From Vibrio sp. Isolate32 (GTDB lineage Bacteria; Pseudomonadota; Gammaproteobacteria; Enterobacterales; Vibrionaceae): 64,000 nt of DNA. The stretch is from NCBI RefSeq assembly GCF_022397955.1, contig NZ_JAKEUQ010000004.1:124001-188000 (forward strand), read 5' to 3'. Of the stretch, positions 1 to 64,000 are shown piece after piece. Under the pieces are notes generated by a model. It did not search any database. It was not told the DNA's origin and was given only the letters and a program-made list of their open reading frames with translations. The position numbers and the translations under genes are program-made. Position 1 is the first letter of the stretch. Every line of letters starts with the position of its first letter.

Positions 1-235
1 AACAAAAAGCGGCTTACTAGAATTCGAGAGTAAGCACACCGACCCTATATACCTCCTACCAAGCATGGATCATTGCAGGTTTGTGCACAGCTATACCTTA
101 CGGCTTAAATATTAAGGCTGTAGCTCAAGTGAGATTTATAAATAAACAGATTGCATATAAGTTGTGTTTTGTAGAGTATGAGGGCACTCATCAATGGTGG
201 GTGAATAACAACAATAACAAGGATAATAAAAAACA
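1..235. other. Intergenic leader upstream of endonuclease I
   Basis: No coding region or RNA gene was recognised in this left-edge stretch. It is A+T-rich towards its right end, which is where the promoter and leader of the endonuclease gene should lie. I see no convincing -35/-10 pair that I would commit to. Confidence 0.4.
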
Positions 236-1030
236 ATGAAAATGCGTTTAAATCTAAGCCTCTTGCTGATTTCGACGGCTCTTAGTCCAGTTGCGCTTGC
301 TAATACTAGCTACCCTGATGGTTACTACCTTGAAGCTGAGGGGCTAAGTGGGAATGCGTTGAAAGACATGCTTGGTGTGATTGCTGCTCGCGGGCAAAAG
401 CAACTCACTTACACTCAGGTGTGGTCTGCATTGAAAGACACCAACGAAGATCCGAATAGCCCGAACAATGTGATTTTGTATTATAGCGGTCGTTCACAAT
501 CTAAAGACTTTACGTCATCAGGCAACAACGACAAGAATGCTTGGAACCGTGAACACCTTTGGCCAAAATCTTTTGGTTTCAAGCGTAAAGATCAGTGGGG
601 GTATACGGACATTCACCATCTTCAACCAACCGATGCAGAGATTAACTCCATCCGTTCGAACAAAGACTTCGATTTTGGTGGAGCGCCATTGAAAAAGTCA
701 CCGCTTAACAAGACGGATTACGACAGCTTTGAACCTCGCGATGCAGTGAAAGGGGATACCGCTCGTTCGCTTTTCTACATGGCTGTACGCTATGAGGGAA
801 ATGACGCAAAAATGCCTGACTTGTACCTAGTCGATGACACGTCGAGCTCTTCAGGGCAACCTAAGGTTGGAAAACTTTGCACATTATTGCAATGGCATAA
901 CGCTGACCCTGTCGATGATTGGGAACGTAACCGCCATGAAAAAGCCGTCAAATGGCAAAGCAACCGCAATCCGTTCATCGACAACCCAAGCTGGGTAAAT
1001 GACATATATGATAGTCGCTGTAATGGTTGA
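236..1030 (+). CDS. Endonuclease I family periplasmic or secreted nuclease
   Basis: This is a 264-residue nuclease that degrades DNA outside the cytoplasm. Residues 1-22 form a typical signal peptide ending in ALA. The catalytic signature of the EndA/Dns family is visible: WNREHLWP at about 103-110 and DIHHLQP at 125-131, which hold the metal-binding His/Glu residues, followed by NxxRSNKDF. The length fits the family (about 230-270). In vibrios such nucleases recycle nucleotides, clear extracellular DNA and limit natural transformation. The gene stands alone and ends just before a strong terminator. I cannot tell whether it is the orthologue of EndA or of Dns, so no symbol is given. Confidence 0.92.
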   Translation: MKMRLNLSLLLISTALSPVALANTSYPDGYYLEAEGLSGNALKDMLGVIAARGQKQLTYTQVWSALKDTNEDPNSPNNVILYYSGRSQSKDFTSSGNNDKNAWNREHLWPKSFGFKRKDQWGYTDIHHLQPTDAEINSIRSNKDFDFGGAPLKKSPLNKTDYDSFEPRDAVKGDTARSLFYMAVRYEGNDAKMPDLYLVDDTSSSSGQPKVGKLCTLLQWHNADPVDDWERNRHEKAVKWQSNRNPFIDNPSWVNDIYDSRCNG

Positions 1031-1056
1031 TACATACACTGAAGTCAATTCAAAGA

Positions 1057-1079
1057 AGCCATCCTAGTGATGGCTTTTT
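1057..1079 (+). terminator. Rho-independent terminator after endonuclease I
   Basis: A perfect 7-bp stem, AGCCATC / GATGGCT, with a 5-base loop is followed directly by a T-run. It lies 26 bases after the endonuclease stop codon and overlaps the last codon of the convergent gene. Confidence 0.85.
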
Positions 1080-1794
1080 ATCTTGCGAACACTTTCTTAG
1101 TGAGTGCTATGCAGGCTCGTGACAACGATTGAGTGGTATCCAAGTGTTGGTACCAGTTATTGAACACCAGTTCGAAGTCATTAAGAGTAATCCGACCAAA
1201 CGTATGATTTCGATATTGCTCACAGAGGTTAAAAAGTCGCTGAGCATTATTAACTGGTGAACTAAAGCGAATCAAAGAGCTGTGCGCAGTGACCTGTTTG
1301 TATCGACTATCGAAAGTGACTCTTAGCCCTTGCTCTACCAATGCTTCACGTAACTTGTTTCGGAGCTGTTCAAGTCCATTACCTATAGCAAAGCCTTGGA
1401 GGATGATACAGTTTTCAGAAGCACTTATGCCTTTATATTCAATCTCAATGGGTGCAATTGAACCTACAACTTTATTGAAAACCTCAATGTAGGATTGAGC
1501 ATTAACCTGGGTAATTTCAAAGTTAGCAACGCATGAAATGATGGAAAGAATGGTTAAATGTAACTCCTCCCTAGGATGATAATATTGGTCGGGTTCGAGT
1601 ATGTTTACAGCCTCTTGAAATCTCATTATTTCGTCGAGAAGAACATTGTTACCTTGTTTTAGATAGGCTAGAGCAGTGATCCCTCTTCGAGTGTCGCTGG
1701 GTAGATCTAATAGATATGAATCTAGTTCATATTGGTCGGTTTCAGATGCAACTTTAAAGCGTTGCCACATCTTGTCATAAATTTCTTCGCTCAC
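1078..1794 (-). CDS. 2H phosphoesterase-like protein (RNA ligase/cyclic phosphodiesterase fold)
   Basis: The 238-residue protein carries two H-x-[ST] signatures in the right order: HLTI at 79-82 and HSSLIRF at 171-177. These define the 2H superfamily (2'-5' RNA ligase, cyclic phosphodiesterase and AKAP-like proteins), so a role in hydrolysing or ligating 2',3'-cyclic phosphates or related nucleotides is likely, but the substrate is unknown. The start is GTG, with an AAGGA site just upstream. It converges on the endonuclease gene. The assignment rests on motif spacing only; overall similarity to named members was not tested. Confidence 0.7.
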   Translation of the reverse strand: MSEEIYDKMWQRFKVASETDQYELDSYLLDLPSDTRRGITALAYLKQGNNVLLDEIMRFQEAVNILEPDQYYHPREELHLTILSIISCVANFEITQVNAQSYIEVFNKVVGSIAPIEIEYKGISASENCIILQGFAIGNGLEQLRNKLREALVEQGLRVTFDSRYKQVTAHSSLIRFSSPVNNAQRLFNLCEQYRNHTFGRITLNDFELVFNNWYQHLDTTQSLSRACIALTKKVFAR

Positions 1795-1920
1795 AGTTTT
1801 CCTTCGATACTTATTAAGACAATAGGTGAGTACAGAACTTATCCCATTGAGATGAGTGGCTTAAAATTCATCCTCACTCAAATATTATGTTTAGCTGTTC
1901 CATTGCTCGGTTGTGTTGAT

Positions 1921-2406
1921 TTAGGCTTCAACAGCTCCTATTTTCTTAGACATATTAAAACCAGTAATAGAGAAGCCGACTGCTTGGTAGAGCTTCAGTG
2001 CTCTTTCATTATGGTACGCGACTCTTAACTTTATTTGTTCAATACCATGCTCCTTAAGCTGCTGCTCTAATAGGCTCAGAGCTTGTTTTCCATAGCCAGC
2101 ACCTCGGTACAAATTAGATACGTAGAAGTCGTAGATGAAGGTAGATTTATCTTCTGTATTAATGGAGTGCCAAAGGTAGCCGACAAGGCATGGTTGTCCA
2201 TTTAACTGAGCTTCGATACAAAGAAGCGAATGTTCGTTTCCTTCAAGGCCATTCGGAAAGCAACGATGTAGATCTTTTTTAGCTAGCTCAACGGATCGCT
2301 CCATAGAGTGGCCATAGTTTTTCGTTATTTCACGGCTGTAATCGTCAATAAAATAGTCGCAGTAAGCGGGGTACTCTTCATGGCGCATTTCTCTAAGTTT
2401 AATCAT
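1921..2406 (-). CDS. GNAT family N-acetyltransferase
   Basis: This 161-residue protein has the GNAT fold. The acetyl-CoA-binding motif A is seen as YRGAGYGKQAL (about 110-120), fitting Q/RxxGxG/A. It is followed by the C-terminal pattern YHNERALKLYQAVGF, typical of motif B. The ATG is preceded by a good AAGGAG site. The acceptor substrate (a small molecule or a protein N-terminus) cannot be predicted. It lies in a run of small minus-strand genes, each with its own Shine-Dalgarno site and gaps of 57 bp or more, so co-transcription is possible but not obvious. Confidence 0.88.
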   Translation of the reverse strand: MIKLREMRHEEYPAYCDYFIDDYSREITKNYGHSMERSVELAKKDLHRCFPNGLEGNEHSLLCIEAQLNGQPCLVGYLWHSINTEDKSTFIYDFYVSNLYRGAGYGKQALSLLEQQLKEHGIEQIKLRVAYHNERALKLYQAVGFSITGFNMSKKIGAVEA

Positions 2407-2463
2407 GTATCTCCTTACTATGTACTTAAATAAAATCGAGATTCAAGGTTCAGATGCGATGTC

Positions 2464-2841
2464 TTAACTGTAGGTTAGCTCGAAAGGTAAACATGGTGTG
2501 CCTTGGTGATATTTAAGCTGCCAACCAGCCTCAGTCAAAACCCATATAGAGCAACGTTTGGCATAGTTACTCACATCACCAAGTTCACTTACCAAAGCAG
2601 TCTGATATTTTAGTAAGTGTACCGAAGGGCTTAGTAAAAGGCATTGGTAGTCTTGTGAGTGAATTTTTGAGGTGGAAGGTTCCTCTGCTCTCATCATTTT
2701 GACGATAGACATAAAGTCATAGCTATCGCCACTGCGACCGACTTCAGAAAAATCGGGATGTATTAAACGCTTAATATCATTGTTGTTTTGTCGAACTTCA
2801 TATTGATGAAGATCGATTTCTTGCTGAATTAAAATGTTCAA
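2464..2841 (-). CDS. NTF2/SnoaL-like (DUF4440-type) small protein
   Basis: The 125-residue protein starts at a TTG codon supported by GGAG seven bases upstream. It shows the cone-fold pattern of DUF4440 proteins: an N-terminal helix with a conserved LIHPDFSEVGRSG stretch (about 26-38), then strands ending in a WQLKYHQGTP motif. Such proteins bind or turn over small molecules, but no catalytic residues can be assigned. Family members are often annotated only as nuclear transport factor 2 family. Function unknown. Confidence 0.7.
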   Translation of the reverse strand: MNILIQQEIDLHQYEVRQNNNDIKRLIHPDFSEVGRSGDSYDFMSIVKMMRAEEPSTSKIHSQDYQCLLLSPSVHLLKYQTALVSELGDVSNYAKRCSIWVLTEAGWQLKYHQGTPCLPFELTYS

Positions 2842-2951
2842 TAGAGCTCCCTAGCGTAGATTTCAAATTACCAGTTATTATGTTACGTATCATCCCTAGA
2901 AGCATTGTATAGAGTGCTTAGGGGCTTCGAGGCTTGGTAATAAGCGTTTTG

Positions 2952-3362
2952 TTATAGAGTCGTTCCATTTACTAACGACCAGTGGTGTGGCATTAATTCA
3001 CGGATAGTTTTGAACACCAGCTTATTCTCTTTTGTTGAGATAGCTGCTTTAACGTCGCCTCCCCAATGAACCAGTCTTTCTTGGCAGACTCCACAAGGAG
3101 ATAGCACCAAAAACTCAGTACTCTCGTCTTCTCGACAGATACACAGAGAGTGCGTGACTTTTTCGTTCAATTTATGCGCTTCCAGAAAGGCGCCGACCTC
3201 CATACAAAGAGAAAGTGCATCATTTTTCGTATCGGGAGCAATACTAGTTAAAATTTTGCCTGTTTCCGTTCTTACAGCCGCCGCACCGCCCCAGCCTCGC
3301 GGATACCGTATTTTAATCAGTTCAACGGCAGCGTGATATAACTCTTGTTCTTCTTGTTTCAT
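2952..3362 (-). CDS. Cytidine deaminase-like zinc hydrolase
   Basis: The 136-residue protein has the zinc site of the cytidine deaminase fold: C53-x-E55 (CMEVGAF), where Cys is the first ligand and Glu the proton shuttle, then PCGVC at 89-93 supplying the two remaining cysteines. Length and Cys ligands resemble tetrameric CDA and blasticidin-S-deaminase-like enzymes rather than the His-type deoxycytidylate deaminases. The substrate may be a nucleoside or an odd pyrimidine. The ATG is preceded by AAAGGA. It is a single gene in a small-gene neighbourhood. Confidence 0.8.
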   Translation of the reverse strand: MKQEEQELYHAAVELIKIRYPRGWGGAAAVRTETGKILTSIAPDTKNDALSLCMEVGAFLEAHKLNEKVTHSLCICREDESTEFLVLSPCGVCQERLVHWGGDVKAAISTKENKLVFKTIRELMPHHWSLVNGTTL

Positions 3363-3798
3363 TCTATTCCTTTTAATTTGTCGTCATTTGCCGCAGTGAG
3401 AGAGGACTACTAGCGCCAAATAGGTGATTGAAGTATTCAGGAGGAAGTATCTCGATGATATCCAATCAAGCGCTTTCGAGAACGGCGGTGCCTATTCGTA
3501 ATTTATATCGCTTGAGCACGATTAAACCTTAGTTTTTACTGTTGGTAATATATCTAAAACTTATACTTGTTGGCATTTATTAAGATGACGTCAATGCATG
3601 TTCTCTTCACAAAATGGAATCTCACTATTGAGTGGTTGCGTTGTTAGATGCGAATTTAAATTATTGACTTGGTTGTGCTTAATTTTTTAGATGTTGTAGT
3701 GGACACGAGTTTGCCCTAAACCAAGAGCGTTCTATTTGAATAGGTGGCTGGTTAATTCATGTCTTTTTATTGTATTGCTGATGATTGCTCAGACATAC
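3363..3798. other. Intergenic region without recognised gene
   Basis: This 436-bp stretch lies between the deaminase-like gene start and the end of the AttH-like gene. I found no open frame with a ribosome-binding site and no convincing hairpin with a T-run. It should contain the promoter of the deaminase-like gene and the end of the att-like transcript. Confidence 0.4.
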
Positions 3799-4932
3799 CT
3801 AATACCCGGTCAGCTCCATATACCCTATACCTAAGTGTGTTCCTTTAATTGAGATTGGACCCTCCCAATAGGGAACCGATAGTGGCATTTTTGCTTTGGG
3901 GTTCAGTGCCGAGACAGTCAGATCTATGCTTTTCGTTGGAATTGATATTTGCCACTCTGTTGGATAATCGCGCCCATCAATTACTGTTTGTTTGGTTGCA
4001 GTGAGAGTAATGTCTTGCTGCGAAATGGCAGTACCAGAACCATTTTGCTGCATAAGCCTTGCGTGAGCATAACTGGCTTCGCCTGTTGCTGAGTTTCGCA
4101 GTTGGAATACGACTAGGCTGGTTTCATCACTGAGCCTAAGTGCAAACCAATCCCAGCCTTGTTGAGAGTCGAGTAAGAACTGCGAACTCCATTCTCTGTC
4201 TATCCAACCTTTGCCTGAAACCTGATGTGTCACACCATCAATCGTCACGTCGCCTGATACATCGATGAATGGTTGGCTGTAGTAGTAGGAGGCGACTTTT
4301 CCGTCACCGCTTTTGGTGCTGTAGCCTTGCTCTCCTTGTTTTTGATAGGGAGCGCCGCTAGTCAGTGTTAACGAGTAGCCAAACTGCTCTGAGTTAGCAT
4401 TCAATGTGGCAGGGAACAAGTCATCGGTAGAAGATGTCCACTGCCAATCATCAAGATAGACGCGAAATGGTGATGTGTTTACTCCTGCCAGTTCTGTGTG
4501 ATCGCGTGACCATTTTTCATCGGCGTAGTGTTTGTCTTCGGTGGTGACGGCACTGTGCGCCATGTAGATCTGTTGGCTTTGCCATGCGGTTGACTTGTTT
4601 TGTTCGACGCTGTTTTCTGGAGCTGCGGCAAAGCGGAACTGTGTCCATTGTACGCCTAGTGTGTTGCCGTCCTCATCGATGAGGTTGGCGGTTAAATACC
4701 ACCACTCATGACGGAAACTCGGGTGCGCTTGGTGGTCCATAGGGAAGGTGAGTTCAACGTCTTTAATGACGGGACTGTATTGATCACTCTGCTGCTCACT
4801 GTTCCCGCCGAGTATTGCCCCCATGTTTTGAGCTGAATTTGGATCGACCTTGTCACACCCCCATAGAGATAGCAGGCTAAGTGAGAGTGCAGCCAGTTGG
4901 ATTAGCTTACTCTTCAAACCAATGCTCATCAC
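3799..4932 (-). CDS. AttH-like lipocalin-fold lipoprotein of an AttEFGH ABC system
   Basis: The 377-residue protein has a lipoprotein signal peptide with a lipobox ending at Cys26 (LLSLWGC). It belongs to the AttH/CrtC-like (hydroxyneurosporene synthase-like) fold: HPSFRHEWWYLTANL near 70-85, QFRFA, and the late WIDREWSSQ and GWDWFALRL motifs. In AttEFGH-type clusters this component works with an ABC permease and ATPase. The start codon overlaps the stop of the permease gene (ATGA), so the two are translationally coupled. The transported substrate is unknown. The final segment is a short Gly/Tyr-rich tail. Confidence 0.85.
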   Translation of the reverse strand: MMSIGLKSKLIQLAALSLSLLSLWGCDKVDPNSAQNMGAILGGNSEQQSDQYSPVIKDVELTFPMDHQAHPSFRHEWWYLTANLIDEDGNTLGVQWTQFRFAAAPENSVEQNKSTAWQSQQIYMAHSAVTTEDKHYADEKWSRDHTELAGVNTSPFRVYLDDWQWTSSTDDLFPATLNANSEQFGYSLTLTSGAPYQKQGEQGYSTKSGDGKVASYYYSQPFIDVSGDVTIDGVTHQVSGKGWIDREWSSQFLLDSQQGWDWFALRLSDETSLVVFQLRNSATGEASYAHARLMQQNGSGTAISQQDITLTATKQTVIDGRDYPTEWQISIPTKSIDLTVSALNPKAKMPLSVPYWEGPISIKGTHLGIGYMELTGY

Positions 4933-7451
4933 AACACCTCACTTTGCAAGCTAGACACCACAGGTTTACTGACCAAATGCCATAGGGGGATGAGTGTTGC
5001 AATCACCGCCACAATAATTGTGATTACGGAGATACTGAGCGCATCACTCCAATTCCATACGTAATTTAAGCTCCAACCAAAGGCGCGCAGGGTGACGATG
5101 TCCGTCAACACATAACCGACCATAGCGCCGAGTGGTAACGCGATAACCAGAGTGAAGGCGACCAGAACAACGATTTGCCCGACTACCATTGCCATCAATT
5201 TTCTCTGACTAACACCGAGCGCATACAACCTTGCAATAGCGGCTTTGCGTGCATCGAGCAACATGAAACAGGCGCAGAACAACCCTATCACCGCCACCAT
5301 TAAAGTGACGCCATTAAGCGCCCGAGTAATGGCAAAAGTTTGTGAGAAGATATCCAAAGCGATCGATTTGATCTGTGCTTGGTCGTAAAGCTGGCTAGGG
5401 TACAAATTGAGTTGTTGGCGTAGCTGTTCGTAAACCACTTGTGGGTCGCCAGAGACTTTGATTCCCAAACTGGTGGGTAAGTGTGTAAATCCGCTTTCGA
5501 TCCACAAATAAGGCGCAAGTAACACTTCACCATTCGGTGAGCCGTAATCGTGGAAAATCGCCCCGACGATGAGTGTTTTGTCTTGGATCGCGTCGAGCTT
5601 GAGTTGGCTTCCAAGAGACAAGTCGAGTTTCACCGCTGTAGGTTCGCTGATCGCCACTAATTCACCTTGGTAAAAGCGCGTCCAAAAGTCATCAACGCGG
5701 GATTGGAACACCATGGTTTGCTCAAGTGTGTCTCTGTCTTTGGTGCCGAGCAAAGTCGGTAAGCCCTGCAAGTTATCATCGACGTAGTATTGTTTGTAGA
5801 CGGTTTCAACGTTCTCAAACTGTTCTAACGCGCGCACAACATTCGCGATTTCACCTTGGGCAGGGCTAACGTAAATATCAGCATGTAAGCGCTGTTCAAG
5901 CCATTGCTTTAACGTGGATTCAAAGCTGCCGACTAAGGTATTCATTCCCACATTTGCGGTGACAGCGAGAAGCAACGCCATCATGGCAAGGGAGAGAGGG
6001 GAGATAAGTTCACGCAGCTCAGCAAACAGATATTGTATTAATCCCGATTGGGTGCGTTTTTCGCTCCAGTTTGCTAGCACACTGAGCGTTTTAGGCAGAT
6101 ATAAGGGAATCGACACCATTAACACACCGAGCCATGCCATGGTGAAGCGGTGATGCTCGCTCAACGATAACCCAGCTAACGCGAGAATGGTTAACACTGA
6201 CCCGATAACAAACAGCTGATTTTCGTTAGACGTTTCCGGCGCTTGATAGAAACCGCCATGGGAAGAGAGAGGTTGTCGCACTCGCTGTTTAAAGTGCTGC
6301 CAACATGCGACAAGCGTTGCGGCCAGCGTGAGTAGCAGAGCCTGCACAAACCATTGCCACTGCCATGTGCCGGGCAGAAGTGTTGCACCATAAAGTTGCT
6401 CTAGCGTTATCGCGACGGTTGGATGTAGCCAATGGCTGAGTTGAATGCCGAGTATGAAACCAAGCGATGCGCCCAGTGTGATTAAAACCGTAAGCTCGAC
6501 TAACAGAGCTGAAAACACGATGCTTGGCGCAATCCCTGCTTGTTGAAGTTGCACCAACAGCCGATTACGTTTCAGCAAACTGTACTTCACACCGTTGTAA
6601 GCGATGAATAAGCCAACCAAAAACGCCAACAAACTCATGGCGGTGAGATTGAGGTGAAAGCTATCGGTAATTGAACCGAGATCCGTACTTTGGTTGTTGG
6701 AAATCCATTGCCCTTGTGTGCCTATTAGGCTTTGCCACGTATCCTGAGTATTGCTGTTCGTGTCAAAAACAGCGATATAGCTCAGTTGCCCTCGCTTGTT
6801 AAGCAGTTGTTGAGCGAATCCAATGTCCATCAACATTCGGCTACCGAGTTGCCATTCATCTGGCAATACCACAACTTTGGTGAGCACTTCATCCAAAGTG
6901 AGCGTGTCCACTTCGTCCAAACTCTGGTGCTGAGATTGGCTCATCATCACAATGGGTTCACCCGCTAAGAGTTGCGGCAAAGGTAAGGCATTGTCGAACA
7001 GGGAAATGTTTGGCTCTTTGGCTTGAGTATTGCTTTTTTCGTCGATGCGAGCGTGGCGAGCTCTTGAAGTGAGGGCGGCGATTAGCTCACTGCCTTGAAC
7101 TGACCAGCGTCGGCCTTGTTCGTCTCTTACTCGCCCTTCTATAACAGGTAGCGCTGCGCTTAATCCACTTTGTCTTAAGCTGAAGTAGAGCGATTCCGGC
7201 AAATAGTTTTGCCCTGCTGGTGGAATGATAAGGTTCTGCGCTTGAGCGCTCAGTTGCTCGGTCGATTCTGCATAGCTGCGCTTGGCATTGAGGTTGATGG
7301 CTTGCACCGCGACAAACAAGGTGACTGCAAGCACAATGCCGATCAGAATCGCTGCGGCTTGCAATGGTGACTGACGATAGTGCGCCGCGAATAGATTCAG
7401 AGTCAGTTTGGTATGGGTGAGCTGGTTCTGAGCGAAGCCAGTTTGCTTCAT
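4929..7451 (-). CDS. FtsX-type ABC transporter permease (AttFG-like)
   Basis: This large permease is about 840 residues from the preferred ATG at 7451. An in-frame upstream start at 7505 would overlap the ATPase gene by 46 bases. It has the architecture of MacB/FtsX-type permeases that do not transport across the inner membrane by alternating access: an N-terminal helix, a large periplasmic part, a central block of helices (about 280-490), a second periplasmic domain and three C-terminal helices with the FtsX core (ALNGVTLMVAVIGLF, RLYALGVSQRKL). In some bacteria this corresponds to AttF plus AttG fused. The gene lies eight bases after the ATPase stop. Confidence 0.88.
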   Translation of the reverse strand: MKQTGFAQNQLTHTKLTLNLFAAHYRQSPLQAAAILIGIVLAVTLFVAVQAINLNAKRSYAESTEQLSAQAQNLIIPPAGQNYLPESLYFSLRQSGLSAALPVIEGRVRDEQGRRWSVQGSELIAALTSRARHARIDEKSNTQAKEPNISLFDNALPLPQLLAGEPIVMMSQSQHQSLDEVDTLTLDEVLTKVVVLPDEWQLGSRMLMDIGFAQQLLNKRGQLSYIAVFDTNSNTQDTWQSLIGTQGQWISNNQSTDLGSITDSFHLNLTAMSLLAFLVGLFIAYNGVKYSLLKRNRLLVQLQQAGIAPSIVFSALLVELTVLITLGASLGFILGIQLSHWLHPTVAITLEQLYGATLLPGTWQWQWFVQALLLTLAATLVACWQHFKQRVRQPLSSHGGFYQAPETSNENQLFVIGSVLTILALAGLSLSEHHRFTMAWLGVLMVSIPLYLPKTLSVLANWSEKRTQSGLIQYLFAELRELISPLSLAMMALLLAVTANVGMNTLVGSFESTLKQWLEQRLHADIYVSPAQGEIANVVRALEQFENVETVYKQYYVDDNLQGLPTLLGTKDRDTLEQTMVFQSRVDDFWTRFYQGELVAISEPTAVKLDLSLGSQLKLDAIQDKTLIVGAIFHDYGSPNGEVLLAPYLWIESGFTHLPTSLGIKVSGDPQVVYEQLRQQLNLYPSQLYDQAQIKSIALDIFSQTFAITRALNGVTLMVAVIGLFCACFMLLDARKAAIARLYALGVSQRKLMAMVVGQIVVLVAFTLVIALPLGAMVGYVLTDIVTLRAFGWSLNYVWNWSDALSISVITIIVAVIATLIPLWHLVSKPVVSSLQSEVL

Positions 7452-7459
7452 TGGATTAA

Positions 7460-8158
7460 TCACAACGCTGCTGCTCTTGGGGTTAGATCCGCGTTCCTTA
7501 AACAACCATCATCTAACACCAATTTTGTCTGCATAAAGCTGGCACATTCTGGGCTGTGCGTAACCAAAAGCACCGCAGTGTTGCCTTGTGTAGTGATTTC
7601 ACTCAACAGCTTCATTACCTCAATGCCTGCTTTGTGGTCGAGGTTGCCTGTGGGTTCATCAGCAAGCAATAGTTTGGGTTTATGGGCTAGCGCACGCGCT
7701 ATTGCGACTCGTTGTTGCTGACCGCCAGAGAGTGCGGATACATGTCTTTCGAGTAGCTCGCTGATACCCAATGCGTCAACTAAATAGTCGCACCAGTCGC
7801 TCCATTTCTGTTGATTTAAATGAAGAGGGAAGGCAATGTTTTGTTTTACGTTGAGTGGCGTTAGCAAGTTGAACTGTTGAAAGATCACGCCTAATTTTTG
7901 ATGGCGGAGTCGGCTCCACTGTGGGTCTTTCCAATTTGATGTGTTCTCGCCATCGAGCCACAATTCGCCACCAGATAGTGGTTCAAACCCTGCAATGATG
8001 TTCAGCAAAGTACTTTTTCCGCTGCCACTCGCCCCTGTCAAAGCTACGCTTGCCCTTGTTGCCAAAGCGAAGTCGACATTTTCCAGCACGTGATGGATAT
8101 CTTTACCATCAACAAAGCTTTTTCTGGCATGTGTGAGTGTGACAATTGGGCTTTCCAT
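7460..8158 (-). CDS. ABC transporter ATP-binding protein (AttE/LolD-like)
   Basis: The 232-residue ATPase has Walker A GASGSGKST (about 41-49), Q-loop FQQFNLL, the ABC signature LSGGQQQR, Walker B LLLADEP and the H-loop THS. This is the MacB/LolD subtype, which powers FtsX-type permeases. It is the first gene of a three-gene operon with the permease and AttH-like lipoprotein on the same strand. AAGGAAAG precedes the ATG. Such systems extrude lipoproteins, peptides or lipids or transmit mechanical signals; the cargo here is not evident. Confidence 0.93.
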   Translation of the reverse strand: MESPIVTLTHARKSFVDGKDIHHVLENVDFALATRASVALTGASGSGKSTLLNIIAGFEPLSGGELWLDGENTSNWKDPQWSRLRHQKLGVIFQQFNLLTPLNVKQNIAFPLHLNQQKWSDWCDYLVDALGISELLERHVSALSGGQQQRVAIARALAHKPKLLLADEPTGNLDHKAGIEVMKLLSEITTQGNTAVLLVTHSPECASFMQTKLVLDDGCLRNADLTPRAAAL

Positions 8159-8663
8159 TACCTTTCCTTATAACCAAAACTTACCATCAAAAGGTGTCGT
8201 TACTTGTGGCAATTACCGAATCGACAAGCTCTATAAAACTGTAGACAACAATTTCAAACAATAGAGCGATTTATATCGAATTATTAATAACTTGTACTTT
8301 GAAAAGAGGGAAATAGATCAGTGCAAGGAAGAATGTAGATTTTGGTGGGAGCTTAGAGTCACCTAGGAGGCTCTTAGATTTTTCGTCAGATGGTTCGTGC
8401 TGTTTCTTTAGTTTGTTCCTGTTCCATTCTTTCTAATGCTGTTCATTGTGTAAAATCTTGTTACTCAAATTAAACATTTCTAAAAGCAGTGACAGGTTGA
8501 TTTTTAACTCATAGCACTTTACCAACTATGAGTTAGCCTTTGTGGCTCATTCACCAATATCAACAGTTTTACTCAGTTCAGATGTAATGTTGGAAGATGG
8601 GAATGACAACGACTTAGCCATGCTCTAAGCGTCGTTAAGTCGTTATTGGTTTGAGGTCAGGGA
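8159..8663. other. Intergenic region with one inverted repeat
   Basis: These 505 bases hold the promoter region of the att-like operon and the end of the nucleotidase transcript. An inverted repeat, ACGACTTA / TAAGTCGT, lies at 8609-8643, downstream of the nucleotidase stop. It lacks a clean T-run, so it is at best a weak terminator. A 27-codon plus-strand frame at about 8391 has no good ribosome-binding site and was not called. Confidence 0.45.
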
Positions 8664-10568
8664 TTAATTGAGCGCTTCAATCAGAGTGATTTCGCGTTTG
8701 ATTTGCTTACTCTCTTGCTCAGTCGCCTGCGGCAGTTTCTTTTCGCGTGTGGTTATGGCTGCTTGTTTGGCTTCGTCAGATTTGAACATCAGTTCTTTCA
8801 CGTTGATAGAAGCGATGTTTGTGTAGCGGCCATCGTCACTGGTCGGGATTGATATGGTTTCATCGTTAATCAATGACTTTACGATCTCACGCTGTTCATT
8901 GTAACGGCTCTCTAAACCAGAAAGTGCCCATCGTTGTTGAGGCTTGCCTTCATACTGACCGTTCTTTTCTTCCTTAAGAAACTTGATGGTCATATTACGG
9001 ATCGTGCCTGCTTCTTCTCCATACTCTGCTTCCGTATCAAAAAGTACAGGGAACGATTCACCTTCTAGCACGCCGCCTTTCTTGGTTAGATGACCCATTC
9101 GATAGCTATTCATACCAATACGGATCTTTGTTTGATCAGTAACCGGTGTGCCATCAGCAAACACAAGGTTGGTGATGCGGGTACCTGCAGGTTGAGTGAG
9201 GTCGATGGTATAAGTCACGCCCGCGAAGAAGTCATTGGTTGAGTATTTTGAAGCTCTGCGCTCAGGGTTAAAGCTGTAGGTTACATCGCCAGGTTGTACT
9301 GAGTTGAAGTAGCCCGCAGACCATTCCATGTAGGTTCTCAGCTCTTTGCCTGTCATCTGGTAGACAGTGATTTCGCCACCTGCGTATTGGTAGTTGTACG
9401 CGATGTCTTTGGCTTTGATTGGGCCAACATCGAGCTCGGCATTGTCGTTGTCTATTTGAAGTGCGATGACATTGGCTTTGGGTGCATAGAAGAAGCTCGC
9501 TTCTTGGAATAGCGCACTGATGCCAGTGTCTTGAACATGGACTTGAGGGATACCGCGGATTTCGTTTTCAGGGACTAAATCAACGCCGGTAAGCTGAGCG
9601 ACAGGTCGATTCGCCATTTCTCGGAGTTGTTTGTGATAAGGCTGGTATAACTCGTCCATATTCTCATCAGAGTCGATACCTTTAATTTTATAGGTGAAGC
9701 TGTCTTTGTTAACGAGAGTGAATTTGCCATCGCGCTCTTCAAATTGAAGATCGATACGAGATAGGGCGCGGCCATATTTGTCGGGTTCAGTAATAATAAC
9801 GCCATTTACAACGGCCTTATCGATGCGAGTGTGCATGTGGCCAGCGACGATGGCATCAAGCTCTGGGTTTGCATTGGCAATGTCGGTGACACCGGTGTCG
9901 GCAATGTCATTCTCGTTCTCAATCCCCATATGGGCAACCAATACGATGGCATCCACTTTATCATCAATTTCTTTGACGATTTTCTTCACTTCCAAGGTTG
10001 GATTAGTGAAAGTGACGCCTTCTAAACGGTTTGTACCTTGCGCAAAGACCTCCGTCATTGGGGTATCCATTCCTATCACACCGATCTTAATACCACCTCG
10101 TTCTAGAATGGTGTAACCCGGTAAGAATGGGTTTCCGTTTTTGTTCTTAATGTTGCCACCGAGAGACTGCCCTTTAAATTGGGTAACGGCTCTGTTGAGG
10201 GTTTTGAGGCCAAAATCGAATTCGTGGTTACCTAAAACCCACACATCGTATTTCATGTGATTAAAGCCAAGCATCATTGGATCAACGGGCTCGTCTTTGA
10301 AGGTTTCGACGAAGTTGCCTTGGATGGTGTCACCAGCGTCGACAAGGATAATGTTAGATTGCTCTTTTCGGATCTCACCAACCTTGGTCGCGATTTGGCT
10401 CAAGCTACCACGAGTGTTGAGTTTATCTGCCGCGTAATCCCACGCCATAAAATGACCGTGTATATCTGAAGTACCCAGTATCGTGACATCGTGTATGTCG
10501 CCATCAGCTGCAAAGGTGGGAAAGGCTAGAGATAGTAGGATGGCGCTTGATAGTATGTGTCTTTTCAT
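8664..10568 (-). CDS. Periplasmic bifunctional metallophosphatase/5'-nucleotidase (CpdB/UshA family)
   Basis: The protein of about 634 residues hydrolyses nucleotide phosphates in the periplasm for phosphate and nucleoside salvage. A signal peptide ending at AFA covers the first 20 residues; I prefer the ATG at 10568 over an in-frame GTG four codons upstream. The two-metal phosphoesterase motifs are all present: GTSDIHGHF, DAGDTIQG, GNHEFDFG, VAHMG and AGHMHTRI. The C-terminal nucleotidase domain has the substrate-binding YQYAGGEITVYQMTGKEL stretch. The length fits 2',3'-cyclic-nucleotide 2'-phosphodiesterase/3'-nucleotidases; which of CpdB or UshA activity dominates is open. It is monocistronic. 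Confidence 0.87.
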   Translation of the reverse strand: MKRHILSSAILLSLAFPTFAADGDIHDVTILGTSDIHGHFMAWDYAADKLNTRGSLSQIATKVGEIRKEQSNIILVDAGDTIQGNFVETFKDEPVDPMMLGFNHMKYDVWVLGNHEFDFGLKTLNRAVTQFKGQSLGGNIKNKNGNPFLPGYTILERGGIKIGVIGMDTPMTEVFAQGTNRLEGVTFTNPTLEVKKIVKEIDDKVDAIVLVAHMGIENENDIADTGVTDIANANPELDAIVAGHMHTRIDKAVVNGVIITEPDKYGRALSRIDLQFEERDGKFTLVNKDSFTYKIKGIDSDENMDELYQPYHKQLREMANRPVAQLTGVDLVPENEIRGIPQVHVQDTGISALFQEASFFYAPKANVIALQIDNDNAELDVGPIKAKDIAYNYQYAGGEITVYQMTGKELRTYMEWSAGYFNSVQPGDVTYSFNPERRASKYSTNDFFAGVTYTIDLTQPAGTRITNLVFADGTPVTDQTKIRIGMNSYRMGHLTKKGGVLEGESFPVLFDTEAEYGEEAGTIRNMTIKFLKEEKNGQYEGKPQQRWALSGLESRYNEQREIVKSLINDETISIPTSDDGRYTNIASINVKELMFKSDEAKQAAITTREKKLPQATEQESKQIKREITLIEALN

Positions 10569-10872
10569 AAGTATGTTCACATCGTGGTTTTCAGTATGGC
10601 GCTACCATATAGAATTGAGGTTATCTTGTGAGTGATTAATGTCATATTTCTAATGATATAAATAATTAATGTTTCAAATAAATGTGACTCATGACCATCT
10701 CAAAACAACTTAAGTTATGATGAAATCGGCCACAACTCTTCGCTCTCTTTTCAACACTTGAATCCTTTAATCAAACTTTCTAACTAAGCGTTGGTGTATT
10801 AATCAGCACGTTTGTAAGCTGTTGAACGTTTTGCCTGTTGAAATAAATAAGGTATATATCGCCAACCTTCAC

Positions 10873-11862
10873 TTACTGTGGGAGTAAGACGATCTTGCCA
10901 TCTAAACGTGTGGTTTTCGATTCAATGAGATCAATCGCGGTTTGAACTTTATCGAATGACAGATAGCGGTCAACGTCGAGCTGAATGTCGTTTGTGATGA
11001 AGTGATCTAGCATGGTTGTGAACTTATCACGGCGAACATCTTTACCTGCTGCTTCTTCCCAATAACGTAAGAAGAAGGTGCTGAAATCGATGTGTTGGCT
11101 TTTCGCGTACTCAAAGAAGCGTGGCTCGTAAAAATCTAGAGACAGCGTCCCATAGTTGATAAAACGCCCATTATTGCCAAGGGTGTGAATAAGATCGGTT
11201 CCGGGTGAACCACCAATTGCATCAAAGGCGACGGTTGGAGTAGGCAAGCCTAAGGCCTTAATTTGATTAACTAAATCATCGTTTGAATCTAATACCCAAC
11301 TTGTGGCAGTTGGGTATCGTTTCGGCTGTGATGTAACAACAATGATGTTGAAGCCGAGCGATGCTGATAATTGGGAGAAGATCTTACCGATGGCAGAGCT
11401 GCCTGCGTTAATGATCAACACATCTTCTTGGGTCAGCTTGGTTACTTCTGTCGTTAGGACCCATGCGGTTAGGGGATTAATGTAGAGCTGACAGGCGTAG
11501 CCATTATCTAAATGCTGAGGAATTTGGAATAGGTCATTTGGTGATACATCGACATAGTTCTGCCACGTTCCATTGGTTGCTACGAGCACTCGCTGGTTCA
11601 CTGCAAACTCAGCATTGCTGGACTCTACAAGCCTTCCTACTGCTTCAAACCCCGGTACTCTCGGCGGCTGGCGGCTATGTTTGTATTGGCCCACACCATA
11701 AATCGACAACAGATCACTAGGGTTGATGTTAGTCGCTTCAATTTGTACGCGAACTTTATCTTTGTCTAGTGCCCCTAAAGCGACATGTTCTAACTTGAGA
11801 GACTCTTTCGGCTGACCGAAACGGAACTGGCTAATTCGGGTATTTTGCATAGTGTCAGTCAT
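10873..11862 (-). CDS. Zinc-independent MDR reductase (quinone/enoyl reductase-like)
   Basis: The 329-residue protein belongs to the medium-chain dehydrogenase/reductase family. It has an N-terminal GroES-like domain (NINPSDLLSIYGVGQY, PRVPGFEAVGRL) and a Rossmann part with a degenerate NADPH motif, INAGSSAIGK. The zinc-binding cysteines of true alcohol dehydrogenases are missing. The pattern is closest to mitochondrial-type enoyl reductases and zeta-crystallin-like quinone reductases, which reduce C=C bonds with NADPH. It lies 19 bases downstream of the PhyH-like gene on the same strand, so the two are probably co-transcribed. The substrate is unknown. Confidence 0.82.
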   Translation of the reverse strand: MTDTMQNTRISQFRFGQPKESLKLEHVALGALDKDKVRVQIEATNINPSDLLSIYGVGQYKHSRQPPRVPGFEAVGRLVESSNAEFAVNQRVLVATNGTWQNYVDVSPNDLFQIPQHLDNGYACQLYINPLTAWVLTTEVTKLTQEDVLIINAGSSAIGKIFSQLSASLGFNIIVVTSQPKRYPTATSWVLDSNDDLVNQIKALGLPTPTVAFDAIGGSPGTDLIHTLGNNGRFINYGTLSLDFYEPRFFEYAKSQHIDFSTFFLRYWEEAAGKDVRRDKFTTMLDHFITNDIQLDVDRYLSFDKVQTAIDLIESKTTRLDGKIVLLPQ

Positions 11863-11881
11863 AGTTCGGGTACCTTATGGA

Positions 11882-12475
11882 TTATGAGTACTGCATTGAT
11901 TTTAAGTGTAGCGTGTTCATAAACAACCTTGGGTCGCTAATATTGCTCAACATAGCTGGTGTTGGTAAACCGTCGTCACCAACGCGGTTGACATAGTCTG
12001 CCGCCGTATCGAAGATTAAAATATCCAAAGCCAAACGATCCAAGCTATATCGGCCTCGGTGGAGCATATCCGCTGAAAACACCAATAAGTCGCCCGCTTC
12101 TGACGGTATCTGCTTGCCACCAGAGATATCATCGCTGCTCACTTTACCATTTTCTTCTTGGCGAACGTTGTACTCTTCTTCGTTATCCCAGCGCTTGTGC
12201 GTGCCAGGGATAAGCTCCATACCGGGCTCATCAAAAAGGGGAACACGCAGATGCAGTACCTGAGTTTTCATGATGACTTTCATCTGGTCATCAATGTCGT
12301 AGTCGTATTGACAGTCACGATGCCAGAAGTCTTTTTGTTGCGGGTTCACTGGGTTGAAGAACAGCCGTGTATTCATGAATGCCGGTTTGTTCGGAATCAC
12401 CGCACCTACCACATCAGGGTGAAAAAGATTCTGGTCAACTCCGCAGGGAGTTGTAACAGTAAGTACCCCGTGCAT
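11882..12475 (-). CDS. PhyH-like Fe(II)/2-oxoglutarate dioxygenase, N-terminus apparently lost
   Basis: The readable frame gives 197 residues with the iron-binding triad of phytanoyl-CoA dioxygenase relatives: HxD in FWHRDCQ and the distal His in HRGRYSLDR. Family members usually have about 260-300 residues, with an N-terminal helical region that is absent here. On the same strand a different frame opens at ATG 12527 and runs 30 codons to a TGA at 12438; its first residues look like a genuine N-terminus. I infer an internal deletion or frameshift that removed about 80 codons, so the enzyme may be non-functional. It lies upstream of the MDR reductase gene with 19 bases between them. Confidence 0.65.
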   Translation of the reverse strand: MHGVLTVTTPCGVDQNLFHPDVVGAVIPNKPAFMNTRLFFNPVNPQQKDFWHRDCQYDYDIDDQMKVIMKTQVLHLRVPLFDEPGMELIPGTHKRWDNEEEYNVRQEENGKVSSDDISGGKQIPSEAGDLLVFSADMLHRGRYSLDRLALDILIFDTAADYVNRVGDDGLPTPAMLSNISDPRLFMNTLHLKSMQYS

Positions 12476-12565
12476 GCTCTGGAGTACCTACTTCAAATTT
12501 AGCGGTTAATTTTATTTCTCGTTTCATGGTACTTCATCTACGGCAACTCAATGACTTAGCCTGAA

Positions 12566-12595
12566 TTGGGCAGATTCTCGTCATATTATTACAAT
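12566..12595 (+). promoter_or_regulatory. Possible sigma-70 promoter of the M23 peptidase
   Basis: TTGGGC at 12566-12571 and TACAAT at 12590-12595 are separated by 18 bases. Transcription would start near 12602, which favours the GTG at 12662 as the translation start. Confidence 0.35.
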
Positions 12596-12661
12596 GCATT
12601 GATGATTTATGCGTTTGAAAAGCATATCCTGTGCCTTTATGTCGTGGAAAGACCGTTTACC

Positions 12662-13954
12662 GTGTATTCAAAAATATTTCCCTCTCCGTTTGCTGAGCTT
12701 TCACCTGTAAAAAAAGTAGCTATTTTAGGGCTGCCACTTATTGCAGCGATTGGTGTTGCTCTGCAATCTTCACAATCGGATCTGACGAAAACGATCGATC
12801 TTGATTTACCAGACTCAAACGTTATTGAGTCCATTTTGTCACCTTCTTCTGTTACCGTTATTGAGCCTCCGACATTTGAGTATCAAATTCAAACGGGCGA
12901 TAACTTGAGTAGCATTTTCACTCAACTTGGATTTTCTTATAAATCGATGATGAGCGTAATGGAAACCGATTTGAACTTTCTTGCGTTAGATACGCTTCGT
13001 CCGGGCAATACATTACGTTTCTGGCGTGATGAAGCTACGGGTGAACTTTCCAAAATGGAACTTCAATTTAGCGTCGCAGATAAAGTGGTTTATCGACTGC
13101 TTGACGACGGTAGCTACGAATTCAAAGATATTTCTATTCCAGGTGAATGGAAGCAAAAGCCTTTAGTGGGTGATATTCAAGGCAGTTTCTCGATGTCGGC
13201 TAATAAGGTTGGCCTGAATAGTCTTGAGATTGATCATATTGTTACTCTATTGAAAGATAAGCTGAATTTTAGCCGTGATTTGCGTGCTGGTGATCAGTTT
13301 GAAGTGCTTCAAAAGGCTCAATTTGTTAATGGTGTTGCAACCGGAAAACGTGAAATTGAAGCGATTAAGATCATGAATCGTAACCGCGTTGTGTCAGCGT
13401 ATTTACATACTGATGGGCAATATTACGATGCCAATGGTGATAGCTTGCAGCGTGCTTTCCAACGTTACCCTGTGAGCAGTGGTTGGCGCCAAAGTTCTCA
13501 ATTTAATCCTAAGCGCTTACACCCCGTGACTGGGCGAGTCTCACCGCATAACGGTACAGATTTCGCGACGCCGATTGGCACCCCAGTTCAAGCGACGGGT
13601 GATGGCAAAGTGATTATGACTCGTAAGCACCCATACGCAGGTAATTACGTTGTTATTCAGCACGGCAGTACTTATAAAACACGCTACCTACATTTGAGTA
13701 AAATCCTCGTGCGTAAAGGACAAACGGTATCTCGTGGTCAGCGTATTGGTTTATCAGGCAAAACAGGTCGAGTGACAGGTCCACACTTGCATTACGAACT
13801 GATTGAACGTGGTCGCCCTGTTGATGCTATGAAAGCAAACATCCCAATGGCAGATTCTGTGCCGAAAAAGGAAAAAGCGACGTTTGTAGCTGCAAGAGAT
13901 GAAGCTGACAAGTTGCTAAAGGTAGCGTTAGAAGCACAATCTAATAACAGCTAG
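12662..13954 (+). CDS. M23 family murein DD-endopeptidase (ShyA/MepM-like)
   Basis: The protein of about 430 residues cuts peptide cross-links in peptidoglycan to allow wall growth. After a short cytoplasmic start it has one membrane anchor (VAILGLPLIAAIGVAL). An OapA/LysM-like domain with YQIQTGDNLSSIF follows, then an intermediate domain, then the LytM/M23 domain with zinc ligands in PHNGTDFATP and GPHLHYEL. The frame is open upstream to a TTG at 12566 and an ATG at 12602, but neither has a ribosome-binding site; GTG 12662 precedes a typical N-terminus. The start is therefore uncertain. Single gene with its own terminator. It is related to V. cholerae Shy endopeptidases; the exact orthologue was not determined. 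Confidence 0.88.
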   Translation: MYSKIFPSPFAELSPVKKVAILGLPLIAAIGVALQSSQSDLTKTIDLDLPDSNVIESILSPSSVTVIEPPTFEYQIQTGDNLSSIFTQLGFSYKSMMSVMETDLNFLALDTLRPGNTLRFWRDEATGELSKMELQFSVADKVVYRLLDDGSYEFKDISIPGEWKQKPLVGDIQGSFSMSANKVGLNSLEIDHIVTLLKDKLNFSRDLRAGDQFEVLQKAQFVNGVATGKREIEAIKIMNRNRVVSAYLHTDGQYYDANGDSLQRAFQRYPVSSGWRQSSQFNPKRLHPVTGRVSPHNGTDFATPIGTPVQATGDGKVIMTRKHPYAGNYVVIQHGSTYKTRYLHLSKILVRKGQTVSRGQRIGLSGKTGRVTGPHLHYELIERGRPVDAMKANIPMADSVPKKEKATFVAARDEADKLLKVALEAQSNNS

Positions 13955-14009
13955 CTAGGCCTCTTTAAGGTAACCCTGAATGAGGCTGTTACTCATCAAG
14001 TAGTATACT

Positions 14010-14059
14010 AAAGCCGTGAGAGCATCACTCTAAACAGAGTCCTGCTTTCGCGGCTTTTC
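14010..14059 (+). terminator. Terminator after the M23 peptidase
   Basis: AAAGCCG pairs with CGGCTTT, with an inner second stem (TGAGAGCA against TGCTTTCG, imperfect) and a following short T-run. It lies between convergent genes and could serve both. Confidence 0.65.
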
Positions 14060-14086
14060 TGATCTTGGAGTAACTAAAGCAAGTAT

Positions 14087-15940
14087 TTAAGCTAACGGTT
14101 CTGAGTGAGTCACGTAACTGACGATAGCTTCAGGTCGCATCGGTGGTGAGTAGAGGTATCCTTGTATCTTGTCACATCCCATAGCGTGCAGTTTTTCTAA
14201 TTGTTCACGCTTCTCTACGCCTTCCGCAATTAGTGATACGTCTAGCCTATGGGCAAGTTGAACAATCAACCAAACAACGCTCTCAGAGGTTGAATTGGTC
14301 AACAAATTACGGATAAAGGTGGCATCAATTTTAATGCAATCGATAGGGTAGCTGTGAATGTAGTTCAAACTGGAGTAGCCCGTACCGAAATCATCAAGCG
14401 CAATGGTAAAGCCTTGTCCTCTCAGGAAGTTTAGTGCCGATTTGGTCTCTTGAGTTGGAGACAACAACACAGTTTCGGTTAGCTCAATAACAAACTCATC
14501 AGCTTTAAAGTGATGCTGTTCAATGGTTCTAGTGAGATAGGAAATATAGCGCTTAGAGTCGGTAAGCTCATGCGCGGAACAGTTTATCCCAAGCTTGATC
14601 TTGTAACCTAAACCTTGTTCTAACGTGGTTTTGGCGCGGCATACCAATTCAATAATACGCTCACCTAGCTCGACAATTAGCCCTGACTCTTCAGCTACTT
14701 GAATGAACTCTACTGGTGAGATGTCACCGTGTCTGGCAGTTTTCCAGCGAGTCAGTACCTCGAAATATTGCCACTGTGCATCACCTTTGCCCACAATGGG
14801 TTGCACAACTACATACATTCCATTGCTGTCGGGGACATAGCTTTGTGATATTGGGTTTTCGAGTTCATTGCGCAACGCAGCGATTAACTCGGTTTTTCTT
14901 TGGTAGCGAGATCTCAAGTGGGTGTCATAGCATTGAATATGGTTATCTTGACTGTGCTTGCACTCTTTAAGAGCTAAACTGGTGTTGAAGATGATCTGTT
15001 CTATGTCTTTGTTATTCCCATCTGAACGGGCAATGCCGATACTAACGTCGAAATCGATTTTGATATCAACATTACTGTAACCTTGCTTTATCTTGGGTAG
15101 GATTTGCTCGCAAACTGCTATTGGGTCCGAATGATAGGTAATGAAAGCAAACTCATTGCCAGCAGTCCGGAAAGTCAGATTGCTTTCGGGTAAGGTTCTA
15201 CGCAATATTTCTGCGACAAATTGAAGTACCTTATCGCCAATATAATTGCCGTGCATGTCATTGATGGCTTTGAAGCTATTGATGTCGAGCAGAGCGAGAG
15301 AGAATGGAGTGACGCTCTGTTGAGTGATCGATTCTAAGGTATCAGACAAGCAGCTTCGGTTTAGTACTCCCGTTAAGCTGTCGTGTGATACTTCGTAACG
15401 GAGTTGATTAACCAGTTGTTCAGAACGGTCGTTGAACCACATTTCACGCAAGGTGTGGATGATGATGTCAGCGAACAATTGGTGGTGTTTTATCACGTCT
15501 TGTTGTTGAACAGGACTTAGAGGCGAGGCAAACGTTGAGAACAACACTCCCATCACTTCACCACTTTGAGTACGAGTAGGGATCGCGATGGAGTTTTGTG
15601 AGGTGATTTCCTGTCTAAATGCCGATGTTGGCAATGACTGGATGACATGCTGAGCAAACGAGCAATCCGGGTGTCTTTGATTGACTGCTTGTTGGTAGAT
15701 CTGTCCATGACGTGCATTGATTTTATCATGTATTACATGGTCAGAGTGGGCGATCACCAAAGGAACGATTTGATCTGGGAAGTGCTTCTTCTCAATGATG
15801 CTGGTGTACTGAGTACCAAAGGTTTGATGTAAAGTAAGTACGGCTGACTCTAAAAGGTCGATACCTTCCAATTTCAGTAAACGACCAATGCGCTCTGTGT
15901 CTATCATGCTGTTATGCGTATGTTGAGTCATGGTCACCAT
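14087..15940 (-). CDS. GAF-GGDEF-EAL cyclic-di-GMP phosphodiesterase
   Basis: The 617-residue soluble protein has an N-terminal GAF-like sensor part (about 1-165). A GGDEF domain follows whose signature is degraded to AGNEF, so diguanylate cyclase activity is unlikely. The C-terminal EAL domain has EVL in place of EAL but keeps NCSAHEL, ELTETVLL, DDFGTGYSSL, IKIDATFI, AEGVE and the QGYLYSPP end, so it should hydrolyse c-di-GMP. The inactive GGDEF domain may act as a GTP sensor for the EAL part. In vibrios such proteins tune motility and biofilm. It is a single gene with no transmembrane segment. Confidence 0.92.
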   Translation of the reverse strand: MVTMTQHTHNSMIDTERIGRLLKLEGIDLLESAVLTLHQTFGTQYTSIIEKKHFPDQIVPLVIAHSDHVIHDKINARHGQIYQQAVNQRHPDCSFAQHVIQSLPTSAFRQEITSQNSIAIPTRTQSGEVMGVLFSTFASPLSPVQQQDVIKHHQLFADIIIHTLREMWFNDRSEQLVNQLRYEVSHDSLTGVLNRSCLSDTLESITQQSVTPFSLALLDINSFKAINDMHGNYIGDKVLQFVAEILRRTLPESNLTFRTAGNEFAFITYHSDPIAVCEQILPKIKQGYSNVDIKIDFDVSIGIARSDGNNKDIEQIIFNTSLALKECKHSQDNHIQCYDTHLRSRYQRKTELIAALRNELENPISQSYVPDSNGMYVVVQPIVGKGDAQWQYFEVLTRWKTARHGDISPVEFIQVAEESGLIVELGERIIELVCRAKTTLEQGLGYKIKLGINCSAHELTDSKRYISYLTRTIEQHHFKADEFVIELTETVLLSPTQETKSALNFLRGQGFTIALDDFGTGYSSLNYIHSYPIDCIKIDATFIRNLLTNSTSESVVWLIVQLAHRLDVSLIAEGVEKREQLEKLHAMGCDKIQGYLYSPPMRPEAIVSYVTHSEPLA

Positions 15941-16092
15941 CCTTAGTTAACCAGATTCACTGTGTAAGCTGTATGTGTATGCTCTTGTCTATACGATTTT
16001 GGCACTATGCAGTTTTAAGCTTTAGTACTTATATGCGTCTAGTTTATTATTGTTCGTATTGTATAACTTTTCAAATTAAAATGTGACTTATT

Positions 16093-16989
16093 TCACAGAG
16101 CCTGAGTGCTGCGCTCTTTGTCTAACCTCTCTTTTAAATGATCCAAAAATAACTTGGTTCGCGTATGTGAGTAATCAAGCTTAGGGTAATACGCGTAAAC
16201 CATTACTTCGTCGGCAGTAATATTTGGCAATACTGGAACTAATGTCCCTTGTTTTAGATCCTCTTTGATCATTGCTTTAATGGTTAAGAGTACGCCCATT
16301 CCTCGCTTCGCAGCATGAAACAAGGCCTCTGGATTGGTGGTAGCAAAGTTGCCATTGAGAGTGATGCGTTGCCCTTTAGTGAGTGTGACTTCTCGGGTAG
16401 GGCGCTCTCCCCAAATCAAAGAGTTGTGTTGTTCTAAGTCCTGCTCGTTGGCGGGATAACCATGTTTAGCTAAATAGCTTGGCGCTGCATAGAAGCTGGC
16501 TTTGTGCTCAAACAGCGGTGTTTTCTTGAAGCTTAACGAGTTGAGCTGTTCCAGTTCACGGCTGATCACCAGATCTAATCCCAGCTCTGGTAATTGCCCT
16601 GGCGTGGTCGTGATCAGCTGCACCTTAATATCTGGATATTTTTCTAGGAAATCGCCCATGTGTTGAACGAGAAATTTAGAGCCAACTGCGATGGTGGCTC
16701 CAATTTTTAATAGGCCTGCGGGAGTTTGATTAACTGAGCGAGTTTCATCAATGATTGACTGCCAGTTATCGAGTTGATCTTTTGCTCTCTGATAGAAGAG
16801 TGCGCCTGCTTCGGTTTGGCTAATTGAGCGAGTGGTGCGCTTTAAAAGTTGAGTGCCAATGCGCTCTTCCAGCCAGCTTACTCTTTTGCTGATCGCTGAG
16901 CTGGTGGTGTTCAGTTTTCGAGCTGCACCATTGAAGCTACCTTCTTCCACTACTCTGACATAGCTTTTTACGTTAAGGATCCAATCCAT
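16093..16989 (-). CDS. LysR family transcriptional regulator
   Basis: The 298-residue regulator has an N-terminal winged HTH (residues 1-60; FNGAARKLNTTSSAISKRVSWLEERIGTQLL) and a substrate-binding domain. It resembles the CrgA/AaeR subgroup that starts directly with an aromatic-rich WILNVKSYVRVVEEGSF-type helix. It is transcribed divergently from the MFS exporter gene with 108 bases between them, the usual layout for local control. Two TAATTA boxes at 17009-17014 and 17029-17034, two helical turns apart, are candidate operator half-sites. The inducer is unknown. Confidence 0.9.
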   Translation of the reverse strand: MDWILNVKSYVRVVEEGSFNGAARKLNTTSSAISKRVSWLEERIGTQLLKRTTRSISQTEAGALFYQRAKDQLDNWQSIIDETRSVNQTPAGLLKIGATIAVGSKFLVQHMGDFLEKYPDIKVQLITTTPGQLPELGLDLVISRELEQLNSLSFKKTPLFEHKASFYAAPSYLAKHGYPANEQDLEQHNSLIWGERPTREVTLTKGQRITLNGNFATTNPEALFHAAKRGMGVLLTIKAMIKEDLKQGTLVPVLPNITADEVMVYAYYPKLDYSHTRTKLFLDHLKERLDKERSTQAL

Positions 16990-17097
16990 ATTATTTCCTG
17001 TCGGGACTTAATTAAATTCCAATTTAGCTAATTATCAATTTTTGGTTTTGAATGTAAACTCACCTAACGGACAAATTTCAAACGAATAGGGAATTTT

Positions 17098-18303
17098 TTG
17101 AGCCAATCGACCTTTAAAAAAACGCCGTTACTCTTAGCAATGATGATCATTGCTACGGGCCAGGTGGGTGTGAGCATCTACTTGCCATCATTGCCGCTCA
17201 TTGCTGCTGACTTAAGTGTTACCCAATTGGATGTACAGCTGCTCGTCACGCTGTTTCTTGTGGGTTTTGGTTTATCGCAGTTATTTTACGGACCGATGTC
17301 CGATGCGGTGGGAAGAAGGCCTATATTCTTGTTAGGTCAGGGTGTTTATTTGGTTGGTACTGTCGTTTGTATCGTGTTTTCTGACAACATGATGGCGCTA
17401 GAAGTAGGCCGCTTGTTGCAAGGTTTAGGGGCCGGTAGTGCCTCGGTTCTTGGGCGAAGCGTGCTTCGTGACAGCTATGATGGTTCACAGCTTACCAAAG
17501 CGTTGTCTTATATCTCGATCACTGTTTCGATCATGCCGATCATTGCGCCAGTATTTGGTGGTTGGATTTCATTTCACCTCGGTTGGCAGGCGGTATTCCT
17601 GTTCGTTTTATTGTACTTATTAGCGATATTTACGCTGGGTTACTTTGTTCTGCATGAAACTTTGCCATACGGAAAGAGCCGATTTGATGCCTGCCAGGTG
17701 GTGAAGAACTACGGGCGCTTGTTGACCAATCACCAGGTGTTGACCAGTGCTAGTTACAACTGGATGAGCTATGTGGCGAGTTTGGTTTCGTTGTCGTTGT
17801 TTCCCTTTTTAATGCAAGAGCAATTAGGGCTGACCGCCGCTGAATATGGCTCATTGATGATTGTCCCTTCGGCAGGCTTACTGATAGGTAGTGTCGCTTT
17901 AAATTTGCTCAATCGTAGGTTTAGTACCCCCCAACTGATGAGCCTAGCTATCTTGATTATCTTGGCATCGGGAACTTGGCTTTTGACTCATGAGTTGTCC
18001 ATCTTTAACTTAGTTTGGGCGTTTACTTGGTTGGCTATAGCACAGGGTATCTCGTTCCCGCTATCAATCAGCATGTTATTAGAGCCTCATAAGAAACAAG
18101 CGGGTGCAGTTTCCGCGTTGTCAGGTTCAATCCAGATGTGTTTAGCGGGTTTATTGGGTGGGTATCTGGTAGAGAGTTGGGTCACGACTCATTTACAGCT
18201 AGGCGTGTTCTACCTCATCATTGGTGCTGCTATGGGCGGGGTGCTTTGGTCTTCAACCAAAGTGAACAAAAAAAACGATACTGTTGGAGTGGAATATAGC
18301 TAA
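17098..18303 (+). CDS. MFS multidrug exporter, Bcr/CflA subfamily
   Basis: The 401-residue permease of 12 predicted membrane segments exports small molecules by proton antiport. It has the Bcr/CflA hallmarks: ITGQVGVSIYLPSLP-like first helix, the A-motif GPMSDAVGRRPIFLLG (about 61-76) and GLGAGSASVLGRSVLRDSY in helix 4-5. The start is TTG, preceded by AGGGA. The divergent LysR gene probably controls it. Candidate substrates are drugs such as bicyclomycin or chloramphenicol, or peptides and sulfonamides, but nothing in the sequence selects among them. Confidence 0.9.
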   Translation: MSQSTFKKTPLLLAMMIIATGQVGVSIYLPSLPLIAADLSVTQLDVQLLVTLFLVGFGLSQLFYGPMSDAVGRRPIFLLGQGVYLVGTVVCIVFSDNMMALEVGRLLQGLGAGSASVLGRSVLRDSYDGSQLTKALSYISITVSIMPIIAPVFGGWISFHLGWQAVFLFVLLYLLAIFTLGYFVLHETLPYGKSRFDACQVVKNYGRLLTNHQVLTSASYNWMSYVASLVSLSLFPFLMQEQLGLTAAEYGSLMIVPSAGLLIGSVALNLLNRRFSTPQLMSLAILIILASGTWLLTHELSIFNLVWAFTWLAIAQGISFPLSISMLLEPHKKQAGAVSALSGSIQMCLAGLLGGYLVESWVTTHLQLGVFYLIIGAAMGGVLWSSTKVNKKNDTVGVEYS

Positions 18304-18402
18304 TTGCCTAGTTCACTATCGTCCACTCACCATCGTTAATACGTTGTATTTGTGCTGATGGTTTTCTACAATGCTTCGGTCCATTGAATAGGTAAAAACA
18401 AA

Positions 18403-18753
18403 ATGCAGCAAAATGAATTTGAAGTACTGGTAAAAGCTATCTGCGCCCTAGATGGCCTGCCTCAAGCGCTTGAGCTATTGAAATCCAATGAGGATACAGA
18501 AGTCGCTGAGGCTGCTGCATCACTGACTGGTCAATTTTCACTCGCTGAAGTGGAAGGTGAAAAGCGTATTTACCACGTGACGCTTCAAGAAAATGAACAA
18601 GGCGAAGAGCAAGAGTACATCGAACATGTCATGAATGAAGGCGATGACTTAATCAAATTTGCAGCTTGGTTCTTTGAAACAATGTTTGAATTGAAGCAAA
18701 AAGACACATACCAAATTGCCGGTAAAACTTACAGACAGCCGAAGCGCAGCTAG
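18403..18753 (+). CDS. Conserved hypothetical protein, acidic
   Basis: The 116-residue protein starts at an ATG in a plausible leader. It is rich in Glu/Asp, has no signal peptide or membrane segment, and shows a FAAWFFETMFELKQKDTYQI helical stretch near the C-terminus. I do not recognise a characterised family. It stands between the MFS gene and a small-ORF locus and has its own strong terminator, so it is a genuine transcription unit. Confidence 0.75.
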   Translation: MQQNEFEVLVKAICALDGLPQALELLKSNEDTEVAEAAASLTGQFSLAEVEGEKRIYHVTLQENEQGEEQEYIEHVMNEGDDLIKFAAWFFETMFELKQKDTYQIAGKTYRQPKRS

Positions 18754-18777
18754 GGTTTTCAGTAAAGTATTTTAGAA

Positions 18778-18802
18778 AGCAGCTCTCTTGAGCTGCTTTT
18801 TT
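18778..18802 (+). terminator. Strong rho-independent terminator
   Basis: AGCAGCTC pairs perfectly with GAGCTGCT around TCTT and is followed by TTTTT. It closes the 116-residue gene. Confidence 0.9.
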
Positions 18803-18972
18803 ATAAGTGGCTAAACCAATGTCTTGGATTGTTATTAGGAATGGAGCATTAAGCTCAAACCGGACTTCAGGTTAACTCATTGATATACATATACAATGCT
18901 GATTAGCACAGAGGCAAAATTAGGTTTATTGCAATTTAATAGCTCGCATTGCAGTAAAGTGTGACTTATATC

Positions 18973-19000
18973 TTGTTTTTGGGTGTTTTCAGTGTAAAAT
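18973..19000 (+). promoter_or_regulatory. Probable sigma-70 promoter for the 37-residue small ORF
   Basis: TTGTTT at 18973-18978 and TAAAAT at 18995-19000 are separated by 16 bases, with a TG upstream of the -10 box. It lies about 38 bases before the small ORF start. Confidence 0.5.
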
Positions 19001-19037
19001 CCGCGCTAAAGAAAGTTGATTATGTGCGGAGATAAGC

Positions 19038-19151
19038 ATGAATTATGAACTAGGCCACGCATACCTTGGTCAAATGGCAGCAAAAAACATGATGCACGAA
19101 GCAATGTACGGTAAGTCAAAGCCGAAAAAGCATCATTCATCAAGCGAATGA
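19038..19151 (+). CDS. Small conserved-looking protein, 37 residues
   Basis: ATG at 19038 is preceded by GCGGAG at a good distance and runs 37 codons to TGA. The product is MNYELGHAYL followed by a Met-, His- and Lys-rich tail ending KKHHSSSE. It has no signal peptide and no membrane segment. Three things support a real gene: a promoter-like element, a good ribosome-binding site and a very strong terminator directly downstream. I know no function; the His/Met content could suit metal binding, but that is a guess. Confidence 0.6.
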   Translation: MNYELGHAYLGQMAAKNMMHEAMYGKSKPKKHHSSSE

Positions 19152-19193
19152 TGAAGAAAATGGCTAAGTAACCATTTTCCAAAACGGAATTTT

Positions 19194-19230
19194 AAAAGGC
19201 CTTAAACTCTTTGAAGTTTAAGGCCTTTTT
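19194..19230 (+). terminator. Strong terminator after the 37-residue ORF
   Basis: A 13-bp stem (AAGGCCTTAAACT / AGTTTAAGGCCTT) with a short loop and flanking A- and T-runs. It can work in both directions and also faces the convergent glutaredoxin gene. Confidence 0.9.
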
Positions 19231-19332
19231 AGTTTCAGCGGTTGATGACTTTCATAGCTGTATTTTGTTGTGGATGGACACAACAATATTAATTCGATAG
19301 CTGCCGCTTATTAAAGAGTGACGCGAATGAAG

Positions 19333-19950
19333 TTAGCCTGCTGATTGGTTGGATAAATCGACGACGTTATTTGGAGTGCTATCTAGACCATTTTCCTTCA
19401 TCCAAGCTTCCAAGTTATCAGCCCCGCCGATGTACTTATTATCAAGCCAGATCTGAGGCACGGTCACTGGCGTTTTTTGACCGATGTGCGCTTTCACCTC
19501 AGGAATCATTCGATACAGAGCTGCACTGTCTTTAACCACATCATGGTAGGTATACTCGACACCTGCTTCATCCAACATGTTCTTCGCTTTTACGCAGTAT
19601 GGGCAGGTCGCTTTGCCGTAAACAATATTGCCTTTTAGGCTATCTCGTTTTGTCCATTCTTGGATTACCGATTGGACGAGCACACCACGGTTGAGCGCTT
19701 CACCTTGGCTTACCACCTTGCCTTCAACAATAAGGATCGGAGCGTGCCAAGAACCAAGTTTTAACGGTTCCCACCAGTAAGATAACCAATCTTTTACTTC
19801 CAGTTCGATATCGACATCTGCCAGCTCATTCTCAAAAGTATCTTTAAGAATATCTTTGGTCAGAGTACATTCTCCACATGGGATGTTCACTTTAAATGGA
19901 CCCCAGCTACCTGCCCAACGGTACAGTGTAATCTTGACTGGTTTCTTCAT
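19333..19950 (-). CDS. Two-domain thioredoxin-fold protein with C-terminal glutaredoxin
   Basis: The 205-residue cytoplasmic protein has an N-terminal thioredoxin-like part with a CGEC motif (about 25-28). The C-terminal glutaredoxin domain has the dithiol site CPYC (about 115-118), the TVP cis-proline and the GGADNLEAWM glutathione-binding stretch. The pair of redox centres suggests relay of electrons from glutathione to a partner. The unusual N-terminal CxxC domain could be the substrate-facing part. Single gene, transcribed towards the bidirectional terminator. Confidence 0.85.
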   Translation of the reverse strand: MKKPVKITLYRWAGSWGPFKVNIPCGECTLTKDILKDTFENELADVDIELEVKDWLSYWWEPLKLGSWHAPILIVEGKVVSQGEALNRGVLVQSVIQEWTKRDSLKGNIVYGKATCPYCVKAKNMLDEAGVEYTYHDVVKDSAALYRMIPEVKAHIGQKTPVTVPQIWLDNKYIGGADNLEAWMKENGLDSTPNNVVDLSNQSAG

Positions 19951-20018
19951 GGTTACGGCCTCGTTTGAATTCTCTTATCCATATAGAACGGACAGTCGAA
20001 CTATTTATTTCACCAACC

Positions 20019-20909
20019 TTAAACTTTCTTCACTTTCAAAGGTTTTTTGGTTTCCCAGTGCGTTATAAATGCAACTGACGCAATAATAATAGCAGCTCCT
20101 AGCCATAAACGACCCGGTGGAACCCAACTAAACACAATCCAACCTGCTAAAACATTTAGCGGTAATTTCGCGTGGTCAAACGGCTGTACAAACGAAGCAT
20201 CGGCGACCGAGTAGGCTTTTACAATGGCCCATTGTGCGAGGGCGGTTAAAACACCAATGACGGCCAGAATACCCCAAATGGTACTGCCACTTGGTGTTTG
20301 CCAGTCAGGCACGGCTAACATGATGTTGAACGGTGTAATCAACAGCAGTAGATAAACCACCATGGTTGATGGGCTATCTTGTGATGACAGTTTCTTCACC
20401 ATCAGCGAGTAGCACGCCCAAAAGAATGCAGCGCCAACAGGTAATAAGGTTGCCCAGCTAAAGTCTTCGGCCCATGGCTCTAGAATGATCATTGCACCAA
20501 TGAAGCCCGCTAATGTTGCTCCCCAGCGTGCAGCACCAACTTTTTCTTTTAAGAACAGTCCCGATCCTATCGTCGCAAACAACGGAGAGGTCATCAGCAG
20601 TGCGATACCTTGCCAAATTGGCACAGGGTAAGCGAGCGCCCATATCCAAAGCTGGATACCAATGACCGATAAAAAGACACGGAACACGTGCAGTTTGAGG
20701 TTGTCGGTCTGGAGTGCACGGCGAATGCCCAGCGTTTTCAGATAAGGAAGAATGGCTAATAAAGCGATGGCGTATTGAATGACGGCAACGGTAGTAGAAG
20801 TCAGTCCGAAATGAATGCTAGCAATTTGAGTCAAGCTGTTAATTACAGCAAAGGCTAAGCCTGCGGTAAGCATCCAGCTAGCGCCTTGGATCGGATGGTG
20901 TTGTGACAT
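20019..20909 (-). CDS. EamA/DMT family transporter
   Basis: The 296-residue membrane protein has the two EamA repeats, each of five helices (for example LTAGLAFAVINSLTQIA near the start and WGILAVIGVLTALAQWAIVKAYSVADASFVQPF in the second half). DMT carriers export metabolites or amino acids. The start is an ATG close to the family N-terminus. Substrate unknown. It is a single gene 68 bases upstream of the glutaredoxin gene on the same strand, so they may share a transcript. Confidence 0.9.
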   Translation of the reverse strand: MSQHHPIQGASWMLTAGLAFAVINSLTQIASIHFGLTSTTVAVIQYAIALLAILPYLKTLGIRRALQTDNLKLHVFRVFLSVIGIQLWIWALAYPVPIWQGIALLMTSPLFATIGSGLFLKEKVGAARWGATLAGFIGAMIILEPWAEDFSWATLLPVGAAFFWACYSLMVKKLSSQDSPSTMVVYLLLLITPFNIMLAVPDWQTPSGSTIWGILAVIGVLTALAQWAIVKAYSVADASFVQPFDHAKLPLNVLAGWIVFSWVPPGRLWLGAAIIIASVAFITHWETKKPLKVKKV

Positions 20910-21008
20910 GATGTTTCTAATTATTTGATGTGGTTTGCCTATGATACGGATTTAGCACCACTTAACCAGAAAAAGCATCGATGAAGTTGGTCAGAATATT
21001 CGAATATG

Positions 21009-21040
21009 AAAAAAGGCTGAGCAATTGCCCAACCTTTTTA
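21009..21040 (-). terminator. Porin gene terminator
   Basis: On the minus strand a 12-bp stem, AAGGTTGGGCAA with TTGCTCAGCCTT (two G:U pairs), is followed by TTTTTT. It lies 25 bases after the porin stop codon. Confidence 0.9.
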
Positions 21041-21064
21041 GTGTCTACCTAAAGTAAATTTAGA

Positions 21065-22039
21065 TTAGAAGTCGTAGCGAATGCCAGCTTGCAGTTGATC
21101 GTCTTTATTATCTAGCTGTTCAAATTTGTAACCAGCATAGGTACGGATGTGGCTGTTAAACTTATATACTGCTTCAATAGCAAAGTTGTTTGCCTCTTCG
21201 TCAGCCGCTTTATCGAACTCACCGTAGTTATATACGCCAATCAACGATAGTTGTTTAGTTGCTTTGAAAATAGCTGATAGCTCGTAGCCAGTGTAATCTT
21301 CATCTGCTACTGAAGCCATTGTGTATAGACCACCAACAGTAAATGCATCCATTGAGAATTGAGCTACAAGGTTAATTTGGTCATCATCGAAGTTGCCATT
21401 CTTTTGAGCGACGTAACCAGCACCAAGGTCAAAAGCTCCTAAGTTGTACATAGCAGCAAGACCAAAGCTGTCAGCATCTTTTTCATCCGCAGCTATGTAG
21501 TTTGCTTGAACTGTCAGTGCATCAAACTCGCCAGAGTAAAGGAAGTTGTTTTCACGTTTGTCTTTGTTACCAGCAACAGCATCAGCGGCATCCGCACCAA
21601 ATGTAGCCATCGTATCCGTAATATTGGTTAACATTACTTGTGCTGAATCTTGTTTACCGTAAGAAAACTCGCCAAATTTGGTACCTAAACCAGCGTAGTA
21701 ATAACGATTGGTAAGTGATTCATTTTTGATTTTTACAGTGTCGCCATTTCCATCTTCGAACTCTGTCGTTGATGAGCTAGTAAATTCAGCTTCATACTTA
21801 CCGAACCCATATAAACCGTCTGAAAGTTCTGATTTGCCTGAAATATTTACACGTGCACGTGACTTGTCTTTGAAAGAACTGTCAGACGCGCTTTCATTGT
21901 TGTCAGAGACATTGAAACGAGCTTCTGCACGACCACCAATCTTAAGCTCAGTACCGTCAGAGCTGTACACTGTTGCAGCTATAGATGAACCTGAAACTAG
22001 TGCTGCTACCACTGCAGAAGCTAGAACTGCCTTTTTCAT
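21065..22039 (-). CDS. Outer membrane porin (OmpC/OmpU-type trimeric beta barrel)
   Basis: The 324-residue precursor starts at ATG 22039 (a TTG two codons upstream is less likely). It has a 21-residue signal peptide ending SIAA. The mature part alternates aromatic and polar residues as in 16-strand porins, with TVYSSDGTELKIGGRAEARFN at the start (short N-terminal strand) and a terminal Phe in GIRYDF, the BAM-recognition signal. It passes small hydrophilic solutes across the outer membrane. The 370-bp upstream region suggests elaborate control. Which OmpU/OmpC paralogue it is cannot be told from one window. Confidence 0.9.
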   Translation of the reverse strand: MKKAVLASAVVAALVSGSSIAATVYSSDGTELKIGGRAEARFNVSDNNESASDSSFKDKSRARVNISGKSELSDGLYGFGKYEAEFTSSSTTEFEDGNGDTVKIKNESLTNRYYYAGLGTKFGEFSYGKQDSAQVMLTNITDTMATFGADAADAVAGNKDKRENNFLYSGEFDALTVQANYIAADEKDADSFGLAAMYNLGAFDLGAGYVAQKNGNFDDDQINLVAQFSMDAFTVGGLYTMASVADEDYTGYELSAIFKATKQLSLIGVYNYGEFDKAADEEANNFAIEAVYKFNSHIRTYAGYKFEQLDNKDDQLQAGIRYDF

Positions 22040-22415
22040 AATCAATTACCTTGTATTTTAAAATCCGAGAGCGAAGTGCTCTCCGTTTCGATATGAAACT
22101 AATCTAGAGAAGCTAAATTAAGCTTTCATTTCTATAAAATTACATTTCAGTGAATAGAGAACTTTTTAAATGTTGATTTTATTGCACTTTTATTTAGTTA
22201 GGCTGAGTGTTCTGTGAATGGTTATAGAAGTTGTGTGTATTTCAAAGGTCACATTGACAAGTTTTACCTCGGAATCACGTATGTCGATCGGGGTGGATTT
22301 TTGGAGCGCTTAAGGGTTTTTTAATCTGATTAACTGCTTGTACTGGTTAAGATATCCTCTATGATGCAAAAACTTAGAAGAGAATAGATTTTGCTCAACA
22401 AGATGGAGTGGTTGG
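22040..22415. other. Long A+T-rich region between divergent porin and AstE-like genes
   Basis: Over 370 bases separate the divergent starts of the porin and the AstE-like hydrolase. It should carry both promoters. No small ORF with a good ribosome-binding site was seen. I could not identify specific regulator sites with confidence. Confidence 0.4.
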
Positions 22416-23429
22416 ATGAAAACAGAGTACTTAGGCGATGTTTTACAAGGCAGACAGGTTATTGGCTCCTTGAATGTTGAAGACTTACAGGTCGGAGAAC
22501 ATCAGTTTTGGTTTCAAGTGACCAGTGATGGACTCGGGCAACCTAAAAACATGCCAGTTTCTGTTTTCAAAGGCAGCCAAGATGGCCCTAAGTTGATGAT
22601 CACCGCTGGTATCCATGGTGATGAGCTCAATGGTGTGCTAGCTGCACAGCAAATTATCCGAGACTTAGTGGGGAAAGAGCTAAAAGGGACCGTGACCGTT
22701 GTACCAACGGTGAATTTGTCAGGTATACTAAACCATAGTCGAGACTTCATCTCTTCGGATCCGGGTTCTTGCCCTGCGAACCTTAATCGACTTTTCCCCG
22801 GAGACCCACATGGCTTAGCAGCCGAGCGCTTTGTTGCTTCTTTATGGGAACGCTTACTCAAGCGCAATGCTACTTTTGCCGTCGACTTACATACCCAAAC
22901 TCGTGGTGCGGTATACCCGCTGTATGTATTTGCGGATTACAGAATTGATCAATGTTTAGAGATGGCAAGACTGATGCAGCCAGACTGCGTGCTCAATGAT
23001 CCCGGCGATCCTGGTATTCTTGAAACGGTTTGGAATCGAAGTGGAATTCCGAGTGTCACGGTGGAAGTGGGGATGGGGAAATTCACTCAGCCTGAGATGA
23101 TTCAACGAGCGGTAGACGGTGTTTTTAATATACTATCTTATTATGAGATGCTTGACGGTGAAGATCCATTAGAGGCAAAGCAGCTGCCAAGTATGGATTG
23201 GATAGAAGGCAACAACGTCGTGTCTATCCGCGCCGACATAGGCGGCTTTGTGTTGCCTCAGGTGGAGCTTTTGCAAAGTGTAGAACAAGATGATTTATTG
23301 GCCATTCAATATGACGCTTTTGGTAATGAGTGCCGCCGCTATCATGCGCCATCGGCGGGGCGCGTTCTCAGTTACAATGTGGATGCGTTGAGAGAGCCTG
23401 GTGCGCTTGTCTGTCGTTTATTGAGTTAA
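22416..23429 (+). CDS. Succinylglutamate desuccinylase/aspartoacylase family zinc hydrolase
   Basis: The 337-residue enzyme belongs to the M14-like AstE/AspA group. The zinc ligands appear in GIHGDELNG (His and Glu, about 69-77) and DLHTQTRG (His, about 150). Arg-binding and catalytic stretches (LNRLFPGDP; TVEVGMGKF with the catalytic Glu) follow. A C-terminal lipoyl-like beta domain ends the protein. It probably removes an acyl or amino-acyl group from an N-acylated small molecule; the astE operon is not here, so the substrate is open. Monocistronic. Confidence 0.87.
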   Translation: MKTEYLGDVLQGRQVIGSLNVEDLQVGEHQFWFQVTSDGLGQPKNMPVSVFKGSQDGPKLMITAGIHGDELNGVLAAQQIIRDLVGKELKGTVTVVPTVNLSGILNHSRDFISSDPGSCPANLNRLFPGDPHGLAAERFVASLWERLLKRNATFAVDLHTQTRGAVYPLYVFADYRIDQCLEMARLMQPDCVLNDPGDPGILETVWNRSGIPSVTVEVGMGKFTQPEMIQRAVDGVFNILSYYEMLDGEDPLEAKQLPSMDWIEGNNVVSIRADIGGFVLPQVELLQSVEQDDLLAIQYDAFGNECRRYHAPSAGRVLSYNVDALREPGALVCRLLS

Positions 23430-23684
23430 GTTCTATCGAGTTTCACCTTTAGGCACTTGCTTTATCACCTTTGAAACACCTAAAAAAAGACCGAGCTAAG
23501 CTCGGTCAAAGGACAGTTGTCTAGAATTAACACGTCTTCGCACTCTCGACAGAACTGTTTTTAAGCTACCTAGATTAGATTAAGAACCCATTGCGTAGTG
23601 GTGACACTTAGAGTGTTTTTCTATTGCAAAATGATGACCTTACAGTCATGACTTCAAACCGCAGCGAAAAATACTGGCAAACAA
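23430..23684. other. Intergenic region with a minus-strand hairpin
   Basis: The stretch between the AstE-like gene and the scs operon end holds a perfect inverted repeat at 23485-23508 (GACCGAG / CTCGGTC) preceded by AAAAAAA, which makes a T-run on the minus strand. It is therefore a terminator in the minus direction beyond the scs terminator. Nothing else is recognised. Confidence 0.5.
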
Positions 23685-23723
23685 AAAAGCCTACTGTGAA
23701 TTAGACAAGTAGGCTTTTGGTTT
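23685..23723 (-). terminator. Terminator of the scs operon
   Basis: AAAAGCCTACT pairs with AGTAGGCTTTT and has T-runs on both sides, so it can work in both directions. It is 36 bases past the stop codon of scsC. Confidence 0.85.
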
Positions 23724-23758
23724 TTATTGGGTGGCTTTGCCTTTACTTATTAGCGAGA

Positions 23759-24478
23759 TTAAAACGCTTCATCCACGATCTCTTTCAAGCGATCGTAAGG
23801 AACATACCCTGGTAATATTTTCCCATTCATCATCATGGTTGGAGTGCCTGTTAAGCCGAGTGCACTGAATGTTTGATGGTTAGTGGTTAGAGCCTGGTTT
23901 TGTTCTTGAGTTGTTTTTAGCTCCGCCTCTGTTCCCGTTTTCTTGGCAACGGCTTCTAGTGAGTTTTTTGAGTGAATGCCGCTTTTCGCCATCAGCAATC
24001 TATCAACTTCAGGGAATGCTTCTGGGTTATCTTTCCATACTTTCATTGCGTATAGCGCAGCGTTGGTGTCTAGCCCTGCAACTTGTTGTTGCTTAAACGA
24101 TAAGTACACGTTGATCACTTTAATATCGCTGTTTTCAGAAGTTAATTGAACCAAGCCTTTTTCCAAGCGCTTACAGTAAGGGCAGTTATAGTCGGTAAAA
24201 TTAATAATGACCGATTTGCCATCCGGATTGCCCGTGATTGGGTGAGCGTCATTGTTGTATAACCAATCATGGCTTTCCGCTTGGGCTTTCTTCGCTTGCT
24301 CTTGACCTGCTACGTACTGCTCTAAGCTAGTGTGTAGGCCCAAAATTGTAGAAGGGTTCTCTTTGAGGAATTGGTTAATCTCCTCAAGTTGCTGCGTTTG
24401 TTCTTTGCTCAGCTCTGCGAAAGCGCTTGCGCTCATCATCGAGCCTAAAATCAGTGTGCTAATCAGAAGTTTTTTCAT
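23759..24478 (-). CDS. scsC: DsbA-family thiol:disulfide protein, ScsC-like
   Basis: The 239-residue periplasmic protein has a signal peptide (residues 1-21, ending AFA) and a coiled helical N-terminal region that in ScsC drives oligomerisation. The DsbA-type thioredoxin domain has CPYC (about 98-101, NCPYCKRLEKGL) and a cis-Pro in TGTPTMMMNG. It isomerises or protects disulfides, especially under copper stress. It is the last gene of a minus-strand operon with ScsB and ScsD, which supply electrons. A thioredoxin-like protein without these neighbours would be ambiguous; the operon decides the name. Confidence 0.88.
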   Translation of the reverse strand: MKKLLISTLILGSMMSASAFAELSKEQTQQLEEINQFLKENPSTILGLHTSLEQYVAGQEQAKKAQAESHDWLYNNDAHPITGNPDGKSVIINFTDYNCPYCKRLEKGLVQLTSENSDIKVINVYLSFKQQQVAGLDTNAALYAMKVWKDNPEAFPEVDRLLMAKSGIHSKNSLEAVAKKTGTEAELKTTQEQNQALTTNHQTFSALGLTGTPTMMMNGKILPGYVPYDRLKEIVDEAF

Positions 24479-24584
24479 GTTATTAATCTCAAATTCTTAT
24501 AATGGCGAGCGCCTGTTGGGGGGCGTTCGCGCTAATGTTCTTTAGTTGGTTTAAATTGGCCTAACGATCTATTTTGCCGATACT

Positions 24585-25154
24585 TTATGCAAAGTAAGTT
24601 CTTAGCCAAAGTCCGATTGGAGAAGTCACGCCCGTTGCGATACTGCTTATCTTTCCATCTTTGATGATGACAATACTTGGTGTGACATTAATGCCCCAAC
24701 TTCTGCTGATTGAACCAGAAAGATCATTGATCACAGGGAAATCATACTCTTTGGCATCCATGAAACGTTGTACTCGTTCATCTGGCCCGGAGGACAAAGC
24801 GACAGAGACGACTTGATGTGAATCGCTGAAGCTATTCACTGTAGGGCTCACCAGTTTGCAGGCACCACACCAAGTTGCCCAAAAGTAGACAATCACTGGT
24901 TTGCCATTTTTACTGAGCTCAATGACGTCAATATCCTCACCTTGGATCGATTGACCCATGATTGGAATTGCATCTCCTTGAGGCATGTTTCTGCTGTGAT
25001 AAAAATCCATGGCAAAAGAGACAACGCCGACAATCAATAACATTGAGACGAATTCTTTTCCCCACTTCTTAAGGCGGCTTTGCTTTTTCACTTGGTGACT
25101 TGCATCGCCACTTTCCGTTGTGCCAGCTGTATCTTTAGCGTTGGGAGTGTTCAT
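24585..25154 (-). CDS. scsD: ScsD-like membrane-anchored thioredoxin
   Basis: The 189-residue protein has a single N-terminal membrane anchor (SMLLIVGVVSFAMDFY) and a TlpA/ResA-type thioredoxin domain facing the periplasm, with the site WATWCGACK (about 93-101). A cis-Pro follows in NVTPSIVII. It reduces periplasmic thiols in the scs system. It starts four bases after the ScsB stop on the same strand, so the genes are translationally close. An SSRLKK-rich cytoplasmic head precedes the anchor. Confidence 0.88.
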   Translation of the reverse strand: MNTPNAKDTAGTTESGDASHQVKKQSRLKKWGKEFVSMLLIVGVVSFAMDFYHSRNMPQGDAIPIMGQSIQGEDIDVIELSKNGKPVIVYFWATWCGACKLVSPTVNSFSDSHQVVSVALSSGPDERVQRFMDAKEYDFPVINDLSGSISRSWGINVTPSIVIIKDGKISSIATGVTSPIGLWLRTYFA

Positions 25155-25157
25155 TGA

Positions 25158-27269
25158 TTACCTCGCTGCATCGATAGCTTGAACAACCGTGTCGCTGTCT
25201 AGAATCACGGGGAGAGGGATGCCTTTTTTGTAGCTTGGGCCATAAACGATGTTAAATGGAACACCGAATCGCCCATTGCTTTGCAGGTATTGGGTGACGC
25301 TTTCGCTTGGTGTTGTCCAATCGCCCTTCATTAAAACAATGTCTTCTTGTTGTAGGTGGCTGTAAACCGGATCTTGGAGAATTACACCGATTTTGTTCGC
25401 TTTACAGGTGATACACCACTGTGCCGTTACATCGACAAAGACCGTTTTACCTTCCTCAACTAACTGAGGAATTTGTTTAGCATCTAACTTCTGCCAAGGT
25501 AGGTCATCGACGATCGGGGTCGCCCAGTTATTAGCTGTCACGCTACCGATGATAAGGGCAGCACCAAACGTTAGAGTAGTGGTCGCCATGATAGGAATCA
25601 GTACCTTTCTGCCTAGTTTCATGCCAATCCAAATCAATACCGAAACAACAATAAACAGAGACAGCAAGATGGTCGGTAACTTACCGATGAATGGGGTCAG
25701 TAAGCTTGTTAACCATAAGCTGGTGATGAACATCATTAAGCCAAACAACAACTTAACTTTGAACATCCACGCGCCCGGTTTCGGCAGCAATTTGGTTAGG
25801 CTTGGGAATAGAGCGAAGATTAGCCAAGGTGCACTCATACCAATGCCAAGTGCAATGAAGATAGCCCACAGTTCTTGGTAGCTTGCCCCAAGTGCATAAG
25901 CTACGGCGGTACCAAGGAATGGCGCGCTACACGGTGTTGCTAAGAGTGTGGCAAACATGCCTTGAACGAAGTGACCCGAATGTGAATCGTCGCCTTTGGT
26001 CGCCATCCAGGTGTTTAAACCTGAAGGCAGTCGGAACTCAAATAAACCCAATAGGTTAATTGAGAACAGCAAGGTGATGATCAGCATGAAACCGATAAAC
26101 CAAACGTTCTGGAATTGGATTCCCCAGCCAATCGCGTTTCCACCCATTTTTAGGAGTGTCATGCCAAGCGCTAGCAGTGCGAATGAAGTAATCACACCAG
26201 CAGCAGAAGCCAGGAACGAAAGTCGGATATGACGATGAGAGGCCCCCTTATTCTGAATGATGCTGTTTAGCTTCATTCCTAATACGGGTAACACGCACGG
26301 CATGATGTTGAGGAACAAACCACCAATTAAGGCAAAACCGATCATCGCAATAAAGCCGTTGTTGCTCTCTTGATAAGTGATTGGCTCTGAGCCCACTTGA
26401 GCGGTCATCTCTTCGGCAAAATTCGTGTCTGAGACAGTGACACTCACTGTGCGATCGGTAAGGTCGACTTCACCAATCCAGTTGCTCACATCAAATACAG
26501 CAGTCATTGTATTGTCTGTGATGTGGACACTTGGTTGAGAGAAGAAATCATCAATTACTTCTTGTCCGTCAATCAAGACCATTGGCTTATCCCAGCCATC
26601 TTTGCTTGTCAGCTGAGTGACCAGTTGTTGCTTGCTTTTGTCCCAAAATAGGCCATTCACAGAAGTTCGATTAGCTTCGCGTGGAGACTGACTCATACCC
26701 TGATTGAACAAAAGCATGGCTTCTTCATCAAGCTCTAATGTTTGTGGGTCAATCGGCAATTCAATGTCGTAATCGGTTAAAACGCAGATATTGGTACACG
26801 ACGGAAAGGTCAAAGACGCCTTGAATATTGCAGGCTTGGTGTTGTCTTTCAATGTGAGCGTGACCGGGAAACTGACATGCTTTTTATAGCCCAATGTCAT
26901 TACATCTAGCTGCTCGTAATATTTAGGGATAGGCCAATGCCACTCAACCGACTTGATGTTGGTAGAACCAGACCAGTCCCAGCTTGGCGGGATACCCCCT
27001 TCACCAGGGCTACGCCAATAGGTTTTCCAGTCTCCATCGAGCACGATATCGAGTACGGTCTGAATTTGAGAACCGTCATCGGATTGTTCCCCTGTCGACA
27101 TCATTCGCATTTTTACAGGCGGGTGCTCAGGCATACTCAGCCATCCGGTCGTTTGTGCCAGAGCTGTGAATGACGTCATTACCAGTAGGGCTGTGATAAT
27201 AGTTTTCGCGCATGTACGCATGCAGAATGCCAAACAATCGGCAAACTTAGTTAGAAGTGTGTTGTACAC
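25158..27269 (-). CDS. scsB: ScsB-like DsbD-type thiol:disulfide transporter
   Basis: The 703-residue membrane protein carries electrons from cytoplasmic thioredoxin to periplasmic partners. It has a signal-like N-terminus, a large periplasmic domain with two cysteine pairs (PSCTNICVLTDY), then eight membrane helices with the paired redox cysteines (NIMPCVLPVLG and TPCSAPFLG), and a C-terminal thioredoxin domain with AQWCITCKANK. The start is GTG with GGAG seven bases upstream. It is the largest member of the scsB-scsD-scsC operon, linked to copper tolerance in Salmonella and relatives. Confidence 0.92.
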   Translation of the reverse strand: MYNTLLTKFADCLAFCMRTCAKTIITALLVMTSFTALAQTTGWLSMPEHPPVKMRMMSTGEQSDDGSQIQTVLDIVLDGDWKTYWRSPGEGGIPPSWDWSGSTNIKSVEWHWPIPKYYEQLDVMTLGYKKHVSFPVTLTLKDNTKPAIFKASLTFPSCTNICVLTDYDIELPIDPQTLELDEEAMLLFNQGMSQSPREANRTSVNGLFWDKSKQQLVTQLTSKDGWDKPMVLIDGQEVIDDFFSQPSVHITDNTMTAVFDVSNWIGEVDLTDRTVSVTVSDTNFAEEMTAQVGSEPITYQESNNGFIAMIGFALIGGLFLNIMPCVLPVLGMKLNSIIQNKGASHRHIRLSFLASAAGVITSFALLALGMTLLKMGGNAIGWGIQFQNVWFIGFMLIITLLFSINLLGLFEFRLPSGLNTWMATKGDDSHSGHFVQGMFATLLATPCSAPFLGTAVAYALGASYQELWAIFIALGIGMSAPWLIFALFPSLTKLLPKPGAWMFKVKLLFGLMMFITSLWLTSLLTPFIGKLPTILLSLFIVVSVLIWIGMKLGRKVLIPIMATTTLTFGAALIIGSVTANNWATPIVDDLPWQKLDAKQIPQLVEEGKTVFVDVTAQWCITCKANKIGVILQDPVYSHLQQEDIVLMKGDWTTPSESVTQYLQSNGRFGVPFNIVYGPSYKKGIPLPVILDSDTVVQAIDAAR

Positions 27270-27316
27270 AAATGTATCTCCAAAAAATAAATAAAAGGGT
27301 GTAACGGCCCGGTTAT

Positions 27317-27793
27317 TTATTCTCTAAATATACAGTGCTTTAAGTGTAAGCGGTGCTTTGTTGGTCGAGCAGAGCGATGATTGTCTCTAGATAATCTCGA
27401 TATGTGAGGTGGAAGGCTGAATGCTACAGCGATCAGAAGAATAAAAGGGACTAGCCAGCCAGTTTTAGGTGTCGCGAAGGTGAGCATTTTAGAGCTCAGG
27501 TCACAGGCACTTGAAGTTGGCGCAGACAGCGATTTAGATGCTTTTGATCCGAATACACTGGAGTAAAGCTCAGACATTTTTTCAGACGAAGCTATAGAGG
27601 CTTGCGGACCACTGCTTTCAGTACCAAGACGTGTTGATTGACTAATCGAATAGTTGGAAAACGTAACTTTATTTGCAGACAGCGTACTCGCCAGACAAGT
27701 TATGATAACCAGTCCGGTAAGGAAAAGCGCCCAAAGCGATTGCTTTTTTTGGCGGTTTTGTTGAGATAAAAAGAATCTAGGTGTGCTTAGCAA
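27317..27793 (-). CDS. Hypothetical membrane protein heading the scs operon
   Basis: The 158-residue protein has two hydrophobic segments, LWALFLTGLVIITCLAS (about 21-37) and WLVPFILLIAVAFSLPP (about 112-128), a serine-rich periplasmic middle with one Cys, and a basic tail. It lies 47 bases upstream of scsB on the same strand, in the position of scsA. I cannot show that it is ScsA: sequence similarity was not tested and it has no recognisable motif. DUF2946-like copper-related membrane proteins with similar layout are another possibility. It probably shares the scs promoter. Confidence 0.6.
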   Translation of the reverse strand: MLSTPRFFLSQQNRQKKQSLWALFLTGLVIITCLASTLSANKVTFSNYSISQSTRLGTESSGPQASIASSEKMSELYSSVFGSKASKSLSAPTSSACDLSSKMLTFATPKTGWLVPFILLIAVAFSLPPHISRLSRDNHRSARPTKHRLHLKHCIFRE

Positions 27794-28071
27794 ATCAATC
27801 AGTAATAGAGTCAGTTAGTGTCGGGTCTTGGTATTTAAATTGACGGGCTATTTTTACTCACGGAGTCATCAAACAGCTCATTTCACGGCGGTTAGCTTAG
27901 ATAACTTTGCTTCGTGCTACAAGTTATAAAACTGTCAAAGCCCAAAGGTGTATTATCACCAAACCTAGACGTTAAGGCACCGCGGTTGGAGTTAAGTTCA
28001 TAAGAATATGATCTTTTTTAATATTTCTTTTTACGGTACCGCTAACAAACGTTTGCGATGATTTTGGGTAC
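27794..28071. other. Intergenic region upstream of the scs operon
   Basis: No gene is recognised. It should hold the scs promoter at its left end. I saw no clear metal-responsive (CueR- or CusR-like) palindrome that I would stand behind. Confidence 0.35.
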
Positions 28072-28110
28072 AAAAAAAGCCCAATCATTCACCTGGGATC
28101 GGATTGGGCT
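28072..28110 (-). terminator. Terminator of the 82-residue gene
   Basis: GCCCAATC pairs with GATTGGGC, and the minus-strand side is followed by seven Ts. It is about 59 bases past the stop of the minus-strand hypothetical gene. Confidence 0.85.
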
Positions 28111-28168
28111 TGTTCAACTCTTATCTGTGGCTGCAGAAGCTTAGTATTCTAACTTCCTGCTTAGCCGT

Positions 28169-28417
28169 TTAGTGACTACGGCGTGGGCCGTTACGCACTA
28201 GGTCTTTGCCGTTTTCAAATACTTCGTCAGTGATCCAACGAGCAAGTAGAACTTTGTGGCTGCTGTTGAATACCGCAACGAAGTGACGACCATCTGAATT
28301 ATTGGTTGCCATGCCTACTCCTTCAACGCCTTCAAGACCCAAACCGCCAGCTTCAACTGAGATTAGGAACTTTTCTAGTTCTTCTAAGGAATCAATAATA
28401 TCAAGTTCGTTGTTCAT
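28169..28417 (-). CDS. Small conserved hypothetical protein, 82 residues
   Basis: The 82-residue soluble protein has an acidic helix (LDIIDSLEELEKFLISVEAGG) and a central beta region (GVGMATNNSDGRHFVAVFN) then a RWIT motif and a basic end. I do not recognise a named family. It has its own terminator and a fair ribosome-binding site (AGAG before the ATG), so it is likely expressed. It is a stand-alone gene divergent from the MscS gene. Confidence 0.7.
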   Translation of the reverse strand: MNNELDIIDSLEELEKFLISVEAGGLGLEGVEGVGMATNNSDGRHFVAVFNSSHKVLLARWITDEVFENGKDLVRNGPRRSH

Positions 28418-28669
28418 TTTTATGCTCTCTTGCTATTAGCTAATATCGGACTTAAGGCGTTCTAGTGCATGAAATTAAGTGACGATATTGGCGGTTGTAC
28501 TTTGTTGGTTGCGTACTCTACAGGTCAAAAGAGGGGATTGGAACTCTCAAATATTAGATACGGACTGACATTTTGCGAATTTTTAACACAGCATACGTTT
28601 AAATGCTTGTTATCTATATCCTTTTCATTACTATGTAAAGGGTCAATTTAGACATTCATAGGAATTAAC

Positions 28670-30274
28670 ATGATAAAGGTTTGGCGTTGTCTATTTTTAA
28701 TGTTGGCGTTTGTTGCAACAGGGAGTTTTGCACAAAGTGTCGACAAGATAGCAACAATACAAGACCAGCTAATGCTGGACCTCACTACACTTGAATCGGC
28801 GCACGATGCAGAAAAGCCTTTTTTGGAAGATATATTAAGACGAAAAAACCAATCGGTACGTGAAGATATTCTTTCCCAGTTGTCGTCTGATAAGAAAGAA
28901 GGCCTAGATGCGGTTCTTGCTCAACAGGTAGAGCTTTTACAACATTTACTGTCATTGAACGAAGATAAAATTATTTTGATGAGTAAAGCGAATCGTTCGG
29001 CGGAAGGAGATGATAAAAAACGTCTTGAATTACGTATCCAAAAACGAATTGGGATGATGGACGTTTATTACCAGCAGCTTGCCAAAACCTTAAACTGGTC
29101 GAAAAAGCGTGGTGTTGATGTATCTGCGCCTAAAAAAGCACTAGAAGCGGACTTGGTGTCTCGTTCTAAATACTTAACCAATGCCATTCTCTACACTGAC
29201 ACTCAGCGACAAGATTTAGAAACGCGTTTGGCTTTCGTGAGTGAAGAAGAGAAAGCGACCATTAAAAAGGAGCTTGAGCGCTTTAGCGAGCGTACTAGCG
29301 TTATGGTAGCGAGTTTAGAAGAAACTATCACGCTAATGGAGCCGTTTGGTGTGGATGTGACCTCATACAAACGTGTGCTATTAGCAACTACAGGTGATAT
29401 TAACGCCGATGTGTTGGATGTTGATGTTGCACTGGAGCTGTTGGATGGTTGGCTTCGTTCGTTCAGTTCATGGGCGTTGGAAAGTACCCCCTCTTTTGTC
29501 GTTAAGCTCGCGCTGTTTTTAGGTGTTTTGTATGTGACGCGTCTATTGTCTAACGTAGCCCGAAAAATGGTTCGTAAGAGTGTTTCACATTCAAAAATGG
29601 ACTTTAGCGTATTAATGCAAGACTTCTTTGTTTCAATGGCTTCAAAAGCCGTTGTCTTTATCGGCTTGTTATTTGCTTTATCTCAAATAGGGATAGAGCT
29701 AGCACCACTCCTTGCTGGTTTTGGTGTGGCTGGTGTCATCATCGGCTTCGCATTGCAAGACACGCTATCTAATTTTGCATCTGGCCTTATGATCCTGATC
29801 TACCGTCCATACGATGTTGGTGATATGGTTAAAGTAGCCTCTGTTCAAGGTAGAGTGAAAGACATGAGTCTTGTCTCCACCACGGTTCAAACGATTGATA
29901 ACCAACGAATGGTCATCCCTAATAATAAGATTTGGGGTGACGTAATTAATAACGTGACAGCGGAACGGGTAAGACGTGTAGATATGGTCTTTGGTATCGG
30001 TTACTCAGATGACATTGACAAGGCGAAAGACGTGTTGAATGACATTATTATCGCCCATCCTAAAGTACTTAAGAAGCCTGAACATATTGTCAAATTGCAT
30101 ACACTAAATAGCTCTTCCGTTGATTTTGTAGTTCGACCATGGGTGAAAAGTGATGACTACTGGGATGTCTATTGGGATGTGACAGAAGCCGTGAAGAAAC
30201 GCTTTGATGAAGAAGGAATCACGATTCCATTCCCTCAACGTGATGTACATATTTACAATCACGAAGAGAGCTAA
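28670..30274 (+). CDS. Large MscS-type mechanosensitive channel
   Basis: The 534-residue inner-membrane protein opens under membrane tension to release solutes. It has a signal peptide (MIKVWRCLFLMLAFVATGSFA), a periplasmic helical domain of about 240 residues, then three or four helices. The pore helix is AGVIIGFALQDTLSNFASG (about 350-368). The MscS beta and alpha/beta cytoplasmic domains follow (YRPYDVGDMVKVASVQGRV; NNKIWGDVINNVT). It differs from short MscS by the long N-terminal periplasmic part, as in MscK-like proteins, though it is shorter. Monocistronic with a terminator. Confidence 0.93.
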   Translation: MIKVWRCLFLMLAFVATGSFAQSVDKIATIQDQLMLDLTTLESAHDAEKPFLEDILRRKNQSVREDILSQLSSDKKEGLDAVLAQQVELLQHLLSLNEDKIILMSKANRSAEGDDKKRLELRIQKRIGMMDVYYQQLAKTLNWSKKRGVDVSAPKKALEADLVSRSKYLTNAILYTDTQRQDLETRLAFVSEEEKATIKKELERFSERTSVMVASLEETITLMEPFGVDVTSYKRVLLATTGDINADVLDVDVALELLDGWLRSFSSWALESTPSFVVKLALFLGVLYVTRLLSNVARKMVRKSVSHSKMDFSVLMQDFFVSMASKAVVFIGLLFALSQIGIELAPLLAGFGVAGVIIGFALQDTLSNFASGLMILIYRPYDVGDMVKVASVQGRVKDMSLVSTTVQTIDNQRMVIPNNKIWGDVINNVTAERVRRVDMVFGIGYSDDIDKAKDVLNDIIIAHPKVLKKPEHIVKLHTLNSSSVDFVVRPWVKSDDYWDVYWDVTEAVKKRFDEEGITIPFPQRDVHIYNHEES

Positions 30275-30309
30275 GCGTGACTTCGAGCCATCATTGTTAA
30301 TGTGATAAC

Positions 30310-30340
30310 AAATGGACGCTGAATAACCGTCCATTTTTAT
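30310..30340 (+). terminator. Terminator after the MscS gene
   Basis: AAATGGACG pairs with CGTCCATTT around an eight- to nine-base loop and runs into a short T-rich tail. Confidence 0.8.
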
Positions 30341-30439
30341 TGGCTGTCGTTTATATAAAACGTCATTCTTTTACTAAACGCTACACACCTCAGAATTAAG
30401 TTATGATGGGGTAGGCTTAATCTGGACAGTTGAAAGCGA

Positions 30440-31273
30440 ATGGATGGTTCACAGCAAAAAAACAACACTAGAAATACAATAGTAAAAAAAGCGACTCGAA
30501 TCGAAAGCGTCATGGATTCTGCGATGTGGCATTTAACCCAGAGAGATATGACTGAAAGTGAGTTGATTGCAAAACTCAAAGTGAAAACCGACAATCAAGA
30601 ATGGATCGATGAAACGTTGGGTACCCTTAAAGGCTTTGGGTATCTTAAGTCTGATCAAGTGTTTGCCGAACAATTCGTGGAACAAGCTTTTTCTGGCGAA
30701 TTTGGTTCTCGATATATTGTCGAAAAATTGAAGAAGAAAGGCCTGAATAATTCCGTTATTTCTGACGCTATTCATAAGGTGTCGGTTGAGAAATCTATTG
30801 ATGAGCAGACTATCTTAATCGACCGAGTCAACCATTACTACTCAAGCTTTACCATAAGCCGTGAAAAGTTAGTGGCGACCCTGCAAAAGCGTGGTTTTAG
30901 CTACCAGCAGGTGAAGGTCGCTATTGATCAGCATTCACAAGCGCATGAACTGAGAAGTAATATTCAAATTAAGGCTGAGAAAGCGGATTTGGAAAAAGAA
31001 GTGCTCAAGTATGCCAAAAAAGGAAAGGGGTTAACCGTTATTAAGCAAGAGCTAAGACAAAGACAAATCGATATCTGTGAACTGTCATCGCTCATCGAAC
31101 GATTGATTAACGAAGATCAACTCGATTTCTATTCTTCTTGTTTAGAGCAGTTACAGAAAAAATCTTATGATCTAAACGATCAAAAAGAACGCTCTAAGGC
31201 TTACGCAATGCTAAGTCGAAAGGGTTTCTCTTCAGACGAGATCAAGTTTGCTCTGAGTGAAGGTAACGAGTAA
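30440..31273 (+). CDS. RecX-like regulatory protein, triplicated three-helix modules
   Basis: The 277-residue protein repeats the RecX three-helix module. The first copy has RDMTESELIAKL, the second FGSRYIVEKLKKKGL, and later copies ISREKLVATLQKRGFSYQQVKVAI and RSKAYAMLSRKGFSSDEIKFAL. Bona fide RecX (150-170 residues) binds RecA filaments and limits recombination and is usually encoded next to recA, which is not in the window. This longer protein is better called RecX-like; its partner is not known. The ATG is preceded by GAAAGCGA. The accessory region begins right after its stop codon. Confidence 0.8.
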   Translation: MDGSQQKNNTRNTIVKKATRIESVMDSAMWHLTQRDMTESELIAKLKVKTDNQEWIDETLGTLKGFGYLKSDQVFAEQFVEQAFSGEFGSRYIVEKLKKKGLNNSVISDAIHKVSVEKSIDEQTILIDRVNHYYSSFTISREKLVATLQKRGFSYQQVKVAIDQHSQAHELRSNIQIKAEKADLEKEVLKYAKKGKGLTVIKQELRQRQIDICELSSLIERLINEDQLDFYSSCLEQLQKKSYDLNDQKERSKAYAMLSRKGFSSDEIKFALSEGNE

Positions 31274-31329
31274 CTAAGCTGGAAAATGTCCTATGTAGCA
31301 TGTTGGTTTGTCCTGAGTAACTATTGTCG

Positions 31330-31400
31330 AGTAGACGACACTTGTTACCAAGTGCCGCCCCTCTAAGAACCGTACGTGCAACTTTCACTGCATACGGCTC
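31330..31400 (-). ncRNA. Group II intron 3' end (domains V and VI)
   Basis: On the minus strand 31400-31367 is a canonical domain V: it starts GAGCCGTATG with the catalytic AGC, closes a GTGAAAGT tetraloop-type hairpin and ends ACGTACGGTTC. Domain VI follows as a GGCACTTG / CAAGTGTC hairpin, with a 3' end near 31330. The 5' part of the ribozyme (domains I-III) is not present in the window next to it, so this is a remnant. Confidence 0.8.
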
Positions 31401-31435
31401 AAGCCTCCACTAAGGCATCATTGATACCCAGCAAC

Positions 31436-31762
31436 TTATAACGCAGTCGGGACAGGCTCTTTCCAAGAGTTACGAGCTAGCCTTTTAGATTTTCTCTTCA
31501 CCAAATATTCTTGGTATTGAGGGTCAAAAGGGGTCGCAGCACTCCTAATTTTCACGTGCCTTTCGATGGGCACTTTCGCTATTTTGAACAGCAGATTGAA
31601 GTGACAGTCCATGTTCATGATTTTCTGCCAACCGTGAAATTGCCACTGGCCTTTACGATTGAGGAAGTACTTATGAACAACCCAGTCTTTGGACTTGGTT
31701 GGATGACGTCTAACTGCCCAGTGCCATAGCGCTTGGAATAGTGATTGAACAATCCGGGAGGC
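31436..31762 (-). pseudogene. C-terminal remnant of a group II intron maturase/reverse transcriptase
   Basis: An open frame of 108 codons ends at 31436, just upstream (minus strand) of domain V. It encodes IVQSLFQALWHWAVRRHPTK, SKDWVVHKYFL and HVKIRSAATPFDPQYQEYL, the conserved C-terminal (domain X to DNA-binding/endonuclease) stretches of LtrA-type proteins. The frame stops at a TAA at 31763-31765. No reverse-transcriptase motifs (such as YADD) lie upstream, so the rest of the protein has been lost. Only the last quarter of the intron-encoded protein survives. Confidence 0.78.
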
Positions 31763-31765
31763 TTA

Positions 31766-32148
31766 CACCATTTGGCGAAAAGGTAATGGACGATTTTGTT
31801 AGCTTGGTCAGAGAATGCCAGTATCGAGTTTAGATACAGTTATCCATCTAGTAGCTCTAAGATACATAGTCTTTTGAGTGCATATGTAATGCGCATTCAT
31901 TTAAAACCAAAAAAGGCATCGATATGATACCTTTCTTATTCTATATGCTTCTTAATTTGTAAGCGCGTCATGCAACCCGCATTCGAATAGCCAAGCGTGA
32001 AGAATAAGCTTAACTCCCCTACTCAAAGGAGAATTGAAAAGGCAAAACCAGAGCCAGACATCGATGCGCTTCTGCCTTGGAACTTTGAACACTAACAGGA
32101 TCGCCCAGTCGGTTCATAGGGAGAATACAGTCAAACAAGAAGCCTATA
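31766..32148. other. Non-coding junction of core and accessory DNA
   Basis: No gene recognised. It contains decayed intron-derived sequence at its left end and a nine-base inverted repeat around 31910-31934 (AAAGGCATC / GATACCTTT, one G:U). The long A+T-rich tract is likely a junction between chromosomal and acquired DNA. Confidence 0.4.
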
Positions 32149-32309
32149 CACTTTCGAGCTTGAAAGTGTCACAGAGCTTAAAAGTGTCATAAATTGACAT
32201 AAATTGACAGCCCCCATGTTTGCCGAGATCGGCGTCAGCACGTCTTTGGACAAAACTGTTTCAGCAACTTTGCTAAATTATCAATTAACCAATAACTACA
32301 GGTATGGCA
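32149..32309. repeat. Diverged copy C of the hairpin repeat, expanded
   Basis: A related but longer copy of the repeats at 41912 and 42997. It has the same hairpin with loop GAGCTT, and its stem, ACACTTTC / GAAAGTGT, keeps pairing although the bases changed. The tail words TTTGGACAAAA and AATAACTACAGGTATGGCA are shared. It also holds a tandem 10-mer (CATAAATTGA twice, 32188-32207) and a partial second hairpin arm. Confidence 0.55.
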
Positions 32310-32487
32310 TGTTGCTTTACTGAGTAACCTGTGTTGATGAGGCAAATCACAATCATAAAATCAATATGTATAGACATATAGACTGTGTTGTAAGCACACC
32401 ATGCATAGCAAGGCCTAATGTGGCCTTTATGCAACAAAATCCATTTTGTCACCATTTTTTGGGGACATGAGTTTAATTTTTTATATT

Positions 32488-32493
32488 TATAAT
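32488..32493 (+). promoter_or_regulatory. Candidate -10 box of the BKACE-HemB operon
   Basis: A perfect TATAAT lies about 35 bases upstream of the preferred BKACE start. No good -35 box is present at 17 bases, which suggests an activator-dependent promoter. The regulator encoded at the operon end is the obvious candidate activator (inference). Confidence 0.4.
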
Positions 32494-32527
32494 GGAGGCA
32501 ATTATATACTGTAAGAAATTGAAATAT

Positions 32528-33391
32528 ATGGATAATTTAATTATCACCGCCGCCGTTAATGGCGGAATCACTCCAAGAAGTAAGAACCCCGCCGTCCCAC
32601 ATACGCCAAAAGAAATTGCAGATGCTGTCGTTCAGTGCAGTGAGGCAGGCGCCAGTGTCGCGCATATCCACGCCCGTGATGAAGCGGGTAAGCCAAGCTA
32701 CGACAAAGACGTTTGGCGCGAGATCATCGAGCGTGTCCGCGAACATTCCGACATTATCCTCAACCTGAGTACATCGGGCCTCAACTTGCCACACGGCATG
32801 CCAGAAGAGGAAGCCTGGAATCATCTTCAGTACGGGCCAGACATCGCTTCCTTTAACTGTGGGTCAGTGAATCATGGCGACAAACCCTTCATCAACAGCC
32901 CCGCACTGGCAAAAAAACTCGCACTGGCGCTGAAGGAGCATCAGGTGACCCCTGAGATAGAAATTTACCATTCCGGGGTAATCCACGAGGCCATCACCCT
33001 TCAGCAACAAGGTTACTTGGACAAGAAGTTGGTGTTTGCGTTTGCAATGGGCATTCATGGTGGGGTCCGGCCGACCTGCAAAGACTTGCTGCATCTGGTG
33101 GACTGCCTTCCTAACAACAGCATCTGGTCAGCCATCGGGATTGGGCAGGCGCAGTTGCCGCTGAACACCTACTCGATTTTATTGGGTGGCCATGTCCGCA
33201 CGGGGCTCGAAGACAACATTTATTACCGAAAAGGTGAGCTCGCTACCAGCAATGCCCAGTTGGTGGATCGCATCGTCAGACTGTCTCACGAATTGGGACG
33301 GGATGTGGCCACTATCGATGAGGCCAGAACAATCTTAGGCCTAAACCCACAACCTGCCAAGCCCGACACCATCGCTGAGATAGCTGTGTAA
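32528..33391 (+). CDS. BKACE (DUF849) beta-keto acid cleavage enzyme
   Basis: The 287-residue enzyme belongs to the beta-keto acid cleavage family (TIM barrel, zinc). Known members use acetyl-CoA to cut a beta-keto acid into acetoacetate plus a CoA ester, the type being 3-keto-5-aminohexanoate cleavage enzyme (Kce). Its zinc ligands H46 and H48 (AHIHARD) are at the same numbering as in Kce, and E228 (GLEDN) matches the third. From memory, Kce uses a Glu at position 14 to hold the substrate amino group; here that position is Ile (NGGIT), so the natural substrate probably differs. ATG 32528 gives the family N-terminus; an in-frame ATG at 32492 is less likely. First gene of the high-G+C operon. 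Confidence 0.88.
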   Translation: MDNLIITAAVNGGITPRSKNPAVPHTPKEIADAVVQCSEAGASVAHIHARDEAGKPSYDKDVWREIIERVREHSDIILNLSTSGLNLPHGMPEEEAWNHLQYGPDIASFNCGSVNHGDKPFINSPALAKKLALALKEHQVTPEIEIYHSGVIHEAITLQQQGYLDKKLVFAFAMGIHGGVRPTCKDLLHLVDCLPNNSIWSAIGIGQAQLPLNTYSILLGGHVRTGLEDNIYYRKGELATSNAQLVDRIVRLSHELGRDVATIDEARTILGLNPQPAKPDTIAEIAV

Positions 33392-33418
33392 CCGCCTTCA
33401 AAACAAGGACTAGATAAC

Positions 33419-34102
33419 GTGTTAACCCTCAAATCCCAATCTAACATTAGCCCGTACACAGTGGTTATTAAAGGCGCTGAACTGAGCGCCGGCAACCCTG
33501 TGGTGATCCTTTTGCATGGACGCCGCCAAACTACAGACGATATGACGAAACTGATCAACAAATTGAACTTGGCTGAGGCGACCTATTATCTGCCGAGTGC
33601 ACCCGGCGCCACCTGGTATCCCCGAGGGTTCACCCGCGCTCTTGACGACAACCAGCCACAGTTAAATCAGGGGCTCGAGGTGATCGATCACGTCCTGCAA
33701 AACTTGATCTCACAAGGCGTGAGCCGCGAGCGCATCTGGATCATGGGCTTCTCGCAGGGCGCGTGCATGGCGGCCGAGTTCATCAGGCAATCTCAACAGC
33801 CGATGGGGGGCGTCATTTTATTCACTGGTGGACTGTTTGGTCCTCAGTGCCCGATAGCATCGGATCAAAAGCCCGTGTTTGATGGCATGGCGATGTTGCT
33901 CTCGGGCAGTCATACCGATACTTGGGTCTCCGCGGAACGTGTCACTCAGACGGCCGACTATTTTGAGCAGTTAGGAGCGAGTGTCCACCTTGAGATCTTT
34001 GCCGAGCGAGAGCACCGCATTATCCGATCGGAAATCGATCTGGCCAGAGGATTGATCACCGCCAGCTTCGCGGCGTCTCACAAGGAGGTGGCGCATGTCT
34101 AA
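33419..34102 (+). CDS. Alpha/beta-hydrolase esterase (phospholipase/carboxylesterase family)
   Basis: The 227-residue enzyme has the Abhydrolase_2 layout: oxyanion HGRRQ near 34-38, nucleophile S112 in GFSQG, an acid at D167 in SGSHTD and H199 in EREHRI. It hydrolyses esters or thioesters of small acyl groups. GTG start at 33419 with AAGGA upstream; it is 27 bases after the BKACE gene, and its end overlaps the thiolase start by eight bases, so it is in the same operon. In this context it may release a product from CoA or an ester intermediate (inference). Confidence 0.88.
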   Translation: MLTLKSQSNISPYTVVIKGAELSAGNPVVILLHGRRQTTDDMTKLINKLNLAEATYYLPSAPGATWYPRGFTRALDDNQPQLNQGLEVIDHVLQNLISQGVSRERIWIMGFSQGACMAAEFIRQSQQPMGGVILFTGGLFGPQCPIASDQKPVFDGMAMLLSGSHTDTWVSAERVTQTADYFEQLGASVHLEIFAEREHRIIRSEIDLARGLITASFAASHKEVAHV

Positions 34103-35297
34103 TGCGTACCTGTGTGATTTCGTCAGAACCCCGATTGGCCGCTACGCCGGTGCATTGTCGTCGATCCGCGCGGACGATCTGGCCGCCATCACGTTAAAAG
34201 CACTCACAGAACGTCACCCAATGCTCGACTGGCGTCGCGTCGACGATGTGATTTTGGGGTGTGCGAACCAAGCGGGTGAAGACAACCGCAACGTCGCCCG
34301 AATGAGTTTGCTGCTGGCCGGACTGGACACCCAAGTGCCGGGGTCCACTGTCAACCGACTGTGTGCGTCTGGGATGGAAGCTGTGTCTAACGCCGCGCGA
34401 GCCATCAAAACGGGCGAAGCGCACCTAATCATTGCCGGCGGGGTGGAGTCGATGTCACGCGCACCGTACGTGCTTGGAAAAACCGACTTGCCGTTTGCCC
34501 GCGACGCCGAATTCTATGACACCACCATGGGCTGGCGTTTTGTGAATGCCAGATTGGATGAGATGTACGGCACCTGCTCGATGCCAGAGACCGCGGAAAA
34601 CCTGGCAGTCAAATTCGGCATTAGCCGAGATGAGCAGGACGCGTTTGCCTTTTGGAGTCAGACCAAATACGCCGCGGCGCAAGAACGGGGGTTCTTCCGT
34701 CACGAAATTGTCCCGGTCGAAGTCGCGCGCAAACGTCAGAGCCCGTTGGTTATCGAGACCGATGAGCACCCCAGACTCTCCAGTATCGAGACCTTGGCCA
34801 AACTCAAACCCGTGGTGCACCCACAGGGTTCCGTAACAGCGGGAAATGCATCGGGCATTAATGATGGCTCGGCGGCACTCTTGGTCGCGTCGGAGCGGTC
34901 ACTGACCGATCACCAACTGGTGCCCAAAGCGCGCATTGTGGCCACGGCGTGTGCCGGCGTTGAGCCTAGCATTATGGGATTTGGCCCGGCGCCGGCGATC
35001 AAAAAGGTCCTGGAACTCGCTCAGTTGTCGCTGGATCAGATGGACGTGATTGAAATCAATGAAGCCTTCGCCTCACAGGTCCTCTCGGTGGTCAACCACC
35101 TGGGGATTGACGGCGACGATCCGCGCCTCAATCCCAATGGCGGCGCGATTGCGCTGGGCCACCCGCTGGGCATGAGTGGCGCGAGGGTGATTGGTACGGC
35201 AATGAATCAACTCATCCAGCATCAGGGACGCTATGCGCTGTGCAGTTTGTGTATCGGAGTAGGCCAAGGCATGGCAATGATCATTGAGCGCGTGTAA
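34095..35297 (+). CDS. Thiolase (acetyl-CoA/beta-ketoadipyl-CoA acyltransferase family)
   Basis: The 400-residue enzyme carries all thiolase catalytic residues: Cys90 in [10 protein letters not shown], the NEAF motif near 347, His in [11 protein letters not shown] near 356 and Cys386 in CIGVGQG. It either condenses two acyl-CoAs or splits a beta-ketoacyl-CoA. The NRLCASG and MSRAPYVL stretches put it close to PcaF/PaaJ-type thiolases. Together with BKACE it could build or break acetoacetyl-type units. It overlaps the esterase gene by eight bases. Local G+C is high: 37 of 60 bases at 34321-34380. Confidence 0.93.
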
Positions 35298-35318
35298 CAC
35301 GCACCATCACGCGAGAGG

Positions 35319-35349
35319 GGCCTTGACTCGATAGTCTCGATCGAGGGCC
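35319..35349 (+). promoter_or_regulatory. Imperfect hairpin in the 95-bp gap before hemB
   Basis: GGCC at 35319 and GGGCC at 35345 bracket an imperfect inverted repeat with an internal bulge. It may attenuate or stabilise the transcript between the thiolase and HemB genes, which is the largest gap in the operon. There is no clear T-run. Confidence 0.3.
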
Positions 35350-35392
35350 ACTCATCACCCTTTTAGACAACCCATTCACAGGAGTACCACCC

Positions 35393-36418
35393 ATGGAATT
35401 CCAATCCAACCACACCACCCAACCGGGGATCACCAAACGCCTGCGCCGTTTGCGGACTACCCCCATGATCAGAGCGCTCGTTCGGGAACATGAGGTTCAA
35501 TTAAGCGATTTGATTTATCCGATATTTGTCGAAGAAACCATCACCAGTCCGGTGCCAGTCACCGGTCTGCCGGGATTGACCCGGATCCCTGAAACTCAAC
35601 TCGTCGATGAAATCCATGCGCTGGATGCGCTTGGGATCCGCTATGTAATGCCCTTTGGTATCAGTCATCACAAAGACGACATCGGGAGTGACACCTGGTG
35701 TCGAGACGGTCTGCTGAGTCGTATGACCAGCACGATTAAGTCAGCGTGTCCGCACATGATGGTGATCCCCGATATCTGCTTTTGCGAGTACACCACGCAC
35801 GGTCATTGCGGTGTCATGACCGATCAGGACGTTGACAATGATCAGACGGTGGCTCACTTGGTGAAGCAGTGTGTAAATGCCGCGCAAGCCGGGGCGGACA
35901 TGCTCGCCCCCTCTTCCATGATGGATGGCCAGGTAAGGGCGATCCGCCAGGGCTTGGATGAAGCGGGATTTGAGCATGTCGCGATACTGGCACACAGCGC
36001 GAAATTTGCGTCGGCGTTTTACGGGCCATTTCGACAGGCGGTTGAGTGCGAACTCAAGGGCGACAGACGCTCGTATCAGCTCGACTACGCCAATGCCAGA
36101 CAAGCGCTCAGTGAAGCCTTGCTGGATGAACAAGAAGGCGCGGACATTTTGATGGTCAAACCCGGTACCCCTTACCTGGACATTTTGGCCCAATTGCGCC
36201 GTAAAACTCAGCTTCCACTGGCGGCCTATCAAGTCAGCGGGGAGTATGCGGCCATCAAATGCGCAGCGCAAATGGGCATCTTAAACGAACAGGAAGCAGT
36301 GTTGGAAACTCTGATCGGCTTTAAACGAGCGGGCGCGGATCTCATCGTCACCTACTTTGCGAAACAGTTCGCGATCTGGCACCAATCGGAGCCAAACACA
36401 ATGTTAACGAAGGGGTAA
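35393..36418 (+). CDS. hemB: Porphobilinogen synthase paralogue (HemB family), complete active site
   Basis: The 341-residue enzyme has every recognisable catalytic element of porphobilinogen synthase, which joins two 5-aminolevulinates into a pyrrole. The zinc cysteines are C129, C131 and C139 (DICFCEY, HGHCG). The two active-site lysines are K204 (SAKFASAFYGPF) and K256 (LMVKPGTPYLDI). The YQVSGEYA and KRAGADLIVTYFAK motifs follow. Its place inside a high-G+C operon with BKACE, esterase, thiolase and a carrier is not that of the housekeeping gene. It may be a specialised paralogue making a pyrrole metabolite, or a second, regulated hemB. AGGAG precedes the ATG. Confidence 0.9.
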   Translation: MEFQSNHTTQPGITKRLRRLRTTPMIRALVREHEVQLSDLIYPIFVEETITSPVPVTGLPGLTRIPETQLVDEIHALDALGIRYVMPFGISHHKDDIGSDTWCRDGLLSRMTSTIKSACPHMMVIPDICFCEYTTHGHCGVMTDQDVDNDQTVAHLVKQCVNAAQAGADMLAPSSMMDGQVRAIRQGLDEAGFEHVAILAHSAKFASAFYGPFRQAVECELKGDRRSYQLDYANARQALSEALLDEQEGADILMVKPGTPYLDILAQLRRKTQLPLAAYQVSGEYAAIKCAAQMGILNEQEAVLETLIGFKRAGADLIVTYFAKQFAIWHQSEPNTMLTKG

Positions 36419-36421
36419 CGC

Positions 36422-37305
36422 ATGGGCTTGAAAGACTATACCCTGTGCGTGTTCATAATGGCGATCTGGGGACTGAATTTTTCCGTCGTCAAACTGGGTT
36501 GGATACACTGGATCCGATGCTGCTGACCGCTTTGAGGTTTATCCTGGCGGCCATTCCAGCGGTCTTTTTTGTTAAGAAACCAGACGTACATTGGGGATAT
36601 CTGGCAGCCTATGGCCTGACGTTTTCGGTCGGGGTTTGGGGACTGTCCACCTGGGCGATCGGGGCGGGTTTATCCCCCGGCATGGCAGCGTTGCTTATTC
36701 AAACGAATGTGGTGTTCGGTTTGGGGCTGGGCTGGCTGTTACTCAAAGAGTCGGTGAGCCCGCTTCGATCGCTCGGGTCATTGATCGCATTGTGTGGTTT
36801 GGCCTTAAGCCTGACGGTATCCGACGGTTCTGTCACGCTGACCGGAGTGGGGTTGATTTTGGTGGCGGCGCTGTGTTGGTCGATATCAGGGGTGCTGTTA
36901 AAGCAATCCAACACCCAACACGTGTTCTCGTTCAGTGTGTGGTCGATGCTCTTTGCGCCGATCCCTCTGTGTCTCCTGTCCTACCTTCAGGTTGGGACCC
37001 AGGGCTTTACGGCTTTGGTGGACAATATAACCCTACCCGGTGTGTTTTCCATTGTGTGCCAGGCATATGCCACCACGTTGTTTGGATACTGGATCTGGAA
37101 CAAGTTGGTGGTGTCTTACCGCTTGTCGCATGTGGCCCCGTTTACGTTGCTCGTGCCCCTTTTTGCACTGTTGGGTTCAAGCGCTCTGTTTCATGAGGGC
37201 ATTTCTTCACAAAAAGTGGTAGGCTGCGCCCTGATAGCACTAGGTTTGTTGATTGGCAGCGTGCCTGCCGCCAAATTCACCGTGCTAGCACAGCGTCTTA
37301 GATAA
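36422..37305 (+). CDS. EamA/DMT family transporter, single-base frameshift near its start
   Basis: The gene should begin at ATG 36422, three bases after HemB. That frame gives a normal EamA start (MGLKDYTLCVFIMAIWGLNF, then SVVKLG) but hits a stop soon after. From about 36502 the family sequence continues in the next frame (LDTLDPMLLTALRFILAA onwards) to 37305. One missing T in CTGGGTTGGAT would explain it: GGT TTG GAT restores LGLD. The total span is 884 bases, not a multiple of three. The remaining EamA repeats of ten helices are intact. Either a real inactivating mutation, a sequencing error or a slippage site. A GTG at 36445 opens the downstream frame but gives a non-family start. A likely exporter for the operon's product. 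Confidence 0.8.
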
Positions 37306-37343
37306 ACGCCATCCTACGAGTACAACAAAAGAAGGTTCGCATT

Positions 37344-38063
37344 ATGACTCATCGTCAACCGTGTGTTCAGACCGCACGTAACCTTATGAATCGTATCTGG
37401 AATGACAAGATGACGGAGGCCGTGACGGAAGTGATGACCTCCCACACCGTGATAGAAAGTCCTCTTCAACTAACGGTAGGTTCTAACTCCTTTTGCGAGA
37501 CGCTGAGAGTGTGGCTGCGCGCTTTTCCTACATTAGAGTACAAAGAAAACCGCGTGATCACCCGTAAGAACGACATTGTGATTGAGTGGACGGCGAAAGG
37601 AAAGCATTTGGGGGAGTTCTTAGGTGTGTCGGCTACGGGGAAAGCTCTGGTCTACCAGGGCAGCTCACAACTGACGTTTGTCAATAGTAAAGTCAGCCAT
37701 TACGCTTCGGTCGTGGATTGCCAAAGTATACTCAACCAACTGATGGGCCGTTATACCATTCGCACGGAGCCTCTCAAGCCGAGAAGCGCTTCAGAAGAGC
37801 TGTATGCGGTCATCCCACAACTACTTTCCCCTTTCTTAACCCAGCGTCAGGTCGAGTGCCTCTCACTATCGACACTGAGTTTGTCGGTAAAACAAGTGGC
37901 GGCAACGTTGAACATTAAAGAGAGCTCCGTGCAGACACACCTCAAGCGTGCCTTCGAACTGCTGAACGTCAGCAATAAAAAAATGTTCATGGCGTACATC
38001 TGTGAGAACAACACAATTGAACTCTTAGTCAGAATGGGGATCTACCTGAAGCAAAACATCTAG
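37344..38063 (+). CDS. SnoaL-like domain fused to LuxR-type HTH regulator
   Basis: The 239-residue protein has an unusual layout. Residues about 1-150 look like a SnoaL/NTF2-type fold: TARNLMNRIWNDK, VIEWTAKGKHLGEFLGV and the ester-cyclase-like GKALVYQGSSQLTF. Residues about 185-235 form a LuxR-family HTH (LTQRQVECLSLS, SVKQVAATLNIKESSVQTHLKRAF). SnoaL folds bind small polar ligands, so this may sense the product or an intermediate of the operon it ends. It has no response-regulator receiver and no acyl-homoserine-lactone domain. G+C here is closer to 50%. It is 38 bases after the transporter. Confidence 0.8.
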   Translation: MTHRQPCVQTARNLMNRIWNDKMTEAVTEVMTSHTVIESPLQLTVGSNSFCETLRVWLRAFPTLEYKENRVITRKNDIVIEWTAKGKHLGEFLGVSATGKALVYQGSSQLTFVNSKVSHYASVVDCQSILNQLMGRYTIRTEPLKPRSASEELYAVIPQLLSPFLTQRQVECLSLSTLSLSVKQVAATLNIKESSVQTHLKRAFELLNVSNKKMFMAYICENNTIELLVRMGIYLKQNI

Positions 38064-38158
38064 CACACAACTCAAAACCAAAAAGTTAGCAGTAGAGTTA
38101 AGGAGTTAGACTGTTCTGAGACATAACCGTGGATGTGCTGACTCCGGATAACTTTTAG

Positions 38159-39506
38159 GGCTCTTCTCCGCTTAGATGAGTCTATAAATTAACAATAAAA
38201 CCGCTAACACATTGATTTATAATCGCTTCCCACCTTATATATCAGTGTTGTAGTTTGTCGTTATTATCTTCCGCTCTATTTAACTTTAAAGGTCAATCCG
38301 TACAGTCTGTTACACTTGAAGAAAGCTCTCATTCAGTACTCGTCAAGTGCAAGCGAGATAGACGCTGTAAAGTTGTTGATCCTGAGTCTGGAGCTCCGCG
38401 CACCGTCGACCACTATGTTCACCGTCGCCTGTCGGATTTACCTGTCAGTGGTCGCCCTTGCGTTATAGAAATTGAATTGGCTCAGACAAGGGATAGGCTC
38501 GGCCGAAGGTTGATTGAAGAGGCTGATTTTGTTGATAAGGGAAGTCGTTATACAAAGAGGTTCTGTCACTTTATTAGTGGACTGTGCCGCTATATGAGCA
38601 TCCATGCAGTGTCGAAGCATTTAGACATACGCTGGGAAACCGTCAAAAATATCGATAAAGCATTCCTTCTCTCTACCTTGCCTGCTTTAGAGCCTAAGAA
38701 GTTGACCAACCTTGTTCATATTGGCGTTGATGAAGTCGCTAGGGCTAAAGGCCATGACTATATGACCGTCGTTTATGATCTCGTTTCAGGACAACTTATT
38801 TGGGTTGACCATGGTCGGACTTCAAACGTACTCATCAACTTTTTTGAACAATTATCACCGCAAACGAGAGACGGCATCCAAGCGGTATCAATGGATATGG
38901 GGCAATCTTACCAATCAGCAGTGAGAAACGCTCTTCCGAATGCAGACATCGTTTTTGACCGGTTTCACGTTATGCAGAACTACTCTCTTCTGATAAGGAA
39001 AGAGCGTAATAAAGCGTTTAGGAAAGGAACACATGACGAGAAGAAAATGCTTAAAGGGACGCTATTTTTACTCCTCAAAAATGCGCCGAAATTAAGCGAT
39101 AAGCAGTCAGATAGGCTAGATGATTTACTGGAAAGCAATAAGACTCTTTGTACGATTTATATGCTCAAAGAGCAGCTTCAAGCCTTATGGGATGAACGTA
39201 ATTTTGACTTGATGATCGCAGCGCTTGATGCGTGGTGCCAGCTTGCTAAAAAGACGAGGATCTTATCTCTCATCAATTTTGCAGACGCGCTTTGGGAGAG
39301 AAGAGTTGGGATCTGCAACTATGCAAAATATAAGCTGACGAATGCCCGAGTGGAAGCAGGGAATGTATCGATAGGTCTTCTTAGACGTAGAGCCCGAGGA
39401 GTAAGGGATACTGATTACTTTAAATTGAAGATTAGACAAACCTCAATCCTAGAAACTCACTCTACCATTTATCCGGAAATCAAGCTCATCTAAGCGGAGA
39501 AGAGCC
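38159..39506 (+). mobile_element. Intact ISL3-family insertion sequence (1348 bp)
   Basis: Perfect 22-bp inverted repeats bound the element: 38159-38180 and 39485-39506, each reading inward from GGCTCTTCTC. A single transposase gene fills the inside. The flanks, ACTTTTAG on the left and ACAAATGT on the right, are not an identical 8-bp duplication, so the target duplication has decayed or the element was rearranged after insertion. Confidence 0.9.
38255..39493 (+). CDS. ISL3 family transposase
   Basis: The 412-residue transposase starts at TTG 38255. It has an N-terminal Cys-containing zinc-binding part (VKCKRDRRCK), then DLPVSGRPCVIEIEL, the DDE residues in HIGVDEVARAKGHDYMT and VSMDMGQSYQSAVRNALP-N, FDRFHVMQN, and the late TNARVEAGNVSIGLLRRRARG stretch of the ISL3 (DDE_Tnp_ISL3) domain. 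The frame is complete and ends 12 bases before the right end of the IS, so it may be active. Confidence 0.92.
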   Translation: MSLLSSALFNFKGQSVQSVTLEESSHSVLVKCKRDRRCKVVDPESGAPRTVDHYVHRRLSDLPVSGRPCVIEIELAQTRDRLGRRLIEEADFVDKGSRYTKRFCHFISGLCRYMSIHAVSKHLDIRWETVKNIDKAFLLSTLPALEPKKLTNLVHIGVDEVARAKGHDYMTVVYDLVSGQLIWVDHGRTSNVLINFFEQLSPQTRDGIQAVSMDMGQSYQSAVRNALPNADIVFDRFHVMQNYSLLIRKERNKAFRKGTHDEKKMLKGTLFLLLKNAPKLSDKQSDRLDDLLESNKTLCTIYMLKEQLQALWDERNFDLMIAALDAWCQLAKKTRILSLINFADALWERRVGICNYAKYKLTNARVEAGNVSIGLLRRRARGVRDTDYFKLKIRQTSILETHSTIYPEIKLI

Positions 39507-39510
39507 ACAA

Positions 39511-39798
39511 ATGTGCGATGAAAAAAAAGATAAACGTTTGGCTTATGTAAAATGGCCAGATGAGAAGATTACAGTAGAACTAATTTGTCTAGGTAAGAAT
39601 GGTTGTGGGTTCCATCTAAACAATGAGTTTTTTAGAAAAACTATAGAGTATGACAATCCATTTGGTACAGATATGGCTACTGAAGACTCTCAAGGCAACG
39701 AAGTAAGAATGTCCTTGCTTAGCCGAGAAACACCTCGATGGCTAGAGAATGATACGATTAAAGTTGAGCAAGAAGCAGAACATCATTACAAAAAATGA
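39511..39798 (+). CDS. Hypothetical 95-residue protein immediately downstream of the IS
   Basis: The frame starts at ATG 39511, four bases outside the IS right end. The GGAG that could serve as its ribosome-binding site lies in the IS terminal repeat. The product is acidic, soluble, with paired cysteines (LICLGKNGCGF) and a basic end; I know no family. It may be a truncated gene re-started by the IS, or an intact small gene whose own leader has been replaced. Expression could come from the IS transposase promoter. Confidence 0.55.
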   Translation: MCDEKKDKRLAYVKWPDEKITVELICLGKNGCGFHLNNEFFRKTIEYDNPFGTDMATEDSQGNEVRMSLLSRETPRWLENDTIKVEQEAEHHYKK

Positions 39799-39949
39799 CT
39801 GCTTCAAAATACTCCATAGTTATACCAATCAAGACTAGTCTTAGTGCTCCTTCTGAATAGTCACCAAATAAGTAGACATATTTAACTTGTGAGTCGTAAC
39901 TCGGAAAGGGGCACAGGCTTTTCAGAAGAAAAGCCTGTTTCATCACCTG

Positions 39950-40546
39950 TCAGCAGTCTGTTTTCTCAGACAACCTCAGAGCGTCTTCTAGTTCAACGCC
40001 AAGGTATCGAATTGTATTATCTAGCTTCGAATGTCCAAGTAAAATCTGTACGGCCCTGATGTTTTTCGTTCTGGCATATATTAACGTGGCTTTGGTGCGG
40101 CGCATGGAATGAGTGCCGTAATAGTCAGCATTCAGTCCCAGTTTTACAGCCCAGTTCCTGATAATTGAACGATAGAATGAGTAGCTGATAGGTTGCCCAA
40201 AGCGTCGGCTACTCGGGAATAGAAAGCTGCTTGCCTCTAGGGATGCTGCAAAAATCCATCGGCTAATACTTTGCTGTGTTCTCGGAGTAATCTCATAATG
40301 GACATCGGTGCCAGTTTTTTGCTGGATGCACTGAACCCTTTCATAGATAACCCCTTGCGAAGAAACATCGTAAACGTGTAGCTTTAGTAAATCACTCGCT
40401 CTTAATTTGCTATCTATAGCTAGGTTCAGTAATGCGAGCTGCATCAGATCATTTTCAATCTCCAGCCTAGTTCTGATCCGCCAGATCTCTTCAAGCTTAA
40501 ATGGCCTTTTGATGCCACTGCATTTTCCAGAAGATAACTTTCTCAT
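39950..40546 (-). CDS. Stand-alone tyrosine recombinase (integrase catalytic domain)
   Basis: The 198-residue protein contains the whole catalytic set of tyrosine recombinases: R49 (SKLRASDLL), K77 (QKTGT), H146-x-x-R149 (THSMRR), H172 (LLGHSK) and the nucleophile Y181 (TIRYLGV). It has no N-terminal arm- or core-binding domain, as in FimB/FimE-size recombinases. It could act on the nearby repeats or have mobilised the region, but no attachment site is proven. It starts at ATG 40546. Not IntI-like by its size. Confidence 0.88.
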   Translation of the reverse strand: MRKLSSGKCSGIKRPFKLEEIWRIRTRLEIENDLMQLALLNLAIDSKLRASDLLKLHVYDVSSQGVIYERVQCIQQKTGTDVHYEITPRTQQSISRWIFAASLEASSFLFPSSRRFGQPISYSFYRSIIRNWAVKLGLNADYYGTHSMRRTKATLIYARTKNIRAVQILLGHSKLDNTIRYLGVELEDALRLSEKTDC

Positions 40547-40780
40547 GATGACCTCCTCTCAGTGTTTTGGTCAACATGAAGTTTGGCCGTCAAATTTAGT
40601 AGGGTTTAGGAAGCTCTTAAATGTCGGTGGACAGAAACTGAAAGGCTGAACTCTGTGATATCAACTTAATTAATGTAAAGTTTGTGAAATTGTATGCAAC
40701 TCCCATTGAATTTATTTCCTTGTAATTATGACAGCACGCTGACACAATGTAAGTCTGTTGTCATTTTTGAGGTGTAATTT

Positions 40781-41404
40781 ATGAAGGAATCTATTTATCT
40801 AGCTGTATATGACGGTATCTCTGATTGGGAGTACGGGTATGTCTTGGCTCATATCAACTCTCAAGAGTTTCAAGCTTTCCCTGACAGGTTTGTAATAAAG
40901 ACGGTTGGGCGAAATAAAGAATCGATTAGAACTAAAGGTGGATTAACTGTCGTGCCAGATTTATCTCTCGATAAGCTAAATCCCTCTGATGGTAAAATGC
41001 TTATTCTTTGTGGTTCAGATAATGCTGCTTCAGGCGGCATCGATGATTTTGTCGATGCAGCCAAGCGTTTTATCGACAATGGTATTTGTGTTGCAGCTAT
41101 CTGTGGTGCAACCGCTGCTTTAGCGAGAAAAGGTATATTAGATAATGTTCCGCATACTAGTAATGCAAAAGAATTTCTGGAAATGACAGGATATGCAGGT
41201 AGCCAGAACTATATCCAAGAACCCGTTGTATCGACAGACTATTTGATCACCGCAGGGGGTATTGAACCTATTGCTTTTGCGGCAGAGATATTCAGGAAGT
41301 TGGAGATCTATTCTGAAACTACGCTAGATTCTTGGTTGAAATTATTCGAACAGCGGGACATAACTGGTTTTTACGAGTTAATGGAGAATTCCTTCAATGA
41401 GTGA
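40781..41404 (+). CDS. DJ-1/PfpI (glutamine amidotransferase-like) family protein
   Basis: The 207-residue protein has the DJ-1/PfpI nucleophile elbow AAICGATAALA (Cys108) and the upstream Glu in ISDWEYGY (E17). The late DYLITAGGIEPIAFA helix is typical. Such proteins act as stress chaperones, proteases or sensors of oxidised carbonyls; YoaZ/YajL-like is the nearest type. The stop codon region overlaps the next gene, a MarR regulator, by eight bases, so the two form a coupled pair. Confidence 0.88.
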   Translation: MKESIYLAVYDGISDWEYGYVLAHINSQEFQAFPDRFVIKTVGRNKESIRTKGGLTVVPDLSLDKLNPSDGKMLILCGSDNAASGGIDDFVDAAKRFIDNGICVAAICGATAALARKGILDNVPHTSNAKEFLEMTGYAGSQNYIQEPVVSTDYLITAGGIEPIAFAAEIFRKLEIYSETTLDSWLKLFEQRDITGFYELMENSFNE

Positions 41405-41831
41405 CCCAAGACATGACCTCAGTACTTTAGCCCTAACTGTTTTTTCTTTAAATGGTCAGTTTTTATCAATAGCCGAGAATATTGCTTCTCGGGCAGATCT
41501 CACTGCAACTCGCTGGCAAGTGTTGGGGGCTCTTGTTAATGATCCTCTTACACAAGCTGAAGTCGCACGTCAAATGGGGATCACACGTCAAAGCGTTCAG
41601 AGAACCAGCAAACAGCTTATCGATGAAGGTATGTTAGAAACATTAGAAAATCCATCTCATCAAAAGGCTATGTTACTTCAGTTAACGCCAAAAGGTCATA
41701 ATGCTCTGTCAAAAATAAGACCATTTCATAAAGCATATGCAGAGCAACTAATTGATACGGTTGGGGAAGAAAAAGTAGCTGAAATGGTTAAAGCCATAAC
41801 TGAACTATCAACCGCAATGAAAAGCCTTTAA
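41397..41831 (+). CDS. MarR family transcriptional regulator
   Basis: The 144-residue protein is a winged-HTH MarR protein: ATRWQVLGALVND, then the recognition helix TQAEVARQMGITRQSVQRTSKQLIDEGML, then the wing with LENPSHQKAMLLQLTPKG. It dimerises and usually represses neighbouring stress or efflux genes until it binds a small ligand. The coupling to a DJ-1/PfpI gene suggests it controls that gene. No cysteine switch of the OhrR type is obvious near its N-terminus. Confidence 0.92.
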   Translation: MSDPRHDLSTLALTVFSLNGQFLSIAENIASRADLTATRWQVLGALVNDPLTQAEVARQMGITRQSVQRTSKQLIDEGMLETLENPSHQKAMLLQLTPKGHNALSKIRPFHKAYAEQLIDTVGEEKVAEMVKAITELSTAMKSL

Positions 41832-41911
41832 TCTATATGAGTGATACAGAGCGCCAATCATGAGAAAATGTAATCTGATTTCAGTGGCACGATTCACCAA
41901 CGAATAATCAC

Positions 41912-42043
41912 TCTAACGCGGAATGGGGCATTTTCGAGCTAGAAAATGCCACGGGTAAAAACTCAACCAGTGAAGGTTTTGGACAAAAATGAGTTTCGAA
42001 AAACCTTACATTAGCAAGTCATGAATAACTGAAGGTATGGCAA
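41912..42043. repeat. 132-bp dispersed repeat, copy A
   Basis: The unit begins TCTAAC, then GGGGC, then a perfect hairpin with stem GGCATTTTC / GAAAATGCC around loop GAGCTA. It ends in TTTTGGACAAAAATGAG and a tail of TGAATAACT and GGTATGGCAA. Copy B has the same length and order of words. A related copy C lies at 32149. Confidence 0.75.
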
Positions 42044-42188
42044 ATAGTACAATTGACATGCATGGTACTTTTGAATGAACACTCTAAAGATTATTTGGAT
42101 ATAGGTTACAAGCCATTGCTTCATGATCAGAAAAAACCACCGAGAACTCTCTAACTTCCAGATTTTCAGAAATAACCCCATCTAGCTC
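42044..42188. other. Non-coding spacer between copy A and the attC site
   Basis: About 145 bases with no recognisable gene. It contains the GACATGCATGGTAC palindrome-like word near 42055 and no strong promoter. Confidence 0.35.
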
Positions 42189-42263
42189 ATCTAACAACCC
42201 CAAATTAGTAGCGAATCGACGGGGGCCAGCTTAAAATTGCCCCGTTGACTTAGCTTGTTAGGT
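42189..42263 (-). repeat. attC-like site of an integron cassette (75 bp)
   Basis: Read on the minus strand, the 75-bp site opens with ACCTAAC (fits R'' RYYYAAC) and closes with GTTAGAT (fits R' GTTRRRY). The inner sequence folds on itself: CTAACAAGCTAAG... against a partly complementary CCCCGTCGATTCGC... arm. It starts directly after the stop codon of the 107-residue gene on the same strand, which is the usual cassette layout. No second attC was found next to it. Confidence 0.75.
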
Positions 42264-42587
42264 TTACTTATACACAAAAGGAGATACGAAAGTACCTCTT
42301 TCGTACTCTTGAATAACAACCTCTGCGCAGAAACCCGATATACCACCCCTTTGAACTAAGATTTTTAGGGCTTCAACAGCTTTTGATGTTTGCCCATTAA
42401 CTAAGAGGTGACTTGCCGACCAAGAAACTACCCATTCATTGTTATGTTTTAGTAAAGGCACTAATTCGGATAAATCTGAAAGATTACTAATAGCGCATTT
42501 CATTGCCTCAAAATGCTCATTATCATGGGCCGATGTGCCATCACCTTTAGCTATTGCTGATTCACAAAATTGTTCAATATGAGACAT
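42264..42587 (-). CDS. HEAT-repeat/DUF2019-like cassette protein
   Basis: The 107-residue protein has two helix pairs in the pattern of HEAT-like units (MKCAISNLSDLSELVPLLKHNNEWVVSWSASHLLVNG; KAVEALKILVQRGGISGFCAEVVIQEY). Small DUF2019-type proteins like this are common in Vibrio integron cassettes. The gene is followed at once by its attC site. Function unknown; protein binding is likely. The leader before the ATG has no strong promoter, as usual for cassettes. Confidence 0.75.
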   Translation of the reverse strand: MSHIEQFCESAIAKGDGTSAHDNEHFEAMKCAISNLSDLSELVPLLKHNNEWVVSWSASHLLVNGQTSKAVEALKILVQRGGISGFCAEVVIQEYERGTFVSPFVYK

Positions 42588-42996
42588 AGTTTCCTTGTAA
42601 CCCTAACATTATTAATAACAGGCAGTCTCGTTTTCCTAACTACTCGTTTTTTGCTCAACTTATCATAAGTCACTAAAAAAATTGAAAATACATCAAGATT
42701 CATGCTCAATCCTCACATAAAACGCGCCAGCGTGTTATCACTTTTTAACAATGCGTGTTATCCAAGATGTGAAAACCACAAACCTTTAGAGACAACAACC
42801 TACAAAACCAACCATCGACAAAGCGAGACCAAACTCTAAATAAAACATGCCACTATCCGTATTCAAACAACATTCAAAATTAATAAACCGTATAGATATA
42901 CAGAAAAGAAATTAAAGATGGTATATAAATCATCCAGAACTTGATATTAGGTTTTGTAGGGGCAAAGCACACAACTAAAATTTGTAGAGTATTTGG
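42588..42996. other. Non-coding accessory DNA
   Basis: Very A+T-rich stretch with no gene recognised. It lies between the cassette gene start and repeat copy B. Confidence 0.35.
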
Positions 42997-43128
42997 TCTA
43001 ACAAACTAAGGGGCATTTTCGAGCTAGAAAGTGGCACGGGTAAGAAATCAACCTGAGAAGCTTTTGGACAAAAATGCGTTTCGGCAAATCGAATATTAGC
43101 AAATCATGAATAACTATAGGTATGGCAA
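42997..43128. repeat. 132-bp dispersed repeat, copy B
   Basis: Same length and layout as copy A at 41912: TCTAAC start, GGGGCATTTTC arm, loop GAGCTA, GAAAGTGGC arm (stem imperfect here), TTTTGGACAAAAATG and a GGTATGGCAA end. All three copies run in the same direction. Confidence 0.75.
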
Positions 43129-43133
43129 GCTGA

Positions 43134-43168
43134 AAAAAAGCCCACTATCAGGAGCGAAGAAAGTGGGC
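43134..43168 (-). terminator. Possible terminator downstream of the Sel1 gene
   Basis: On the minus strand GCCCACT pairs with AGTGGGC and is followed by TTTTTTT. It lies beyond the Sel1 gene end and the two short direct repeats. Confidence 0.75.
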
Positions 43169-43186
43169 AAAGTATTGGTTTAGGTG

Positions 43187-43210
43187 CGCACTAAGTGCAG
43201 TTACGTTAAA
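43187..43210. repeat. 24-bp direct repeat, left copy
   Basis: CGCACTAAGTG, three variable bases, then TTACGTTAAA. The right copy is at 43366-43389, after the Sel1 stop. The copies differ only in the three central bases. Confidence 0.6.
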
Positions 43211-43365
43211 AGTACAGTGAAAATCATCAATTACAAAAAACAGTTTTCCCGAAAAAAGACACCTTTTTGCAACCTTGTTTTTTAATTGAAAATCAATGGC
43301 TTAAGGTGGGTTTTCAAGGGTGATTTCACGGTGAAATTGACGATTTCTGTGTCTAAATATTAGTT

Positions 43366-43389
43366 CGCACTAAGTGACGTTACGTTAAA
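43366..43389. repeat. 24-bp direct repeat, right copy
   Basis: Matches the copy at 43187 except in the three central bases (ACG instead of CAG). Together the copies bracket about 155 bases of non-coding DNA just after the Sel1 gene. Confidence 0.6.
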
Positions 43390-43402
43390 TTAAACATCCA
43401 AG

Positions 43403-44527
43403 TTAGCCACATTTTTTATAGTTAGACTCCAAACATATATTGGATGCTTCTTGTGCTTTACCAACATCAACAGGTGCCATTAACTTTTTCATAAAGTCAA
43501 ATGCCGACTTTGTATTTTTATATCCATTATATCTAGCAAGATTAAACCACATATACGCTTTTATATTATTTTGGAGTACGCCTTGGCCATTGGCGTACCT
43601 AACCCCAAGGTTATATTGAGCGATAGCATGTCCTTGCTCAGCAGCTTTTCGATACCAATACACAGCCTGCTTATCATTTTGGAGTACGCCTTGGCCATTG
43701 GCGTACCTTAACCCAAGGTTATATTGAGCAGACGCATACCCCTGCTCAGCAGCTTTTCGATACCAATACACAGCCTGCTTATCATCTTGGAGTACGCCTT
43801 CGCCATTGGCGTACATAACCCCAAGGTTATATTGAGCATCCGAATCTCCCTGCTCAGCAGCTTTTCGATACCAATACACAGCCTGCTCATCATCTTGGAG
43901 TACGCCTTCGCCATTGGCGTACATAACCCCAAGGTTATATTGAGCGATAGCATGTCCTTGCTCAGCGACTTTTTGATACCAATACACAGCCTGCTTATAA
44001 TCTTGGAGTACGCCTTTGCCATTGGCGTACATAACCCCAAGGTTATATTGAGCATCCGAATCTCCCTGCTCAGCAGCTTTTCGATACCAATACACAGCCT
44101 GCTTATCATCTTGGAGTACGCCTTCGCCATTGGCGTACATAACCCCAAGGTTATATTGAGCGATAGCATGTCCTTGCTCAGCGGCTTTTTGATACCAATG
44201 CACCGCTTGTTTATCATCTTGAGGCACGCCTTTCCCTTCACGGTACGTCGCACCAAGATTGTTTTGAGCCATAGCATGTCCTTGCTCAGCAGCTTTTCGA
44301 TACCAATACACAGCCTGCTTATCATCTTGGAGTACGCCTTCGCCATTGGCGTACATAATCCCAAGGTGATATTGAGCAGACGCATTCCCCTGCTCAGCCA
44401 AAGGAATCCACTCATTGTAGGCTGTTTTAAACTCGCCTTGATCGTAAGCATCAAGACCTTTATAAAAGTCTGCCGACTGTGCAAACGATGCAAACAAGAG
44501 CAAAGTAAGTGTAAGGATTCTTCTCAT
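43403..44527 (-). CDS. Periplasmic Sel1-repeat protein with eight tandem units
   Basis: The protein of about 374 residues has a signal peptide (MRRILTLTLLLFASFAQSA; ATG 44527 preferred over an upstream TTG). It consists mainly of about eight 36-residue SEL1-like units with the pattern AQYNLGVMYANGEGVLQDDKQAVYWYRKAAEQG. The units are so similar at DNA level that recombination or slippage can change their number. The last unit diverges (KAYMWFNLARYNG). Sel1 proteins scaffold protein-protein contacts. A long antisense frame across it is an artefact of the repeats. It is near an integron-type cassette and may also be acquired. Confidence 0.9.
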   Translation of the reverse strand: MRRILTLTLLLFASFAQSADFYKGLDAYDQGEFKTAYNEWIPLAEQGNASAQYHLGIMYANGEGVLQDDKQAVYWYRKAAEQGHAMAQNNLGATYREGKGVPQDDKQAVHWYQKAAEQGHAIAQYNLGVMYANGEGVLQDDKQAVYWYRKAAEQGDSDAQYNLGVMYANGKGVLQDYKQAVYWYQKVAEQGHAIAQYNLGVMYANGEGVLQDDEQAVYWYRKAAEQGDSDAQYNLGVMYANGEGVLQDDKQAVYWYRKAAEQGYASAQYNLGLRYANGQGVLQNDKQAVYWYRKAAEQGHAIAQYNLGVRYANGQGVLQNNIKAYMWFNLARYNGYKNTKSAFDFMKKLMAPVDVGKAQEASNICLESNYKKCG

Positions 44528-45022
44528 AGACAAAACTCTATTTGTAAAATGAAAATAAACAATACCTTTTTAAGCACACCAATTCAAAAATCGGTGTTCA
44601 TTATTCCTATTATGTTAAACAGGCAAGTTAGCTACCAATAAGACGCCTCAGAGCCCCTCAAACGCTCTTAGCAAAGATTTTGGACACTTTATCAAGGCGA
44701 TATGCTTCCATAACGCCTTGTAAGTTTATGACGTTTTAAGAGTGGTTTGTAGAGCAAAAGTCATCGAGTTTCTTTGAACTAACAACTGCACTCTAATACC
44801 CATTTTTAGTTCTTTATGAGTTTGGGTTTCAGATTAGTTCTATTAGGTCAAAAACTAATCGACTGTGATTGTGGACTTTTTAGCGAAACCAATTTCGGGG
44901 CAAAAATGAGTTATTTCACTACTCATTTTTGTCACTACTCATTTTTGTTGTGATCACTACTCATTTTTGCCTTTTTCATTAGTCTCAAAACACAATCTAT
45001 CAACTGTTATTGTCGACTATTG
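44528..45022. other. Intergenic region with repeated 15-mer
   Basis: Nearly 500 bases between the Sel1 and M3 peptidase genes without a gene. Its right part contains the short repeat cluster listed separately. The left part may hold the Sel1 promoter. Confidence 0.4.
44901..44969. repeat. Cluster of a 15-bp word, three direct copies and one inverted part
   Basis: CACTACTCATTTTTG occurs at 44917-44931, 44933-44947 and 44955-44969. Its reverse complement core, CAAAAATGAGT, lies at 44901-44911, so a hairpin with the first copy is possible. The same CAAAAATGAGT word occurs in repeat copy A at 41984-41994. Confidence 0.75.
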
Positions 45023-46870
45023 TTATCGACCGTATTTTCCAACGATGAAGTGCTCAAACTCATCACACATCTGATGGTTTGATCTGTCATTATTCGCCAA
45101 CTCGTTTGCCCCATCAACGATCGATATCTTCGCATTCAAATCAGCAACAGGTGCACGCTCTCTTGTCGACAGCTGTGTGATTTTTTGCTCTTCAATTGCC
45201 CAAGCTTCTTCAGGTGTTAAGTTGCATTCATCAGCAAGGTATTTGGCATTGAAACCTTCTCCAGTCAGACTCTCTATTGTTCCATTGTGATTAACACTAT
45301 TGCCTTTATGCCAATAGTGCTTAGCCAATAAAGGGCCGATCTCAGGGTTATCTGTTAAGTAACCAAATTTGTCAGTGAAGTAAGCACGCGTTTGATACAC
45401 CGCCATGTGAGCCAGCAGGTAACCTTGGTATGCGCAAGAGGCTTCGTCTGATAACAGGTGAGGGATCGCCATTAATGGACGTGGGCTGCAGTCCAAACCG
45501 AGTATGCTTTTTTCGCTACGACGAGCGAGCTCTGTGATCTTTTCAGGCGTTAGATCTTCATCAGCCATCTCATACAGCGCTCGTTCAAAGTAAGGCACCA
45601 CAAGAATACTGCGCTCTTGGTAAGCTCTGAATGGCTGTTTGCTATCAATCATCGCTTTAATGAGCTCATCCGGTACCGGCTGACCTTTATCATTGACCGC
45701 GTATTGTTTTAGCCAGTCGGCATCATTCAATAGGCTATCGCAGAACATAGATTGAGTTTCCGCGTAAGCCATCGAGGTCGGTGCAAACTCTTGAGAGAAA
45801 CATGGCGCGTTCATTTTGACGTTGGCAAAGTGTGCCGCGTGTCCGCCCTCATGAAACAGCGTGTTGATTCCATCATAGCCGCTACCTATTTGATCGGGCT
45901 TAGCGTTGCTTGTGAAGTTGACTTGAGCTGGCACCCAAGTGTCTTGGTCATAGTACGAAGGAATAGGCCCATGACAAAAACCATTTGGGTATTTGCCCTT
46001 GCGATCAAGAAGATCCAACTTCAGTGTGGCTTGAGAGTATTCGATATTTAAGCGACCAAAAGATTCAATCCAGCGTCTCAATGACTTTGAGAAAGGGACG
46101 TAAGGGTCGAGGTCATTCATCACATCACCAGCAAAAGAGTAGGTGAAGTTATGGCCTTCGAGGGCGCTTTGACCCTTTTGCACAGCCAAGTTGGTGAGAC
46201 TCTTTTGGTGACTATCTCGGGTACGCGCCTCAAAGTCGTCCAAAATCGCAAACAGTTGCCCTGTGGTCATCTGCTCAGTTTTTACGACAGAATAATCAAA
46301 AAATGTTTTGAACCCCAGAGACTGGGCAAACTTATTACGTTTCTTGATGAGTTCAATAAAGCCGTTCACAAGCAGCCATTGCTCTAGCCCCAATAAAGCT
46401 TGGTGTGCTGAACGTCGAACTTGCTCACTACTGTTACTTCTCACAGCTGAACCTAGGACAGGAAGCGAGCCTTCTGTTTCTTTACCTGCTTCATTTACGT
46501 AAGTCATCACGTGGTTTTGCTTTTTCTCAAACAGCTCCCCTTCAAACTTGATGAGGTCTGCCTTTAGCGCTTGTGAATACTGCGATTCAATAGCATGCGA
46601 TTTGAACGTAGCTAACCAACCATTTAGCCCGGTTAAGGTGTTCTCTTTTTCTTGAGGATCTTGAATTTGGTCTACGTTACTGAGTTGGGCTTCGATAGCC
46701 TTTATCTGTTCAGCAGAGCTTAGAAACTCGGTCCATTGAGTTTGAGCGAGGGTTGAGCCATCATGATCGTCACTGATGCCCATATAGGTATCCCAAAAGA
46801 AGTTTTCTTTTGTTTTGTGAGTCGCAAGATACTTGTGATTTAGTTGGTTGAGATAGTTCGTTGCAGTCAT
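45023..46870 (-). CDS. M3 family metallopeptidase (oligoendopeptidase-like)
   Basis: The 615-residue enzyme has the zinc motif HEGGH near residue 340 (DTLFHEGGHAAHF) and the distal Glu region found in M3 peptidases. No signal peptide is present, so it is cytoplasmic and degrades oligopeptides. It is close to the M3B/oligoendopeptidase F and thimet-like group. Monocistronic; start at ATG 46870 after AAGGA on the minus strand. Confidence 0.9.
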   Translation of the reverse strand: MTATNYLNQLNHKYLATHKTKENFFWDTYMGISDDHDGSTLAQTQWTEFLSSAEQIKAIEAQLSNVDQIQDPQEKENTLTGLNGWLATFKSHAIESQYSQALKADLIKFEGELFEKKQNHVMTYVNEAGKETEGSLPVLGSAVRSNSSEQVRRSAHQALLGLEQWLLVNGFIELIKKRNKFAQSLGFKTFFDYSVVKTEQMTTGQLFAILDDFEARTRDSHQKSLTNLAVQKGQSALEGHNFTYSFAGDVMNDLDPYVPFSKSLRRWIESFGRLNIEYSQATLKLDLLDRKGKYPNGFCHGPIPSYYDQDTWVPAQVNFTSNAKPDQIGSGYDGINTLFHEGGHAAHFANVKMNAPCFSQEFAPTSMAYAETQSMFCDSLLNDADWLKQYAVNDKGQPVPDELIKAMIDSKQPFRAYQERSILVVPYFERALYEMADEDLTPEKITELARRSEKSILGLDCSPRPLMAIPHLLSDEASCAYQGYLLAHMAVYQTRAYFTDKFGYLTDNPEIGPLLAKHYWHKGNSVNHNGTIESLTGEGFNAKYLADECNLTPEEAWAIEEQKITQLSTRERAPVADLNAKISIVDGANELANNDRSNHQMCDEFEHFIVGKYGR

Positions 46871-47032
46871 TACAATCCTTGAAAATTAACTATTAATTTC
46901 ATTAATATAACACACTTATTAAGTGATATTTATGATGTTTGATTGAAGGTTTGCCGATTAGCGTTTGCTCAGTCGAGTCTTACTTTTTAGCTTAAATCAT
47001 TGTCTTGACAGGTTGCTGGTTGATCGGTTACG

Positions 47033-47038
47033 TATAAT
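47033..47038 (+). promoter_or_regulatory. Candidate -10 box before the 188-residue gene
   Basis: A perfect TATAAT lies 34 bases before the start. The nearest TTGACA (47005-47010) is 22 bases away, which is too far for a standard sigma-70 promoter. Confidence 0.35.
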
Positions 47039-47071
47039 GAATCACACCTGTGGTTTGAATAAGCAACATTA

Positions 47072-47638
47072 ATGAAAAGTCTTTCTGCCCTTGTCGTACT
47101 ATTAGCCGCCAATATCTTCTCTGCCTCCGTGCAAGCGAGTGAAAGCTGGTGGCTGCGAACCGTGTTTAACACGAGCCACGCTCAGCCTAGTTCCCAACAC
47201 TATATTAACGACATCGTTTTAATGGATTGTGGCGAAGTCGAAGGCACTCAGCTGTGTAGTGACCTAACGCAGTACTACGATCTTGATGTGTATGTAGAGT
47301 TGGACTTAAGAGCATCAAGTGTCGAAGCCGTTCGTTTCACACTGCCATATTCCAAATTAAGTTACACCAAACTTCAAGCATACCTACGCCAAGATGGCTT
47401 TGCGCTCAGCTCAATTCATATTGGGGAAGATGAGTTCGATGTTGTGAGCCAACTTGAACTGGCAGAAAGGGAAGGAGTAAGTGCTGACATCGTGGACAAG
47501 CAGTTGATCGAGTTTATGAATGGATCGCACGACTCTTCAGAGCAAATAAGCCGATGGAATGTCCCGAATGTTGACTCTCCCTGGACCGTTCTCACGAGTG
47601 ACGGAGACAATTTGACCGTGGAACTTAATCGCTTTTAA
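47072..47638 (+). CDS. Hypothetical secreted protein, 188 residues
   Basis: The protein has a clear signal peptide (first 23 residues, ending VQA) and a mature part with two cysteines (CGEVEGTQLC) that may form a disulfide. I recognise no family. It stands alone, divergent from the M3 peptidase gene, so it has its own promoter. The short inter-cysteine spacing suggests a small loop held in the periplasm or outside. Confidence 0.75.
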   Translation: MKSLSALVVLLAANIFSASVQASESWWLRTVFNTSHAQPSSQHYINDIVLMDCGEVEGTQLCSDLTQYYDLDVYVELDLRASSVEAVRFTLPYSKLSYTKLQAYLRQDGFALSSIHIGEDEFDVVSQLELAEREGVSADIVDKQLIEFMNGSHDSSEQISRWNVPNVDSPWTVLTSDGDNLTVELNRF

Positions 47639-47855
47639 TCACTCAAATTTATAGAAAGTGTTATTTTTCATTCGAGTAAACCACCTTTTTCGTAGAACGC
47701 CTGAGAGCCAGACAGCAAGCTATTATTGATTTGAGTGTTCGTTTTTCTGTTGTTCTCACAGTTTTAGCAAGCGTTTACCTTTGCCATTTGTTAAACGTTG
47801 AGCCGTCGGTAAAACGAGCATAGGATACGCTCAGTATTGATAAAGGAGACAACCC

Positions 47856-48764
47856 ATGGTTGCAAAAGTAACGATAGCGCCACAAGGCCCAGAATTTTCT
47901 GAGTTGGTGCAAGGATACTGGCGTACGGCAGAGTGGGGCATGACCCCTCAACAACGTCTAACTTTCCTTAAGCAACACATAGACCTTGGTATCACAACGG
48001 TTGATCACGCGGATATCTATGGTAACTACCAATGTGAAAAGCTTTTTGGTGAAGCACTTGCGCTGGAGCCTAGCCTTCGAGACGAGATTCAAATTGTCAC
48101 CAAGTGTGATATCAACTTGTGTGGTGACCACACTCCTGAGCGTAAGATCAATCACTATGACACTAGCGCACAGCATATCTACCAATCAGTAAATAACTCA
48201 TTAGAGCGCCTAGGCGTTCACGATATCGATGTATTGCTGATTCACCGTCCTGATGCCTTAATGGATGCAGACGAAGTAGCAGAAGCCTTTGCTGAGCTGC
48301 ACAAAGTCGGTAAGGTTAAGCACTTTGGTGTATCTAACTTTTCACCACGTCAATTCGAATTATTGCAATCTCGACTAGGCAAACCGTTAGTGACTAACCA
48401 AGTTGAAATCAACCCATTGAATTTCGACGTTGTACACGACGGTACTTTGGATCAACTACAGATGAACCGTGTTCGTCCTATGGCATGGTCTTGTTTAGGT
48501 GGCGGTAGTATTTTCAGTGGTGACTCTGCACAAGCAATTCGTGTACGTGAAGAACTAGAAGCGATTCGTCAAGAAGTGGGTGCAGACAGTATTGACCAAG
48601 TGATCTACGCTTGGGTACGTCGTTTACCATCTAACCCAATTGCTATCATTGGCTCTGGTAAGATTGAACGCGTTAAGACAGCTGTTGATGCACTGAAAAT
48701 CGAGCTGACTCGCGAACAATGGTATCGCGTGTGGGTGGCTTCTAAAGACCATGGTGTGCCATAG
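47856..48764 (+). CDS. Aldo/keto reductase (YdhF-like)
   Basis: The 302-residue NADPH-dependent oxidoreductase has the AKR tetrad: Asp and Tyr in TTVDHADIYGNY, Lys in IVTKCDI and His in DVLLIHRPD. The QVEINPLN, WSCLGGGSIF and IIGSGKIERV stretches match the YdhF/AKR11-type proteins. It reduces carbonyl compounds; the substrate is not predictable. GGAG precedes the ATG. It has a strong terminator. Confidence 0.92.
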   Translation: MVAKVTIAPQGPEFSELVQGYWRTAEWGMTPQQRLTFLKQHIDLGITTVDHADIYGNYQCEKLFGEALALEPSLRDEIQIVTKCDINLCGDHTPERKINHYDTSAQHIYQSVNNSLERLGVHDIDVLLIHRPDALMDADEVAEAFAELHKVGKVKHFGVSNFSPRQFELLQSRLGKPLVTNQVEINPLNFDVVHDGTLDQLQMNRVRPMAWSCLGGGSIFSGDSAQAIRVREELEAIRQEVGADSIDQVIYAWVRRLPSNPIAIIGSGKIERVKTAVDALKIELTREQWYRVWVASKDHGVP

Positions 48765-48784
48765 AAAGCAATCCGTAAAGAAGC

Positions 48785-48812
48785 AAAAGCCAGCTAACAA
48801 AGCTGGCTTTTT
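48785..48812 (+). terminator. Terminator after the aldo/keto reductase
   Basis: AAAGCCAGCT pairs with AGCTGGCTTT around a short loop and is followed by Ts. Confidence 0.9.
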
Positions 48813-48912
48813 AGTTTTCGTTCAGCGTGGTTCTTCCAAACTGTGATTAAGGTGGAATAATTTTCAAAAACACTCATAATGCACTCTGTTTTTCACCAGT
48901 TGGATATTTCCA

Positions 48913-50292
48913 TTGAGCACTTCAAAATTCTCTTCTATCGCCCTTAAACCTGAGCTTCTGCATACGTTGGATTCTCTTGGTTATACTGAAATGACGCCGA
49001 TCCAAGCGTTAAGTCTTCCTACTATCCTAAATGGCAAAGACGTTATCGGTCAGGGTAAAACGGGTTCAGGCAAAACAGCTGCTTTTGGTTTAGGCGTGCT
49101 GCAAAACCTACGCGTTAAGCGTTTCCGTGTTCAATCTCTAGTGTTGTGTCCGACTCGTGAACTGGCAGACCAAGTAGCAAAAGAGATTCGTACGCTTGCT
49201 CGTGGTATTCACAATATTAAAGTGCTGACACTGTGTGGTGGTATGCCAATGGGGCCACAAATTGGCTCACTAGAGCATGGCGCTCACATTTTAGTCGGTA
49301 CACCAGGTCGTATTCTTGATCACTTAGAGAAAGGCCGCATTGACCTATCTGAGCTGAACACGCTGGTATTAGATGAAGCCGATCGCATGCTAGAGATGGG
49401 CTTCCAAGACGCGTTGGATGCAGTTATCGATGCTGCACCAAAAGATCGTCAGACTCTGCTGTTTAGTGCAACCTTCCCTAAACAAATTAAATCAGTTGCT
49501 GACCGCATCATGCGTAACCCAGAAATGGTGAAAGTTGAATCGACGCACGATCACTCGAGTATTCAACAGCACTTCTACAAACTTGAAGGTTCTGAGGCTC
49601 GTGACGATGCTCTAGAGTTGTTGTTACTTCATCATCAACCAGAATCAGCGGTTGTGTTCTGTAACACGAAGAAAGAAGTACAGAACGTGACTGACGAACT
49701 AAGCCACCGTGGCTTTAGCGTTATCGAGCTGCATGGTGATATGGAGCAGCGCGAACGTGATCAAGCTTTGGTTCAGTTCTCAAACAAAACTATCTCGATT
49801 CTAGTTGCGACAGACGTTGCGGCTCGTGGCCTAGACGTTGATAACCTAGATGCAGTATTCAACTTCGAGTTATCTCGTGATCCTGAAGTTCACGTACACC
49901 GCATTGGTCGTACAGGCCGTGCTGGTAGCAAAGGCATCGCTATTAGTTTCTTTAGCGAAAAAGAAATGTACCGTGTTGCTCAAATTGATGAGTACATGGA
50001 TATGCCAATCGAGCCATCTGAACTACCAGCGAAGCCAATCGCTAAACCATACTACTCAAACATGGTGACGATCCAAATTGATGGTGGTAAGAAAGCCAAG
50101 CTTCGTGCTGGTGATATTCTTGGTGCATTGACAGGTCAAGGTGGTATCGAAGGCAAGTCGGTAGGTAAGATTAATTTATTCGCAATGCGCGCTTACGTAG
50201 CAGTAGAACGTTCTGTTGCTAAGAAAGCATTGAATAAGATCGAATCAGGCAAAATGAAGGGCCGTCAATTTCGCGCCCGAATTCTGAAGTAA
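48913..50292 (+). CDS. dbpA: ATP-dependent RNA helicase DbpA
   Basis: The 459-residue DEAD-box helicase acts on 23S rRNA during large-subunit assembly. It starts at TTG (supported by the family N-terminus FSSIALKPELLHTLDSLGYTEMTPIQ). The motifs are complete: GQGKTGSGKT, PTRELADQ, GTPGR, LDEADRML (DEAD), SAT, then RGLDV and HRIGRTGRAG. The C-terminal RNA-binding domain with IGKINLFAMRAYVAV is typical of DbpA and recognises helix 92. Single gene. Confidence 0.95.
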   Translation: MSTSKFSSIALKPELLHTLDSLGYTEMTPIQALSLPTILNGKDVIGQGKTGSGKTAAFGLGVLQNLRVKRFRVQSLVLCPTRELADQVAKEIRTLARGIHNIKVLTLCGGMPMGPQIGSLEHGAHILVGTPGRILDHLEKGRIDLSELNTLVLDEADRMLEMGFQDALDAVIDAAPKDRQTLLFSATFPKQIKSVADRIMRNPEMVKVESTHDHSSIQQHFYKLEGSEARDDALELLLLHHQPESAVVFCNTKKEVQNVTDELSHRGFSVIELHGDMEQRERDQALVQFSNKTISILVATDVAARGLDVDNLDAVFNFELSRDPEVHVHRIGRTGRAGSKGIAISFFSEKEMYRVAQIDEYMDMPIEPSELPAKPIAKPYYSNMVTIQIDGGKKAKLRAGDILGALTGQGGIEGKSVGKINLFAMRAYVAVERSVAKKALNKIESGKMKGRQFRARILK

Positions 50293-50305
50293 TTCGAGAT
50301 TCTAG

Positions 50306-50341
50306 CCCTTTACTGTCACGTAAGCACGGTGCAGTAAAGGG
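50306..50341 (+). terminator. Hairpin terminator after dbpA
   Basis: CCCTTTACTG pairs with CAGTAAAGGG; a weak T-rich tail follows. Confidence 0.7.
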
Positions 50342-50396
50342 TATTTCACAATGGATTGGTCTATTGCCCCATTCTATCTAACGATTAATCGGCTCT

Positions 50397-50570
50397 CTAT
50401 TTATCGGGCCTTATCGAATAAAGGTCGTTCAGATGTTTCCCTTCGTTAAGATACCAAGTCATCGCTTCCTGTCGGTTGCTCGCTATTATTGTCATGGTAG
50501 TTACTTCCCCATCGTCAAAATAGCAAAGCTCGTATTCTAACGCGTTGGTATTTTCAGGAATAGCGGCCAT
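50397..50570 (-). CDS. Small conserved-looking protein, 57 residues
   Basis: The frame begins at ATG 50570 after a strong GGGAGG site and runs 57 codons to TAG. The product is MAAIPENTNALEYELCYFD at the start, with TTMTIIASNRQEAMTWYL and a final IRPDK. It is acidic-basic mixed, soluble, and of unknown function. It is convergent with dbpA. The strong ribosome-binding site is the main support. Confidence 0.6.
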   Translation of the reverse strand: MAAIPENTNALEYELCYFDDGEVTTMTIIASNRQEAMTWYLNEGKHLNDLYSIRPDK

Positions 50571-50846
50571 AGCTTCCCTCCCAAATACTGATCATTCGAT
50601 ACTTATTTAAATCGTGCAACTATTTCCAGCGTGCATTTCAAATAAGTAAAAAAGCCGAATAACATCACTGCTAAAAATAGGTTTTATTTTAATCATTTGC
50701 CGAAATGGCCTATTTGGCAAGGCTAAGTCTCAATTTATCTGAAAGTTTTACGAGAACTTGCTTTTATAGCTAATGTTATAAGATCAAGAGCAAATCTATT
50801 TTGTCGTTTGGGTTTACTGATTAGTCATAGGCTGTGAGAGGGTGTA
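50571..50846. other. Intergenic region between small gene and DUF6279 lipoprotein
   Basis: 276 bases with no gene recognised. It carries the divergent promoters of the small gene and the lipoprotein. Confidence 0.35.
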
Positions 50847-51683
50847 ATGAGAAAATGCCGTTGGTTACTTCTATTGGTCTGTTTCCTATTTGTTGGATGT
50901 GGGAGTAAATTCGCTTATAACAACATCAGTTGGTTTGCGATGAGTTACATAGAAGACTTTGTTTCTTTATCTAATAGCCAAGAATCCGAGTTAGAGGCTC
51001 GTTTAGACTCTCTTCAATTATGGCACAAAGAAACTCAGCTGCCGCTTTATATTGAGCAGTTACAAGTGCTGCAAAGTAAGAGTCGTTCAGAGTTGAACTC
51101 CGCTTTTATTGTTGAGCAAAGTGAGCAAATAAAGAATCACATTCGAACCATCGTTAATAAATTCTCTCCTGACATTTACGCATTAAGTATGCAGCTTAAC
51201 CCTAAGCAGGATAGAGAGTTCTTAACCAACTTTAGAAAAAAGCAGCAAGAGTTTTACGAAGAGAGATTATCTTTGAATGATGATGATTCTAGAGAACGAT
51301 ATCGCGAACGAATAGAAGATCGTTTAGAGCGATGGTTTGGAGCGGTATCAAAAGAACAAAAACAGACTATTGTGACTTGGTCTCAAGAGTGGATAAATAC
51401 CAATAATAGCTGGCGAGAGTATCAAAATAATACTTATCAAGATCTCACTCTACTGATGGAAAAGAAGAGTGACTTGCACATCTCTCAGCCGATTATTATG
51501 AAGTTGCTTTTGAACAATGAGTCTTATTACCCCGACGGTTTGGAATCTCAACTCAACAAGAATATGCAGACATCCGCCAAGTTCTTAGTGGACATCACAG
51601 CGGTAAGTAGTGATAAGCAATGGTCTTATTTCATGAATGAATTAGAGAGCCTTGAGTCAACACTGATTACCTTGCAAGAGTAG
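50847..51683 (+). CDS. DUF6279-type lipoprotein
   Basis: The 278-residue protein has a lipobox (LFVGCG, Cys18) and a mainly helical mature part typical of DUF6279: WFAMSYIEDFVSLSNSQESELEARLDSLQLWHKETQLP at the start, then long helices with ERLEDRLERWFGAVSKEQKQTI. Such proteins sit in an outer or inner membrane; function is not known. It is a single gene with a fair ribosome-binding site. Confidence 0.85.
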   Translation: MRKCRWLLLLVCFLFVGCGSKFAYNNISWFAMSYIEDFVSLSNSQESELEARLDSLQLWHKETQLPLYIEQLQVLQSKSRSELNSAFIVEQSEQIKNHIRTIVNKFSPDIYALSMQLNPKQDREFLTNFRKKQQEFYEERLSLNDDDSRERYRERIEDRLERWFGAVSKEQKQTIVTWSQEWINTNNSWREYQNNTYQDLTLLMEKKSDLHISQPIIMKLLLNNESYYPDGLESQLNKNMQTSAKFLVDITAVSSDKQWSYFMNELESLESTLITLQE

Positions 51684-51770
51684 GGCGTAAGTTAGCCTTT
51701 CTAATAAATGAAAATGCCGTTCTAGAAACATACAGCGGCCTTCTACCTAAATTATTTGTTGTGAACGTTA

Positions 51771-52394
51771 TTAACCTCGGTTGCTCACCAGGAGCTTTGG
51801 AATAGCGCCTTTGGCTGTCTTCGATATTTTCTGCATCAATCGGAAGCTAGGTTGATGTATACCGTGGTCACTCTGCAGCTCATCAATCATTAATAACCAT
51901 AGTCTCGCTGTCATCTCTGAATCGGCTAACGCTCTGTGGAAAGTACCATCGTTGTCGATATTCTTGAAACGCACAAGGTCACCTAACTTATGAGTCGGTG
52001 CGTCTTGTATAAGGCGACGAGCGATCAGCATTGAGCATGCAAATTTCCCATTGTAATCACGACCAATATTATCTAACTCTGCATCAAGAAAGCGCTTATC
52101 AAACGAGGCATTATGAGCAACTAATTGGCTGTCTTGAATGAAGTCTGCAAATTCATCCATCACTTCTCCACAGCTAGCAGCAGTGCTTAACATGCGATTA
52201 GTGATTCCGGTATAGCCTTCAATGAACCCGCTCACGCGAAATCCTGGGTTCATCAGTTGTTGAAAGGTGTCGACTACTTCGCCGTTAACGAGTTTCACGG
52301 CACCAATTTCTATCGCTCGATCGCCCATATTCGGGGACAAGCCAGTGGTTTCGAAATCGAGAACGATAACGGAGTCTGCGGAGTGTGGAGCCAT
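51771..52394 (-). CDS. DnaQ-like 3'-5' exonuclease
   Basis: The 207-residue protein has the DEDDh exonuclease motifs: VLDFETTG (about 10-17), AHNASFDKRFLD (about 92-103) and HRALADSEMTARL (about 151-163). It removes nucleotides from DNA or RNA 3' ends. The homologous PolC-like proteins of vibrios have unclear targets. Not necessarily the replicative epsilon subunit, which would be expected next to rnhA. It is upstream of the PPC protein gene in the minus-strand set. Confidence 0.9.
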   Translation of the reverse strand: MAPHSADSVIVLDFETTGLSPNMGDRAIEIGAVKLVNGEVVDTFQQLMNPGFRVSGFIEGYTGITNRMLSTAASCGEVMDEFADFIQDSQLVAHNASFDKRFLDAELDNIGRDYNGKFACSMLIARRLIQDAPTHKLGDLVRFKNIDNDGTFHRALADSEMTARLWLLMIDELQSDHGIHQPSFRLMQKISKTAKGAIPKLLVSNRG

Positions 52395-52464
52395 GGTGTT
52401 TCCTAATAACTGTTTATCTGTATCGCTTTATGTAAGCGTTGGTATTGCCTTCGGTGTAGCCAGC

Positions 52465-52869
52465 TTATTGTGGGTTATCACTGATAGTGAGCTCAGTGTA
52501 ACCTGTCGAATCGTCATGCTCTCTGCTGAAGGCCAAGGTATCGTAGCGATGAAGAATCAATTCAGCGGTGGTAGCGATGATGGTTCCTTCGAGTAAATGA
52601 CCACCAATCACATCGCCATTCTCATCAGCTACCGAAATGTGAACGTGTTGGTGGTTGGGCGTTAGTGTTGCCATGACAGACACGATTTCGAACGGCGCTT
52701 GAATTAACTTTGTGTGGTTTGCGTTTGCTAAGCGAATATTGAGTTGGGAAACACAGCCCACACAAGATGCAATAGAGCCTGCAGCGACGTTATGTTTAGT
52801 CACTAGCTTTTGTAGTTCAAGCTTTAAGTCTTGGCCTCGGGTCAATCGTGTTGCAATTGGGGTAATCAT
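52465..52869 (-). CDS. PPC/DUF296 domain protein
   Basis: The 134-residue protein, from ATG 52869 with a GAGGGA site, is a single PPC domain (ITPIATRLTRGQDLKLELQKLVTKHNVAAGSIASCVGCVSQLNIRLAN). In plants such domains are linked to AT-hooks; in bacteria they stand alone and form trimers with unknown role. The frame is open further upstream, but that would lose the ribosome-binding site. It is next to the terminator and the DEAD-box gene. Confidence 0.85.
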   Translation of the reverse strand: MITPIATRLTRGQDLKLELQKLVTKHNVAAGSIASCVGCVSQLNIRLANANHTKLIQAPFEIVSVMATLTPNHQHVHISVADENGDVIGGHLLEGTIIATTAELILHRYDTLAFSREHDDSTGYTELTISDNPQ

Positions 52870-52903
52870 TAGCTTCCCTCTAACTCTCACTGGTGTAAAG
52901 AAC

Positions 52904-52936
52904 AAAACGAAGCCTTAGTTGGCTTCGTTTTGATTA
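52904..52936 (-). terminator. Terminator between the helicase and PPC genes
   Basis: AAAACGAAGCC pairs with GGCTTCGTTTT around TTAGTT. Works in both directions and suits the end of the minus-strand helicase gene. Confidence 0.85.
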
Positions 52937-52977
52937 TAATTTGGCGTTACGCTTTGGCTTGAAATCAGCTCGGTTAA

Positions 52978-54183
52978 TTACTTGCCTTCTTTTGCTTGCT
53001 GTTCTCTTTTCTTCTTAGGAACAAAGTTCAGCACCGAAATAGGCACTTCTTTGCGTGGTTCAAAACCTTCAACCACACGGCGTTCAATTAAGTGACCAAG
53101 GCGCTTTTCAATAATGCATAGGTTCTTGAAGTTGTCTTTTGATAAGAAAGAGATCGCTTCACCGGTTGCATCAGCGCGGCCAGTACGCCCAATACGGTGA
53201 ACGTAGTCGTCTGCTGGGAAAGGCATATCGTAGTTAACAACTCGTGGTAGGTTGTCGATATCAATACCACGTGCAGCAACGCCCGTTGCCACTAGGAACT
53301 TAAGGTGACCTTTCTTAAAGTCAGCCAAGATCTTTTCACGAATCGCTTGGCTACGTCCACTGTGGAACGCTTCAGCATGAATGCCACGCTTTTCAAGTTG
53401 AGATACGAGTTTAGCTGCCCCATGCTTGGTTTCGATGAAGATAAGCGCTTGATCCCAGTTACCTTCAGTAATCATGTGGCTTAGTAGTGCAGACTTACGG
53501 TCTTTATCTACCGTTACTAACCATTGCTCAATGTTCGCTTTTGATGCATCTGTTTTGGCAATTGAAATCTCTTCAGCATCACTGATAGCACTCTTCGCTA
53601 GTGCACGTACTGGTGTAGAAAGCGTTGCTGAGAACAGCAGGTTTTGTACATCTTGTGGTAAGCGAGCGATGATCTTGTTGATGTCTTCGATGAAGCCCAT
53701 GTCTAGCATGCGATCTGCTTCATCCAGAACTAACACTTCAACTTCATCAAAGTGAACCGCACGTTGACCATACATGTCGATCAAGCGTCCTGGCGTCGCC
53801 ACTAAAATATCAACACCTTCAATCAGACGATCTTTTTGATGTTGGTAAGAGACACCACCGTACATTGCTAACGACGTTAGGTTTAAAAACTTCGCGTACT
53901 TCTTGATGTTTTGCTCAACCTGAACCGCCAACTCACGCGTTGGTGTAAGGATCACAGCACGGATGCGTTTCTTACGTTGCGTTTCACCTTTACTTAGCAT
54001 TTCTAAGATAGGGAGAACAAAGCTCGCAGTTTTACCTGTACCTGTTTGTGCTGCCGCAATAAGGTTCTTACCAGAAAGTACAATTGGAATTGCTTTTTCT
54101 TGAATAGAGGTTGGCTTTTCGTAGCCTTGTTTTGCAACGGCTTTAACAATAGGTGAGCTTAATCCAAGCTTGGAAAATGGCAT
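52978..54183 (-). CDS. DEAD-box RNA helicase (RhlE-like)
   Basis: The 401-residue helicase has the full motif set: Q-motif PTSIQEKAIP, AQTGTGKT, PTRELAVQ, GTPGR-type, VLDEADRMLDMGF, SAT, RGIDIDNLPRVVNYD and HRIGRTGR. The core stops soon after motif VI, with only a short basic tail (FVPKKKREQQ), so it lacks the long RNA-binding extensions of SrmB or CsdA. RhlE-like is the closest type. It may help in rRNA processing or mRNA decay. The gene is preceded by a strong promoter-like A+T region. Confidence 0.9.
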   Translation of the reverse strand: MPFSKLGLSSPIVKAVAKQGYEKPTSIQEKAIPIVLSGKNLIAAAQTGTGKTASFVLPILEMLSKGETQRKKRIRAVILTPTRELAVQVEQNIKKYAKFLNLTSLAMYGGVSYQHQKDRLIEGVDILVATPGRLIDMYGQRAVHFDEVEVLVLDEADRMLDMGFIEDINKIIARLPQDVQNLLFSATLSTPVRALAKSAISDAEEISIAKTDASKANIEQWLVTVDKDRKSALLSHMITEGNWDQALIFIETKHGAAKLVSQLEKRGIHAEAFHSGRSQAIREKILADFKKGHLKFLVATGVAARGIDIDNLPRVVNYDMPFPADDYVHRIGRTGRADATGEAISFLSKDNFKNLCIIEKRLGHLIERRVVEGFEPRKEVPISVLNFVPKKKREQQAKEGK

Positions 54184-54302
54184 AAGTTTCTCGGTATGAT
54201 TTGGCTAAATAGCGATGGAAAGGTTCAACAATCTTATACAAGGATAAGATTAATGGCGGCATTCTACCATGTTGCTTGTGTACCGCTAGTAACATAGACA
54301 TA

Positions 54303-54335
54303 AAAAATCCAGTGTCGACAAGACACTGGATTTTT
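54303..54335 (-). terminator. Strong bidirectional terminator
   Basis: AAAATCCAGTGTC pairs with GACACTGGATTTTT around GACAA. It lies between the helicase start region and the end of the FAD oxidoreductase gene. Confidence 0.9.
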
Positions 54336-54378
54336 AGTTTTAGTTGATTGCTATCTAGCTTTGCTTTATCGAAAGCGT

Positions 54379-56010
54379 TTAAGCGATCTCAATCTTCTCA
54401 GCTTGGTTCTGTTCTGCCATAGACAGCGCAAGTGCTTCCGCAACTTTGATACCATCGATACCAGCAGACAGGATACCACCCGCGTAACCAGCGCCTTCAC
54501 CAGCAGGGTAGAAGCCCTTCAGGTTGATGCTTTGGAAGTCTTTGCCACGCTTGATACATACCGGAGAAGACGTACGAGTCTCAACACCTGTTAGTAGGCC
54601 ATCTGGGGTAGAGAAGCCTTTGATCTTCTTCTCGAACGCAGGGATTGCTTCACGAATCGCTTCGATTGCAAAGTCAGGCAGCGCTTTTGAAATATCTGTT
54701 AGGTGGATACCCGGTGTGAATGATGGTTGTACATCACCCAGAGCACTTGGGTCGCGACCTTTCAGGAAGTCGCCAATTTTTTGTGCTGGAGCATCGTAGT
54801 TTTCACCACCTAGTACAAACGCGCCACTTTCTAGTTCACGTTGTAAACGGATACCCGCTAGAGCGTCACCTGGATAATCGCGTTCTGGGTCGATACCAAC
54901 AACGATTGCACTGTTTGCATTACGCTCTGCACGAGAGTATTGGCTCATACCGTTCGTTACAACGCGGCCTTCTTCAGAGGTTGCAGCAACCACAGTACCA
55001 CCAGGACACATACAGAAGCTGTATACAGTGCGGCCATTCTTACAGTGGTGAACCAGTTTGTAGTCTGCAGCACCTAGAATTGGGTTGCCCGCGTTCTTAC
55101 CGAAACGAGCTTCATCAATCATTGACTGTTTGTGTTCGATACGGAAACCAACAGAGAAAGGCTTCGCTTCCATGTAAACACCACGGTCATGCAGCATTTC
55201 AAATGTGTCACGAGCACTGTGACCAACAGCCAGTACAACGTGGCGAGATTTGATCTCTTCACCGTTAGAAAGTGTTAGACCCGTGATTTGGCCATCTTCC
55301 ATGTGAAGGTCGTCTACACGAGTGCTGAAGCGGATTTCGCCACCTAGTTCGATAATAGAAGCACGCATTTTTTCGATCATGGTAACCAGTTTGAAGGTAC
55401 CGATGTGCGGCTTACTTACGTATAGGATCTCTTCTGGTGCGCCAGCTGCAACGAACTCTTCGATTACTTTACGGCCGTAGTGTTTTGGATCTTTAACTTG
55501 GCTGTAAAGCTTACCGTCAGAGAATGTACCTGCGCCACCTTCACCAAACTGTACGTTTGATTCTGTGTTCAAAGTACGCTTACGCCAGAAACCAAAGGTA
55601 TCTTTAGTACGTTCACGAACTTCTTTACCGCGTTCAACGATGATTGGGTTGAAGCCCATTTGAGCAAGCACTAGACCAGCGAATAGACCACAAGGGCCAA
55701 AACCGATAACAACAGGGCGCTCAGTTTGGTTTTCCAGCGCTTTAGCTACGAACTTGTACTCCATGTCAGGAGTCACTTTTACGTGTGGGTCGCTGATGAA
55801 GGCTTCTAATAGCTCAGCTTCGTTTTCAACGAGAACATCCAGCGTGTAGATAAGCAGGATCTTTGATTTCTTACGAGCATCGTAGCCACGTTTAAAGATA
55901 TTAAAAGAGATAACCTGATCTGAGTTGATGCCAAGCTTCGCTTCAATCGCTTCTTGAATGGCAGACTCTTCGTGGTCTAGTGGAAGTTTAATTTCGGTTA
56001 AACGTATCAT
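54379..56010 (-). CDS. FAD-dependent oxidoreductase (YP-type, long N-terminal extension)
   Basis: The 543-residue flavoprotein has a 95-residue N-terminal extension before the dinucleotide fold GFGPCGLFAGLVLAQMGFNPIIVERG (about 101-126). Other flavin contacts follow, such as GAGTFSDGKLYSQVKDP, VLAVGHSARDTFEML and GAGYAGGILSAGIDG at the end. Members of this group are labelled uncharacterised FAD-dependent dehydrogenases and are found near RNA or translation genes. The reaction is unknown. ATG start with AAAGGA not obvious; a CGTTCTTATAGG leader lies upstream. Confidence 0.88.
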   Translation of the reverse strand: MIRLTEIKLPLDHEESAIQEAIEAKLGINSDQVISFNIFKRGYDARKKSKILLIYTLDVLVENEAELLEAFISDPHVKVTPDMEYKFVAKALENQTERPVVIGFGPCGLFAGLVLAQMGFNPIIVERGKEVRERTKDTFGFWRKRTLNTESNVQFGEGGAGTFSDGKLYSQVKDPKHYGRKVIEEFVAAGAPEEILYVSKPHIGTFKLVTMIEKMRASIIELGGEIRFSTRVDDLHMEDGQITGLTLSNGEEIKSRHVVLAVGHSARDTFEMLHDRGVYMEAKPFSVGFRIEHKQSMIDEARFGKNAGNPILGAADYKLVHHCKNGRTVYSFCMCPGGTVVAATSEEGRVVTNGMSQYSRAERNANSAIVVGIDPERDYPGDALAGIRLQRELESGAFVLGGENYDAPAQKIGDFLKGRDPSALGDVQPSFTPGIHLTDISKALPDFAIEAIREAIPAFEKKIKGFSTPDGLLTGVETRTSSPVCIKRGKDFQSINLKGFYPAGEGAGYAGGILSAGIDGIKVAEALALSMAEQNQAEKIEIA

Positions 56011-56266
56011 TTCGATGTCTCGTTCTTATAGGTGTCTTAGCTAAACCGCTTCTAGTGAATGCAGAGTTTTATGTAACACTGATGTTGGGAAGAAGCGATA
56101 AGCTCACAATGGCGCGCATTTTACGAGAATTTGATTTATCTGTCATACTAATTTGGAAACATGGAGCAAATAGACATGATATTAGAGTCGTATGATGTTG
56201 AATTTTGCTTTGGGATGAGTATTATCCCCATTCTTCAATTTTGACTAACTTATAGAGCAGAGCATC

Positions 56267-56590
56267 ATGGCATTTGTCGTAGGCGATAATTGTATTCAAT
56301 GTAAATACACAGACTGTGTGGCAGTGTGTCCCGCAGATGCGTTCCATGAAGGCCCAAACTTCATGGTAATTAACCCGATCGAATGTATCGATTGTGGTTT
56401 ATGTGTACCTGAATGTGATGCTCAAGCGATCTTCCAAGAAGACGAACTGCCTGAAGATCAAAAGATCTTCATTGAAGTGAACGCAGAACTTGCTGAGATT
56501 TGGCCTGTACAAACAGAAGTAAAACCAGCAATGGATGATGCGGAAAAGTGGAATGGCGTGCCTGATAAGTTGGCAATGCTAGAGAAGTAA
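56267..56590 (+). CDS. fdxA: 7Fe-8S ferredoxin FdxA
   Basis: The 107-residue ferredoxin carries two clusters: [3Fe-4S] from [14 protein letters not shown]-type spacing and [4Fe-4S] from [11 protein letters not shown]. It shuttles electrons in the cytoplasm. The ending [12 protein letters not shown] is typical of the family. GGAG is not strong, but AGAGCAGAGC precedes the ATG. It has its own terminator. Confidence 0.95.
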
Positions 56591-56607
56591 TTCTTAAAAG
56601 CTCAAAT

Positions 56608-56643
56608 AAAAAGGCGTACTGATTTAATCAATACGCCTTTTTT
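56608..56643 (+). terminator. Terminator after fdxA
   Basis: AAAAAGGCGTA pairs with TACGCCTTTTTT; it can also stop the convergent methyltransferase transcript. Confidence 0.9.
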
Positions 56644-56684
56644 AATATCTGCACACTGTCTGTTAGTCAGTGAGTGGATGAACT

Positions 56685-57419
56685 CTAACTATGTTGACGA
56701 CGCATGTTGTCAAGAATGATACCCGTCGCCATTGCTACGTTCAGAGATTCAGCCCCACCGAATGCTGGAATGGTAATCTTGTCTGTCACGAACTTCGCTG
56801 CGTGTTCACGAATACCGTGAGACTCGCTGCCCATCAGTAAAATACCGTTCGCAGTAAAGTCAGTCTTATGAACGCTTTCGCCTTCCAAAAACGCCCCGTA
56901 AACGGGCAGATTCGCTTGCTCTAAGTAAGCTGGTAAATCCGTTTGGCTTACGTGTACTCGGCCAAAGCTACCCATCGTCGCACTGATGGTTTTAGGGTTG
57001 TATGGATCAGCGCAATCACTGCTCGCAACGATATGTTTAATGCCATACCAGTCTGCTACGCGAATGATCGTACCTAGGTTGCCCGGGTCAGATACGCCAT
57101 CAAGCGCGATCATCAAACCTGTCGCTTCTGGTAATTCAACCTTTGGAATCTCAACCATAGCAATTGCGGCATTGTTGCTAACCAAAGTACTTGCTTTGGT
57201 TAGGTCGTCTAGCGAAGCTTCAACACAATCAAACCCAATCAGTGCTGCGTGATTTTCAGATAAGAAATCAGCAGTAGCAAAGACGTTCTTTACGACTAAG
57301 TCGCTATTGAATAGCTCAAGAACGTTCTTTTCACCTTGAACTAGAAACAGGCCGTGGGCTTTACGTTGTTTCTTTTGGCCCAAAGCACGAAGGAGTTTTA
57401 ATTGGTTTTTTGAAATCAT
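56685..57419 (-). CDS. SpoU/TrmH family rRNA or tRNA 2'-O-methyltransferase
   Basis: The 244-residue protein has the SPOUT motifs: motif 1 LDGVSDPGNLGTIIRVADWYG, motif 2 LMGSESHGI and motif 3 IPAFGGAESLNVAMATGIIL. The N-terminal helical RNA-binding part QLKLLRALGQKKQRKAHGLFLVQGEK is that of TrmH/RlmB relatives. It methylates a ribose in rRNA or tRNA; the site is not known. It starts at ATG 57419. Confidence 0.92.
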   Translation of the reverse strand: MISKNQLKLLRALGQKKQRKAHGLFLVQGEKNVLELFNSDLVVKNVFATADFLSENHAALIGFDCVEASLDDLTKASTLVSNNAAIAMVEIPKVELPEATGLMIALDGVSDPGNLGTIIRVADWYGIKHIVASSDCADPYNPKTISATMGSFGRVHVSQTDLPAYLEQANLPVYGAFLEGESVHKTDFTANGILLMGSESHGIREHAAKFVTDKITIPAFGGAESLNVAMATGIILDNMRRQHS

Positions 57420-57526
57420 GTTTTTATCCTAGATATAAGCCCGCGCATTATAGAGCAAAGGTTAGATAACCAAAAGTGCGATAAGCCAATGCGATCCATA
57501 TAAAAGCAAAAGCGACCCACTTAAAA

Positions 57527-57556
57527 AACAAAAGCGCACCAAATAGTGCGCTCTTA
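57527..57556 (-). terminator. Terminator of the tas-like gene
   Basis: AGCGCAC pairs with GTGCGCT and is followed on the minus strand by TTTTGTTTTTT. Confidence 0.75.
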
Positions 57557-57603
57557 TAGGATCAACTAAAGCTCAACGGAACCTGATAAGCTTAACCTAC
57601 TGC

Positions 57604-58656
57604 TTAATACGGCACAGGGTAGCGCTTAAAGACGGTGTTGATATCGGCCAGAATCTCTTCGGAAAGCGGCTTACTGAACGCTGCTACGTTCTCTTTAAGC
57701 TGCTCCATGGTGGTTGCACCAATAATGGTTGAGGTAACGCCATCCACTTGGTTACACCATGCTAAGGCGAGTTGACTCGGCGTGAATCCATGAGCGTTTG
57801 CCACTTCTACATAGCCTTTAACTGCTTCATTAGCCAACTCAGTATCACGGAAAATACCTTTGCGCTGCATGTAAGTCCAACGGCTACCTTCCGGCCTTGC
57901 GCCATCAATGTATTTGCCACTCAGCATGCCGGCCGCCAAAGGTGACCACGGTAAGTAAGCAACGTCTTCATGCACGCAGTTTTCAATCAAATATGGCCAG
58001 TCTTTTGTGTGCAGCAAGCTGAATTCGTTTTGGATAGAGACCATACGCGGCAAGTCATGTTTTTGGGCTAACTTAAGGTAAGTGTTAATGCCCCAAGTGC
58101 TGTCATCGGATAGACCAACGTGGCGGATTTTGCCCGCTTTAATACAGCTTGCAAGAGCTTGTAAGATCTCCAGCATCTCAGCTTCATGTTGTTGTCTGTC
58201 AATGTCGCTAAAGCGAATCTGATTAGGGAAATGTTTACCGAAGTGTGGCGTTGTGCGATTTGGCCAGTGAAGTTGGTACAGATCGATGTAATCCGTTTGC
58301 AAGCGCTTCAATGATGCATCAACTGCTGCGATCACCGCTTCACCAGTGATAGGGCCGCCGTTACGAACCCAAGGCAATCCAGGACCAGCAATTTTACTGG
58401 CAATGATTAACTCTTGGCGACGCTGTGGGTTGCGCGACAACCAGTTACCGATAATCGCTTCGGTTTTGCCGTAGGTTTCTGGAGAAGGTGGTACTGCGTA
58501 CATCTCTGCAGTATCAATAAAGTTAATGCCTTGGCTTAGTGCGTATTCAATTTGTTGGTCGGCTTGCTGTTGAGTATTTTGCAGCCCCCAAGTCATGCTC
58601 CCAAGACAAATTCGGGAAACGGGAATTTGGCTACTTCCTAGTTTTGAATATTCCAT
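57604..58656 (-). CDS. tas: Tas-like aldo/keto reductase
   Basis: The 350-residue NADPH-dependent enzyme starts best at ATG 58656 with AGGAA 12 bases upstream; the open frame runs further to 58866 but that part is not family-like. The AKR tetrad is visible: NFIDTAEMYAVPP, ASKIAGPG and YIDLYQLHWPNR. The TWGINTYLKLAQKHDLPR and SIQNEFSLLHT stretches match E. coli Tas, which is of similar size. Carbonyl substrates are unspecified. Single gene. Confidence 0.9.
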   Translation of the reverse strand: MEYSKLGSSQIPVSRICLGSMTWGLQNTQQQADQQIEYALSQGINFIDTAEMYAVPPSPETYGKTEAIIGNWLSRNPQRRQELIIASKIAGPGLPWVRNGGPITGEAVIAAVDASLKRLQTDYIDLYQLHWPNRTTPHFGKHFPNQIRFSDIDRQQHEAEMLEILQALASCIKAGKIRHVGLSDDSTWGINTYLKLAQKHDLPRMVSIQNEFSLLHTKDWPYLIENCVHEDVAYLPWSPLAAGMLSGKYIDGARPEGSRWTYMQRKGIFRDTELANEAVKGYVEVANAHGFTPSQLALAWCNQVDGVTSTIIGATTMEQLKENVAAFSKPLSEEILADINTVFKRYPVPY

Positions 58657-58998
58657 TGAATTCAGGATTCCTGTTGTTGGGTTCTCTAGTACTCGCATTA
58701 TAGTTTTGAAAAAAGGGCGAGTGATGAATGAAAACGAATATGAATTATTAGCACAAAATGACAAGACAAGGTATCGCTTGAGGCAGTTTAATGAGTCATT
58801 TCTCAGCGGCTTGAGTAAGCGTGCGTGATGTGTGAAAAGTAACAAAAGCTTAGGTGCGAGAAACACACTCTAATGATTGGCAGTGTCAATGAATTAAAAA
58901 CAAATCGAGGGAAGAGGTACTGAAAATAAATAAGCTCTACCGGATAGTGAATAGAGCTCATTTATAGGGGATTGATGGTGCTAGATATACGTGAGCTA

Positions 58999-59142
58999 CT
59001 AGGCTGCGCTGGTATCAAATCCACCTTGGGTCTGCGCCTGCTTTAGAGCTTCCTGCCTTTGAACTTCTTTTTCAGTTAATACTGGTTGAAGTTGTTCCTC
59101 AGAGGCTTGAGGAGAGAAAATGAAATATTTATTAATCGTCAT
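58999..59142 (-). CDS. Small conserved-looking protein, 47 residues
   Basis: The open frame begins at ATG 59142 with GGAG nine bases upstream. It encodes MTINKYFIFSPQASEEQLQP then VLTEKEVQRQEALKQAQTQ and a GGFDTSAA end. A longer in-frame reading to 59253 is less likely. A hydrophobic start followed by a charged Gln/Glu-rich helix; function unknown. Confidence 0.5.
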   Translation of the reverse strand: MTINKYFIFSPQASEEQLQPVLTEKEVQRQEALKQAQTQGGFDTSAA

Positions 59143-59466
59143 AACTATATCTCCGTCTAACGTATGACAGATTCTGCATCGGAGATAAATTGTGATCATC
59201 ATCCACTTTGTACTTTTTTTAGGCTGAGAGCGGAGGGCGTAGAATGTGTACAAAGCGATCGCTCATCATCCGTATGCAATACTGAACTGACGTAACCCTC
59301 TAAATTCAGTATAGGAAGCCCATCAAATTTCGCACAATAATGATTTAGAGCAAATACATAGATAGTCAGGGGCGTAAGATGAAACACCTCGCTACTGACT
59401 CTGCGCTCGTATTTATCTAATAATTAGGTCAGTAAATCAATTACTTAATCCATGGTGAGATGAATT

Positions 59467-60699
59467 ATGGAAAAGCTTGTAGAACGTTTCCTGAATTACG
59501 TTACTTTTGATACCAAATCCGATCCTTCTAATCAGCAATGCCCAAGTTCACCGGGGCAAATCACCTTTGCTGAAGCCTTGAAGTCAGAATTGATTGCCTT
59601 AGACCTAAAAGATGTATCTTTGGATGAAAATGGTTATTTGATGGCTAAGTTGCCGTCGAATGTAGATTACGCAGTGCCTGCTATTGGCTTTGTCGCACAC
59701 ATGGATACCGCTCCTGACGCATCAGGCGCGAATGTAAAACCTCAAGTTATTAAAGATTATCAAGGTGGAACCATCGAGCTTGGCACGAGTGGTGAAAGCT
59801 TAAATCCAAGCCAATACCCTGATCTTGATACTTTGCATGGTCATGACCTTATTACTACTGACGGCACGACTTTATTGGGTGCAGACAACAAAGCGGGTAT
59901 CGCTGAAATCATCAGTGCTATCGCTTATCTAAAAGCAAACCCTGAAATCAAACACGGTGACATTTGCATTGGTTTCACGCCAGACGAAGAGATCGGTCGT
60001 GGTGCGGATTTGTTTAGTGTTGAAAAGTTCGGCGCCGAATGGGCGTACACCATTGATGGTGGGCCCGTTGGTGAGTTGGAATTTGAGAACTTCAATGCCA
60101 CAAGTGCGGATGTTATCTGTCATGGCGTGAACGTTCATCCAGGTACCGCAAAAGGTAAGATGGTGAACTCGATGAACATTGCTGCGCAGTTCCAATTGAT
60201 GATGCCATCACAAGAAACGCCGGAATGTACTGAAGGCTATGAAGGTTTCTACCACTTGAAATCAGCAGAAATGGGTGTCGCTCGCTCTGAGCTAGGTTAC
60301 ATCATTCGTGACTTTGAGCGCGAGGGCGTAGAAGCGCGTAAGGCATTCATGCAACAAAAAGTCGATGAATTGAACGAGCGCCTAGAGAAAGGGCATGTGG
60401 AGTTGGTTCTTACTGATAGCTACTTCAATATGAAAGAGATGGTTGAACCTCATCAGCATATTATTGAGTTGGCTAAGCAAGCGATGATCGAATGCGATGT
60501 GGAGCCTATGATCAAACCGATCCGAGGTGGTACAGACGGTGCTCGCTTGTCATTCATGGGCTTGCCATGCCCGAACATCTTTACTGGTGGTTACAACTTC
60601 CACGGTATTCATGAGTTGATCACTATCCAAGGCATGGAACAAGCGGTAAAAGTGATTGTTGAGTTATCGCAACGCACAGCCGCTCACTACCAAAAATAG
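59467..60699 (+). CDS. pepT: Peptidase T (tripeptide aminopeptidase)
   Basis: The 410-residue cytoplasmic zinc enzyme removes N-terminal residues from tripeptides. The M20 metal ligands are in [10 protein letters not shown] (about 79-88), [15 protein letters not shown] (about 135-149), DEEIGRG (about 172-178) and the final GYNFHGIHE (about 378-386). The dimerisation region [21 protein letters not shown] is present. The length equals E. coli PepT (408). Monocistronic, with a GAGATGAATT leader. Confidence 0.96.
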
Positions 60700-60775
60700 C
60701 TATCTTTAACGCAATATCTCTTTGTATTTTTGAGAGTATTCAATAATACTCTCTTTAAGCATAAGGGAGTACGCG

Positions 60776-61243
60776 ATGAAAAAGTTAGTTTTACTTTGCA
60801 CCCACCTAGCCGTGGGTGCTGTTGGTTTTGGGCTTGGGGTTTACGCACTGCCCATCTTAATTGAACCCGATTCTCCATCTTCGAGCTCGGTTGAAGCGAT
60901 CAGCCAACAGGCCATTTATACCGGAGAGTTCACTAAAGACCGCCAAGACAGTGATTTCTTACATTGGGGTGAGGGTATCGTTTCGGTTTCAGAAAGTGCA
61001 ATTGCGTTTGAAGGCGAACTTGCTCCGGGCCCAGATTATAAGGTTTACCTCTCTCCTAAGTTCATTGAAACCGAGCAAGCCTTTAATGACAGTAAGAGCG
61101 AATTACTAAGAGTCGGAGATGTCAAAACATTTGACCGGTTTATGGTTGACCTACCGGAAGGTACTGATCTTAATCGATTTAATACCGTTGTGATTTGGTG
61201 TGAAACTTTTGGCCAATTTATTACTTCTGCCAAGATAAAATGA
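60776..61243 (+). CDS. DM13-domain secreted protein
   Basis: The 155-residue protein has a signal-like membrane anchor (LCTHLAVGAVGFGLGVYALP) and a DM13 domain (HWGEGIVSVSESAIAFEGELAPGPDYKVYLSPKF, then FNTVVIWCETFGQFI). DM13 is thought to carry redox-active cysteines or bind heme-like groups in electron transfer; only one Cys is conserved here (WCE). AAGGGAG precedes the ATG. It follows pepT by 76 bases but has its own ribosome site and terminator. Confidence 0.85.
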   Translation: MKKLVLLCTHLAVGAVGFGLGVYALPILIEPDSPSSSSVEAISQQAIYTGEFTKDRQDSDFLHWGEGIVSVSESAIAFEGELAPGPDYKVYLSPKFIETEQAFNDSKSELLRVGDVKTFDRFMVDLPEGTDLNRFNTVVIWCETFGQFITSAKIK

Positions 61244-61277
61244 TAGCCTTAGTTAGGCTGATACCAGAATGAACACG

Positions 61278-61303
61278 AGCGCTCAGGAGTTGAGCGCTTT
61301 TTC
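61278..61303 (+). terminator. Terminator after the DM13 gene
   Basis: AGCGCTCA pairs with TGAGCGCT and a T-run follows. Confidence 0.9.
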
Positions 61304-61379
61304 ATAGCACTGATATTAGCGGCTTTATTGTAAAGCGAACCGTCGTAAAGCTAAATGTTGTAATGCTAAGGATTAAGTA

Positions 61380-62222
61380 ATGGAAATAGTGTGGCAAGTA
61401 ATAGATTTTCTACTCGCTCATAAGTTTATTTTTAGTGCGCTGATTATCAGTCTGGTTTTAATCATCCGCCGAATCACCTTGTCTCAAATTAGGGGTGATG
61501 TTGCTTTCCTTAGCGAAGACCAACGTAATTGGATGTCCCGAACTAAAAACGGCACCTTTGCGATAATTGTCATAACGCTTTTCCTACTCTGGAAGTCTGA
61601 AATCAGTGAGTTTGCTCTCTCTGTAACAGCGATTGCCGTTGCGATCGTAGTAGCTTCAAAAGAGATCATTTTGTGTTTCACTGGCTCGATTCAACGTGCT
61701 AGCTCACGCTCTTTCCGAATTGGTGATTGGATTGAAGTGGGTAAAATTAGTGGTGAAGTGATCGAACATAACTTGATGGCGACTGTGATTCAGGAAATCG
61801 ACCTGTATCATGGGCAATACCACTTTACTGGCAAGACGGCCACGCTACCTAACAGCATGTTCTTTACTTACCCGGTGAAGAATCTCAACTTCATGAAACG
61901 CTACGTTTATCATAGCTTCACGGTTACGGTGAAAGACTTCGTTAACCTCTACCCAATGGTGCCTGGCTTAATCTCGAAAATTGAAGAGCATTGTGAGGAG
62001 TTCATTGACGTTGCGCGTCGTTATAACAGCGTCATTGAAAAGCACGCTGGCGTCGACCTTCCGGGTTCAGAGCCTCACATTCACATCACAAGCAGTTCGA
62101 CGGGTGAACAAGAGGTCCACTTTATGATTTTCTGTCCAACCGAGAAGGCGGTTCACTTAGAGCAAGAGATTCGTAAAGACTTTATGGAAGCATACTCTGA
62201 GGCGTTCCCGATTAGTGCTTAA
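61380..62222 (+). CDS. Small MscS-type mechanosensitive channel
   Basis: The 280-residue protein has three membrane helices at the start (FIFSALIISLVLII, FAIIVITLFLLW, LSVTAIAVAIVVASKEIILCFTGSI) and a shortened MscS beta domain (SFRIGDWIEVGKISGEVIEHNLMATVIQEI) with a C-terminal alpha/beta part. It probably releases solutes on hypo-osmotic shock. It lacks the long periplasmic domain of the MscS protein at 28.7 kb. GGATTAAG precedes the ATG. Confidence 0.9.
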   Translation: MEIVWQVIDFLLAHKFIFSALIISLVLIIRRITLSQIRGDVAFLSEDQRNWMSRTKNGTFAIIVITLFLLWKSEISEFALSVTAIAVAIVVASKEIILCFTGSIQRASSRSFRIGDWIEVGKISGEVIEHNLMATVIQEIDLYHGQYHFTGKTATLPNSMFFTYPVKNLNFMKRYVYHSFTVTVKDFVNLYPMVPGLISKIEEHCEEFIDVARRYNSVIEKHAGVDLPGSEPHIHITSSSTGEQEVHFMIFCPTEKAVHLEQEIRKDFMEAYSEAFPISA

Positions 62223-62252
62223 TTCTGCGGTCCGCTAAGCCCCAAACAAAAG

Positions 62253-62290
62253 AAAGCCGAGAGCGATAATATCGACTCTCGGCTTTTTTG
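62253..62290 (+). terminator. Strong terminator after the MscS gene
   Basis: AAAGCCGAGAG pairs with CTCTCGGCTTT and a T-run follows. It is shared with the convergent deaminase gene. Confidence 0.92.
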
Positions 62291-62308
62291 TTCTTGCTAT
62301 CTGTTCGC

Positions 62309-62752
62309 TTAGTCTAGGTCTGCCAATGGCAACCAATCAACTTGTACGCCTGCTTGCTCAAACATATCTTGGCTCACTTTGATTTTGTCTCCCCAGCGAG
62401 AAAGGAAGTCTTCACTTTGTTCTGGGCAGTGAACCGCAGAAATACCAGTTTGAATGATCTTTGCTGCACAGTTTGGACAAGGGAAGTGAGTCACCCAGAT
62501 TTCACAGCTGTCTAAATCACGCTTAGCAAACAAGATTGCGTTCTCTTCTGCGTGAAGCGTTTTCAGATATTTCATCTCACGATCGTCAGTGTCAGCACTA
62601 TCTGATACGCCATGAGGGTAGCCATTAAAGCCAACTGAAACAATGCGGTTGTGCTTGGTGATAACTGCACCAACTTGAGTGGACGGATCTTTACTCCAGG
62701 AACCGACTAATTCCGCCATTTGATAGAAACGTTTTGCCCATTTTGAAATCAT
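62309..62752 (-). CDS. Deoxycytidylate (dCMP) deaminase family protein
   Basis: The 147-residue enzyme has a zinc site HAEENAIL (about 69-76) and PCPNCAAKII (about 93-102). The N-terminal WSKDPSTQVGAVI stretch and length match dCMP deaminases of the ComEB type, which make dUMP for thymidylate synthesis. No allosteric dTTP-binding extension is obvious. Minus strand, convergent with the MscS gene. Confidence 0.9.
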   Translation of the reverse strand: MISKWAKRFYQMAELVGSWSKDPSTQVGAVITKHNRIVSVGFNGYPHGVSDSADTDDREMKYLKTLHAEENAILFAKRDLDSCEIWVTHFPCPNCAAKIIQTGISAVHCPEQSEDFLSRWGDKIKVSQDMFEQAGVQVDWLPLADLD

Positions 62753-63011
62753 TCGAATTACCTTAACAAGGAAGTATGAGTTTTTATTATTGAAACTATA
62801 TTATGTTAGACAATATATACAGAGAGGGGAAGTAACAAACGTATATTTGATCATGAATTGTTGATGGTTTGTAAAGGGTTGATATATATCCAATTTCAAT
62901 TTACAAGTTGAAACACTTTTGCGAGTTATAATTGATATTCCTCGGACATTTGAAGCGATTGTGTTACGTAACTTTTATGCTGTTCAATTTCTCATAAGTG
63001 ACGGTATAACC
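62753..63011. other. Intergenic region before the RND adaptor
   Basis: 259 bases with two divergent promoters expected. No small ORF or hairpin was supported. It is A+T-rich with repeated TATAT motifs around 62880-62895. Confidence 0.35.
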
Positions 63012-64000
63012 ATGCGTAAAAAGTTAATCCTTACGGCTCTTGCAAGCTCTCTTATTCTTGCTGGATGTGGGCAAGATGCCCAGAATGCCAAGCAAGCGCC
63101 ATTACCTCTCGTAGCTGTACAGGATGTTAGCGTTATTTCTCATCAGCAAAGTAAGTCGTACATCGGCCGTATTGAAGCGGTTGAAGACACGGCAATTACT
63201 GCGCAGGTTTCTGGCTATCTTCAAAGCCGTCATTTCAATGAAGGGCAAATGGTCGAAAAAGGGCAGCTCCTTTATTCGATTGAACCGTCATCATTTGAAG
63301 CCGAAGTAGCAAGTGCGAAAGCGGCTGTTGCTCAAGCGAACGCGAACCTGAAAAAAGCCGAGCTTGATTTCAATCGTGGTAAGAACCTACTTCCTAAAGG
63401 CAGTATTTCTCAATCGGAGTTCGATGCACTAACCGCAAACTTGCTAGGCTCTCAAGCACAACTTGAAGCAGGCCAAGCTCAGTTAAATGCCGCTAACGTT
63501 CAGCTTTCTCATACTAAGATTGTTGCGCCTTTCTCTGGACGTATTAGTGATACCAAAGTGAGCACGGGTGATCTGGTTTCTCCATCTTCTGGCGTATTAA
63601 CGACTTTAGTTAGCTTAGATCCAATCCATGCATCCTTTAGCATCAGTGAGCGTGAGCGTATCGAGCTAGGGGTGGACCGAATTGAAGGTGACGGTACTGG
63701 TGACAGTGAGCGAGTTGAAGTGCAAATTATGCTTGAGAATGGTGAAGCGTTTGAGCATTTAGGCCAGCTAGATTTCCTAGGCAACCGTATTAACTTGAAT
63801 ACCGGTACTATCGCGATGCGTGCGATAGCGGATAACCCAGACCAGCAACTACTTCCGGGCCAACATGTTCGCGTTGATCTACGTGAAAAGCAGCCTATTG
63901 ATGTCGTAACTATTCCACGCCGTGCAGTTCAAACCGACCTTGAAGGTGACTTTGTCATGGTATTGGCTGACGGTGAAGGCGCGCCTGTCGCTGAACGCAG
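63012..64000 (+). CDS. RND efflux periplasmic adaptor (MFP), 3' end cut by the window
   Basis: The visible 329 codons start at ATG 63012. A lipobox (ILAGCG, Cys20) makes it a lipoprotein. It has the membrane fusion protein order: barrel-sandwich start (YIGRIEAVEDTAITAQVSGY then FNEGQMVEKGQLL), an alpha-hairpin (EVASAKAAVAQANANLKKAELD), IVAPFSGRISDTKVSTGDLV and the beta-barrel with LLPGQHVRVDL. It couples an RND pump to TolC, giving multidrug or bile export. The pump gene should follow beyond the window. Confidence 0.92.
   Translation, partial: MRKKLILTALASSLILAGCGQDAQNAKQAPLPLVAVQDVSVISHQQSKSYIGRIEAVEDTAITAQVSGYLQSRHFNEGQMVEKGQLLYSIEPSSFEAEVASAKAAVAQANANLKKAELDFNRGKNLLPKGSISQSEFDALTANLLGSQAQLEAGQAQLNAANVQLSHTKIVAPFSGRISDTKVSTGDLVSPSSGVLTTLVSLDPIHASFSISERERIELGVDRIEGDGTGDSERVEVQIMLENGEAFEHLGQLDFLGNRINLNTGTIAMRAIADNPDQQLLPGQHVRVDLREKQPIDVVTIPRRAVQTDLEGDFVMVLADGEGAPVAER

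Follow-up and report, generated by a model that had tools for sequence, protein, structure and literature searches.

The last gene of a six-gene operon in the window, the 64,000-nucleotide stretch of Vibrio DNA that was analysed, encodes a 239-residue protein with an N-terminal SnoaL/NTF2 domain and a C-terminal LuxR-type helix-turn-helix (HTH). We consider it probable that this protein acts as a one-component regulator on the operon to which it belongs and that it is gated by a small molecule bound in the SnoaL cone. The two domains were detected by profile searches, a confident NTF2-type cone was predicted, and both the gene order and a 19-bp dyad upstream of the operon were conserved wherever the complete locus was found. 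The coordinates of the features are compiled in Table 1.

Table 1. Operon genes, domains of the regulator and candidate promoter elements, in window coordinates.
Feature	Position	Strand	Basis or remark
Candidate operator GTCACCATTTTTTGGGGAC	32448..32466	+	19-bp 7-5-7 dyad, one asymmetric position
Candidate -10 hexamer TATAAT	32488..32493	+	read directly; consensus scan without match
KCE/BKACE	32492..33391	+	PF05853, 3e-93; below NCBIfam equivalog cut-offs
Alpha/beta hydrolase (Abhydrolase_2)	33419..34102	+	PF02230, 8e-15
3-oxoadipyl-CoA-type thiolase (PcaF-like)	34095..35297	+	TIGR02430, 654 bits (cut-off 597)
Second HemB, cysteine-bearing metal motif	35393..36418	+	NF009923, 589 bits (cut-off 507)
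EamA-family transporter	36445..37305	+	PF00892, 1e-24
SnoaL-LuxR regulator	37344..38063	+	ATG start, 239-aa ORF, Pfam domains, predicted fold
SnoaL/NTF2 domain, residues 4-134	37353..37745	+	PF07366; predicted fold to residue 134
HTH part, residues 150-239	37791..38060	+	PF00196 core 165-212; extra C-terminal helix 225-237

A sequence-only reading of the window had described a SnoaL/NTF2 pattern followed by a LuxR HTH, with neither a receiver nor an acyl-homoserine-lactone (AHL) domain, and the Pfam searches bore it out. PF07366 (SnoaL) matched residues 11-133 with an E value of 6.1e-18 (65.3 bits vs. a cut-off of 28.4), and PF00196 (GerE/LuxR HTH) matched residues 165-212 with an E value of 9.8e-10 (38.4 bits vs. 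a cut-off of 23.5). No receiver domain and no autoinducer-binding domain was matched at E ≤ 1, in a listing from which the HMMER filters remove most matches above about 0.1. At the same threshold there was no match to sigma region 2; a sigma region-4 match (8.5e-6) fell on the same helices as GerE and was weaker. In PADLOC there was a single match, weak and confined to the HTH, to a CARF protein (0.0036), and the top PDB match by sequence was AclR.

That reading had also proposed a structure prediction, and in the AlphaFold2 model, built from a 14-row alignment (mean pLDDT 87.6, pTM 0.73), the N-terminal part was predicted as an NTF2 cone. NTF2-type helices and strands ran confidently to residue 134, followed by a disordered, low-confidence linker at residues 137-149 (pLDDT below 50) and by helices 150-161, 167-176, 182-189, 193-207 and 212-221, with an extra one at 225-237. 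Residues 1-143 or so superposed on SnoaL-family structures with VIA-align Z scores of 16.9-19.7: the best match was 3kkg (Z 19.7, rmsd 2.1 over 137 residues), and further ones were AclR (17.9), AknH (17.2) and SnoaL (16.9). The HTH was recognized at the profile level, where the regulator family matched the HTHs of VraR, NarL and GerE at about 1e-6 to 1e-5.

Homologues were full length and the dN/dS ratio of the whole gene was 0.06-0.19 in five comparisons, in four of which dS was saturated (1.6-2.3); this indicates a real gene under purifying selection, in which the HTH was the more conserved half by dN.

We then compared the cone with the SnoaL active site. According to the passages of PMC6830212 that deal with these enzymes, SnoaL employs Asp121 and depends in addition on Asn33, Gln105, His107 and His119. 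The comparison covered Q105, H107, H119 and D121, and the residues were mapped via the AknH alignment on the assumption, consistent with the spacing of the residues, that AknH is numbered like SnoaL. The regulator has G106, S108, Y120 and S122 at these positions, and the four SnoaL residues were kept in none of 16 fusion proteins, which argues against SnoaL chemistry in the regulator. In annotated records, the NCBI product name of plasmid relatives is ‘ester cyclase’. Taken with the predicted SnoaL-family fold, and with IdmH, which the same passages of PMC6830212 present as a SnoaL-fold enzyme without Asp121 and His107, this name would suit a pathway enzyme whose HTH-like part serves another role. 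We regard this as improbable, given that the catalytic residues are missing in all 16 fusions and that the HTH scores above its cut-off and is, by dN, the better conserved part; the label would then hide a regulator. The loss of catalytic residues was nonetheless rejected as proof of a sensor, because all seven stand-alone SnoaL relatives lack D121 as well and its absence therefore does not single out a sensor. Three other SnoaL matches were present in the genome; one of them, in the 297-aa protein L004, came with no HTH by eye.

Positions W57, F61 and H88, of cone-facing type, were invariant in 16/16 fusion proteins and would fit a pocket that has been kept. This speaks against a dimerisation or partner-binding module that works without a ligand, the operon being controlled through protein contacts or through the abundance of the regulator itself. 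We hold such a module to be rather unlikely, although it has precedents: several NTF2-fold proteins, IdmH and SnoaL among them, are dimers or tetramers (in the passages of PMC6830212 on their structure), and the SnoaL extension of ECF41 contacts the sigma linker (in those of PMC8999054 and PMC9023288 on this group).

The operon lies on one strand in the order KCE, hydrolase, pcaF-type thiolase, second HemB, EamA and regulator. An in-frame ATG at 32528 in the KCE gene corresponds to the start annotated in the plasmid relatives. Downstream of the regulator there is an ISL3 transposase, and a search of the + strand beyond the regulator gave no terminator. The genome holds two HemB (ALAD) genes, of which the operon copy is the second. 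In the alignment, the operon copy carries the cysteine-bearing sequence DICFCEYTTHGHCG as its metal motif, where the other HemB has DVALDPFTTHGQDG; the SAK and VKPG lysines are present in both copies. The N-terminal part of the EamA gene (window 36418-36520) was out of frame with the remainder, although L001, L002 and L003 each have a single uninterrupted frame; either the exporter is broken in the genome of the window or the sequence contains an error.

The order and strand of the six genes were kept in all eight complete loci, namely the window, V. diabolicus (L001), Photobacterium salinisoli (L002), V. neptunius (L003), L021, L022 and the V. coralliilyticus plasmids L064 and L066. L040, where the contig ends after EamA and the regulator, was kept outside this set. 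With the regulator last of the six genes and the dyad invariant in 8/8 of these loci, the genomic link of the regulator to the operon, and to the promoter region named in the sequence-only reading, is strong. An operon-type KCE (at least 85%) was found in 7 of 296 genomes of the Vibrio family, six of them with the regulator; the seventh is L067, whose operon breaks off within the thiolase gene. Full-length SnoaL-LuxR fusions were detected in 11/296 genomes of the family. Besides the window's own genome, which is counted in each of the wider samples, full-length matches occurred in 2/295 genomes of the order (plus one split in two frames), 1/369 of the class and 0/398 of the phylum, so in the samples searched such a regulator is, as had been suggested, uncommon.

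A related operon in L068 encodes a KCE (60%), a HemB (65%), a hydrolase (44%) and a thiolase (63%) in another gene order. In its 18-kb stretch there was neither EamA nor a match to the SnoaL-LuxR fusion, and an AraC-type gene adjoins the operon. At 5645-9422 of L068, the four-enzyme core KCE-HemB-hydrolase-thiolase is thus kept on its own. In L067 (about 6330-16997), the truncated operon is followed by genes that, by eye, resemble those of a cluster for type I secretion with RTX repeats.

Upstream of the operon, the dyad GTCACCATTTTTTGGGGAC, which reads GTCACCA-TTTTT-TGGGGAC, was invariant in the aligned upstream regions of 8/8 regulator-bearing loci. All 19 of its columns were invariant, compared with 42/66 downstream and 8/60 upstream columns (Fisher p 7e-4, dyad vs. 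downstream); the result was the same without L064, left out of the repeat since L064 and L066 are near-identical plasmids. The genome contains one exact copy. At up to two mismatches the dyad was not enriched in the genome (50 and 50 matches vs. 61 and 67 for the controls), and at up to three mismatches the window held one match vs. 0.02 expected. The truncated operon of L067, where the regulator is absent, has the dyad with one mismatch, and the regulator-free operon of L068 has no match within four mismatches. That the regulator tracks the operon-type KCE (6/7), together with the mismatched dyad in L067 and its absence in L068, supports our reading of the protein as a regulator of its operon, and the palindrome at the operon promoter is probably where it binds.

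A promoter had been placed near 32488 by the sequence-only reading, and TATAAT does start at 32488, with the invariant dyad just upstream (32448-32466); relatives have TATTAT at this candidate -10. A promoter scan of 32300-32600 returned one sigma-70-like site (32334-32361, with 1.3 expected by chance), none at the dyad, and no good -35 box for the operon promoter. Relative to the likely start, the dyad would lie at about -38 to -43, where lux boxes are also located. The position of the dyad and the lack of a good -35 box suggest activation over repression.

By megablast, window 32448-38054 aligned in 6/6 Vibrio plasmid records at 77%, from the first base of the dyad to the last codons of the regulator; two other plasmid records matched part of the thiolase only. 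Since the homology starts on its left side precisely with the dyad, a mobile segment could end there. A copy with two mismatches in L042, near an apparent transposase remnant, would agree with this; we set that copy aside because of this neighbouring sequence, presumably an IS21-type remnant. That the dyad is such an end, or the site of another regulator, with the SnoaL-LuxR protein acting elsewhere, appears very unlikely to us: the dyad does not recur around the opposite boundary of the segment, there is no site at the L068 operon, which is without the regulator, and in L025 and L027 a related site precedes the methyltransferase gene that neighbours a distant regulator.

These distant homologues share 22-34% identity with the regulator, and 5/296 genomes of the Vibrio family carry relatives at 30-34%. 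A SAM methyltransferase was located nearby in 8/9 non-operon loci, and in all five family relatives its gene is convergent next to the regulator; tested on the L024 copy, the methyltransferase was BioC-like, below the cut-off. In L025 and L027, which are related loci, 15 of the 19 bases of the operon dyad recur directly before the methyltransferase ATG, and 1 and 0 of 1000 Markov sequences, respectively, were equally good. These dyad-like sites lend further support to a regulator acting at the operon dyad. In L023, L024 and L026, a weak 18-base variant occupies the same place, with 320, 77 and 9 of 1000 Markov sequences as good. The pattern GTCNNCAAAAAATGNNGAC, drawn partly from sites that it then found, had eight exact matches in 15 genomes, six at the operon promoter and two at the methyltransferase promoter; at up to one mismatch, there were 21 matches vs. 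20 for the reversed control. Sites just before the methyltransferase ATG would fit a repressor better there. No conserved block was seen by eye upstream of the distant regulators themselves.

Among the other loci, the methyltransferase is adjacent and on the same strand in L043, and adjacent in L042, where SnoaL and HTH lie in different frames, a split for which L042 was excluded from alignments A2 and A3. In L041, none of the ORFs with a length of at least 120 aa appeared to encode it. A distant homologue was also present in 60 Piscirickettsia salmonis plasmid records (three archaeal plasmid records were left out); in the one of the 60 that was examined, the plasmid L065, hemL, the regulator, a HAD hydrolase and a methyltransferase were found. 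At 6372-7655 of L065, the hemL, above the NCBIfam cut-off, adjoins the distant homologue, amid partition and conjugation genes. A perfect dyad just before the L065 methyltransferase was rejected as a related site: it differs from the operon dyad, and none precedes hemL or the regulator. The best match of L065 to the operon dyad had five mismatches and was located elsewhere, and no shared site was detected before the Piscirickettsia genes.

For the regulator in the window, we infer DNA binding, a ligand and the sign of control as follows. The LuxR/NarL-type HTH would bind the dyad just upstream of the operon -10, most likely as a dimer, and, as the regulator closes the operon, it would control its own expression together with that of the other genes. 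The NTF2/SnoaL cone, with its fold kept and the SnoaL acid-base residues gone, would be the sensing half and would most likely hold a small acid, β-keto or polyketide-like, that the KCE/thiolase/HemB pathway either produces or consumes. Such a ligand would alter the arrangement of the dimer or of the HTH, and thereby switch the operon.

A bolder scheme, to which we attach a low probability, casts the operon as a mobile unit for the biosynthesis of a diketo acid that acts as an antimetabolite of porphobilinogen synthase, with the SnoaL cone as the receptor of the product. The thiolase would join succinyl-CoA and acetyl-CoA to 3-oxoadipyl-CoA, and KCE, acting in reverse, would add acetoacetate to give a dioxo-diacid, which would decarboxylate to succinylacetone or a closely related compound. 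The second HemB, which differs in metal type, would be a self-protecting copy of the target, and EamA would export the product. A succinylacetone-type inhibitor with HemB as its protected copy is chemistry on paper, and a literature search of titles and abstracts returned no bacterial succinylacetone operon. Under this scheme, because the Piscirickettsia salmonis plasmid homologue adjoins an extra hemL, the family would comprise receptors of signals connected with the tetrapyrrole pathway. The presence of an extra hemB or hemL beside the regulator in two lineages raises the question of what is sensed around this pathway.

By its domains, the protein belongs to the LuxR/GerE HTH superfamily (with a GerE HTH match that exceeds the curated cut-off) and to the SnoaL-like/NTF2-like superfamily (profile above the cut-off and predicted cone fold). 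It is set apart from AHL-type LuxR receptors by a SnoaL N-terminal half in place of an autoinducer-binding domain, from NarL/FixJ response regulators by having no receiver domain at E ≤ 1, from SnoaL polyketide cyclases by the loss of all four catalytic residues in 16/16 fusion proteins, and from ECF41-type factors by having no region 2 at E ≤ 1 and a reversed domain order. It resembles LuxR-type one-component receptors and NarL-type response regulators in its N-terminal signal domain, C-terminal GerE HTH and dyad beside the promoter; unlike in those proteins, the signal domain is SnoaL/NTF2 and not autoinducer-binding, receiver or PAS. With the SnoaL-family cyclases and hydroxylases (SnoaL, AknH, AclR, SnoaL2) it shares the predicted fold of residues 1-143, but its catalytic residues are replaced and an HTH is fused.

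The nearest known kind are the SnoaL-extended ECF41 sigma factors. The sections of PMC8999054 on such extensions list ECF41 (e.g. SigJ of M. tuberculosis), ECF56, ECF205, ECF294 and ECF295. As in ECF41, whose SnoaL-like domain is thought, in the same sections, to respond to a small ligand, the domain sits on a DNA-binding transcription protein; in ECF41, however, it is C-terminal on a sigma factor, whereas the regulator carries it in front of a LuxR-type HTH, at the N-terminus. No published SnoaL-LuxR regulator was found in searches combining SnoaL/NTF2 with LuxR/HTH in literature mostly outside subscription journals. The portions of PMC11264864 and PMC12542777 consulted describe no SnoaL-LuxR fusion, and OvmZ appears there (PMC11264864 / PMC12542777) as having no conserved domain; none of the sought terms was present in PMC3426412, on ECF41. 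If this reading is true, a LuxR-type protein that senses through a SnoaL cone would extend the short list of transcription proteins with this fold as a sensor, so far ECF41-like sigma factors. Given a single candidate operator, and an operon of six genes that occurs in Vibrio, in Photobacterium and on plasmids, the ligand question is directly testable.

Two further observations were made. In two genomes of the class (L038 and L039, 1450-2805), SnoaL is fused to an NmrA/NAD-binding domain, according to Pfam on L038. At 43403-44533, the window encodes a protein with many near-identical repeats, which we take to be Sel1-like, and long overlapping ORFs on both strands arise there as a by-product.
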